In this document: piece by piece, positions 1 through 50,909 of the stretch | How the letters are laid out: each line of letters opens with the position of its first letter | Numbering within the stretch: position 1 is the first letter of the stretch | From: Ectocarpus siliculosus | Lineage: Eukaryota > Sar > Phaeophyceae > Ectocarpales > Ectocarpaceae | Assembly (NCBI GenBank): GCA_000310025.1 | Contig: FN648366.1 | Span: 268,575-319,483, forward strand | Direction: 5' to 3' | DNA length: 50,909 nt | Notes under the pieces: generated by a model | The model's database searches: none | The model's input: the letters and a program-made list of their open reading frames with translations, nothing else | Told to the model about the DNA's origin: nothing | Program-made: the position numbers and the translations under genes

Positions 1-296
1 CCCCCCCCCCCCCCCCCCCTTTTTTTTTCCCCTCGGGGTTTACGTCAACCAAGGGGCGAATATGGGGGCTTTCCGTCCCCTTTTCCAAGGTTTTCAGCTC
101 CCGAAAAAGCCCTTTGGACAGCCCCCCCCCCCCCCCGGACGAGTTCGACGACGACGAAACCCCCGACGCTACGGTCTTGAGAGCCACGTAGCCCCCACCC
201 CCCTCCTCGCCCCTGCCTGCATCACGGAGCCCCCCTGCACGGAGGGGGGGTGCTTCTATTTGCTTGGTCTGTGTGTCCCACGCGAGAAACACCTGA
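1..296. other. Homopolymer start and unannotated low-complexity sequence
   Basis: The window opens with about 19 C followed by a run of T, then GC-rich sequence with further C runs near 121-136. An open frame crosses it on the plus strand but its protein is a proline/arginine-rich translation of homopolymers. I see no gene. The homopolymer start is what a contig edge or poor assembly would give. Confidence 0.5.
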
Positions 297-346
297 TTAG
301 GTTAGGGTTAGGGTTAGGGTTAGGGATAGGGGTAGGATTAGGGTTA
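297..346. repeat. Interstitial telomeric TTAGGG tract 1
   Basis: Several TTAGGG units with two degenerate ones (GATAGGGG, AGGATTA). It is not at the end of the window and is flanked by unrelated sequence, so it is an internal tract and not a chromosome end. Similar tracts occur at 36875-36914 and 38378-38443, with a short one near 47458-47470. Confidence 0.85.
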
Positions 347-1479
347 ATATCCGTTACGTTGCGGATTGTCGAGGCATTCGAGGGCAGTTTCGTCCGGGTT
401 TCGGGGGGGAAAGATGTCCACGACGCAGCAGACAAAAGGTAAAGTACAGTAGGGATAGAAGATGTACAGATAACGCCTAGCGCACAAAAACTTGGCAGCT
501 AAGACAGTCAAAGTTTCAGCAAACCTATCCACTTACTGAAAATACTTCAACACATCTCTTTCGACTGAGGTTATATCTCGACGGGTACTAGTCTTTCTGT
601 GAGGTTATGTTTACTTTCTAAAAAGCCTAAGAACTTGAGGTAGCGCCTGCACAAAACAACTTGGCAGGTAAGTTAAGACATTATATCGAAACGCAAGAAT
701 ATGGGCGCCATTTGTGAGCCTGGATGAGAACCACACTACGACCTATATGATCTTTTCGGCGGCCGTTTAGTGGCCCGCAAGAGGAACAAAGATCCCCAGC
801 GTCGGCAAAACTTGAGGTTCTCAAGCGCGGGCGCTATCCGTACCCTATAAAGGAGAGGGGAGCCTAGGGTAGAACAGGGTAGACGGTATTCTCGACGACG
901 GAACACTCGACCACACGCGGTTGCTGCCGGTTTTCGCTGCTTTGCCGCTGCTGCCGATGCTAATCGCAATGGTAGCGGTGATGCTGTTGTCGCCCTGTGG
1001 CTGTTGTTGTTGGTTGACGTTCTTTTTGTTGTTGGTTGATGACTCTCACACTCGCTCATCTGACAAACAGCAAAGCCGTGAATACGACAGCGCTGGACGA
1101 CCTCCGGTACGCAGTGAGAAACCTCAAGGCCGGGAACACCGCTGACACGTCTCTCACCCCCCCTCGCACACGCGGCCTCGAGTATTGTACACACTACAGT
1201 ACGGGCCCGGGGAAAACAAACGTCATAATCGAGGGGAGACCCAGTTTATTATTTCGCCAAGCAACAAAAAAAATATGTCGAGTTTTGTCTAGGATCCACC
1301 GCTGACCTTTGTTCTTCACCATATTTTCCAAAGTCTATTGATATGGAAAGCATCAAGTATTTCTGATTAACTGCGGACCCGTATTCTAGGGAGTTCGGCA
1401 AAAATGCTGCTCAATGCACAGGGAACACGAGCACTGCTGCTGGCTGCCGCTACAGAACGATTGTCCCCGTCATTTCCCG
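347..1479. other. No gene recognised
   Basis: Open frames here (for example 736-1194 minus) are short and match no family I know. If the kinase exon at 1750-1836 belongs to a gene running off the left edge, this stretch would lie in its intron. Confidence 0.4.
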
Positions 1480-1705
1480 ACCGTGCCGGAACTACAGCAG
1501 TAGTTTACAGTTTTCCACAGCCATGTTGAGCGGTCCAACTTTTCGAAAACATGTTCCAACCGCTATTGAGGGCATCGCCGCTAATCCGGAATTGACAGTC
1601 ACACAGTAGGTAGACTACCGAGGTGCAGCTTTGCCACGAGATATTAGAACCGCCATTCAGGGCATCCCGCTCAACAAGGAACCGCTAAACCGGGACCACG
1701 CCTGC
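1480..1705. repeat. Dispersed repeat, copy 1 (coding-like; partner at 9385-9600)
   Basis: This segment and 9385-9600 share a series of blocks: an ACTACAGCAGT stretch, ATTGAGGGCATCGCCG, CTACCGAGGTGCAGC, TGCCACGAGAT, CAGGGCATCC and a final ACCACG. Within each copy a ~108-bp sub-unit is repeated, encoding on the plus strand T-A-I-x-G-I-x2-N-x-E. The frame here is broken by a stop. The piece lies directly downstream of the kinase exon donor on the minus strand, so it may be intron sequence or a relic of a repetitive coding unit. Family not recognised. Confidence 0.55.
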
Positions 1706-1749
1706 ATCGATGTCGCCGAAGGTCCACGATTGCCTCCTGCGGAACTCAC

Positions 1750-1836
1750 CTCGCCGAAGGCGCCTCTGCCGACGGTGCGGACGATCTCATACCGTTTCGC
1801 CTTGTCCAATCCATACGGCTCCGAAAATATCTCCAT
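1750..1836 (-). CDS. Protein kinase first exon or fragment (glycine-rich loop)
   Basis: The minus strand encodes 29 residues from an ATG at 1836 (MEIFSEPYG...) ending YEIVRTVGRGAFGE. This is the first beta strand and ATP-binding glycine loop (G-x-G-x-F-G-x-V) of a eukaryotic protein kinase. The exon ends at GAG followed by a consensus GTGAGT donor, phase 0, which falls exactly inside the loop before the conserved Val. No VAIK, HRDLK or DFG exon is visible in the remaining 1.7 kb to the left edge, so the gene either continues outside the window or is an orphan fragment. Upstream (higher coordinates) lies a (TTG)n repeat element. The kinase subclass cannot be told from 29 residues. Confidence 0.6.
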
Positions 1837-1911
1837 CAAGGCGTGCGTCTGCGAGCCGCGTGCTGCCAGCACCTGTCGGCAAAGAGCGCGAAAATGTTGA
1901 TGATGCTGATG

Positions 1912-1912
1912 A

Positions 1913-1995
<83 letters not shown>

Positions 1996-2103
1996 TTGTT
2001 GTTGTTGTTGCCTTCACATTCAAACCGTTCCGGTCTACGCTCAGTACCTTCTAGTATCCGTACTGCTCCAACTGACGCGCACGCCTTTCGTGGTCACAAA
2101 TAA
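1912..2103 (-). mobile_element. CAA-tailed short repeat element, copy 1
   Basis: On the minus strand a ~85-base body (motifs GGTACTGAGCG, GACCGGAACGGTTT, AATGTGAAG) runs straight into a long (CAA)n tail. The same body-tail junction recurs at 12909-13040, 28850-28985, 29140-29250, 30285-30420 and 41137-41245. The arrangement of a short conserved body with a fixed 3' simple-repeat tail suggests a small retroposed element. No coding capacity. The polyL/polyT frames through the tail are artefacts. Confidence 0.6.
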
Positions 2104-2481
2104 AACAACCACACCGAAAAGGATTACACCATCACAGCCGACAATCTAGCCGAGTGTCGCGCGTGGTGGGGCAAACACCTTGCTGCAGGAATCCTACTGC
2201 GAAATTGTTCATGTACAGCAGTTGCTGCCTTCCAACAAGAATCGCCAATTTGGGGGTCGACGCTCAATTTGTAATTTCCCCACAATCGTCTTCGTCGAGC
2301 ATTGGTCGCCAGGGTTTAGTGTAGGCTCCATTGCGGAGGTTTCCTCTCCCACACGATATGATAAAAACAGTCGGGTTTTTCGTGTGGACCGCAACTACTG
2401 CTGCAGTGCAGACTGGAGGATTCGGGGTAAAAACGAATCCGTGGCTTGTGGAAGTGTCCTGGAAAATTGCTTGATACAGAG

Positions 2482-2525
<44 letters not shown>

Positions 2526-2637
2526 TCGCTTAAGAATGGGTCCCCCAAGCACTAAATACACACGGAGGCTCTGAGGCTTGTTTCGCGCAGCCGTCTGCAG
2601 GTATCTACACATGGACGAATACAATAGACGATATTGT
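2104..2637. other. No gene recognised; (GA)n microsatellite
   Basis: A pure GA tract lies at about 2485-2522. The open frames on both strands are short and some read through this tract. Nothing recognisable. Confidence 0.4.
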
Positions 2638-2698
2638 TTTTGTCTTCACTTCAAATCAGCGCTCACAGATTCGTGCCGTTACTCCAACACTCCAACCT
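2638..2698 (-). repeat. SINE fragment (3' tail part)
   Basis: The sequence TCTTCACTTCAAATCAGCG and the following CTCACAG...GTGCCGTT...CTCCAAC match the start (plus-strand view) of the full SINE copies at 5382 and 37303. Only the tail-proximal ~60 bp is present; the tRNA-like head is missing. Confidence 0.55.
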
Positions 2699-3160
2699 AG
2701 TAGTGCTTATATGCTTACTTGTTCGAACGCAATGGTTGACGGTCGGAATACCATTTCTCGGAGGTGGTGCCACAGCAACCTAGCTTTTCACCCTACAACA
2801 TCCTAGAGCTAACCGTGCACAGCAACCTAGCCGTTACCCCCTCTTGCGCCGCGACTTAGGCGTATAGTCACGTAGAGCAACGCGTTTCACCTGTACCCCC
2901 TTAGGCTTCCCTGTTCAGGAACCTAGCCTACGAACCATGAACTGATACAAGCAGTTTCGTAAGGAAGCGTTTTTATCCATCGGGGTATAGTCTACATTGT
3001 ATCTCTCCTCTCTCCTCCTCCATCCCCACGCACCCATCAGTGGTTCCTCGGGCTGTATCCAGGAAGTTTGCACAGGAAAATTCCCGCCAACCATTCGACC
3101 AAGTCGGTAGCCCCTCCCCCAACCCGTGGTCACACAGAAAGGTGAAAGGTTGTTCTGCCT
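2699..3160. other. No gene recognised
   Basis: Intergenic sequence. A short minus ORF at 2915-3184 has no recognisable features. A 20-base piece near 3122 resembles the SINE body (ACCCGTGGTCACACAGAA). Confidence 0.35.
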
Positions 3161-3478
3161 ATGATATGCATACATGCATATCACACCCTCGATAATACCC
3201 TATTGGACAGGCTATTGGTCCAAACAATAGGTCTGACGGCAGCGTATCGACACCTATTAGACATTTCAACAGGTAGTTGCAGTCCCTGCCGATATTAATA
3301 TGGTCGATTCAACAGGTGCTGTCGTGTCTCGGCTTAACATGTTGGATATTTCAATAGGTGCTACGACATCATATCGCAAGTCAGTGAACTTTGCGATAGA
3401 GTTTCAAGGAGTGCACCAACACCTTCTGGATATTTCGATGTTTCAATAGGCCGATGAAAAAAATATGAATGCATTTAC

Positions 3479-3834
3479 AACCGTCAATATGGAGGAGGGG
3501 GACTTATCGATACCTGTTGCAACGGTCAACATGCAGGGGGTAAACTCATCGATACCTGTTGCAACCGCCAATATGGAGGAGGGGGACTTATCGATACCTG
3601 TTGCAACCGTCAATATGCAGGGCAGGACTTACCCGTACCTATTGCAACGGTCGACATGCAGGGGGTAAACTTATCGATACCTGTTGCAACGGTCAACATG
3701 CAGGGCAGGACTTACCCGTACCTATTGCAACGGTCAACATGCAGGGGGTAAACTTATCGATACCTGTTGCAACGGTCAACATGCAGGGGGTTAGCTTATC
3801 GATACCTGTTGCAACGGTTAACTTGAGGGGCTGA
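3479..3834. repeat. 42-bp minisatellite, about 8-9 units
   Basis: Units run from GCAACGGTCAACATGCAGGG through TAAACTTATCGATACCTGTT, 41 or 42 bp long. Variants have GGAGGAGGGGGA or GGCAGGACTTACCCG in the middle. 42 bp keeps an open frame (14 residues such as IPVATVNMQG...), but 41-bp units break it, so I read this as non-coding. It has no unique spacers and is not a CRISPR array. Confidence 0.8.
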
Positions 3835-5381
3835 ACCCGTCGGTACCTACTGTAGCGGCCATGCATTGCGTTCATCAATCAAGGGTTTGGCGTGTGTGCG
3901 GCACCCTGCAACATCACAAGTGGAACTCCATGGCCACCGTACCGCTCAGTCGTACGGCGTTTGAATCAATCGACACACAGCAGTTGCTTCAAATATTTGT
4001 GTTCGGTAGCTTTTTGGACGGGTCTTCGGATCACTCAGCGCGACCTCAAGAGCCAGACTTACAGCAGTAGGCGAAGCACACCAGACACTCCCCAGGTTCA
4101 TCTCGAGGTCGTACTCATATCTTGCTGCAACATGAAAGTATAACTTTCAACACACAAACTGCTGTTCCCACCAACCCTGGCAGATTCCATAAAAACAAAA
4201 AAAAAAGCGATGGACGATCCCTCGTACACTCCAGAGTTGGTACTGATCGATGGTGTGCTAAGCATACTGTTCCTCCAACACATGATCGATTACGTATTCA
4301 ACCTATTGTGTCCCCCGCTAGGTACCGACCGCTTGCCGTCATCATGTTGATGTATTTGAAACCTGTCAGAGCGAAAGGTGTGACAACGCCTCTCGAAGGA
4401 AATTCATATCGATAAGGCGAAACAAAACATGCTGTCGGAAACGTAAGTCTCGAAACGATTTGTGCACTCTTCCTATCGGTTCGGTGTTCTATTGATTCGA
4501 TGGTACACAAACCTGTTGTTTCCTTCACACCCTATCGATATGCTGCGACCCAACGTACAAGGCAGCCGCAACAGGTATCGTGTTTCGATTTTTGGGCCAT
4601 ACTGCTGGGCTAATAGCTAATAGCCTATCCAATAGGGTATTATCCAGGGCTAAAGGAGGTCTTCGACGGCTGGCACACAACAAACGGCACTTTTCCACTC
4701 TGTCTGTCTGGTGCTCAGCTCTGAAACCAATTGCTGCATGTAATTAACAACTACAGAGTAGACAATACTCGACGAGAGAAGGCGCGCATTACCTCCCGCT
4801 GCCCATCCCAGTAAAATCTCAGCAGGTGGCTGCTGTGGCAAGCGTCAAATCCAGGGCGGGGTTCTTGCTGTCCAACTCAGTTCGTAAATTATCTCGCTAC
4901 TTTAGAACTTGGAATCTACCGATGCCTGTTTTCCGAGAACATTGTTGACAGCTGGAAATAAATGTCGATACGTCGATACCTATTTAGAAACGCAACAGTC
5001 CTGCCTAACAGTCCCAACACCTTTGTAAATATGATATCTCCTGCCAAACTATTTCGGCACGTACCGTCTGAGCAATATGTTCTGTAAATCCCTATTGATG
5101 CCTGTTGTGTACCGTGGATAACTTCGACGGATTCAATATAATACCTTTCACCGGTACAACACCGTTTGTCAAATAATATCGATAGGTATTGATGTAAGCA
5201 ACACCACCCTAGCAAACATGTCTGTAGACGCCTGGCCAAACGATATCCGGCGTGACAAACAACTCAAAACTTATTTCTAGCGACAATAAGCCCGAAGACT
5301 ATCTATTGATGCGTGTTAGAGGCAGCAGCAGGCATCCTATTACAATAGAATCCTATTGGTATCCTGCCGATATCAATACTG

Positions 5382-5702
5382 TTTTTTTTTTTTTTAAATA
5401 ATCTTCACTTCAAATCAGCGCTCACAGCACTAGTGCCGTTTACTCCAACCCGTGGTCACACAGAAGAGCTTCTCTCTACCCTCCCCTCCTGCGGTACTTT
5501 GCCTTCGATTTTTAATGCGAGAAGAGTTCAGCACTCTCTTCCCTCTGTGTACACACGAACTAGCGCTATCCACTAGACCAGGAGCGGAAGCGAGAGAAAA
5601 ACTCACTTTGCAAGAAAAGCTCGCTTACGCCGGGATTCGAACCCCTCACCTGACCTCTAGATAGAAGGTTTCGCGGATACCAACTAGACCACCGGGGCGA
5701 CC
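5382..5702 (-). mobile_element. tRNA-derived SINE, full copy 1
   Basis: Read on the minus strand the element begins GTCGCCCCGGTGGTCTAGT, with an RNA polymerase III A box (TGGTCTAGTTGG). About 45 bp later there is a B box (GGTTCGAATCC), followed by a ~230-bp tRNA-unrelated body and a terminal poly(A) (T14 on the plus strand at 5382-5395). Length about 320 bp. A second nearly full copy (37303-37626) matches over its whole length, and a diverged copy sits in the GST gene (21950-22316). The head folds only partly as tRNA: the T-arm is good, the acceptor stem does not close. It is therefore not a functional tRNA. Confidence 0.8.
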
Positions 5703-5735
5703 GGTTCTATTATCCAGGGTGTGATGCATATGATG

Positions 5736-6113
5736 CAGCATATTATGTAGGAGCCTCGCACGATGGAATCAATCCGTCCCATTGGAGGACACGTTACCGT
5801 TCAGAGTTGTCGCCTGCTACACGTACCGTTGGCCGTTTTCGTCGCGGTGTTGGGTATGAGTTCGGTTGCAAAGTTGAAGACTACTGCTGTGTACTGCTGT
5901 GTACATGACTGCTGTAGCAGTAGATGCTGTATGCAATGCAGTACAGCAGTAGTAGTGCATGGTACTTTCAGCAGTACGAGGAACACGAGCATATTGAGTC
6001 ATGTGGATCCATCATAGTCGGACGACACTATGTGGTACGAGCGTACATGTTACATCGATGGCGCCTACCTAGCGCGAGGCACGAGCAAGTAACCAAGGGC
6101 GCCGCTGTCTCTC

Positions 6114-6150
<37 letters not shown>

Positions 6151-7590
6151 ATTTCTCTCTCTCTCTCTCTCTCTTCTGTCTTCTGTCTCTCTCTCAGTAC
6201 AATTTCTCTCTGTGTTGCAAACCAGCATTCCAACGGAAACAAAGCAGCCGACACATCGGGCCTACCTGAGCTCCACGTGGTGCGCTCACTAGCCCCGTCT
6301 CGTGTGCCGCGTGCCCATGACGAGAGCAAGTGTGGGTGGCGGCCGGCCTTGGACCCGATTGGGAGGCGTGAGGCATGTATTCCGAGAACCAGGACTGTAC
6401 TCATTAGCCAATCATCGTTCGCGAATCGTCGAACGCGGAAATGTGGCATGCGAGGGCGCGAGAGAGATGCATTAAGGAATAAAAACACACACACCAACAG
6501 GCAGGCTCCCCCCTCTTCTGGCGCTTCCTGTAAAACTCACGGGGTTTCCCTTCGCGGCTCGGGGCAATTTTATGGCGGAATCGGCCAATGGTTTTACTTG
6601 AAAGACTACCCTGATCACATCACAAGGGTGAAGATCTACTCCACTCAAACGACCTGCTGCGGACTGCGGACTGCCGAGAGAGAACCGAGGACACCAGACC
6701 CGCGGTACGCCGCTGCGCACAACAAATAAAAACCACCGCAGACGCACGCACGCGCGGTTGACAGCAACAAGTCAGGCACGGGATGCACACGGTCCACAAG
6801 GCCTCATAATTCAGTACCCATACGTTGCTCTAGCACGCTCCTACTACGCTGCTCCGACGGTGTGCGGGGTGTTCCCGGGAGCTGCAAGCACACACCGCAG
6901 CTTTAGAATTGTGAGGGGTACAAGCAACTCCACAACTACACCCCGGGAACACCGGGCCCGCACATCTGATCAGCACTTTCGGCTAGGACACATCGTGAGA
7001 CGCGTTAGCCAGGTGCTTCTGCAGGGAGGACACATCTGGTAGAGGCCAACGTCGGAGCACCTTCAGGCTAGCGTGCGTGGCTAGCGCGTCCATCTTCTCT
7101 TGGCATTGTACACACAGGAAGTTTCAAGAAGACACACAGGCCGCCACAAGAATAAACATCGGAATTGTTCCAAACCGGAGAGGGGTGGACGGCGGAAATC
7201 GTTCTGCCCAAGGACAGAGAGAGGGCCAGGGGGTTGTTCGGAGCACGCGCTACGCACAAGGTAAGAAGGCAACGAGTCGCCTGCGGGGTCGGACACGTCT
7301 CTTCACAGAAGGAGGAAGGGAGTTGATTCGATTTTCGGTTTGGAAAGCCTACCGCTGTCTGTCCCCCAGGTGTTTTGTGATGAACACAAGTACCAAACGC
7401 TGTGTTTTACAGGGAGAGCTCTTCCATTTGTACTTCAGTATGTTCGACGGGATGCACATCGTATCAAAGCCATGACTGGGTGTGTTCTGGATTGGACACT
7501 GGTGGGAGTTGCAGTATATCACTAAAATGCACTTTACAGCAGTCTATCATACTCCTATGTACCAAATGTTTCGTTCTTGGGAAGACATTG
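5736..7590. other. No confident gene; CT microsatellite and a jacalin-like peptide
   Basis: CT-rich microsatellites occupy 6111-6196. Around 6545-6680 on the plus strand there is a short open stretch encoding GSGQFYGGIGQWFYLKDY, then DHITRVKIYS and CCGLRT. It vaguely resembles the G-G-x-G...F-x-L...-I-T-x-V pattern of jacalin-like lectin strands. It is too short to call. The other frames are unremarkable. Confidence 0.3.
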
Positions 7591-7594
7591 ATCG

Positions 7595-7850
7595 GTCTAC
7601 CCGAATCCCCCCCTAGACAATCCTTTTCAAAGCTCTAAACTATTGGTCCACAACCACAAGCTTGTGCCAACACCACAAAATGGTGATCTTGGACCCATCT
7701 CGTAAACGGCTTTCCGTAGACCTGTTGGGATCTCTCCGCACCCACTTGGTTGTTTGTGGAGCAATCGAGTTTTGAAAGTCCGTCTCTACGGGGGGGGTGT
7801 CATCGTGCCATGTCCCCACCTCTCTCGGCACTGTAGTCTACATAGGTTAC
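7595..7850. mobile_element. Degenerate TACCGTA-family MITE
   Basis: The left arm (GTCTACCCGAATCCCCCCCT, then CTTTTCAAAGCTC) and the right arm (ATCGAGTTTTGAAAGTCCG, then GGGGGGTGTCATC) are diverged versions of the inverted arms seen in the clean copies at 8219, 9628 and 33986. Confidence 0.45.
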
Positions 7851-8218
7851 GGGACACTAAGGTCTGTAGCCTCGTTCAAATCTAAACCGCACTAAACTAC
7901 TGCTGTCGCTGCTGAAAACCAAGACGGAATTTAAAAAATTTAACCCCTCATTGGACCACGACACTCTAATCTACACCACATCCGCCTTTTGACCTCAACC
8001 ATGACCATGACGTTATAGTTTGAAGAGCAGGAGTGGGTACCAGAAAGTCTCGGAGTGTTGCAGTCTTCTTGACGAAGAGGGTCGTACACAGAACCATAGT
8101 TCTCCAACAATTGTCGATTTTGAACTACCAATCCTCCTCCTAGCCAACCACTGCTGTTAGTAACGTGAATCGTCTTGGGGCAATTTTTTTCAACAATGTA
8201 ATGGGGTTCATGGAAGCA

Positions 8219-8440
8219 TGCCGTACATGACACAAGACAACACGCCCCCTGGACCGATTTTCAAATCTCGATTTCTCAACAGCAGAAAGAGTCGCAGCAC
8301 CGAAAACGGCGGCGTTGAAGCCGTCTCGTCGAGAGCTTCCCGAAACTGCATCGTTTCGTTTATGCATCCTCTTCGTCGTGGAGTAATCGAGCTTTGAAAA
8401 TTGGTCCAGGGGGTGTGTTATCTTGTATCATTTACGGTAG
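8219..8440. mobile_element. TACCGTA-family MITE, copy A
   Basis: A foldback element of about 220 bp. The left arm reads GTACATGACACAAGACAACA then CCCCCTGGACCGATTTTCAA. The right arm is its inverted counterpart, GAGCTTTGAAAATTGGTCCA then GGGGGTGTGTTATCTTG, ending TTTACGGTA. The short interior contains GAAAACGGCGGCGTTGAAG. No ORF of its own. Members recur throughout the window. Confidence 0.8.
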
Positions 8441-9384
8441 GCCCAGGTTGTTGGTGCTCTGGAAGTGCAGTACGGGCACGCCCAGGTCGTTCCATGCCAC
8501 ACTCTTGTCTGCAAGGAGAGTTTCAGTAAGGATGCGAAAAGTGGCACGGTTCGGAGAGATGGCACCGGGGGGTGCCTTGGAAAAGGCTACTTATTATAGG
8601 TGGAACGATTCAATTGTTTTTTGCACCGGGGTCGGACAGACGGCACGGGGGTGGGGAAAAGACGGCAAGAGATCAACATTTGATCGCACCCGGTGCCATC
8701 TCTCGCATCCTTGGGTGCCACCTCTCGCATCCATACGGTATGATAGTTGGTGGTGGTGGACACGGAGTTCTGCCGCCCATGAGCATCGAGCGACGTACGG
8801 TAGGCTACCATGTAGCCTTACCCTATCACCCTCTGCCACGCGAGCAAGCGCTACCATGAGCCTCGTCTGAACAACCTGGGAAGCGCGAGCAAAAAATGTA
8901 CGGCAGAAGAGATGGTCCCAGCTCGAGAACGCCGGCGGGGAAGAAACCATCCCCGTCCCCATCCCCTGCGCTCAAATCTGTGGAGACATTATTGTCAGTA
9001 CTACGTCTTCAAACTGGAAACTTGTAAGCAGATACAATAACAACACAGATACAGATACCCTACCACACTGCACACTAATTTAGATTCGACCTTCTGGATG
9101 TGGATATATAGACATGTAACGATACGCAGTCCTAGCGTCGTGAACATATCGAGCGCGTAAGTTAGGAAACATTAGAAGTCGGGTCGACGTTTTGGTTTGT
9201 TGCTTGTTTCGGCGCCACCGTCGAGCGCAGGCGAATGAGTGAATGAATAGAGTGTAGTGTAGGGTGCTCTTTGCTCTTTATTCTTCGTCAAAGTAGGAGA
9301 GCCTCGTTTTCTTTTGTAGCAGCTTTTGTCACAGCTGCAGGTTCTTTCCTTCTGTTCTGTTTTTGATACGTGCGCAACTTGCTG
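8441..9384. other. No gene recognised
   Basis: There is a local duplication of GGTGCCAYCTCTCGCATCC near 8690-8735. ORFs on both strands between 8394 and 8962 overlap one another in antisense and have no recognisable motif. Confidence 0.35.
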
Positions 9385-9600
9385 GTCTCGAAGAACTACA
9401 GCAGTCGTAGTCGTCGTCGCAGTTCAGTGGCCCACAGTGTCACAAAATGTTGCAAAACGATATTGAGGGCATCGCCGGTAAACCGGATTGGCAGTTACAT
9501 CGTAGTTTGGCTACCGAGGTGCAGCAGTGCCACGAGATTTTGGAAACGCTTTTCAGGGCATCCGGCTGAACAGGGAACCGGTCAACCAGAACCACGAACG
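9385..9600 (+). repeat. Dispersed repeat, copy 2 (coding-like)
   Basis: Partner of 1480-1705. The plus strand from about 9443 reads HKMLQNDIEGIAGKPDW then QLHRSLATEVQQCHEILE, a helix-like stretch of about 42 codons ended by a TGA. It is immediately followed by a MITE (9628). It looks like a decayed coding relic; family unknown. Confidence 0.45.
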
Positions 9601-9627
9601 TATGAGTTTAAACTGGCACGGCTGGTC

Positions 9628-9849
9628 TACCGTATTCGACACAAGGTAACACACCCCCTGGACCGATTTTCAAAGTCCGATTTCTCAGCGGCAGGAAGAG
9701 TGGCAACGCCGAAAACGGCGGCGTTGAAGCCATCTGGTCGAGAGCTCTCCGAAAACGTATCGTTTCGTTCATGCATCCTCTTCGTCGTGGAGCAGTCCAG
9801 CTTTGAAAAATCGATCCGGCGGGTGTATTATCTTGTGTCATGTACGGTA
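9628..9849. mobile_element. TACCGTA-family MITE, copy B
   Basis: 222 bp from TACCGTATTCGACACAAGG to TATCTTGTGTCATGTACGGTA (shared arms as in copy A). The interior has GCCGAAAACGGCGGCGTTG. The terminal TACCGTA/TACGGTA pair is intact. Confidence 0.85.
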
Positions 9850-10285
9850 CTTCGATTATGATGTTGTGTTGGGTCTAGAGAACGAACTACGAGTACTGCT
9901 GACCTCTTTCTCTCGTGAGACGGTCACTTCCCTGTGCACTGCAGGACGTCGTTGGGCCAGAAGGCGGGGTCAAGCGTTTGCGCTCGCACCGGGTGTGCCC
10001 TAGTAATGCCCGCCCTTCACCCCCCTGGTCCTGCCTGACAATGAGAAGCTCCACGCCTGAAAACATGTAGAAAGAAGGGGGCATCATGAAGCCGGTCGCG
10101 ATTTGTCCTCAAGACAAAAATGTCAAAAAAAAAAAAAGGCCTTTCCGTGAGCTAAAGTGGTTTGTTTCATGAGCCCGGCACCCTGTGACCTCATGTTCCA
10201 CAGTTTTTCCCGCGGTTTGTTTCTGTTTCCCAGCAGATGGAGGTTGCCGTTCAAGTGTTCGGGGCGGCAGGGCTCGTCGAAACCG
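9850..10285. other. No gene recognised
   Basis: Unique-looking sequence with an A12 run at 10126-10137. Small ORFs only. Confidence 0.3.
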
Positions 10286-10289
10286 TGGT

Positions 10290-10800
10290 AGAAGTCGCCT
10301 ACGTCGTTACCACCCTGCGCCGATTCACCACCTTCGAAGGTAAGGCTTGACATCACCGCACAGTTTGGTGTGGTTGTCTCTGTCGCCGGATCGTTGCCAA
10401 CCCGCACCAATTGACCACCTTTTGAAGGCAAGGCTTGACAGCACCATAGAACGGCACATGCTCTGGAGGCAAAGAAAAGCTCAGGAGTTGTCTCTGTTGC
10501 CTACGTCCTTACCAACCTGAACCGATTCACCACCTTCGAAGGTAAGACCTTGGGGCAACGACACACAGTATGATGCTTTGGAGTTGTTGTCTCCGTGCCT
10601 ATATTCGTCGCTACCAACCTGCACCGATTCACCACCTTAAAAGGAAACGCTTGACAGCACGATATCGACACACAATTGGATGCTTTGGAGTGGTTGTTCT
10701 TGTTGCCTACAAGGTACCACATCGTAACCAACCTGAAACGATTCACCACCTTCCAAGGCTAATGCTTGACAGCACGAAACCGACTCACAATTAGATGCTC
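10290..10800. repeat. ~105-bp tandem repeat, five degenerate units
   Basis: The motif CGATTCACCACCTT (one CAATTGACCACC) occurs at about 10320, 10409, 10523, 10627 and 10737. Each is preceded by TACCAACCTG and followed by GCTTGACAGCACG-type sequence and a GTTGTCTCTGTTGCC block. Unit length varies from 89 to 114 bp. The minus strand is open across part of it (FKVVNRFRLV repeats), but unit lengths are not multiples of three, so coding is unlikely. Confidence 0.65.
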
Positions 10801-11055
10801 TGCACATGGAAATGATTGGGAGAATCAAGGGGGTGCCTCTGTTGCTTCTGTTGAGCAGGAGAGTCCGCTAAAAGCGGCTCAAGCGTTGACTATATAATAG
10901 TTGTTTTTGACAGAAAGGGTTTTTTCTCAATACATCGGTGAGTCCAACAGAGAGCGCGCATCCAGGCCGCACACCAGACAGTGGTGGCATCGTTCGTCAA
11001 GTAGAGGAGGTTCGACCAAAGCTGCTGAATAGTACGACAGAGCGCTGCTGTTGCA

Positions 11056-11087
<32 letters not shown>

Positions 11088-11089
11088 CT

Positions 11090-11824
11090 ATGATTGTGGT
11101 TGCTGCTGCTGTTGCTGCTGCTGTTGCGGCTGCTGTTGCTGCTTCGTATTGTTTCGCGGGTTGCCGTAGAGAGACTTGTAAACTCCCAACCCACCCCACG
11201 TACAAACGCCATCCTCCCCGCGCCGCAGAATGGTACTTCTTGGCTTCCGTTAGCTTCGAGGTGGCCGGCGAGCTCCTCTTCCTCTTCGCCGGCATCTGCC
11301 TCCTGAGCCGAAACTCGAACCGCCGAACCACCGCCAGGGCGCTCACGAAGGACCCGGTCCACCACGTGGCGGCGGTGGCTACCGACTCCGACTACATGAG
11401 CTGGGAGTTCGCGGCCCTGTCTCTCGCCTCCACGGTTGTCTCCCTGCTGCCGTTGCTCGCCTGGGCTACCTTCTTGCCAGTCTGGGGGGAGCCGTTCGCC
11501 GAAGACGGCGGCGATGAAGGCCTACGCGTAGCCTTGTCCGCGTTTTCTCTGACCGGGGTCGTGGCGATGCTGGCCTCGGGGGAGAGAGCCAGGAGGTCGT
11601 CGCCGGGGTCGAAGCGGCAGCGAGCCATGGACACCCTGGTTGTTGTCGGCGTCGTCAGCTACGCCACGCAGAAGGCCTTCGAGGTGTGCGTGCTCGCGTC
11701 GGCCTGGGAGAGGCTGTGCACGGGCGTGCTGGGCAAGGCTCTGGTCGTTCTCCTGACGGTGGAGATTTTGTCCGTAGCGTTTGCCGTGGTGGTGATTTTC
11801 TCGGTCGTTCGCCGAGATTTCTAG
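11090..11824 (+). CDS. Multi-pass membrane protein of unknown function
   Basis: A single open frame with GC-rich third positions and a natural composition downstream of a (TTG/CTG)n leader. The ATG at 11090 gives 244 aa; the frame is open further upstream only through the repeat. After an alanine-rich N-terminus that could serve as a signal anchor, there are about five hydrophobic segments. Approximate positions are 48-72 (EVAGELLFLFAGICLL), 105-129 (SLASTVVSLLPLLAWATF), 145-162, 180-202 and 215-240. They are separated by charged loops, including a basic RARRSSPGSKRQR stretch. The protein ends VVRRDF. I do not recognise the family. The true N-terminus is uncertain: the repeat may be 5' UTR or an upstream exon may exist. 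An A-rich stretch and a 20-bp tandem repeat follow the stop. Confidence 0.6.
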   Translation: MIVVAAAVAAAVAAAVAASYCFAGCRRETCKLPTHPTYKRHPPRAAEWYFLASVSFEVAGELLFLFAGICLLSRNSNRRTTARALTKDPVHHVAAVATDSDYMSWEFAALSLASTVVSLLPLLAWATFLPVWGEPFAEDGGDEGLRVALSAFSLTGVVAMLASGERARRSSPGSKRQRAMDTLVVVGVVSYATQKAFEVCVLASAWERLCTGVLGKALVVLLTVEILSVAFAVVVIFSVVRRDF

Positions 11825-11888
11825 CCGCGGCGGGACCACGAACAAAAAAAAAAGAAAAAGGCTCGTTCGAGACGTAGTGGCAGGTACG

Positions 11889-12008
11889 TGTGCCGAAGAG
11901 GCCCGACCTGTGCCGAAGAGACCTGACCTGTGCCGAAGAGGCCCGACCTGTGCCGAAGAGGCCCGACCTGTGCCGAAGAGGCCCGACCTGTGCCGAAGAG
12001 GCCCGAGC
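11889..12008. repeat. 20-bp tandem repeat, six units
   Basis: Six head-to-tail copies of TGTGCCGAAGAGGCCCGACC, nearly identical (one unit has ACCTG, the last ends GAGC). It begins 65 bp after the stop of the membrane protein gene and so probably lies in its 3' UTR or just beyond. Confidence 0.95.
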
Positions 12009-12138
12009 TCTTCTTGTCGTACCGGGTTGCAGACTGAGACTAGTTTTATAGATTCATCCTTGTGTGCTCTCTGTGATTGTTGTTTTATTGAAACATCATT
12101 GGCGATCTGTGGTGACTGCTCCGTGGTGACGGCCTGCA

Positions 12139-12265
12139 CGGTTTTATAGAAACACAGCGGTTTTATGGAAACGACGGTTTTATGGTATCAACGGTTTTCT
12201 AGTGTCAACGGTTTGTAGCAACAACAGCAGTTTTATTGAAACAACGGTTTTATAGTTTTCTGGTA
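12139..12265. repeat. Degenerate CGGTTTTAT-GAAAC repeat
   Basis: About seven irregular copies of ACGGTTTTATRGAAAC, 15-20 bp apart. Non-coding. Confidence 0.6.
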
Positions 12266-12269
12266 AACA

Positions 12270-13880
12270 TCGGTTTTTATAGGGTGAGCAACCTGTACAG
12301 TAGTACTTCTGTGACGTTGGGCGTATTCGAGGTGCCCGTGACGCATGAGTCCCCGGGCAGGATGATGGGCAAAATTCTTTCAGGGTGTGACGCCAGCTTG
12401 AGTTCGATGACAAACTGATGCCAGAGTATTCGTTGACGACTATGAAACATCGCCAGCAAATAACTTTGAGCAGACTACGACGGCGATGTGGCAATTGAGT
12501 CGATGTGCTTCCTTGCTTCCGTCAGATGCTGTGTCTTCGGCGACAAAACACAATGGACTATGCAATAAGCGCCGCGCGCGACATCACGTTTGTAGCCTTG
12601 TCAGGACAGGGTTGAGCAACGATAATGGAAACCAGCTAATAATCCCGGGAACGGCGGCTCGGTGATGACAAGGCGTTCAGTTGATACGAGGATGGTAAAA
12701 TCTCAACGGCCGAAACGCCGCCGGCCAATCAGCATTCGAGCCCCGAGAGTGACGTGTGGCTCCTTGGTAGCGAAGTTGCACAGAACGTGCATGCATTCGA
12801 CCCCCGCCATGTCGGGGTGCCGTTGAACTTGAAGTGCTATTGAAGTTTTCCCCAACCGGCGTTTTATGTCGGGGGGTTCGTGATGGTCGACAGCGTTCCA
12901 AAGTGGCTTGTGACCACGGAAGGCGTGCGCGTCATTTGGACTGTTATAGTACGGACATTGGAAGGTACTGAGCGGAGACCGGAACGGTTTTTAATGTGAA
13001 GACAACAACAACAACAAAAACAACAACAACGACAAAAAGTGTGGGCGGTAGTACCGTTTGACAAGGTCAATGGAAAGAACGAGGAAATAGAACGCCCATT
13101 CCGCGAGTGCTGGCGCTTCACGGTTCTCGGACTCGGGTTCGCGGTTTTCCGGTATTCCGTGCACCCGAGCTGAAAGAACTAGCTCCTCACGCGGGTATGT
13201 ATCCGTCCTTGATACATGTTTAGCAATTGCGGTTTGAGAAGAGGTTGTGTTCTTCCGGCCCACGAATGGCTGTTGTTCCCCCTGTGCAACATATGTTTGC
13301 AACAATTTTGTTCCTCTATACAATCGCGTGTTGCACATGGTGGATGTATTCGAGATTGAGTCTTCGCCCACTACTGTTAGTGTTGATTCCCCTGTTCCGC
13401 AATGAATTTTCCCGTGTACTCAGAGATCGCGACGCCACGATACCAATCACGCTCATATGTGTATCCGCCAACGTTCTTGGTTGGAGATTACCTTCATTCA
13501 CCGTACCTTTTTCACAGCTAACAGTATGGACTCTCCGTTCACAGAACGTCCATCAAGGATCAAACCCTCCACAAAATCCTCGAACCGGCAGTATCAACAC
13601 ATTCCGTGGACGCCAAACTGACGCCCTCATAGCAGACGGACGGGTATTATGTAGTACGTCTGAAACACGCACAAGGTTGTCTTCTTCCGCTTCTCACGAA
13701 ACGTAGACCTTCCATTTCTGCTTTTGTTGCGTTCAGAATTCTGGATTGATGGATGCCACACACCCCAGACTTGACAGGGGGTGGGGGGGGGGGTGGGGGC
13801 GAGGCCGGTCACACATCTTCCTCCCTGCCACCACGTCAGTGAAAACCAGTCGACAGACCAAACAGGCATACCGGCAGCGC
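12270..13880. other. No gene recognised
   Basis: Contains a CAA-tailed element (12909-13040). Short ORFs exist on both strands (12277-12459 minus; 12991-13371 minus; a plus frame around 13267-13706). Some have a natural-looking composition, but no motif that I can assign. Confidence 0.35.
12909..13040 (+). mobile_element. CAA-tailed short repeat element, copy 2
   Basis: Plus-strand body GACCACGGAAGGCGTGCGCG ... GGTACTGAGCGGAGACCGG ... TTTTTAATGTGAAG, followed by (CAA)n. Opposite orientation to the copy at 1912-2103. Confidence 0.6.
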
Positions 13881-13984
13881 TATGCTGGTTTGCTATGCTG
13901 ACATTTCAGGCCCTTCCTCCTCCCCGTTATGGCATCCATCGAGGACAGGGAGAAACCAGTAGAGTATAGATGGAAGTGGGGGGT

Positions 13985-15000
13985 CGAGGAGCTTGCAGTA
14001 TTTAGTGGACCCGTACACGGGCGTAGGAGCGATCGAAAGCATTGCTGATAGAAAGCACAAAACATTGCCCGAGGTAGCGGAAAAGGGCGAAGCACGAGCA
14101 GGGAAGTTGCACCCAACACTCGTAAACCGCCGATACACGCATCACAATTGACAGTTTCGAAGAGAGCAATGGTACCGTCGCTAGAGTACGCTGGAGAGGA
14201 AATCAATGAGCTCGAGGCGGCGTAGATGAAAGCAGCGAAAATCATCCTAGGATGCTCCCAACGCACTAGTAATGCAGCCGTCGGGGCAGAACTGAGGATC
14301 CAATCCCTACGATCGAGAAGAGACACTCAAGGAAGCAAAAAAAGGCATGCGGTATGGGAGAGGAGAGGTTGCCAAGAATAGCTTGGGAGGCGAAGTGGGC
14401 AAACAAGAAGAACGGTAGACAACCCACGGAGTGGGTCAAGGTTGTAGATGACGTACGGAAAGAGTTCGAAATTGACGAAGGTGATACACTGGAAACGGAA
14501 GGTCTAGAGGGGTTCAAGGAGAAGATATCTGTTTCTTTTGCTGAGAGAGAACATAATCTAAACAAAGAAACTAAGGATAAAGATTGTCTAGATGTGTACG
14601 GAATGTTGAAAGAAGGAAAAGGGCTCAAGGAGTACCTACCTACATGGATCACAGGATGCAGGGGCAAAGCTGGATCAAATTATGACCGGGGACATTGGCC
14701 TTCGAGAAAGTTGACGAAAATTTTGGAAGGAAGACGATGAAGAAGACAAGTTCAAATAAATGTGATTGCGGATCCGAGTGCGAAGACCGTGTTCATGTAG
14801 CTGCGGAATGTCTGTTGTACAAGAAGGAGAGGAAATAGTACATGGCTGAGCTGGGCAAAGTAGAAGGAAGGTACAGAGAGATGTTTGAGGGATGGAATAG
14901 CCAGGCTGTACTGGGGTATAGGGAATGGGTTGAAAAGGCGCGAAGCCATATCCATAAGGTAGATAGACTAGGGAAGACATCTTTGAGCCACCTTCGGTAA
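13985..15000 (+). pseudogene. Decayed non-LTR retrotransposon, C-terminal part
   Basis: Broken pieces of one protein are spread over the three plus frames. A post-RT segment reads QYLVDPYTGVGAI, then a stretch with EKGEARAGKLHPTLVNRR, then MVPSLEYAGEEINELEAA and MKAAKIILGCSQRTSNAA. These resemble the thumb region of LINE reverse transcriptases. A longer open part follows (14354-14740, MGEERLPRIAWEAKWANK...). After another frame change comes a zinc-knuckle-like C-x-C-x3-C-x4-H-x4-C (14761-14811) and a tail ending near 14998. Several stops and frameshifts show it is dead. No fingers or palm domain remains. It is a different family from the LINE at 17.45 kb. Confidence 0.6.
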
Positions 15001-16971
15001 AGTAGGAAGAAACGATTGGCCGTCGGTGATCGGTCCTGTGGGAACAATGCTCCGTCCTCTCGGGCGCGTGTTCAATGGTCCAAACGCTAAGGCATGCAAC
15101 ACACAAGAGTGCGCCCCCCTCTCCTCCCGCATATTGGTCCCAATTCCCCATCAACCAAACGGACGTCATCTCAAAACGGTCTTTGGAACCACCTCTGGCA
15201 ACCCCCTGCTTCATTCGGCGGCCTTGAACTCATACCCCCATTTGGCGCCCTAACCCAGGCCATGCCTCATTAAACTGCAGTCGGACGCCACAGAATACTC
15301 GACATCCAACGCGGCGTTTCGGTCATGGTTTCGGACATAACACCGACCCAAGTTCCTCCTTCCGCTCAGCCTACGGCGACGACCAACCCGCTGCGAATTA
15401 TCCGGCGTGCCCGATTCGAAGGTAATGCAGAGTGCACCCGCCAACGAGAGAACTTGCCGCAAAGCTGTCGCCGCTTGCTTGGTGCTCGGTACACATCCAC
15501 TTGCCACCACCGGCTCCAAAGGCGACTATCATCGTGGCGAGGTAAGGAAGATAACGAGAATAAGACAAGATTATATTATCACGCCATCTGCTTTGCTTCT
15601 GGCACTCGACAGCACGACCAGGCTCTTGTCGCACACGCTTCCGTGTGCACGTGCCCTCCCGAAAACGACCCGCCTTCGATGATTGAAACCAACCCCAGGT
15701 CAACTTTGTAGGCCAAGGCAATTGCTCGGGCTGCAACTGCCGAGAATCCAGAAAGAACGCAACCTCATCCCCTCTGGTCAATCGATCGGAGAATCGGCAA
15801 CCGCTAACATTCTGCACGCCCGCACCAGAAAGAAAAGAGAAGCGCTCTACGCCAGAAATAAAGCACCACCCTTCCATCCAGGTACGGCACCAAACACCCA
15901 ACCTCCTGTAACACCGCCCACGAATGAGCGCTACAGCCGTTGTTGTGTACGAACCAACCCCTGTATACCCCCGTACTATTCCCTTCAGGTCATGTCCCCA
16001 AAAAGTGGGTGTCGTGTGTCGTCCAATTCCGTTGCACAGGACAGGCGGTGAATAAAATTGACGCGCACAATGACCAGCTACGGCCGTTTGCAGCAACCTC
16101 AACAAAAAAATGTATCGAACGTGCTCCAGCAACAGTAAACCGACGTCCAGTGATCCTGGAGAGTCTGCTTTGAGCACAGGCCTCTGCATCACCATGCTCT
16201 AAACAGACTCCAACAAGTTGGTCCGGACGATGGCGCAAGCAAGTGCTCGGCGAGTGAGCTCGAGCCCAGCATCGTGGAGGACGACTCATATCCGGCCGGA
16301 CTCAGCTCCGCTTCGTGCCACGAGGTGGTTGGGGGGAGCAACACAATGACGGTCAGCGTCTCCTGACGAGAGATACCGCCAGCCAGCGAAGTCAGCACAC
16401 CGCAACCCCGCGACACTTGAAAGTGTCAACCACAGCAGCAGCGAGAGGAAGGAGGGGCGAGGAAGGGCCGACTAAATGTGTTTTCGTTCACCGAATATGT
16501 ACTGCCTGCCTGGGTTTCAAGGAAATTGATTAGACTATATCTTCGGAGGGTTGGCCCTTCATTGATTGGCGTTCAGTGAACGGAGGCCGTACGCGCGTCA
16601 AAGAGTTCCTATTCTACAACTTTGGCGGATACATGTTTGGCACCGTATTTATGGGGACAGGAAAAAGAGCGCGCGTGCGCATGTTGGTACGTTGGGACAC
16701 TCCGCACGTACGTGTACGTTTGTTTTAAGATGTGCGTGGCGATACGAGGCAACGCTGGGGAGGGCCCAGAGTGCTAACAACGTGTGTTTGAGAATCAATC
16801 GCGACCCAAATAAGCAGAGCGCGCTTTGCTGAATTTTGTGGGGGTGTGGGGGGGGGCGCCGCCGAGCTTGGACCTGAAAGCGTTCTACTGTACCAGTTTT
16901 TGGAGCGTGCATGCTGTGAGGTCGTACTTGTTGTGTAGAGGTATGCATGCAAAATGCTATACTAATGTAGT
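15001..16971. other. No confident gene; possible exon relic near 15.42-15.90 kb
   Basis: On the plus strand 15407-15543 encodes ERTCRKAVAACLVLG then a GSKGDYHRGE stretch, followed by a GTAAGG donor-like site. About 165 bp on, after TTTGTAG, there are two competing open frames (AKAIARAATAENPERTQ; or GNCSGCNCRESRKNA, cysteine-rich). They could be exons of a small gene, but I cannot connect them convincingly. A 265-aa minus ORF over the same bases (15398-16195) has no recognisable domain. Confidence 0.25.
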
Positions 16972-17331
16972 CTATCTAGTTAGCTTGATGAAATGGCGCA
17001 CGTGACGTGCCGTTTGGCACATTGGGCATGCCCGTCCGGTCAAGTCGGGTGGGTTAAAAAAATCTTGGTCCCCCGGTATAGCGGGCTGTGTTGTAGGGAG
17101 TGAGTAGAGGACACACATTGTCTTCGACGAGAACGAAGGTCCGCCGAGCTCTCCTTTTTCTTCGGGGCACTCTTGGGCACTCACAGCTTTTAGACTTTGT
17201 ATCTCTTGTAGACTGACGACCAGGTCCCTCACCTGTGATCTTGAGAGTGCGAGGACGGGGCTGAATATATATCCCCGTTCAAGTAATGTGATAACCGATA
17301 GCAGATACTTGAGAGAGTCAAACGTTCTCAT
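16972..17331 (-). CDS. Hypothetical 119-aa protein
   Basis: An uninterrupted frame from an ATG at 17331 to a stop at 16972. It begins MRTFDSLKYLLSVITLLERG, has a mildly hydrophobic N-terminal third, and carries one Cys pair near the C-terminus (ACPMCQ) followed by basic residues. Composition is natural and free of simple repeats, but there is no known domain and the ORF is short, so it may be chance. Upstream on the minus strand lies an 11-bp tandem repeat (17379-17411). Confidence 0.25.
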   Translation of the reverse strand: MRTFDSLKYLLSVITLLERGYIFSPVLALSRSQVRDLVVSLQEIQSLKAVSAQECPEEKGELGGPSFSSKTMCVLYSLPTTQPAIPGDQDFFNPPDLTGRACPMCQTARHVRHFIKLTR

Positions 17332-17378
17332 GTATTGATGTAGCGCTCATACTACTACGAACGTACGTGCATTTGCAT

Positions 17379-17411
17379 ACAAAGCTCATACAAAGCTCAT
17401 ACAAAGCTCAT
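17379..17411. repeat. 11-bp tandem repeat, three units
   Basis: ACAAAGCTCAT repeated three times exactly, just upstream of the LINE fragment. Confidence 0.9.
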
Positions 17412-17452
17412 ACAACGCTGTACAACAGTTCAACGGAACGCTCAAAAACTAT

Positions 17453-19830
17453 ATGGTAATGTCGGCCGCTGCCGAGACCGCGCCGCTGGCTAGGTGCGCA
17501 CGAGGGCAGCGAGGCTGGTACACGAGCGAAACGCAGCACGAGATCTCCGAAGCGTCGAAAGAGATTAGGGCGGCCCAGCAGCAACTGCGTGGGGCCTCAA
17601 TGAACAGCGCCTTCGAGGCGACCCTGAAGGTGATGCTCAAGGCGGCGCGGAAGAAGCGCAGCATCGCGAGGTGGAGAGCAATGGAAACGTTCTTCGAGGG
17701 CTATGTACGGCCGGCAGCTCGAGAAGGAGAGCCGCGAGGGGGATCAGGCGGGTTTCTACAGGCACCTGAAGATGATCGACATCAAAGGTAAGAGGTCGTT
17801 CACCTCTCAGAACATCAAGGACGAGGACGGCAAGGTCCTCCGGGACCCCACGTTTATTCGCCAGCGGTGGGCGCGGTGGTTGCAAAAGCTTCTCAACACC
17901 AAGTCGCCGACCATCGACCTGCATGCGGCTGACAAGGTCAAGCGGTGGCCCACGTGCGTGCCACTCGACGACATACCACCTCTATTCGAGGTTGAGGAAG
18001 CGGTACGGGAAATGGCCAACAGAAAGGCCGTCGGGCCGGACGACCTACCGGCTGAGCTGATCAAGCTTTTCCTCGAAGGAGATCAAGGCCTCCTCCGCGA
18101 ATTCCACGCCATCGTCGTGGACGTGTGGCAGGCGGGGGACGTACCACAGCAGTGGAAGGACGCCACCATCAAAGTGCTGTTCAAGAAGGGGGATACGATG
18201 GAGTGCGGCAACTACCGGGGCATCTCTCTCGTCGCACACGCCGGCAAGGTGCTGCTTTAGGTCGTCGCTACACGACTGAGCCACTACTGCGAGCGAGAGG
18301 GCATCCTCCCGGAGGAGCAGAGCGGTTTCCGCCCACACTGGTCGACGCTCGACATGCTGTTCGCGATCCAGCGGCTCCATGAGCTCGCGAGGAAGAAGAG
18401 TACTGCGGTCTTCGCGTGCTTCGTCGACCTACGATTCGGTGGACCGAGACCTACTGTGGGACGTGCTCCGACGCTTCGGCGTGCCCCCGAAGATGCTGGC
18501 GGTCATTCGCCACTTCCACGCGGGCATGAGGGCGCGCGTCCGAACGGACGACGGGCAGTGCTCGGAATGGTTCGACGTGGGCCAAGGCCTTCGACAGGGA
18601 TGCAACCTGGCCCCGCTGCTGTTCAACTTGTCGTTCTTTGCCGCGATGCTCATGGTCGCCGTGACCGAGTTCGATAAGGACCCCAAGGTAACGGCGGACA
18701 TGGTCAAGATCGGGACACACGTGGAGTACTCGGGCCAGAAGGGCAGGTCGGCGGGGAAGAAGACGACGGTGGTGACGGACGTGGAGGCCCTGTGGGCCAT
18801 TCTCTACGCTGACGACGCGGTCATCATCTCGCGCTCGCCGGAGAGTCTCGAGAAGATGATGTCGGTCATCGTGCGCGTGGGCGGCCTGTTCGGACTGGTC
18901 GTATCGGAGCCAAAGACGGAGATCATGTGCATGCTGCCGAAAGGGATCGAGGAATGCCGGTTCACGGTCAGCGCCGCCGGCCGGACGTACAAGCAGACAG
19001 ATCGGTTTGTGTACCTCGGACGTACTATCTGCGCGGACGGGAAGGCCGACCGGGAGATCACGAGCCGCAGCTGCCGAGCGTGGAAGTGCTACCGCTGGAA
19101 CAGTGCTTTGATGTACGATAGACGACGGGCCGACCGCCAGCTCAAGATCCGGCTACTCCAGGCTGAAGTGGTGGAGACTCTCCTATACGGGTGCGCCTCG
19201 CGGGGCCTAACAGCGGAGCACCACACGAAGCTCAATGGGACCCACCGCCAGTTCCTGACACGGTGCATCGGCTGGAGCAAGCGGAAACGCTTAGACCGCC
19301 CCCTGTCCTCTGCCCAGGCCCTCATCAAGGCCGGCTGCGAGGAAACCATCGAGGCCACCGTGCGCAAAAAGAGACTGTGTTTCGCGGGCTTTGTTATGCG
19401 CATGGAGGACAACCGCCTCCCCAAGCGCATGCTGGTAGGAGCGATGGCGGGGGGCGTGAAATACCGGAGCGGGCAGGAGAGCGACTGGGTGTCTCGTCTA
19501 GGAGAGGACCTCGTGGCGTTCAATATGGGAGACGAAAAGGAAGGGGGGAAATGGAAAGAGAGCGCCAAGGACCCGGAGGCGTGGTACAACAAGGTCGAGG
19601 ACGGGGCCGCATGGTTCATGAGGAAATGGCACAGACAGGAGGCGGAAGCGTCCGCGAAGCGCCAGCGCGCGAGGGAAGCAGAAGCAGGGAGTACGGCCAT
19701 CTCGGGACCGAAGAGAAAGAGAGTCGGGGAAGCGGCGGTGGGGGGGAAGAAAAGGCGACCGGGCGCTGCTGCTGTAGAAACGAGTAGGGCGGCCGAGGCA
19801 GCGCTTGTGGCGAACTATGTACCCGGCTGA
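17453..19830 (+). mobile_element. 5'-truncated LINE, reverse transcriptase pseudogene
   Basis: Non-LTR retrotransposon ORF2-like protein in three frames. Frame one (17453-17700) holds the linker ahead of RT ([19 protein letters not shown]). Frame two (17703-18260) carries the fingers ([15 protein letters not shown], then [17 protein letters not shown]). It is cut by an in-frame TAG at 18258, after which the same frame resumes with the EEQSGFRP block. A small deletion near 18433 shifts into frame three (18379-19830). That frame carries palm motif C (YADD at 18804-18815), the preceding [15 protein letters not shown] block, thumb and a basic C-terminal tail. No endonuclease domain is present, as expected for 5' truncation. 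The high GC and long open C-terminal part suggest a fairly recent insertion. It cannot encode an active RT as it stands. Confidence 0.9.
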
Positions 19831-20650
19831 TGTTGTTGCGCCCTGTCCCCCTCCCTGCTGTATGCTATACTCCTGTATGTCCTTTGTACTAGTCTTGTTT
19901 TGTTTCCCCGCGGTGTCGTATGTGCCGGGTTTTGCGACCACGGGCTCCCCATTTTTGTGGACTATGGAGCTAATAATGTGAGAGAAACAACAGACAACAA
20001 CAACACTGGATATTCTTGTTCTTTTTTTTTAGTGGCGGATCATCATCCAGGTGATGTATTGTTGCGCGTGGATGGCGTCGTGGAATTATAGAGCTTCGCC
20101 ATTTCTGGGGACGACGTACACCCGTACACACACATGGTTTAGAACGTCACCGCGCGGTGGTATTAGTGCTACGCTGCCAACAGAATTTACCATCATTAGG
20201 GATCCTGCTGTGTACATTCAATGGGATACATACCGAACTCTGCCTTCTCAATATTTACAGACAGACGAGCTCCTTCAACAACCAACGGGACCGAACACTA
20301 CAACAGACGTAGGAAATCACTGTGAAGGTACGGTTGAACTTTCAGTTAAGGTCATCTACGCCAGCAGCTTGTGGGGGTGGATGCTTCATTAATTAAAAAT
20401 CCCACGGCCCGCTTTGGTTCAAAATGTGGGTCCGACGATAGCCAACGGCCTGAAGAGAACCCGATCCGACGATTGTATAGCCCCACAAACAATGGCAGCA
20501 ACACGTACGAGTACTCGTTCTCAAGCCCCCCGTATCGATTCGAGTGGCGTAGGGCGAGACAGCTGGTGGGGTGAATAAGGCTGAACTACTTCTGAGGTCT
20601 AACCACTGGATCTACCCCGCCGAATTCGTCCCACTGCCGCCGGCCCACCG
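19831..20650. other. LINE 3' flank and intergenic sequence before GST
   Basis: Sequence to about 20000 probably includes the LINE 3' UTR (CT-rich, ending near a short CAACAACAACAC tract). Beyond it I see no gene. ORFs at 19900-20574 are short and unrecognised. Confidence 0.35.
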
Positions 20651-20662
20651 CCGCCGGTGGTC

Positions 20663-20678
20663 AGGTATATATATTTTT
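20663..20678 (+). promoter_or_regulatory. TATA-like stretch upstream of GST
   Basis: GTATATATATTTTT lies about 200 bp before the GST start codon. It is the only TATA-like site in the upstream region. Assignment is by position only. Confidence 0.2.
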
Positions 20679-20872
20679 ACTGTTCCGTTAAATAGCGGCG
20701 GAACCTCGGAATTGGGCTCGAACGTCTCCCGCTGAATTAAGGGAAAATAAATACACCTATCTCCCGCTTTGTGACACGCGCACAGGTCCTCCTCCACACG
20801 CACACACATCACAACACAAACCAACCAAGCAAACCAGCTCCAGCAAGCCAACACCTCAACACTGACGTCATC

Positions 20873-23318
20873 ATGGCACCGATGAAGCTGACATACTTCG
20901 AATTTGTGAGTGTATCTAGTCTAACGGTTGGGTTAGCCTATGATACTCGAGCGATACAAAATTCCGGCGGTGAACTGAGCGCGCATTGTGTGTGTCCGTC
21001 CATCTTCCATCATAGGTTGTGCGTGTGATTCTGCTTTGAAGGCCTCACGCGTCATCAGACTGCTCGTCCAGCTCCGACAACTTCCCTCGTACCCCTCCCT
21101 TGGCGGTCGTCACGCTACAGCACTGCCGACCCGCTCACCCCACAAACATGCTCACAAATCGAGAGGCTAAACGAGTTTTAGTCTACACACACATACGTAG
21201 GTGTCAGAATTTTGGAACTTTTTGCTGCAACACTGCTGCTGTAGCCTTCTGCACCACAGAGCTCAGAGCTCGCACGCCACAGGAAGCGAATAACGTGCGC
21301 TCAATCGTCGAGAGATGGTTCAAGGCTGTGAGCCTCGTGGAAGTAGGTGTGTATTTCGTACGAGCGGGCCGGCGCTACTGAGCTGGCAACAAAAGTTTCA
21401 CGCACGTTTGCAAGTGATAAAGTCTACAGTATCCAACGCCCTTTCTAAAAATCTGTTGCCTGTCCGTTTGTCTCGCAGGCCGCCCTGGGTGAACCACTGA
21501 GACTAGCGCTGGCACAGAGCGGGGTTGAATGGATCGACAACAGGGTGCCGAGCGAGCAGTGGCCCACTCTCAAGCCAAGTGAGTCTGCTGAGGCAGTGCT
21601 GTTCTTTTGGCAGCTGGAGGTTGTCTATTGTTGTCGAAGTAGCTGCTGGAGCTCTGCCCTTGATTTCGGCTCTCGGTAAGATGTTTTGCTGTCGATCCGG
21701 AGATCCGCCGAGATCCGTCCCCGCCAAAAGCCTGTCTCTCCAATGTTATTATTTGCAGCTCCAGTCTCCTCTCTTGCGGCCTGGAGTACCAGCCAAACTA
21801 ACAGGCAGCACATGGCGGTGTTGAGAGGTAACTTTCCATGAAGCCAGATCTCAACGGATGTTGTCTGGACCGCGGAAGCGCCAGGCTACATATATGTGCA
21901 GCACACCTTCGGCAGTTCAAATCTTGTACAAATACAGCAGCAGCAGCATTTGTTGTTGTTTTTTGTCTTCCTTTCAGGTCAGCCCTCACAGCACTACTGC
22001 TGTAGTACCGTTTACGCCAACCCGTGGTACCACAGAAGAGTTTCCCCCTACCCACCCCTCCTGCGGTAGTTTGCCCTCGATTTTTAATGCGAGAAGAGTG
22101 CGGCACTCTCTTCCCTCTGTGTTGTATACAGTACGCGAACTATGCATATAGTATTTGTATGTACATGTAGCGTTCCACCCAACCACAGGCTACGAACGGA
22201 AGCGAGAGAAAAACCCACTTTGCAAAGATCTCGCTTACGCCAGGATTCAAACCCCCGACCCTTACCACCTAGTGCAGAAGGTTTTCGAGGATACCACCTA
22301 GACTACCAGGGCGAGCAGTACGCATGTTTTTTCCAGACTGGATGATTTCGCGGTTTTCACAAAAAAAAGTTGTCCGATTATCCTTCTTGCCAAACGTACA
22401 ACGCTGAGAACAGTGAGTCTAATGGCCATATATATGCTGTTTCTCACATATGAAGTGACTTTCGCACAACTAAAACTGCGCGTGTCTCGCCTGCCGCGTG
22501 CTATTTTTTCCACCGTGCTCAGCTCTGCCGTACCAACAGATGCCCGTGTTGGAGGTAGATGGGGCGGTCATCCCTCAAAGTTTGGCAATTCTTCGCTACG
22601 TCGGGAAGATCGGGAACTTGTACCCCACCGACCCCATCCAAGCCGCTTTCGCCGACAGTGCAACTGACGCTGTCAGCGACATCCAGGGCTACATGAGAGG
22701 CATCATTTTCGAGAAGGACGCGGACAAGAAGGTACGGCAGGCAGTATAGTGGAACATGTTTCCATGCACCCCCCCCCCGCCCCCCCCAAGTTGCCGTCGC
22801 TCGCAAGCGTTAGTCTACTTACTACCCGTCCGCATGATCTGCTCCGGTTATGAACAACAAGCCCCCACCCCAACCCTCGACCTGCCTTGCCTCTACACGA
22901 CCCTCGAAGCCAAGTTCATTAATTGACGAGGCACCAGCAAATCGTGTCACTCGAGGGAATGGATTGCGAAGTATGTAGATTCCGAAACTTGTAGATTCCA
23001 AAGTTGTTCGTTCATGTATGTATTCCGTTGGCGCGCGCTGTTGCTGTCCTGATGGAGTATCTGCTGCCCCACACGCTACGAGGTATATGTAGTGCTATCC
23101 TTGTCATCGGTGACAATGCGGTTGCTATAATACCACCGTGCGTTTTCAGTGGACACGTGACTTGATCCGTTTGGCACAGGCTTGAACGCCGTGGAAGCAG
23201 TACGCATTCGATTTCCCATGTGGCCGAAACTAACCTTCGGTCGCGACCCGTTCAGCCATCCATGATCCATGTTGTTCCTCAGCGAGGTTTGATGCCATGA
23301 CGTATCTAACAATACTTT

Positions 23319-23408
<90 letters not shown>

Positions 23409-24677
23409 CTCCTTTGTCTTTGCTCGCGCCACGTCTCCTACCCTGATCGCAGGCGCAACTGCGCAAAGACCTGGTCGAGACCCTTCTCCCAACGTGAGTG
23501 CCGCCTCAACGTTGGCCTTTTGTGACCCCCCCCGCCTTCATCTGGTGTAATCATACTCGTACTGGGGGAATCTGTCTGCATTTATTTGCGATCTGGATGC
23601 TCAACAAACGTGTTCGGCTACATGCATACCATATGAGATAGCGAGACATTGAAGCCGTGGCGAGATGGGAAGTCGCGAATACTTGCCCCACCAGCGTGCA
23701 TAAAAAAAACGAGGTGTTCACACATGTAGAGCATGAAGACGGTGGTATTGGTACCAGCGGGGGTGACCATGCGCTTGATGCACAGCTTGACACGAGGCAA
23801 CGTTGTTCTCACACTCATACTTCACACCCTCACGGGGTCCCAGTTCATGACCGATAGAAGTGTTTTGTGTTTTCAACCGCACTAAGACTGACGTCTTTTC
23901 ATTGGTCAGCCAGTTAGCGCGGTCGATGCTAATAATAAAAAAAACACAAACACACCCGTCCCTTCCTCGTCAACCCTCCACCCACATTTGCGTTCAACGT
24001 TTTTCGCAGGTGGCTGGCCAATTTGGAGAAGGCGTTGAAGCTGGCTGGCGGCGAGTACTTCGCCGGGGACAAGGTAAGAAGAGGACGAACATTGTACATA
24101 GCACACTCTTCCAGTGTTGTAACTTGACTGTTTTTTTCGCCGCGCGTACCACCCCTCACTCGCTCTTTCGCTCGTACATCACGTTGCCCGCATCAGCTCA
24201 ATCGATGGGTACATAAGGAAGCATCTCGTGTCCGATACTGGTGTGGTGTGGCACAAGAGCTACATAGATACTTGCTCATCATCATAAAATATTATGGTAG
24301 CCGACGAGAACGTACGTACGTGCCATTTTCACTCTATCTACTCGCCGAACTCCTTCCCACCCTGGAAGCAATTTTTTTTCTTCCCTCTCGGGCCCCGTTG
24401 CCCGGAGGCGGTAGCCCGGTTGCGCTGCGGCCTTTGTGACCGATTCATTTCTTACGTGCGTTCCGTGGTCTTGACGACATTGCTTCTTTCTTCCTTGTAA
24501 CAGCTCTCCATCGGCGACATCGCGGTTGTCGCACGGCTGAACTGGCTCACGGACGGTACCTTCGAGGGCGTCCCCTCGACCCTCTTGGACGAGTCCCCCC
24601 TCGTGTCCTCGCTCGTGCAGAGGGTCATGGCCGAGCCGAGGATCGTGGCGTACATGGAGGAGCGACCCAAGAAGTAG
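20873..24677 (+). CDS. Cytosolic glutathione S-transferase, six exons
   Basis: Conjugates reduced glutathione to electrophiles; a soluble detoxification enzyme, 206 aa. Exons: 20873-20905, 21479-21578, 22523-22731, 23453-23493, 24010-24073, 24504-24677. All introns are GT-AG, and together they give an open frame of 621 nt. The N-terminal thioredoxin-like domain starts MAPMKLTYFEF, with the usual catalytic Tyr at position 8. It contains EPLRLALAQSGVEW, the cis-proline motif QMPVLEVDG and the glutathione gamma-glutamyl site QSLAILRYVG. The C-terminal helical domain includes the N-capping box SIGDIAVV and ends EERPKK. Length and motif order fit the Sigma/Mu-like soluble GSTs; the class is not certain. 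Intron 1 is 573 bp, intron 2 (944 bp) contains a SINE and intron 3 contains an ~85-bp CT microsatellite. The ATG is chosen because it gives the canonical N-terminus; the 5' UTR is CA-rich. Confidence 0.93.
21950..22316 (-). mobile_element. tRNA-derived SINE, diverged copy in GST intron 2
   Basis: Minus strand: a head with TAGTCTAGGTGGTATCC (degenerate A box) and GGTTTGAATCC (B box), then the shared body (TCTTCTCGCATTAAAAATCG region). It ends in a mixed A/CAA tail where the other copies have poly(A). It has several substitutions and a small insertion relative to the copies at 5382 and 37303, so it is older. Confidence 0.7.
23322..23406. repeat. (CT)n microsatellite in GST intron 3
   Basis: About 42 uninterrupted CT dinucleotides ending 46 bp before exon 4 of GST. 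The long minus-strand R-E-R-E ORFs are this repeat read in translation. It may also act as an extended polypyrimidine tract for the intron 3 acceptor. Confidence 0.95.
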
Positions 24678-26059
24678 ATGACAGAGATTGCTCAGTAGTA
24701 GTTTGCCTTGCACGCGTGTTGAGCTACTAGCGTGCTACTGTACCGCAGAAAATTCTGTGCTGTAGGTACGCCGAAATTGTACTGTCGGTAGGCGGAAAGT
24801 TGCTGTAGACAACGGGCAGGAAGCTTTTCAACGGCATAGTAAGTGGGTGGTGGACGTGGTAATGTCTTTCTGGGTTTCTTTGTGTAGGTGTGGGTTCTTC
24901 TTGCGTGCTTCTTGTGCTATTTTCTGCCACCCATGAATAGACCGATGATCATGGGCGTCTGGCGCAGACTTCGTCTCATGTTACAGGCCAAGATTGAGTA
25001 GGTGGTGTGGAATGGAAGGCTTGGACGGTGAAAAAAAATTGTTGTGAGTGTTCCATTTGTTTCCCCTTCTCTTGAATTCTTTCAGTGAGGAACGCACACA
25101 GTATGTGTCGTTCAAGGACTTGAACAATGCAAGTGTCTTTCTCTCTCTGTTGAACTCTTCGCGAGTCAGGGACAAAACACAGTTAATTTGTGTCGTTCGA
25201 CTTGCACTCCTTTTGAGCCCTGCCTTCAATCAAGCGTCATGGTGGTGGACAGGGTGCTTCCTGTGCGGTTGGCGGCCCCCGTGGCCTTGGCGGCCAAGCA
25301 GTCATTGCATGACCCGTAGTCTTCCATGACTGAATTATTTATAGACTGGTCCGTCCGCAATAGTGTCAGCTTCACCCCACCTGGGTACCGTGCATGACGT
25401 ACATACGAGGTGCGTTGCCGACAAGACGTATCGGCACAGGGAACATGTGTTGGCTTCATAAAACGATTCGCCCGTTTTTTCTTCCCGGCGGGTTTGTAAG
25501 CCTCGTCCAGGCCAATCCAGACTTCCTTGGCTAGGAGACAGCACAATCTGTCTGCATGACGGAGTTATCGAAACATTTACTTTGGCGGTAGTTCTAGCGC
25601 CAGGTTCCCTGTTGGAGGGATTGCACCTGGCATCGCGCACCCAACGCCTCCAATAGAAAGAGAGGTACACCGATTTCACGCATGCATACGGGAGGTGATC
25701 TGTTCGCCGTTGGTCGGGACGTTACACGTTCCAAAACCCTTTTCGCTGGCCAAGCGCGTGTCTCTGTTGTCTATGTAGAACTCCAGGTAGAGGTGTGAAA
25801 GGCTCCGTATCCTCGACTCTGTTATGTTTGCACATTTTTCCTTCCTCTTAAAACAAATCGCTTGTTGCACATGGCCGATGTGTCCGGGGTACAACAATAT
25901 TGTCCACTGTATAAGACCGTGTATTGTTGTTGTTGTCTTCACAAAAAAACAAAAAAAAGGAATTGAAAATCGACAAAATCAGGTAACCCAACCCTTCCTG
26001 AGACAGACAGGCTGTGTTAACACCAAGTTGGACCGAGCTGATTCAAAGACAAATTAACG
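24678..26059. other. No recognised gene
   Basis: The longest candidate is on the minus strand (25226-25546, continuing partly out of frame to 25679). It includes GLDEAYKPAGKKKRANRF, a CADTSCRQRTSY stretch and YGSCNDC. The composition is protein-like, but I cannot assign a family. It could be a transposase relic or chance. A GTTGTTGTTGTCTTCAC junction at 25926-25942 is a trace of the CAA-tailed element. Confidence 0.35.
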
Positions 26060-28112
26060 TGATGCCATGGACAGACAACACGGAGATTCTCTCTCAAAGG
26101 GAAACGGCGGTGTTGGGCTGTTTTGCTTGCTTGACCATAATCGACTGCTGTTGTATCAACTCCCACAAACGAATACCCTGAACACTATCTCTTCTTGGCG
26201 AAGTCTCCTCAATCAGTCATCGATTGTTGCCTCAAACCCGTCAAAGACGCTACTCAGTTATTGATCACGAGCTGTTCTCCGTCGGCCCTCGACTGCTGCC
26301 TCGACCCCTCAACGATACCAAAACGTTGTTCATGAGCGATTCATATTCAGCCGCCATGTCCACCCCTACGTGGACGCCAAGCGAATGCTGAAGAACGCTG
26401 CTCATTCAGTAATCGGTCGTCTCAACGCTTCATACAAGACACCTCCAGTTGTTCACGAGCGGTAGTCTATGAACCAAGAACCGTCCGCTCAGTCGTAAAC
26501 CGTCTCACCAACCAACCATCGACCGTCTCCATCGGTATTAAGGACATCGACCATCTCATCAGACAGCCATCGACTGATGTTTCCAACTCTGAAAGACACC
26601 ATACATTTATTCACGGACGGCTCTCAGTCAGTAATCAACTGACACTACGCAGGTGTTCACGAAGGGGCAGTCAATCGACCGTCTCCATCGGTTTAAGGAC
26701 ATCGACCATCTCATCAGACAGTCATCGACTGATGTTTCCAACTCTGAAAGACACCATACATTCACGGACGGCTCTCAATCGATAATCAACGTCTATCTCT
26801 ACCCTACGCAAGTGTTCACGAAGGGGCAGTCAATCGACCGTCCCAGCCCCAGATGACATCGTCCGTCTGATCAAGTTGCCATCGGCTAATGCTTCAAGCT
26901 CCACAAGTTGGCCAGCGTCTGTTCACGGACGGCTCTGAATCAGCCATCAACAGCTGTCTCATCCCCTCAACGACACTACCCAGGTGTTCACGAACGGAAA
27001 TCAAATGTCAAGCCTCTAAGACAAGTGACATTGGCTGATGTTTCAAACTCCAAAAAGGGGCCAAACGCCTGTTCACGGACGCCTCTTAATCAGCCATCAG
27101 CAGCTGCCTCAACGCCTCAAAGACACTCAATGCCTGTTCACGAACGGTAGTCAATCGTTTTCGAACGACTCTCAAATCAGGAAGGGACTGCTCCTCTTCA
27201 AACACACTAAGCGCCTGATTACGAATGACTCCCAACCAGCCGTCAACTCTGCTGTCTCAACAGCTACAGCATGCCGGACAGCGTGCCGGTTCACGAACGG
27301 TAGTCAATCGTTTTCGAATGCAAATCAGAAACGAACTGCGTTCTCTCAAAACACGCCCAGTGCCTCAAAACGAATGACTCCCAACACGCCGTCAACTCTG
27401 CTGTCTCAACCCCTACAGCATGCCGGTTCACGAACGGTAGTCAGTCGTTTACGATCGGCTCTCCATCAGCAACGAACCGGTTTTTCTCAACAACACACCC
27501 AGTGCCTGATTACGAATGACTCCCAACCAGCCGTCAAATCTGCTGTCTCAACCCCTACAGCATGCCGGTTCACAAACCACCAATCGTTTACGAACAGATC
27601 TCCATCAGCAATGAACTGATTTTTCTCAACAACACACCCAGTGCCTGATTACGAATGACTCCCAACCAGCCGTCAAATCTGCTGTCTCAACCCCTACAGC
27701 ATGCCGGTTCACAAACCACCAATCGTTTACGAACAGATCTCCATCAGCAATGAACTGATTTTTCTCAACAACACACCCAGTGCCTGATTACGAATGACTC
27801 CCAACCAGCCATCAACTCTGGTGTCTCAACCGCTACAGCATGCCGGTTCACGAACGGTAGTCAATCGTTTTCGAACGCAAATCAGCAACGAACCGGTTTT
27901 TCTCAAAACACACTCAGTGCCTGAATACGAATGACTCCCGACCAGCCGTCAGCTCTGCTGTCTCAACCGCTACAGCACGCCGGTTCACAAACGGTAGTCA
28001 ATCGTTTACGATCGGCTCTCAATCAGCAACGAACTGCTTTCTTTTTAAGCATCCCAGACACCTGAGTATGGAATGACTCTCAACCAGTCATCAACTCTGC
28101 TGTTCCAACCCC
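26060..28112. repeat. Satellite of ~139-bp (right) and ~150-bp (left) units
   Basis: From about 27150 to 28130, units of 137-144 bp repeat, marked by GCCGGTTCAC at about 27285, 27422, 27566, 27703, 27842 and 27980. Each carries AATGACTCCCAACCAGCCGT, CTGCTGTCTCAACC and CAATCGTTT blocks. The units starting 27566 and 27703 are almost identical (recent duplication). To the left (26500-26960) diverged, longer units share TTCACGGACGGCTCTCA and CATCGACCATCTCATCAGA. No sustained ORF on either strand. It abuts the 3' end of the FNIP-repeat gene. Confidence 0.8.
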
Positions 28113-28402
28113 TTATAGCATTCCGGTTCGCGAGCGGCTCATTGTGGAGCCCGCGGCTCGGACCTCGCACCCCCGGGGCCACGCGACGCTCTGCAGGGGG
28201 ACGTGGTTGCTGAAGAAGAACTGTCCGAAGACAAGCTGTTCGATGCCCTGAGGCCACACAACGGTGTCCACTCGCTGCCTGTAGCTGCGTCCGAGCTTGA
28301 GCTGCCGAGACGGTAGGCGTACACGCGGGAGAAGAAGAAAAATGGGACTTAGGGCAGGTGCCATATCGGTTTCGTTGTGGAGACAACAACGACAACAGCA
28401 AA

Positions 28403-28448
<46 letters not shown>

Positions 28449-28850
28449 ACAACAACACTGCAACACCAACATCAACTCCGACACCAACACCAAAACCACC
28501 AACAACCGCAACAACAAACAGACCCAACAACAACAACAACAACAACAACAGCAACAGTGGCACACGCAACAACACCACCACCACCACAAACAACAGCAAC
28601 AACAAACAGGACCACCGCAACAACAGCAACAATAACAACAACACACAGCTATAATACCATCAACCAACAACACCAAAACGTTGCCACCCAATCGATTGTC
28701 ACCTTCTCAAGCCCCACCGGCCAGCGCACCCCCTGAAGCCCCTCGTTGAAACCGTCACCGAGGCTCAGCTCCTTCAGAGAAGCGGGAAACGCCGCGTTGT
28801 CTAGGAAACCCGTCGGAAAGCCTCCCTGGAAGTGAAGCTTGATCAGCCTG

Positions 28851-28892
<42 letters not shown>

Positions 28893-31800
28893 CTTCACGT
28901 TAAAAACCGTTACGTTCTCTCTACCCAGTACCTTCTTCTGTCCGTACTAGTCAAACACTTGACTCGGTCGATTCCCGCGTGCGTGAGGTTCATGAGCGGA
29001 GAGGTTGGGGGTGCGGCGCTCGATGCAGTACAGAGTGGTTTTGCGCCACCAGGTCAAAGGCATTGGTTGGCAGTTGCGAAAGCAAACACAAATACAAAGA
29101 GCTTTCTGGTCACTTCACGCTTCCGCCGATTCCATAAATTGTCAACAATATATTTGTTGTTGTGCTTGTCTTGACATAAAAACGGTTCCGGTCTCCGCTC
29201 AGTACCTTTTAGTATCCGTACTGGTCCACCTGACGCGAACGTAATGCCTTCAAGCAAGCTCAATACGTAATGCAGTAAAGGGCACCAAAGTAAACCCGAA
29301 ACGGGGATCAATTGTAGCGTAACCCAGCCTCCACAGGAAACCCGTAACAAAAGTGATCATTTGTAGCGAAGCCCAGTCTCCGCCAAACATGCTAACTCTG
29401 CCGTACCTCGGGGACAAGGGGGTTCTCCGGAGAAGCGGGAGCACCCGGCACACCAGAGACAGTTCCTCGAGCGTGTCCGGCCACTTCACGCCTCCCAGGG
29501 GCTGCTTGAACTCCCACCCCAGGGAGACAACGCGGAGCGACCCCGGCCACGAAACGCCTTCCAGGGCCTGGTCGAAGTTGCGGCCGAAGCGGAGGCTTCG
29601 CAGGCAAGGGGGCCAGCTTGCCAGCTCGACCGGCTGGTCGAAGGACTTCCCGAAGATCAGCTGCGGGTGTGATGGTGCGTGGGGTATTGAAATCGCAGGG
29701 TTGCTTGTCAAGAGGGGCATCCATGCTGAGATCTAACACGGCGCGGGCTTGTTGGGTTTCCGAATGTTCGCTGCGGCGAGTTTTTCGCGGGGGTACGCGC
29801 TGTAGTAAGATCGCGGGGTTGTTTGTCAAGAGGTGTGCTGAGATCTCTAACACGGTGCGGACTTGTTGAAAGAATTTCCGAAGGTCAGCCTCGGGACTTT
29901 CTCGACACGGTGCGTGCGGTAAAAAATCGTGGGATTGTTTTGTCAAGAGGGGTATCTGTCTTGAGATGTAACACGGTGCAGGCTTGCCGAACGAGTTTCC
30001 GAAGGTCAGACTGCTGGTTGTTTTCCGAGACGGTGCATGCGGTATGATAATCGTGGTGACTCGCCAAGATCTGACACAACTGGTTGGATTTGTCTCGTGG
30101 AAGGTCTTCCAAGCTATGATCACCCGGAGGTGGCTAGCGGAGGCATACCGTCCTTTTTCCTCCAAAGGCTTCATCCTGCTGTGCATTTGATTAACCCAGA
30201 AGATCTGATATCGGTGGAAACTAGAAATTAACACACACGTTTGGTCACGCTATAAGTAGCAGACAAGCGACCGTCGCAAAAACCCTCCGTATTGTAGTTG
30301 TTGCTGTTGTGGTTGTCTTCACACTAAAACCCGGGCGGTTCTCTCTACCCAGTACTCCCTTCTTCTGCGCGTACTAGTCTAATACTTGACGCGGTCGATT
30401 CCCGTGGTTGCAGGCTAACTTACGATAAAAAGGTACAATAATTCTACACTAAAACTAACATGTAACTAGCACAATAGATTATTTTCTGCAAGAAGCAGCG
30501 TTCGTCTGGATACCGCAGCGGGGGCCCTCGGCAGACCCGCAATGCTAGCAACGTGCGTGTTACGATTTCAACGGCACTATTGCGGACACCTTGCACGACC
30601 CAACCAGCCCTAATGGAGGCCCACCACCACAAGGTGATGTACCACTATTGATGCTTATTGACGTGCTAGAAGAGGCGTTTTGTACCTTCTGGTGTGCCCA
30701 AGGCCTTACCTCTTCGAGCCCAACCGGTCACACGACCCGTTCCACGTCACGATTTAAAGCGGGTTTCGAAAACCATCCCCATTTTTTACCTCTGTGGCTA
30801 CATGAGAAAGAGGCGTTTTGCACCTTCTTCTGGTGGCCAATGACGTACCTCTTCGAGCCCTGCGGGCCACACGACCCGTTCCACGGGACGGTTAAACCGG
30901 ATTCCGAAAACCATCTTCCTGAGACCCATGGGGAACACCGTCCTCTCGATTTCTCGGTCGAAGGCGTTCCCGAAGGCCACTTCCTCCAGCATCCTTGGCC
31001 ACCGCACCGCCTCCACCTCCTGAAAATCAAAAACAGCATTTCAGACCGCGCCACCGCCCTTAAGAACCTTGTTGTTTTGGCCAAAGCTCGTTCCACAGTG
31101 TTGTTTTTCGGGGTAAGCCAACATCTTCTACATTTTTTTCCGTCGCCCATTTTTTTCTCGACGTCGACCCTTCCACCTTTCCGGAACAAGCGGTATCAAC
31201 AAGAAAACTTGCCCTCGGGACACCGTTGAAATACAGGCAGGTTCCGCCAACGCTACAAGTATGCAAATGAATTTATTCATTGCTAATCTATCGTACAGAC
31301 TCTATTTGGAAAGAGATGGATTGGTTGTGTCATGTTGCGAAAAAAAAAAAAAGCCCCGGCCAAACCTAGAGGAAATCGTGGAAATACAGAGCCTTCGCTG
31401 ACGGTATGTATTCATTTCTACTCTATCGTAGACTCTCCTCTACGGATAGAGATGGATTCGCTGTGTCACATTAGGAAAAAAAGAAAAGAAAACGCGGCCT
31501 ACTGTACCTGGTCGAAGTCCGCGCCGAACGACAGCTTTCGAAGCCCCGACGGCCATTCAACTCCTTGGAGAGCCTGTAACGCCATCAGTGTTTGTTTGGT
31601 TCACACGGCGGTCGGGTGGGAAGAGAGTGGGCGCGCGCAGTCCATGATCTGATGAAACGAGCTTCTTTTGACTTGCCGGGGGGTGGAGAGTAGAGCATAT
31701 TTTCGTAGATCTCGAAGAGATGACAGATATTTCGAATGGGCATGCGCAGTCGATGCTCTGATGAAACGAGCTTTTGACTTGCCGGGGGGGTGGAGAGTAG

Positions 31801-34800
31801 AGCATATTTTCGTAGACCTCGAAGAGATGGCAGATATTTCGAATGGGCATGCGCAGTCGATGCTCTGATGAAACGAACGAACGTTTGACTTGACGGGGGG
31901 CGGAGAGTAGGGGCACTTTCTCGTAGATCTCGGAGATGACAGATACTTTCTGATGTTTCGGCTGGTGGTGGTGTTTGATGACGGTAGGTAGTGTTGGGCG
32001 GTGTTGGCACAGGAATCTGTTGCGCGCATCCGAAAATAAAACGACGCCGTTTCGTGGCCGATCTGGTGTTGTACATGGGAACCACGATTTATACTGTATT
32101 GAGAGTGCCATCGGGTATGCGGGCAAGAACACACCAGTGCCCTAACCCTAAGGAACTTAATCGTTACCCTGTTGGCGGCGGCGTGGAGGTTTGTGTGTGT
32201 CTCTATTGTTTGCATCGACCGCGCTACCGTAGGTGACATGCATATGATATGACACTCCCTGGACCGACTTCCACGGCCTGATTACTCCACGACAAAAAGA
32301 GGATGCCGAAATCAAAAGATGCGTTCTCAGAAAGCTCTCGACTAGGCGGTTCCAAGGCCGTCATGTTCGGCACCATTACTGCTTTTGCTACGGTTTATTC
32401 GAGCTTTGAAAATCGGTCCAGGGCGTGTGAGATATCTTATTCAACCTACGGAAACAGGCTGACCAACGAATGGATGCCAGGAGCAGTGCGGTTGAAAACG
32501 GGAAAAGCTGCAATGGGTCATGATGTGGGACTCCGTGAGGGCGGAATATGAGGGAGGCGTGCGTGCGTACGACAACGAAAGGACGCCAGAATCAGTGCGG
32601 TTGAAAACGGGAAACGCTTCTAGAGGCCATGATGTGGGACCCCGTGACGGGGGATCACGAGGGAGGATAGACTGTGTAAGCGGCTGCGTGAACCCTTGAC
32701 TCGGTCGTGCCGACGCTGGTAGAGGCAAAGGCGCGAGCACCGTAGGTTTCGAAAGACACCACACCCTCTGGACCGAAATAGTGCCGGTATGTGGCCAGTA
32801 ATTCACCGCCACTATTCCGGCCCGGTACTATTCGAAGTAATGAGAATGACTTGAAAATTCAGTGTGTGCCCGCCGAAAACACCGAACCGGCACTATATCG
32901 GGCATTAGCACTATTCAACCGGCACTAAACAGGGACCTCTGCTGTGTCTCCACGACCACGAAAGGGATATCCTCAAAATTAATTCAAGCGTTTCGGAAAA
33001 AAAAAACTCCCGACAACATGGTTCCAACGCCACGAAAGGGATATAATCAAAATCAATTCGAGCGTTTCGGAAAAAAAAATCTCGACAACATGGTTCCAAC
33101 GCCACCGTTTTCGGCACCGGCACTGATGTTCTTCCTGCCGCGTACCAGAGCTTTGAAAATCAGTCCGCGGGGGGGTGGTGTTATCTTTCGTATGCAACCT
33201 ACGGTATATCAACGCAAGATACCGCACGCCCTGGACCGATTTTCAAAGCTCGATTTCTCAACAGCAGAAAGAGTTGCGGCGTCGAAAACGGCGGCGTTGA
33301 AGTCGTCTCGTCGACAGCTTTCCGAAAATGTATCGTTTCGTTTATGCACCCTCTTCGTCGTGGAGTAATCGAGCTTACTTCCTTGCGTACGGATGACAAC
33401 TGCGTATGACTTGATTTATGTTCTGGTGTTTCACTTCCAGAGACGGTTACAAGCACTGTTTAACTGCCTCGAGAGTTGCCTGACCATTTTAACACAACGT
33501 GGTGCGATTATCCCGGGTGGGAGGGTGTTATCTTTCGTATGTAACCTGCGGTACTTCCTTCGGCGGCTGAGCATAACCGCGTCAGCTGGCCCATACCCCC
33601 ACCTTGTTGAAGCTGCGGCCGAACACAAGCTCCTTGAGCGCCCTCGGCCAGGCTGCCACGCGCACCGGTTGGTTGAACGCGCAGCCGAACGACATTCTCT
33701 CCAACCCGTCCGGCCACGCCACTTCGTCTATCGCCTGCGGGACGTTTCGTCGACGTCAAGAAAAAGCTAAATTGTTTTGCGGTACGAGCGATGGTACAAT
33801 AGGGGGCGTGCACTTTTGGGGTTGACATCTTACCGTAGATTGCGTAAGATACCAACCCCCCCCGGAACGATTTGCAAAGCTTCATTCCAATGCCAAGACG
33901 ATGAATGAACGAACCGAAACGTTTTCGGAGAGCTCTCGACCAGACGGGTTCAACGGCGCCATTTTCGGCACCCCCACTTCCTCTGTACCGTAGACGACAC
34001 AAGATAACACACCCCCTGGACCGATTTTCAAAGCTCGATTATGCCACGACGAACAACATTCACTGACGGAACGATGCAGTTTCGGGAAGCTCTCGACGAG
34101 ACGGCTTCAACGCCGCCGTTCTCGACACCACCGTTCTCTCTGCTGTTGAGAAATCGAGCTTTGAAAACCTGTCCAGGGGGTGTTATCTTGTGTCGTATAC
34201 GGTAGGGGCGGTGACATCTTCCGGTTTTGGGAGAATCGGGTACCAGTCCTGTTTTGGTTATCCTACATCGATACGTCGCGGCCAACAGGTTGAAGAAGAG
34301 TGTGTCACCCCACCCGAAGGCGTAACACGAGGTGACCCCGTACCACAGCATCGCTCGTACAATACGGTACGCGCAACGGTGAAGAACCGTCAAGCCCGAT
34401 CAATTGCGGTTATCCGAAGAACAAAAACGGTACGCGCAACGATAAAGAACCGCCTAGCTCGATCATTTGCGGTATGCGAAGAACGAAAACGGTACGCGTA
34501 CCGGTGAAAAACCGGCCGGCTCCATCAATTGCGGTATCAGATAAAAAAACTCAACAGGGTATAAATATGACATTGTGTGTGCGCCTCCGCATGGAAAACC
34601 CCCCGGGCTCTTGTCTGCTGAAGAGATTACCTTGTGGTTTTTCAAGAAAAAAAAAAAAAAGGAGAATATCCGAGAGTTCTTGGTTACGTGCATGTAATTT
34701 TGAATGGACGGAAAAACACCGCATTTGCTCTCTGAAACCCGTACTTTCCCGTAACACCCCATGACTGTTACTCTCACTTAAGAACTTAGCAGTTGAGAAA

Positions 34801-37800
34801 TTGATGTTGCCTCGAAAAACCCAATGCCTAAGAACACTTGAGCACCAATTTGTGAGCCCGGATAAGAAACTCTACACTAAAACCTATATAGCGACCTTTC
34901 GTAGCATGACCCTAGGAATACGGTAACAACCCAACCCTTGGCCGAAACTACGAACGGGCGCTGTGTGTAGAGGTTTGAAATCGGTCCAACGGGTTGTGGT
35001 ATGTTACGCAAACCTACGGTTTTCTGCGTTGGAACTCTGTCTCGTCGAGAGCGAGCTTTCAGAAAAATTGCCATTTGATTTCGTTCAAACCAATATAGCG
35101 ACCATTCCTAGCATGACCCTAGGAATACAGTATAATAACAACACCGGCCTCGAAAATCGGAAACAACCCCGGCCTCGGCCGAAACTACCTATTTGGAGGT
35201 TCTGTGGGTGCTAGCTAAACAGTGGGGGGCCCTCAACAACGGCGCCGGTATGTGCCCGGCGCATCGACCGGCGCAATTCATTGTACATTACAGTGAGGGT
35301 CCCTGTTTAGTGCCGGTTGAATAGTGCCCATGCCCGGTAAAGTGCCGGTTCGGTGATTTCGGCGGGCACACACTGAATTTCCAAGTCATTTGTACTGTGA
35401 ATAGTGCCGGTTCGGCATACAGTAGCGCCGTGGAATTTTCTGGGCACATACCGGCACTAAACAGGGACCCCCACTTTAGTGGCTTGGGTGATTCAGTCTG
35501 TGCCCAGCAATTCCACAATTCCACCGGCGCTCTTCCGGGCCACCGGCGCCAATCAACCTGCGTTGTTGACGTCCCCCCCACCCACTTTTTTTTTTTTTTT
35601 TTTTACCTGGTTGAAGCGGTCGCCAAAGGCCAGGGTTCGGAGCCCGTCCGGCCACCGTACCCCGGCCACCGGCATGTTGAAGTGGAAACCCAGAGACAAG
35701 TGTCGCAGCCTTGCCGGCCACACCACTCTGTCCACGGACTACAGGATGAAGCAAAAACAAGAGAGAACGCGAAAGCATAGAAAGGGGGTTACGGCGTGGA
35801 GAACGGGGGGGGTACCCTCGAGCGAGGCCTTGGATCACTCTGTCCATGGACTACGGCATGAAGCAAAAACAAGAGAAAACGCGAAAACATAGAAAGGGGG
35901 GTTACGGCGTGGACAACGAGGGGGGGGTACCCTCGAGCGAGGCCTTGGATCACTCTTTTCACGGAGTACCGGAAGAAACAAAACGCGACGACACACCGGA
36001 AGAGTCGGAGAGATAGTACCCCCCGTGTTAGCCTACTTTCATTGCGTGTTTCTCCACGACTAGGAAGGTGCGAACGCCAAACGCTACGTCTCAGGAAAGC
36101 ACTCGACGAGATGTTTCCAAGACTACTCCTTTCGGTACTGGTGTGTACCCCGCTGGTTGGGGAGAAACACGCTACAAAAAGACGGTAACACGGGGGGGGG
36201 GCGCCAGCTCTCCGACAATTACGGTAGAACGGGGTACCGCATGAAGAACGTGGACCGGGGGGGGGGGTGACAAGTTGACAGTCTTGGTGATTGGAGCCAA
36301 ACGGGAACCAAGAACTCGATTGAGGGCTCAGTTGTGAGCAAGCAGAGTGGGTTTTGGAGGAGCGTGATCGGCCCAACGAATGGGAATCAGAACCCGCCGC
36401 ATTGTCACCCAACGCTGGAGAAGACATCACACCCCCTGGACTGAGTTTTCAATGCTCGAATACTCTACAGAAAGAACATTAGGCGGCGGCGGCGTTGGAA
36501 CCTATTGTGGCCGTCAAAGGCATCTCAGCTTACAGCAGGGTCACACGTGTGCGGGACTTCATCGACGGGTTATCTTAACGCTATGAGCAGTGGACCAATC
36601 ACAACGTGCAACCGAGCGGGTACATGCACGCACTACGCCTGCAGTCTCTGCGGCACGGTAACGAATTTCCTGTGGCCGTCAAGATTTCTCAGCCTACAAC
36701 AGATAACCCTAACCCTAAGAAACGCGGACCAAAAACCATGTACAACCGAGTGGGTGCTTGATGCGGCATGGTCGCGAGATACTGCTGTGGTCGTCAAAGG
36801 CACCCCAGCTTGCTAGATTGGGATGCATGTGTGTGTGTCTTTCTTGTTAGCATCGACCGCGCTAACCGACTGACTTAGGGTTAGGGTTAGGGTTAGGGTT
36901 AGGGTTAGGGTTAGACTGACCGATGAGAAGACGCGAGTCTCAGTGCTGTTGAAAACCCAAAATGCTTCTAAAGGGCACAATCTGGGACCCTGTGACCGAG
37001 TGTATGTGTGTGTGTTCGTCCTGGCGCGTGTCTAGAGATCGTTCAGCTTGTATATCTGAGGTGGAAAAAACTTGAAATATATCGACAGGGTCACATCTTC
37101 CCGCGACATCTCTCTGTGTAGACCATAACACCTGGTTGAAGTAGAAGACGAAGACAAGGCTCTCCATACCCGGAGGCCATGCCACCGCCTCCACGGGTTG
37201 GTTGAACTCCTCACCGAGGCGAAGCTGCTTCAGCCCCTGTAGGGTAAGCGGCGCGGCAGGTGAAACGGCAACGAAAATTCAAGTCTGTTTTCCCGGACCG
37301 CCTTTTTTTTTTTTTTTTTTTTTTTTTGTTCTTCACTTCAAATCAGCGCTCACAGCACTAGTGCCGTTTATTCCAACCCGTGGTCACACAGAAGAGCCTA
37401 TCTCTACCCTCCCCTCCTGCGGTACTTCGCCTTCAATTTTTAATGCGAGAAGAGTTCAGCACTCTCTTCCCTCTGTGTACACACGAACTAGCGCTATCCA
37501 CTTGGCCAGGAGCGGAAGCGAGAGAAAAACTCACTTTGCAAGAAAAGCTCGCCTACGCCGGGATTCGAACCCCTGACCTGACCTCTAGAAGGTTACGAGG
37601 CTACCAACTAGACCACCGGGGCGACCTTAGGAAGGGGTGAATCGTCCTGCGGTAGCTTGTGACGTTGAGGGTCGGGTATGGGTCATGGCGATGGCGGTGC
37701 GTAAAGTTCAGCCGCGGCAGCGGGAACACAATCTTGCAGCAGCAGCACTAACACCACCGACGCTGAAAGCAGCTCAACAACACCCACAACAACAGCAAAC

Positions 37801-37838
37801 GCAACAATAACAACGACAACAACACCAACAACATCACC

Positions 37839-37875
<37 letters not shown>

Positions 37876-40800
37876 CCGCCAGCAGCAACACCAACACCAA
37901 CACCAACACCAACACCAACACCAACACCAATGTCAGCAACACCCAAGCCATTAGCGCCAGCAGCAGCACAAAATGTATGTCGGGAGCAGAACAACAACGA
38001 CAACAACAACAGCAACACCCAAAGGATCATCATCATCATCATCATCATCAGCGGCAGCAGCAGCAGCAGCACAAAAAACACGTCGGGCACCTACCTGCGG
38101 CCATTTAACTTGGTCCACCGGCTGGTTGAAGTCCGACCCGAAAACGAGGCTCTGCAGAGACTGTGGCCACACTACGTTGTTGACAGGCTTTTTTTTTTTT
38201 TTCCGTTCATCGTGCAAAATGAAAACGAAAACAAGCAGACGGCGTGGGCAGGCAGCAAGAACAGTCAATGACAAGGAAAGGCAGAAGGCGGGGACGCAAG
38301 GGAGCGGGGAATAAAATATCGGTAGGCTTCGCAGGGTTTTTCTCTAAGGCAAAATGTTGGATAAATCATGGTGAAGTTGGGTTAGGGTTAGGATTAGGGT
38401 TAGGGTTAGGGTTAGGATTAGGGATAGGGTTAGGGAATAGGGTCTGCGTTCCCCGTCCCTGTAATTTTCCCTCAATAAAAACTTAATTTCTCGCCAAAGA
38501 CGGCCCAATTATTGCAGCATCGCCATCGAGCACCATTTGCGAAAGAACCTCGTGTGAGACTAGATATCTGCAACCTACCAAACCAGTAGGTTACCGCGGG
38601 ATTCTCAACAGCAGATGTACGCCTTGTCTTGTACAGTCTCCTTCGCACAATTATCTTTGACGTTATGAGTCTGAATTTACAACTCACAGCCTCGTGCTTA
38701 AGTGACGGCGGATTCTGTGCCCATTTGTTTTAAGTGGTAAAATATTGGGGGGGGGGGGGGGAGAAGCAAGACTGAACCTTCCCCCTAACAAGTCTTCACT
38801 GTTCCTTCCTGCCTATCTGGACAATAATACCGCGTGTTACTTGGTTTCAATGCAGAATCTTCCTCCTGATTGACCTTGGCTGACATTGTCAAGTATATTC
38901 CAAAGATAGGTGTAGACTATAATAACATTAAAGCAGAAGATACACATGGTGTTGTCGCCTACGGTACGAAGCTACACCGAAAACTAATGGTGTGCCAGTT
39001 CAGTGTACAGCCTTAAACAGACTCAAACTAAGCCCCAAGCATAAGACGATTTTCGTTTCACCCACTATAAGGACTTCAACACATACCCTTCGACTATGAA
39101 TATTTCTCAAACAGGAGGGCTTTCTGCGTTTGTATTTATATTTTCTGAAGCTCGAGAGCGCCTCGTATCGCCTCTTGAAAGACGACCTTGAAACTGTGTG
39201 AGCGATGAGGAACTTCTCTACAGTTCGGATCCGCGCTTAAGAAACTGGCAGTTTGATAATAAAGCACAATGGCCTCGAAGACTCCCAAAATCGAAGAAAT
39301 TGAGCACAGTTAAATAACTCGTTAATGAACCCTACTTTTATACCTGTCTACCGGTCATTCGTACCATAACCCTATGCATAGGAACCAAGAACCTCAGCCT
39401 CAGCCTCAGCCAAAAATAGAGTCTCATAAGTGCCAGCGCTAAAATTGTTTTAATTACCAACCTGGTTGAATTTCCTCCCGAAGCGTAGCTCTTCCAACCC
39501 CCTTGGCAGGATCCCGGGTGCGGGGGAACCGTTGAGTGCGGCGGAACCGTTGGGTGCGGCGGGACCATTAGGTGCGGCAGAACCGTTGGGCGCGGCGGAA
39601 CCATTGGGTGCGGCGGAATCGTTGCTGGTAGGAGCTTCGGCCGCCGCCGCCCCTACGGCTTGGTTGAAGTTTTTCCCGAAGGATAGCTTCTTCAGCCCGG
39701 CGGGCCACTCCGTCGACTTCACCTCCTGAACAGGCCACGAGCGTACATAGCATGGTTGATGGCGAAGAGAATCGAGTGAAGATGGTACAGCAGTATCTAA
39801 ACGAAATATAATTACCAACAAGCATGTATTTTGTAGTTTTCGTGTATGTATACGAACGTTGTAGGTAAGCGGTCAGCAACACCACCGCTCCAAAGTGGAT
39901 AATATGCTAGACGATCAACAACAGCAACAACCGCAACAACGACAACAAACGAACCACAATTACCAACAAGTACATTAACGTTGTCGGTAAACAGCAACAA
40001 CAACGCCACCACAACTACCGCTACCAACAACACACAAAAGAAGATGCCAGAACAAACAAACAAACAAAAAACTCGCCTGATCGAACATCTCCCCGAACAC
40101 CAGTTCTTCCAGGCCCCCAGGCCAAGACACCCGCGACACCGGCCTGTTGAAGTCGTTCCCGAAGGCTAGCCGCTGTAGTCGAGGGGGCCACGAGACCTGG
40201 TGCACCGGGCGATTGAAGCTGTGTCCGAAAGAGAGGCGCTGCAGGTCGGTCGGCCAAGCGACCTGTGTGTGTTAGGGAAAGGGAAAAAGGGGCATAGGAG
40301 CAACATTTGTGTTCTATAAGGGTTTGTTAGGGACAAGGAAAAGGGGCATAGGAGCAACATTTGTGTTCTATAAGGGTTTGTTAGGGACAAGGAAAAGGCG
40401 CATGGAGCAACATTTGTGTTCTATAAGGGTTTGTTCGGGATGAGGAAAAGGCGCAAAGGAACAACCTTTTGGGTTTTATTAGGGCTTGGTATAGGGATAG
40501 GCGTGCTGGAACGACCTTTGTGTTTACGGGGGAAGGAACGGGTGTGTGAGGGATAGGCGTACGGGAACAACCTTTGTGTTCAGGGGGTAATGGTAGGGTT
40601 TGCTACGGATAGACGTACAGGAACGACCATTGAGTTTAGGTGGTAATTGCAGGGTTTGTTAGGGATAGGCGTACAGGAACAACCTTTGGGTTTAGGTGGT
40701 AATTGTTAATAGTAATAGGGTGTGTTAGGGATAGACGTACAGGAACCACCTTTGTGTTTCAGGGCGCCATGGGCAGTAGTTATAGGGTTTGGTGGGGATA

Positions 40801-43800
40801 GGGGAAGACTCGACACAAACAGAATCTCCACGTCAACGCAAGAAAAAAGAAGGTACAATGGTCACACAGGCGGTGCACCTGGGCGACCGGCGGCGTCAAT
40901 ACTCAAAACAAACGGATTAGGAAGTAAAACTCCAAGTCATGTAAAGGCAAAACAGCTTCACAAAAAAAACAGTGTACGATGACTACCACGACAAAATAGA
41001 GGCGGCGTATGCATACCTGGTGGATCGGCGAGTCGAAGTGAAAAAACAAACAGAATCGGAAAAATATATATTTAAAGAAAATACGATAAAAGGAACAACG
41101 ACCACACGAAATAGAGGTACTGTAGTATACCTTTCTTGTGTAAGTCAGCCTGTGACCACGGGAATCGACCGCGTCAAGTATGGACAGATGGAGGTACTGG
41201 GTAGAGAGAACCGTACGGTTCTTAATGTGAAGACAACGACAACCTGGTCGATCGGCGCCGTGAAGACGCAAAACATGCCAAAAAAACACCCCAAACTCGA
41301 GTCACTATTATAGCACGAAGAAACAGGTAACGACGACAAAAGAATCGACCACAACACACTAGAGCATACCTGGTCGATCGGCCAGTTGAAGGCGTAACCG
41401 AAAGATATCTCTCTGAGGCCATCTGGCCAGCTCATCCCCTCGACGCTCTTGTTGAAATGCATCCCGAAGGATAGAAGTCTCAGCCCTTTCGGGAAAACCA
41501 CACCTGGAAAAACATGCACCATCCAATAGAGCAAAGGTACAAGACCATTACTGTTAGCACATATCTTATACAGACCGCTAGCTGTAGTTTGTCTCAGAGG
41601 ACGGTGAAGAGGAAAACGTTCGTCGACACTGTGAACCTTGGCCAATCGGATAGTATTGATACAGGCCAGCAGTATGTAATCGCAGTTTTCCCCAGAGGAC
41701 GTGGCGAGGAAAATGTTCGTCAAGAGAGTTGAGATATCGGAAGCGCCATTTTTTTAAATGTCCATACTGTCAAAGAAACATTTCCCGTTCGGATATACCC
41801 ACACAGACAGTCGAAAGGGATGTATGCGTTGAAGTATTTTCAGCGAGTGGAGGGAACCCGGCGGAAAACTGGGCGCATGTGAGTTTGCTTAAGCCTAAGC
41901 ACTGAAATTGTACCAGTTATACCAGCGCTACGTTTTGCTAGGTGCTGTCTAGCGGGGGGTTTTCGTGCCGGTTCACCTGAAACGGGCTGGTCGAACGAGG
42001 AGCCCAGGACCAGTTCCTCCAGACCTTCGGGCCAGCCCACGTAGTCCAATGGCTGGTTCCACTTGGTGCTTGTGAGGAAGACGCAAGGGAAACAACGCAC
42101 ACGATCCAATGGTTGATTCCATTCCGTGCTTGGGTCGGCAGGAAGACGCATAAACAACAAGAAGCAACACACGGAAGATACATGCATGTCCGACAGTTGA
42201 TTCCCCGTTTATGCTAAGCAGACGACAAAACGCCCCTCTCGCTAAAATGACGGCAAAAGCCCCTCTCCCTGAAATGACCACAAACACTCCCACCACAAAA
42301 AAATAAATAATACCGGGATGCCGAAAACAAGAAAAAAGTGCGGCCAAACATTAACCGTCTCTCACCCAAAAGTCATCCGCTTCAGACCCGCTGGCCATGT
42401 GGTACCGTCGATTACTTCGTTGAATTCCCTGAGAATTGTTTAGGGGCGAAACGAAAGGGTCGGGAGGTGTTCGACGCTATAAAAGCATTGACACCGGTTG
42501 ACTAGCTCCGGTGGCCATGAATACCGCTGGCGAAATTTCTTCGGACAGTCAATATCACCAAGTCATTCTGTACATTGAATACGGCCGGTCCCTCAGAATA
42601 GGCCTCAATATATGCTTGTGTGTCTTGTTTTGCTGATTGGGTGGTTCGGCCGTGGCTCCGATAAGGAGGGGGTTCAGATACATGAGGGTCGAAATCGGTT
42701 GTCGCGGACTCGACCCTCTGTAGCAAAGTTTCATTCCGGTATGAGAGGGGGCTCCGATACAAGAGGGCCGAGGGTCTTTTTTCGCACCACCCTCTTATAT
42801 CCCACCCTCTTAAATCGCAGCCATGACTGCATTTTCTATTTTTTGGTTGTTGGTGGTAGGTGTTATTTTTTGTTTGTTGGGAGGCATTATGTAGCGCAAC
42901 GTGTGAGCATAGATACTACACGGAACGGGCTGAGCTCTTTCATAGGAGGCATGTAAGAACAGATGTCTACTACACTGCCAAAGACGGTCACAACAACAAC
43001 AACAACAACGACGACAACAACGACAACGACGATATGCATAGCACCTGCCGAAGTTAACCTCCTCGAGGCCAGGCGGCCAGCGCACCAGCGACAGCGATTG
43101 GCTGAACCCGTCACCGAACGTAATCCTGGTCAAGCCTCGGGGCCACGCAACCCCCTTCACGAGCTCTCCGACGGGCCTACAAGGGGAAGACGCAGAATGG
43201 ATCCGGGAGGGGGGATGTACTCATAGTCATGAATGCCGTCGTCGTTAGACCATTGACCTCACAGACCTACAAAGCCGGGGCGGAGCACGCCGTGGGGGGG
43301 GGGGCACTGTACGTTGCTTAAGACACCACACCCCGCTGGAGTGATCATCGCACACTTACGCGACTCACTTTCTGGCTCGATTTCTCCAACAACCCCAAGA
43401 GGGTAAAACAAATCGACAGATCCTTCGAGCCTTGATATCTTCACGACGAATAGGATGCCAAAATGAAAACGACGTCGAGATCGATCGGCAAAAGCTCGAC
43501 AAGACGATTCCAACGCCGCCTCTACTTTCGGCATCATTGTCACCGGCCTTGCTGCAGAGTAATAATAATAGAGGTTTGCAAATCGGTCCGCGGGCCGTGG
43601 AATCTTACGCATTCAACCTACGGTACGGATACACACCACTTCTCAGTTATGTTGACCACCTCCTTCGTTGAGACCCCGGCAGTTACATCAGACAGGTAGC
43701 ATTTTCCAGGGTTGTTGTCGGGAATTTCCCGGTGTTTTTCCCGTCTTGGTGGGAGGTCGCGGCATTGGCGGTAATTACCTCCATACTGTGAAACGAAAAA

Positions 43801-45315
43801 CCGTGTATCGCCGAACACGTACCGCCGTATTGCAAAAAATGCCGAAAAATGACGGCCGAAAAACGGAAAACCGCCAAAAGCACCGCCGTATTTGCAGTAC
43901 CGTACCGCAGAAAAAATACCGCCATATTGAAAAAAACCGCCGAACAAAAGAACCACAAGTATTGCGAAAACGGTACCAGCTCAGGGTGCTCTCCCTCGCG
44001 GCTCGGTCGCGCTGCTCGCGTGTCGTGTCGGCCCCGTCGGTCTTTTGTCTATAGGCCTGTGCTCATCAGGGAAAGAAACTCCCTGAGCGCAGATTTCGTT
44101 GGCATGGCGAGAGTTGACATGGCTCAGGCACCGACGCCAACACCAACATCAAACATCAAACATCGACAAGGGTCCACATACCTGTCTGTGCGCTGTGAAT
44201 ATACCTTAGGCACCACCAACGCAAACCCATCACCAACGCCGACACCAACATCAGATAGCGAGGCAGGCGCCCGCAAGCTGCTAGAACAGGCCTCATCAAC
44301 ATCAAACACCAAACATCAGCATTGCAACCAGTGAGGGGGGTCTTATCAACATCAAACGTCAGCCTTTCAAGAAACGCGGAGGGATTACCTGTCCCAGGTG
44401 ACGGTTCGGACGCGAGTCGGCGGGGGAAGCGTCACCCGCCTGCTTCTGCCGCAGAACCCGCCGCCTCTGCTGCTGCTGCTGCTGCAACGCACGGTCGTGT
44501 TCTCGCATGGTCGTTCTATCCTCCTTTCTCGGCCTGCCGACGACAGCGTGGCTACCAAGCTGCCTGGCGTTGTCTTGGCGTGGCCAACGGTAGAAGCCGC
44601 GGTGACTGCTGCGGACGGGACGGTGTTGTTGATGGGTATCTCGCCCCCGCTGATACTGCCGCCGCCGCCGTCACCGCCGCCGCTACCGCTGCTGCTACCG
44701 CTGCTGCCGCTGCTGCTGCCGCTGCTACTATTGCTGCTACTGCTGCTGCTACCGCTGCTGCTGCCGCTGCTAATATTGCTGCTGCTGCTGCTGCTGCCGC
44801 CGCATTCGTCGTTGCTGCTAGCGATGTCAGTGGTTCTGCCTGCGCTCCCGCTGCTGCCGTTGGCTCCACCACCCCGGAAAACGTTATCGGTGACGCTGCT
44901 GACTCTGCTACTTCCCATACCAGCCTCCGTTGTTTCTATTGTCTCCTTGCGCCCACTCGAATCAGCGCCGACGTTACCGTGCCACCCAGCTCCTCGCTTC
45001 CGTCTCCCTCCGACCATAACCCCTCGCCAGGCGTGCTCGAGATCAAGGGCATCGCTCAACACAGCAGCGTCACCATCGGCACCGCCGCCATCACCATCGG
45101 CACCGCCGCCATCACCGTCAACACCACCACCGTTAATCCCTTCCACTCTCACCTCCCCCCCCTCAGACAGCTGCAGCAGCGGATGTTGGTAGTCGTCATC
45201 CCGACTGTTCTCTCGGAACGGGCGCTGATGTTGTTCCGCGAGCCGCCCTTCCGGAGACCCTTCCGGAGACCCTTCCGGATACCCTTCCGGATATTGTTCC
45301 GCGCACTGCTCCAGT
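28113..45315 (-). CDS. FNIP-repeat protein, large multi-exon gene with modular exons
   Basis: Exons in transcript order: 45315-44389, 43176-43045, 42428-42366, 42068-41977, 41503-41370, 40262-40077, 39725-39462, 38187-38095, 37236-37132, 35738-35607, 33734-33603, 31573-31508, 31019-30849, 29660-29454, 28825-28703, 28301-28113 (TAA). Spliced, exons 2-16 are 2089 nt and encode about 29 copies of a 22-residue unit: W-P-x2-L-x2-L-x-F-G-x2-F-[ND]-Q-P-V-x2-V-x. Examples are VSWPPRLQRLAFGNDF and VSWPGGLEELVFGEMF. This is the FNIP-type leucine-rich-like repeat, which is expanded in Dictyostelium and is expected to form a solenoid for protein binding. Frame and 22-residue register are kept across every junction, including those in phases 1 and 2. 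Donors are GT except GC after 40077. The last exon ends SVAWPRG, then a short basic tail. No signal peptide, membrane segment or catalytic domain is seen in the repeat part. The first exon is serine/glycine-rich, and the start codon is unresolved (see 46182-46417). Intracellular interaction or recognition is an inference only. Confidence 0.8.
28383..28640. repeat. CAG/CAA compound microsatellite in last intron
   Basis: Long interrupted (CAG)n and (CAA)n tracts between the last two exons of the FNIP gene. The polyQ, polyT and polyC frames across it are artefacts of the repeat. Confidence 0.9.
28850..28985 (-). mobile_element. CAA-tailed short element, copy 3
   Basis: (TTG)n on the plus strand followed by TCTTCACGTTAAAAACCGTT, CTCTCTACCCAGTACC and GGTCGATTCCCG. 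Lies just upstream (minus strand) of exon 28825-28703 and supplies the (CAA)n sequence near its acceptor. Confidence 0.6.
29140..29250 (-). mobile_element. CAA-tailed short element, copy 4 (short tail)
   Basis: GTTGTTGTGCTTGTCTTGACATAAAAACGGTTCCGG... with CTCAGTACCTTTTAGTATCC and CACCTGACGCG. Same body as the copy at 1912-2103. Confidence 0.55.
30285..30420 (-). mobile_element. CAA-tailed short element, copy 5
   Basis: GTTGTTGCTGTTGTGGTTG then TCTTCACACTAAAACCCGGG, CTCTCTACCCAGTAC and GCGGTCGATTCCCGTGGTT. Belongs to the subfamily with the CTCTCTACCCAG block. Confidence 0.6.
30421..30704. other. Intron sequence, nothing recognised
   Basis: Part of the FNIP gene intron between exons 31019-30849 and 29660-29454. 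Small ORFs only. Confidence 0.4.
30711..30790 (-). pseudogene. Duplicated exon edge (pseudo-exon) in FNIP gene intron
   Basis: The minus strand repeats the 3' end of exon 31019-30849 (the NR-VERVV...GLEE region) and the following donor (GAAGAGGTAAGG). An in-frame TGA replaces the conserved Trp, and the upstream frame is shifted. The flanking intron piece (AAGGTRCAAAACGCCTCTT) is duplicated as well. It cannot be used as coding sequence. Confidence 0.65.
31640..31960. repeat. ~107-bp tandem repeat, three units
   Basis: Units start at CGCAGTCNATG and contain CTGATGAAACGAGCTT, GACTTGCCGGGGGG, GAGAGTAGAGCATATTTTCG and GACAGATATTTCGAATGGGC. The third unit is diverged. It sits directly upstream (minus strand) of the acceptor of exon 31573-31508. 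Confidence 0.85.
32225..32452. mobile_element. TACCGTA-family MITE, copy C
   Basis: TACCGTAGGTGACATGCATA to TTATTCAACCTACGGAAAC, with CCCTGGACCGACTT and TTCGAGCTTTGAAAATCGG arms. Located in the FNIP gene intron 33603-31573. Confidence 0.8.
32466..32668. repeat. ~105-bp direct duplication
   Basis: Two copies of a unit with AGCAGTGCGGTTGAAAACGG, a CATGATGTGGGAC block and GAGGGAGG. A related third copy lies at 36925-37000 (CAGTGCTGTTGAAAACCC ... CTGGGACCCTGTGAC). Confidence 0.7.
32780..32945. mobile_element. Second MITE family (GTGCCGG), diverged copy
   Basis: Ends in AACCGGCACTAAACAGGGAC and begins near AATAGTGCCGGTATGTG. It shares the interior CACACACTGAATTTYCAAG (inverted) and CACCGAACCGGCACTA with the cleaner copy at 35292-35475. 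Confidence 0.6.
33115..33553. mobile_element. Cluster of partial TACCGTA-family MITEs
   Basis: A right arm at 33145-33206 runs directly into a left arm and interior at 33203-33371 that lacks its own right arm. Another right arm lies at 33503-33553 (GGGTGGGAGGGTGTTATC, TGCGGTA). This looks like insertion of one copy into another followed by loss. Confidence 0.6.
33829..33985. mobile_element. Partial TACCGTA-family MITE
   Basis: Left arm TACCGTAGATTGCGTAAGAT plus interior (GAGAGCTCTCGACCAGACGG), with no right arm. It is abutted by a complete copy at 33986. Confidence 0.6.
33986..34204. mobile_element. TACCGTA-family MITE, best-preserved copy
   Basis: 219 bp. The left terminus TACCGTAGACGACACAAGAT continues AACACACCCCCTGGACCG. 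The right side is its near-perfect inverse, ending TTATCTTGTGTCGTATACGGTA (ends shared with copy B). Confidence 0.9.
34371..34545. repeat. 62-63-bp tandem repeat, three units
   Basis: Units start ACGCGCAACGRTRAAGAACC and contain GATCAATTGCGGT and CGAAGAACRAAAACGGT. Lies in the intron between 35607 and 33734 of the FNIP gene. Confidence 0.85.
34960..35030. mobile_element. TACCGTA-family MITE right-arm fragment
   Basis: GTTTGAAATCGGTCCAACGG, TGTGGTATGTTACGCA, ACCTACGG: one arm only. Confidence 0.5.
35292..35475. mobile_element. Second MITE family (GTGCCGG), clean copy
   Basis: The inner 20 bases of the left end, GGGTCCCTGTTTAGTGCCGG (35297), are exactly inverted at 35451-35470. With one mismatch the inverted repeat extends to AGTG at both outer ends, giving a 184-bp element. 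Intronic in the FNIP gene, 130 bp upstream of the plus-strand position of exon 35738-35607. Confidence 0.75.
35725..35990. repeat. Tandem copies of an exon acceptor edge (~118-bp unit)
   Basis: The first bases of exon 35738-35607, its acceptor and ~100 bp of upstream intron (CACTCTGTCCACGGACTAC, GATGAAGCAAAAACAAGAG, then GGTACCCTCGAGCGAGGCC) are repeated at about 35838 and, diverged, at about 35951. Only the first copy is followed by the FNIP coding sequence. Confidence 0.8.
36016..36203. mobile_element. MITE-like foldback element, variant
   Basis: CCCCCCGTGTTAGC ... GCGTGTTTCTCC on the left is inverted as GGAGAAACACGC ... GGTAACACGGGGGG on the right. The interior resembles the TACCGTA family (CACTCGACGAGAT, TTTCGGTACTGG), but the ends differ. 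Confidence 0.5.
36408..36480. mobile_element. TACCGTA-family MITE left-arm fragment
   Basis: GACATCACACCCCCTGGACT then TTTTCAATGCTCGA: the left arm only. Confidence 0.45.
36875..36914. repeat. Interstitial telomeric TTAGGG tract 2
   Basis: About 6.5 perfect TTAGGG units in an intron of the FNIP gene, with two CCCTAA units inverted about 165 bp away (36705-36718). The flank GCATCGACCGCGCTA is shared with 32213-32227, where a short CCCTAACCCTAA also lies nearby. Confidence 0.95.
37303..37626 (-). mobile_element. tRNA-derived SINE, full copy 2
   Basis: Minus strand: GGTCGCCCCGGTGGTCTAGT head with A box TGGTCTAGTTGG and B box GGTTCGAATCC, the common body, and a 25-nt poly(A) (T on plus, 37303-37327). 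It differs from the copy at 5382 by few bases and lacks its TCTA duplication in the anticodon-loop region. It lies inside the intron just upstream of exon 37236-37132. Confidence 0.85.
37745..38060. repeat. CAA/CACCAA microsatellites in FNIP gene intron
   Basis: Runs of (CAA)n, (CACCAA)n and (ATC)n with imperfect edges. The long minus-strand V/L/G-rich frames are translations of this repeat. Confidence 0.85.
38378..38443. repeat. Interstitial telomeric tract 3
   Basis: TTGGGTTAGGGTTAGGATTA and further units, about ten in all with variants (GGATTA, GGGATA, GGGAATA). It is preceded by GAAGTTGGG exactly as is the short tract at 47453-47470. Confidence 0.9.
38444..39455. other. FNIP gene intron, nothing recognised
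   Basis: About 1 kb of AT-richer sequence with a G14 run near 38747-38761. Short ORFs without motifs; one Ser/Thr/Pro-like minus frame (39338-39604) overlaps the exon 39725-39462 out of frame. Confidence 0.4.
39517..39626 (-). repeat. In-frame 18-bp minisatellite inside a FNIP exon
   Basis: Within exon 39725-39462 about six copies of an 18-bp unit encode N-G-S-A-A-P (variants N-G-P-A-A-P, N-G-S-A-A-L). They form a flexible linker between two FNIP units. Because 18 is a multiple of three, copy-number change keeps the frame, and the whole exon is 264 nt, four times 66. Confidence 0.85.
40270..40800. repeat. ~55-bp minisatellite, nine units, at an exon acceptor
   Basis: The unit GGGTTTGTTAGGGAYAAGG / GGAGCAACATTTGTGTTC recurs at intervals of 50-56 bp (one 66). 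The first three units are almost identical; units become more diverged with distance. It abuts the acceptor of exon 40262-40077 on its intron side. The ORF across it reads LTNPYRTQMLLLCPF repeats and is not considered coding. Confidence 0.9.
41011..41390 (-). repeat. Three copies of an exon donor edge
   Basis: The true end of exon 41503-41370 encodes NWPIDQ followed by GTATGC. In the downstream intron the same edge recurs at about 41241-41262 (APIDQ, then GTTGTC) and 41011-41045 (FDSPIHQ, then GTATGC). Each has the CAG-GT donor but lacks the rest of the repeat. Confidence 0.7.
41137..41245 (+). mobile_element. CAA-tailed short element, copy 6
   Basis: Plus-strand body ACCACGGGAATCGACCGCG, then GAGGTACTGGGTAGAGAGAA and CTTAATGTGAAGACAACGAC. 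The same subfamily as the copy at 30285-30420, in opposite orientation. Confidence 0.6.
42060..42215 (-). repeat. Three copies of an exon acceptor edge
   Basis: The start of exon 42068-41977 (acceptor, then TGGAACCAGCCATTGGAC) is repeated upstream in the intron as TGGAATCAACCATTGGATC (about 42118) and GGGAATCAACTGTCGGAC (about 42200). Each is preceded by a similar TGCGTCTTCCT / TTGCTTCTTG pyrimidine stretch. Only the proximal copy continues into coding sequence. Confidence 0.75.
42430..42985. other. FNIP gene intron, nothing recognised
   Basis: Contains two related GAGGGGGYTCCGATACANGAGG blocks near 42667 and 42747 and ends in a (CAA)n tract near 42990-43033. Confidence 0.35.
43319..43626. 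mobile_element. TACCGTA-family MITE, longer variant
   Basis: Left arm AAGACACCACACCCCGCTGG and right arm GAGGTTTGCAAATCGGTCCG ending ATTCAACCTACGGTA. About 308 bp with a longer interior (AAAGCTCGACAAGACGATTC). Confidence 0.55.
43780..43990. repeat. Irregular ACCGCCGTATT / GCCGAAAA repeat
   Basis: Many overlapping copies of ACCGCCGTATTGCAAAAA, CCGAAAAACGG and TACCGCCATATTG, with no fixed period. Lies in the intron between exons 44389 and 43176. Confidence 0.6.
44389..45315 (-). CDS. Low-complexity N-terminal exon of the FNIP-repeat gene
   Basis: An exon of up to 927 nt ends at 44389 with AG before a GTAATC donor (phase 2). This joins exon 43176-43045 to give PPTRVRTVTWDR followed by PVGELVKGVAWP, which fits the 22-residue register (a degenerate first repeat). 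Upstream it encodes E-G-S-P repeats, acidic GGGVDGDGGGADGD repeats and a long Ser/Gly tract. The tract is a (CAG/CGG)n region that is open in several frames on both strands. The acceptor at 45315 (TATGGTGCAG) is my choice because its phase (1 nt) fits a possible exon further upstream. The same frame is also open to an ATG at 45545, across a local duplication. The frame +1 alternative (MREHDRALQQQQ...) near the 3' end looks protein-like too but would not join the repeats. Confidence 0.45.
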
Positions 45316-45535
45316 CTGCACCATAGGTGCCGGGGAGTGTTTTCGGAAACCCGGACGTGCCAGGGGTCTCCATCCCGACAATCTCTGCGATTTTTGTTTT
45401 TTTCGCCGGGGCGGGAGGCAGGCGTGTTTCGGGGAGGGGGGGGGGGGGGGTAGGGGGGGTACGTGTTTTCATCTGGCAGGGGGGAATTTTCTCTAAGAAA
45501 CACGGACGTGCCAGGGGTCCGCCATCCCGACATTT

Positions 45536-45615
45536 TGTTCTTCATTACTTGAATAACCAGCGCTCACAGCGTTTCCGGCGCATAGCTCCAACACGTGGCC
45601 ACGCACACAAGGTCC
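45536..45615 (-). repeat. SINE fragment (tail side)
   Basis: TACTTGAATAACCAGCGCTCACAGCG region followed by CGCATAGCTCCAACACGTGG matches the tail-proximal SINE body (CAGCGCTCACAGC ... CTCCAACCCGTGG). Head missing. Confidence 0.45.
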
Positions 45616-46181
45616 CCAATCAACAATCTCTGCGTTATTTTGGGCGGGCCGGAAGCGGGGTATATAGTACCACGTGTTTTTTATCCTCATCCTCATTCAG
45701 GTGAGGACGGCTTGGGGAGCGCCGGGGCGGGGCGGGTGATACCGGCTACAACATAATTGCGCGATATGTATCTCGGCCGTCATTTTGGCGCTCACCGTGG
45801 TGTGTTTTACCGCCGTGAACAGAATCCGCAGACTTCCCACGCACAAAGACCTCTCGGTCGTGTAACATAGACTGGACCAATCTCGAAATTGTTGTGGATG
45901 TTGCCTTGTTTGTTTTTGTACTGTTTCGTGTTTGCGCTGGTTGTTCTGGGTCGTTTTTTAAATCTCTTTGGCTACTTTATATGTATGTACCCTCTGTCGG
46001 GGAGTTGGCCGGTGGTTTACCTGAAGACAGAAACAGCAACAACAACAACAACAACAACAACAAGGACAACAACAACAACGATCGAAGTACCGTCCCAAGA
46101 CCTCCCTCTGTCCGCGGCACACGCGCCTGAGAGCTAGCGATTGAACCCGGCGATAGCGGTGGCGGCGACTCTGGCACACAC

Positions 46182-46417
46182 CTGCAGATGGTCACGGAAG
46201 CGAGCTGCAGCTGCTTCATCCTCCCGGGGGGTATCCACCCGGAGAGCACCACCACCCGCAGGCCCTTCCGCACACTCGCCAGCCGCTGCTGCGTCCCCGC
46301 CCCCGCCGATTCCGTCGCACTTCCTGCTCCCGTCGGCGCCGTTTCTGACTGGCCAATCATCATCGTGGGGGTTTCGGCTCCTACCGGCGGCACCGCGTCT
46401 GATTGGTCGATCATCAT
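46182..46417 (-). CDS. Possible first coding exon of the FNIP-repeat gene
   Basis: Minus-strand frame from an ATG at 46417 (MMIDQSDAVPPVGAETPT, with a related second copy MMIGQSETAPTGAG) to LASVTIC, where AG precedes a GTGTGT donor in phase 2. Spliced to the acceptor at 45315 it continues R-LEQCAEQYPEGYPEG in frame. Start, membership and even coding status are uncertain. The frame continues upstream without an ATG to a stop, and the plus strand is also open here. Confidence 0.3.
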
Positions 46418-46586
46418 CGCGGGGTTTTCCTTTCCTATCGATGTTGGCGTTTTCGAGCGTTGTGGTCGGGGGGGGTGTTGGACGCGCAAAGAAACAAACG
46501 TCGGTTGGGATTCGATTTAGGGTATTGTTGGCTGAGCCTGTGTGCGGTACATGCACACGTTACGGTACGACACAAGAGGCAGGATC

Positions 46587-46815
46587 TACCGTAGGTGACA
46601 TACGTTAGATTTCTCACCCCTAGGACCGATTGTTTTTACAGCTCGATCACTCCAAAGCAAAAGGAGCGGCGGTGTCGAAAATGGCGGCGTTGGAACAGTC
46701 TTGTCCAGACCTTTCCGAATATGCATCACTTGATTTCGATGATTTTCTTCGTCGTGAAGCAATCGAGCTGTGCACGTCGGAATAGGGAGTGTAGTATCTC
46801 ATGTCACCTACGGTA
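46587..46815. mobile_element. TACCGTA-family MITE with perfect 15-bp ends
   Basis: TACCGTAGGTGACAT at 46587 is exactly inverted as ATGTCACCTACGGTA at 46801-46815. The interior has TCGAAAATGGCGGCGTTGGA. 229 bp. Confidence 0.9.
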
Positions 46816-47560
46816 CTACGGGATTGCGGAATTGTCACACGTGTCACCCACGAGCGGGGTGATGGTGACGATGATTTCATTGACAGCAACGACTACCCAC
46901 GCGAAGAAAATAATGTTTTCGATGAGGTAGAGAGGCATGGCCTGCGATAGTCGGTTTCTAGTGCAACCAGGGTGGGGAATCACGCGGCGCGCGCAAGAGA
47001 GGTGGCCAAGACACGATCACGCGTTGCGTACCGGTTGGTGAGACGGTTGGGTTATTCTACAAAGACTGAAGATGGGATGTGCACGCATGTTTACAGCCGT
47101 AGATATATATTGTAGCAGTCATCAAATGAATTTCGCTGACAACCTACGAAAAATGTAATTTTCCCAAGAGACAGGCGTTGTGTAGCAAACCGTTGTTGCT
47201 GCTTCCTGCCAAAGGTGGTATGTATCGTCTAGATACAACCTGTGACCCTTTCTCCTTCTCCCACAGACGTGTGTATACCTATCTCCTGACAGTAGTGGGA
47301 ATCATGAGCCGGATGGCACCACCGACGTGTTCTCTGCCGTTAAGAGGCGGCCGCTGTTTAACGGCGTTCTTCACCCCAGTAAGTAGCTTTCGCAGGATAT
47401 TTCAATTAGTAAACATGTTGGATGGCATGTTCGATAAAGCGTGCAAATCGGAGAAGTTGGGTTAGGGTTAAGCCTAACCTGCCGGCGCGCCGGCGCCATG
47501 CCTGCTGACAAAACAGAGGATCTACAGCAGTGAAGGAAATACTGCGATAATACGTGGTTT
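46816..47560. other. No gene recognised
   Basis: Unique sequence with a short GGGTTAGGGTTA tract (47458-47470) and a GGCGCGCCGGCGCC palindrome near 47484. ORFs are short. Confidence 0.4.
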
Positions 47561-47794
47561 TACCGTATGATAGGTTGCATAGGATGCCACACCCACTCCC
47601 TGGACCGATTTTCAAAGCTCGGTTTCTCCACGACGATGGGGATGGCGACATCAAATGATACTTTCCTGGAAAGCTCTTGACGAGACGGTTCCAACGCTGC
47701 AATTTTCGGCACCGTCGCCGCTTTTCTTGCCGAGTATTCGAGCTTTGAAAGTCGGTCCGGGGGGTGTGGTATATTACGTATGCAACGTACGGTT
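47561..47794. mobile_element. TACCGTA-family MITE, copy
   Basis: TACCGTATGATAGGTTGCAT to TATGCAACGTACGGTTA, with CTCCCTGGACCGATTTTCAA and TCGAGCTTTGAAAGTCGG arms. Confidence 0.85.
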
Positions 47795-49317
47795 ATCTCG
47801 AACGGCTAGTACTGCTGTAGTCTTTCTGTGTGTGTATGTATATTTTCTGAAAAAACGTTGACATTTCTGTCACAATCATACGGAGACGGAAACATAAGGG
47901 TTTGGGGTCTGGGGCGCGGCGTTCCTGCCGACTAAAGCGAGAGGATCTGCATGGCATCGTCATCACGCGGAGACGTTGTGGAAGGGTGTGGGGCTGGGTC
48001 GGATTGGGGAGTTGGGGTTGGAGGGTTGGGGTTGGGTAGGACCCATGAGGCGGCCTTGGACCTTGGGGCCGGCCGCCTACAGGCCGTGTGCCTTGGGCAG
48101 GCCGCCTGCAGGCCTCGGGGCCGGCCGCCTGCTGTCGACGTCGCCGCCGTCGGACATGCGGAACGTTGTGTTGTCGTCTGCGGGTACATCTTGCATGCAT
48201 GCGTTTTCTCTCGCCTTCGGAAGAGATGTCGCTGCTGCTGCTGAGCAGGAGAAGATCTGCTATTGTTGTTCATCCACATGCACGGCAAAGGAGGTGTTGC
48301 TAGCCATCTCAGTAGAGTAGCGCCGATGATCGATGCTGCTGCTGTTGAACGCATCCATCAAGAAGGACACGCTGCATCTGTTATTTGAACTTTTATTGCG
48401 GAAACATCAACGTACCCACCTGCTACAGCATCAGCACCAGAAGCGTCGGCGGTTGAGCCAGCGACTTGCATATTCCCCCGGTGGTGGTTGCCTGCCGTGA
48501 GAGGCCTCTCGTATCGTGTGCAAGCCGCCTCGACACGATCTGGCTCTGCCGCGCACACACGGGCGCGGGGTAGAATTAGTGTAGCTCTGCCCCTCCCGCT
48601 GCGGAAGATGTCGAGGAGAAGAAGTCTCTTCGACCGGTAAACCTCTTCGGAACCCAAAAAATATCGCAGCAAAAGTGCCGCCCTCCAGGAAGGCTGGGGG
48701 GCGAAACGCACAGCAGGCAAGGGCTTGCTCTTTCTCACCTAGGGGTGCTCTGTTCCCCTCTCTATCTCTCTGCTCGGCAAAAACGTGCAACAAGAATAGG
48801 CCCAGATGATGGCGTCGGAGGCTGCTGCACAGATTTGTATCTCCGCTTTTTTACGATTCCACGCCAACGCCTCTATCATGAAAACAGGGGATGGATCGTA
48901 GATGCCCCCCCCCCTCAAAGGGATCGACCGAATCATGATGTTCACAACAGAGCAGCAGCGAGCGTGGTCTAGCCAGCCGCCTCCACCGTTCTTGCTCTAC
49001 TCTCTGCTGTGCACAGGCTGTTACTACTGCTGTGCGCCATAAGGCCATCAACCAATCATAAAAAAAACGCAGAGCTGAGGCAAGGCACAGAGCGCGGAGA
49101 TCGATCATGTACCACCTCCGATGCATAGGTCGGGCGAGAGCTAGGGTAGCAGCAGCAGCAGCGGCAGGTGCGCCAGCGGCCAAGATGGGGAGATGCGGAG
49201 GGGTCTTGAGAGCGCTGGCTACGTCTAGAGGGCCGGAGAAGGTGTCCTCTGGCGACAAAGAGGTTTGTTTTGGTTGCGCTGCCTTGAGAAGGAAACGAGC
49301 AACTACGGGGCGTTGCG
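47795..49317. other. No confident gene
   Basis: GC-rich, with a local GGCCGCCTRCAGGCC repeat at 48060-48130. Several antisense pairs of ORFs (47793-48354, 48358-48793, 48851-49381) have shuffled, basic, low-complexity proteins and no domain that I recognise. Confidence 0.35.
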
Positions 49318-49532
49318 AGATACCAGACCCCCCGGCCTGCTGGACCGATTGTCGAAGCTCGAGTACTTCGCCACAACACAAAGGGAATACTACATCAAGT
49401 TACACAGCAGTAAAACACAAGTGAGACGGTTCCCACGCCGCCATTTTCGGCACCGTCACTGCTTGTTCGTGCTGCTGAGTAATCGAGCTTTGGATGATCG
49501 ATCCAGGGGGTATGTGTGCAACCCATGGTGCC
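49318..49532. mobile_element. TACCGTA-family MITE, diverged
   Basis: GATACCAGACCCCCCGGCCT then GCTGGACCGATTGTCGAAGC on the left; AATCGAGCTTTGGATGATCG then ATCCAGGGGGTATG on the right. The termini are eroded. Confidence 0.65.
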
Positions 49533-49863
49533 AGCGTTACATGCCTCATGTTGAACCGCGTGTTGGTGCTTTGCACAGCAGGGAACCGCAGCGGGGGGAG
49601 TGCTGTTGAATTTAGATAATGCGTATGGTGATCATTGCACATGTGTTCGGCAGCGTGAGAGACTTGTTTACCACATCCATCCGTACATCGGAAGGACAGA
49701 CCACCGACGTAACAAGAGAGGCCCCCCAAAAGGGGCGGGTGCGTGGGTGCGCCAGCTTTCCGCTGGTTCTGCGGATCTTTCCGTGCGGCCCGCATGTGCA
49801 TGTTTGTCACTGTATGCACATGACCGGCTACACATACTGCAACCGCCCGGCCACTGCCCGGCA

Positions 49864-50221
49864 TGTTGGCTTGTCCTCTCACGCCCGGGGGGATAATACC
49901 CCGGTCGTGCCGATGCTGTGCGCGTCACCAGTCGTGACGATGCTGTGCGCGTCACCGCGCAAGTGCAGACTGCGCCACGTCAGGCTGGTTCTGCGTCGAC
50001 AGGGCTGAGGGTCGGTGTGCTGTGCACACCTCGCCTCCCCCCTCGTCTCTCACTCTTTTTCCTTTCCCTCTGTTCCCAGAGACCACCACTGGCTCTTCCT
50101 AGAGAACCTACACTGTACCGCTGTCTGTCACCAGCGGTCCCCACCGATCGCTCCGGAAGTCTCCTCTGTCCCTATAGTTGAGAGAAGGTTCAACCCCTTC
50201 CATCGGTCCGAGGTAGCCCCA
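49864..50221 (+). mobile_element. Possible 5' LTR of a retrotransposon
   Basis: The stretch begins TGTTGG and can be ended at CCCCA (50221), giving 358 bp, a usual LTR length. Nine bases later TTGGCGTCAGCGGCAGGTTA sits where a tRNA primer-binding site would be. Its spacing recalls the TTGGTATCAGAGC site of many Copia elements, but the bases differ. An ORF starts 50 bp downstream. There is no second LTR in the window to compare, so this is tentative. Confidence 0.3.
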
Positions 50222-50270
50222 TATCCTTATTGGCGTCAGCGGCAGGTTAGCCTGCTGTCCTCCTCCGACC

Positions 50271-50795
50271 ATGTCCTCCACAGAAGCGATCGCCGCACCA
50301 CTAGCATTGTCGAACCTCGACCACAACGGGGAACTGCTGTCCGCCGACCCGCCCGTCCCAGCGGACGAAATCTCCGCCCCTGCCGTCGCTGAAGCCAGAG
50401 ACACTCCGCCCGCTGGCGGCGGCCATGTCGAAGAAAAAGGCTTTTCGCCACCCAACGTCGCCTCCACCTCCACCCACCCTCCCAGCGTCCAAGACCTGGT
50501 GATTGAACTGTCCCCTACTCCCTCTAGGGCTCCGTCCGTAGCGTCCACCGCCGCGCCCTCCGTCGGCGCTCCGTCGGCGTCGTCATCGTCCACGGACTTC
50601 ACCTCTACCCTCTCCAAGATCCAGGCCGTCGTGGATAGGCACTTGGACCTACTTGCTGAAGGCCGCCTAGAACAACTGCCAGCCCACGTCGAGAAGTTGA
50701 TGGATCGCATGGTGAGTCTACGTGAGGTCGCCGCTAGGGTGGAATTTGGCTCCCCGCCTATCGCGTCTGTCGGTGCGGACGTGGCTACTTGCTGA
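50271..50795 (+). CDS. Acidic/Ser-Pro-rich ORF, gag-like, frame broken near the window end
   Basis: 174 codons from an ATG in good context (MSSTEAIAAPLALSNLDHN...). A Pro/Ser/Ala-rich disordered region is followed by a helical stretch (TSTLSKIQAVVDRHLDLL, then EQLPAHVEKLMDRMVSL). Codon use is GC-rich and natural. A 136-bp tandem duplication (50651-50786 repeated from 50787) shifts the frame and produces the stop. The original protein probably continues beyond the window. Identity unknown; its position after a possible LTR suggests gag. Confidence 0.5.
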   Translation: MSSTEAIAAPLALSNLDHNGELLSADPPVPADEISAPAVAEARDTPPAGGGHVEEKGFSPPNVASTSTHPPSVQDLVIELSPTPSRAPSVASTAAPSVGAPSASSSSTDFTSTLSKIQAVVDRHLDLLAEGRLEQLPAHVEKLMDRMVSLREVAARVEFGSPPIASVGADVATC

Positions 50796-50909
50796 AGGCC
50801 GCCTAGAACAACTGCCAGCCCACGTCGAGAAGTTGATGGATCGCATGGTGAGTCTACGTGAGGTCGCCGCTAGGGTGGAATTTGGCTCCCCGCCTATCGC
50901 GTCTGTCGG
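50651..50909. repeat. 136-bp tandem duplication at the window end
   Basis: ACTTGCTGAAGGCCGCCTAG at 50651 recurs at 50787, and the following 123 bases are identical until the window stops. An exact direct repeat at the last bases of a window is typical of a contig end, but a real minisatellite is possible. Confidence 0.9.

Follow-up and report, generated by a model that had tools for sequence, protein, structure and literature searches.

An intron-rich FNIP-repeat gene of Ectocarpus siliculosus whose repeat-aligned junctions may in large part reflect donor-like letters of the repeat

In the brown alga Saccharina japonica, 121 FNIP proteins are reported, nearest by their repeat to a Cafeteria virus (PMC4421812), and 104 FNIP sequences are reported for one brown alga (PMC9525666). 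An FNIP pseudogene is described within a region of viral DNA of Ectocarpus (PMC2373305). Repeat-sized exons are described for another class of brown algal genes, the LRR-ROCO genes, whose exons are reported as 72 bp long, in phase 2 and each coding for a single LRR; alternative splicing and diversifying selection are reported for them as well (PMC11378527). Among the titles and abstract openings found in the literature on brown algal FNIP proteins and on exon shuffling, none names exon-split FNIP genes, and in the one paper where FNIP and exon shuffling co-occur the latter stands in the title of a reference.

The gene described here lies in the window, the whole stretch of 50,909 nucleotides of Ectocarpus siliculosus DNA that was analysed (G000:C477:268575-319483), which reaches the contig end in an assembly of 189 Mb and 492 contigs. 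A first-pass annotation of the window had read the gene as a chain of exon modules aligned with its repeats.

Gene model, N-terminal domain and repeat array

The corrected gene comprises 17 exons on the minus strand (46417-28113; Table 1), with a CDS of 3390 nt encoding 1129 residues and containing no internal stop. Exons were joined by eye from splice letters and the repeat register, the donors of exon 15 and exon 7 being choices made in joining. Every internal acceptor carries AG and 15 of the 16 donors carry GT, with GC at the donor of exon 7 (GCGAGT). Mean lengths are 199 nt for the exons and 932 nt for the introns; for comparison, intron means of 703 bp (E. siliculosus) and 1,057 bp (S. 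japonica) have been published (PMC4421812). The fifteen minus-strand exons previously joined in one frame are exons 3-17 (43176-28113), which join without a stop behind an N-terminal part of two exons. The sequence is best read as an intact, intron-rich protein-coding gene, the splice sites of which are presumed to be used.

The earlier exon joins stood, and the acceptor of exon 2 was moved from 45315 to 45384 (AATCGCAG^AGATTG, where ^ marks a junction). The open reading frame translation has HVRVSENTPRHLW in frame ahead of the former start, and the shift gives ICRDCRDGDPWHVRVSENTPRHLW across exons 1 and 2. The resulting N-terminal domain aligns with that of 15 other FNIP proteins, of which 7 are named as brown algal, with C35, R39 and P53 invariant and 42% identity between the window's domain and that of protein P0023. 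As the uninterrupted domain of these relatives matches exons 1 and 2 taken together, it speaks for exon 1 and for the junction that follows it. In a poorly resolved tree of the domain, the window gene is nearest to P0023 and to a locus of its own genome, L036. The Pfam matches of the 16 N-terminal domains (E up to 10, with most weak matches lost to the HMMER filters, so that a very diverged F-box could escape) include no F-box model, and on this ground assignment to the F-box/FNIP proteins of the mimivirus L60 type was rejected.

Table 1 Exons of the FNIP gene and decayed copies of exon edges in its introns (positions in the window).
Feature	Positions	Strand	Remarks
Exon 1	46182..46417	-	Start codon; N-terminal domain, first half
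Exon 2, corrected acceptor	44389..45384	-	N-terminal domain, second half (DCRDGDPWHVRVSENTPRHLW); low-complexity linker; PTRVRTVTW
Exon 3	43045..43176	-	132 nt; phase 2/2; register 35/35
Exon 4	42366..42428	-	63 nt
Exon 5	41977..42068	-	92 nt
Exon 6	41370..41503	-	134 nt
Exon 7	40077..40262	-	186 nt; GC donor; FDQ^ at end
Exon 8	39462..39725	-	264 nt; register 48/48; ~44 low-complexity residues
Exon 9	38095..38187	-	93 nt
Exon 10	37132..37236	-	105 nt; FNQ^ at end
Exon 11	35607..35738	-	132 nt; register 48/48
Exon 12	33603..33734	-	132 nt; register 48/48
Exon 13	31508..31573	-	66 nt; one repeat; register 48/48
Exon 14	30849..31019	-	171 nt; LEE^ at end (register 21)
Exon 15	29407..29660	-	254 nt; phase 2 end
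Exon 16	28703..28847	-	145 nt; LEK^ at end (register 21)
Exon 17	28113..28301	-	189 nt; stop TAA
Exon 2 start copy, decayed, intron 1	45481..45532	-	Score 56; maximum 25 in 200 base shuffles
Exon 5 acceptor and start copy, intron 4	42097..42150	-	Score 40; 0/100 shuffles
Exon 6 end and donor copy, intron 6	41011..41038	-	Score 41; 0/100 shuffles
Exon 11 acceptor and start copy, intron 10	35836..35870	-	Score 55; 0/100 shuffles; 112-bp tandem unit, 2.3 copies
Exon 14 end and donor copy, intron 14	30688..30770	-	Score 80; 0/100 shuffles; stop in exon frame (by eye)
Exon 15 acceptor and start copy, intron 14	29981..30018	-	Score 34; 0/100 shuffles; 121-bp tandem unit

Following the N-terminal domain and the low-complexity linker is an array of ~29 FNIP/FGxxFN repeats of 22 residues. 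Their identity as FNIP repeats, proposed at first pass, was upheld by a profile search, in which Pfam FNIP (PF05725) reached 264.5 bits against a cut-off of 21 over 12 stretches of the protein as modelled before the exon 2 correction. Scored for repeats by a scheme built from the window gene and eight homologs, the window has 29 matches of at least 8, every one of them on the minus strand (43163-28209), against a maximum of 5.6 in the reversed window; outside this gene, neither the window nor the adjacent 20 kb of the contig holds further FNIP repeats. One register runs along the array, as had been claimed, and it is less than strict: ~44 low-complexity residues interrupt it in exon 8, and it slips by one residue in exons 15-16, where three units span 67 residues. 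The inserted residues, rich in Ala/Asn/Gly/Pro and lying between two FNIP repeats, are encoded by a minisatellite (39516-39624) with an 18-nt coding unit in 6.1 copies.

The window gene has the LxxLxFGxxFN consensus of the Crov-type FGxxFN LRR proteins. Its most variable repeat positions are 12, 13, 3 and 20, the two x of FGxxFN being among them. In the CroV study, variability is described as highest at the FGxxFN positions, and the concave side is proposed as the binding face (PMC9525666). In the model of a relative, P0075, pLDDT is at least 90 for 247 of 446 residues, mostly in the repeats, and the N-terminal domain appears as two helices and a strand with low to middling confidence. The best structure matches of this model are CroV588 and CroV539, with which exons 7-14 of the window gene align by sequence at 465 and 249 bits, respectively. 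Judging from these solved and modelled relatives, the repeats should stack as a curved solenoid, which would probably serve for binding other proteins, and a recognition or immune (receptor) role can be surmised.

Junction positions and other FNIP genes of the genome

The 14 repeat-to-repeat junctions have registers (nt, W=1) of 35, 32, 58, 60, 48, 48, 9, 48, 48, 48, 48, 21, 11 and 21. Six of them (E7/8, 8/9, 10/11, 11/12, 12/13 and 13/14) are at register 48, that is after residue 16 and in phase 0 (FNQ^x), where the first-pass annotation had placed six junctions after the Q of F-N-Q; residue 16 is Q in all but one, where it is K. Equally recovered are its modules of 66, 132, 132 and 264 nt (E13, E11, E12 and E8) and its symmetric exon at 43176-43045 (E3, 132 nt, with phase 2 and register 35 at both ends), which make up the five register-symmetric exons of the gene. 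Phase symmetry extends to 11 of the 15 internal exons, including eight consecutive phase-0 symmetric exons, E7-E14, and such modules would indeed stay in frame if skipped or copied. When the order of junctions is shuffled (registers entered by hand, that of exon 2/3 included), equal registers are clustered with P 0.024 and phases with P 0.012, as local exon duplication would leave them.

At the six register-48 junctions the last codon is CAG in five and AAG in one, and the following codon starts with G in four. Splice donors favour CAG^GT. Under a uniform-position null, six of 14 junctions at register 48 were reached in 0 of 200,000 draws. Across 28 other FNIP loci (361 repeats), the shares of C/AAG triplet ends are 23% at register 48, 18% at 21 and 17% at 18; drawing junctions by this rule gives P = 0.083 for at least six of 14 at register 48, and a cluster of six at any register has P = 0.13. 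With the stricter rules AG^G and C/AAG^R the share at register 48 is 6-7%, and P falls to 7e-5 and 2e-4, respectively, for six at register 48 and to 0.007 and 0.06 for a cluster of six anywhere. The CAG codon of FNQ coincides with the donor consensus, and the alignment of junctions with repeats would in large part, though not certainly, be a donor-letter effect of the repeat.

The other FNIP loci of the genome were first sampled as 28 loci, the 8 best in 3.1 kb each and 20 of 9.9 kb, many with short open frames; the sample is biased, as 150 of 1539 candidates were scored and the window gene itself was absent from the list. An array intron is absent in 27 of the 28. All repeat-start gaps are at most 150 nt in 22 of these, L018, L019, L023 and L025 have one gap of 156-171 nt each, and in L030 a distance of 4.6 kb separates two arrays, taken as two putative genes. 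The split locus, L006 (C12:727063), reads GVKE^gtgcgt ... gcgcag^VSFG, with 702 nt at register 21 in phase 0 and a possible second intron; found with a lower threshold, it overturned a census in which 28 of 28 were unsplit.

Among FNIP loci of the genome chosen for their relatedness, three further arrays are cut. In the gene at C3:6130122-6135340, an ortholog of the annotated Ectocarpus sp. 12 protein P0038, the array is cut at FNQ^A in phase 0, and P0038 is continuous across this junction. L042 (C15:4284401) is cut at FNQ^D in phase 0 by a 301-nt intron (GTACGT...TGTAG), and its paralog L043 (C6:1947394; C6:1947300-1949000) has broken frames with FNQ^ intron borders at the same place. A relative of L042, L036, is unsplit and keeps the repeats on both sides of the intron spot (70 and 64% nucleotide identity), so that here an intron would have been gained or lost without movement of an exon. 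These four split genes, each with one array intron in the stretch read, provide a new observation: they use FNQ^x (three) or VKE^x (one), both of which are registers used by the window gene, and the window gene is in the minority of this genome's FNIP genes that have array introns. Pooled with these genes (L042 and L043 counted once), 8 of 17 junctions are at register 48 (P 0.03, or 0.005 when the C/AAG share of the window itself is used), so that FNQ^ is somewhat over-used even under the donor-site rule; 11 of 17 are at register 48 or 21 (P 0.04). The three register-21 (codon 7) junctions have GAG, AAG and, in L006, GAG; with GAG at two of the three, the C/AAG rule does not cover all of them. 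Of 27 window repeats compared with the repeat that follows the C3 intron, the opening one of exon 12 matches best (71%), a hint that the two genes may share one old intron.

The DNA matches listed for the window gene in its own genome, with scores for the best candidates, comprise a ~320-bp element of intron 9 and 12 short dispersed ones, and no near-identical paralog is among them. An FNIP gene located elsewhere in the genome has 90-91% identity with an FNIP gene of Ectocarpus sp. 12, which fits assignment to Ectocarpus or a near relative. In public proteins, the best identity over at least 40 residues is 51% among 144 proteins (68 + 76 hits), in a comparison that scored only similar-length proteins sharing words, with queries that were partly pieces of the protein as modelled before the exon 2 correction; none of five further hits is closer. 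C5:2141349, tried as an intronless ortholog (55% to exons 9-13, 176 aa), was set aside for its other N-terminal domain and homogeneous array.

Exon copying and the content of the introns

Nucleotide identity between repeats averages 0.53, with 0.68 for the best pair and no trend with distance. By codon position it is 0.53, 0.63 and 0.43, and fourfold sites are saturated (0.316 against 0.313 by chance), which together point to old repeats under long purifying selection on the protein. The likeness among repeats at module edges does not exceed that of randomly picked ones, with P values for ends and starts of 0.14 and 0.10 by nucleotide and of 0.49 and 0.23 by BLOSUM, and intron-to-intron similarity in the gene consists only of dispersed and tandem repeats. 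The repeat and fourfold tests do not demonstrate that exons were copied from one another, saturation leaving copying visible only if recent, and the gene appears to bear little sign of recent copying or shuffling of its exon modules.

Decayed copies of exon edges are present in the adjoining introns of exons 2, 5, 6, 11, 14 and 15 (Table 1), at distances of 65 to 353 bp from the originals. The search covered 30 of the 32 exon edges and the adjoining intron only, 29 edges being compared with 100 shuffles each and exon 2 with 200. Acceptor copies of exons 7 and 16, among the seven edges that exceeded all 100 shuffles, were dropped as simple or minisatellite sequence. Each of the intronic copies found corresponds to an edge and none to a whole exon. 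Tandem arrays with periods of 107-121 bp occupy intronic positions 31628-31950, 32464-32666, 35724-35983, 29848-30069 and 40495-40703. Tandem duplication is a recognised route of intron gain (PMC3443670), and intronic duplication of this kind could make exons.

The element in intron 9 (37298-37626) is dispersed, with at least 39 genome matches at 97-100% identity; a tRNA-like head and a poly-A tail, identified by eye, suggest a young tRNA-derived SINE, and ARAGORN finds no tRNA in it. Interstitial TTAGGG-type arrays are located at 36875-36914 (intron 10) and 38379-38442 (intron 8), and none of at least two exact units occurs in 22 other FNIP loci of ~10 kb scanned. Elsewhere in the window, a LINE-like segment on the plus strand (17703-19830) comprises a reverse transcriptase open reading frame (18379-19830; RVT_1, 56 bits) and an upstream open piece, and the stretch at the contig end (50664-50909) is repeated 136 bp earlier, possibly an assembly edge.

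Competing explanations and known systems

We consider it probable that this is a conventionally spliced FNIP LRR gene in which junctions are favoured by donor-like letters of the repeat, and in which introns were inserted rather than exons copied. Introns would often land at such letters, either the CAG (Gln) of FNQ or the Gln/Glu/Lys codon 7 of LxxL, and the 22-residue periodicity would then produce 'repeat-aligned modules' automatically. Short tandem duplications would later have arisen in the introns, in some cases copying an exon edge, and these copies would now be decaying. The first-pass annotation had instead proposed shuffling of the kind reported for LRR-ROCO and NB-ARC-TPR genes, with FNIP as a third scaffold. 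Taken further, this view would have symmetric one- and two-repeat exons duplicated, lost or moved, and perhaps alternatively spliced, yielding a diversified recognition surface. The five register-symmetric exons with their clustered registers (P 0.024), the run of eight phase-0 symmetric exons from E7 to E14, the six edge copies in adjoining introns and the variability of both x of FGxxFN are in its favour, the clustering of registers and phases lending it mild support. We regard it as rather unlikely, given that the best repeat pair reaches 68% nucleotide identity with fourfold sites at chance and no distance trend, leaving no recent exon pair, that edge repeats resemble each other as random ones do (P 0.10-0.49), that no intronic copy found is a whole exon, that CAG accounts in large part for the junction position (C/AAG rule, P = 0.08), and that the non-repeat N-terminal domain also holds one intron. 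Copying is not established, the gene is unlike one with exons being copied now, and the likeness to ROCO and NB-ARC-TPR shuffling is weak. A group of FNIP genes with FNQ^x phase-0 introns, one of which grew by tandem duplication of exon plus intron into skippable modules that diversify a binding surface, would constitute a third brown algal repeat scaffold, and this too seems unlikely.

The gene might also be decaying or dead, its frame surviving by chance. Some of its splice sites are weak (G at +5 in only 9 of the 16 donors, GC in one donor, and A-rich stretches immediately upstream of exons 9 and 16), its introns are filled with repeats, no match of at least 40 residues exceeds 51% identity among the 144 proteins, and the related L043 has broken frames; set against this, 1129 codons across 16 introns contain no stop or frame break despite saturated fourfold sites, which makes decay improbable. 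Joining by eye, which involved a choice of donor at exon 15 and, with GC, at exon 7, could have merged two or more genes or introduced a wrong join, but the N-terminal domain is complete across exons 1-2 and matches uninterrupted relatives, and the absence of FNIP repeats from the rest of the window and the next 20 kb likewise makes such an artefact very unlikely.

If junctions are indeed favoured by donor-like letters, a periodic coding sequence with a splice-donor triplet in its repeat yields 'exon modules' seemingly made for shuffling, a caution for similar claims on brown algal repeat receptors. Paralogs with and without an intron at the same repeat boundary provide a clear test. Should strains differ in module number, FNIP proteins would be a candidate variable receptor family, with ~100 reported members per genome.

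NB-ARC-TPR genes are defined by NB-ARC and TPR domains. A Pfam scan of the first protein model returned FNIP and a sub-threshold gag-asp_proteas match only, with no ROC-COR, NB-ARC or TPR domain. The window gene is like the LRR-ROCO genes in having repeat-sized symmetric exons in a brown alga, and unlike them in that its exons measure 66-264 nt and are mostly in phase 0, rather than being single-LRR exons of 72 bp in phase 2. Its repeat sequence resembles that of CroV588 and CroV539, viral FGxxFN LRR proteins composed of FNIP repeats (PDB 6nyr, 7zal; PMC9525666), a likeness that covers the repeats alone. With the brown algal FNIP proteins the window gene shares both the 22-residue WPxxLxxLxFGxxFNQ repeats and the N-terminal domain; it differs from them in a WPxGL consensus, where the others have WPASL, and in the 14 junctions that divide its array, the arrays of 27 of the 28 loci first sampled being without an intron.
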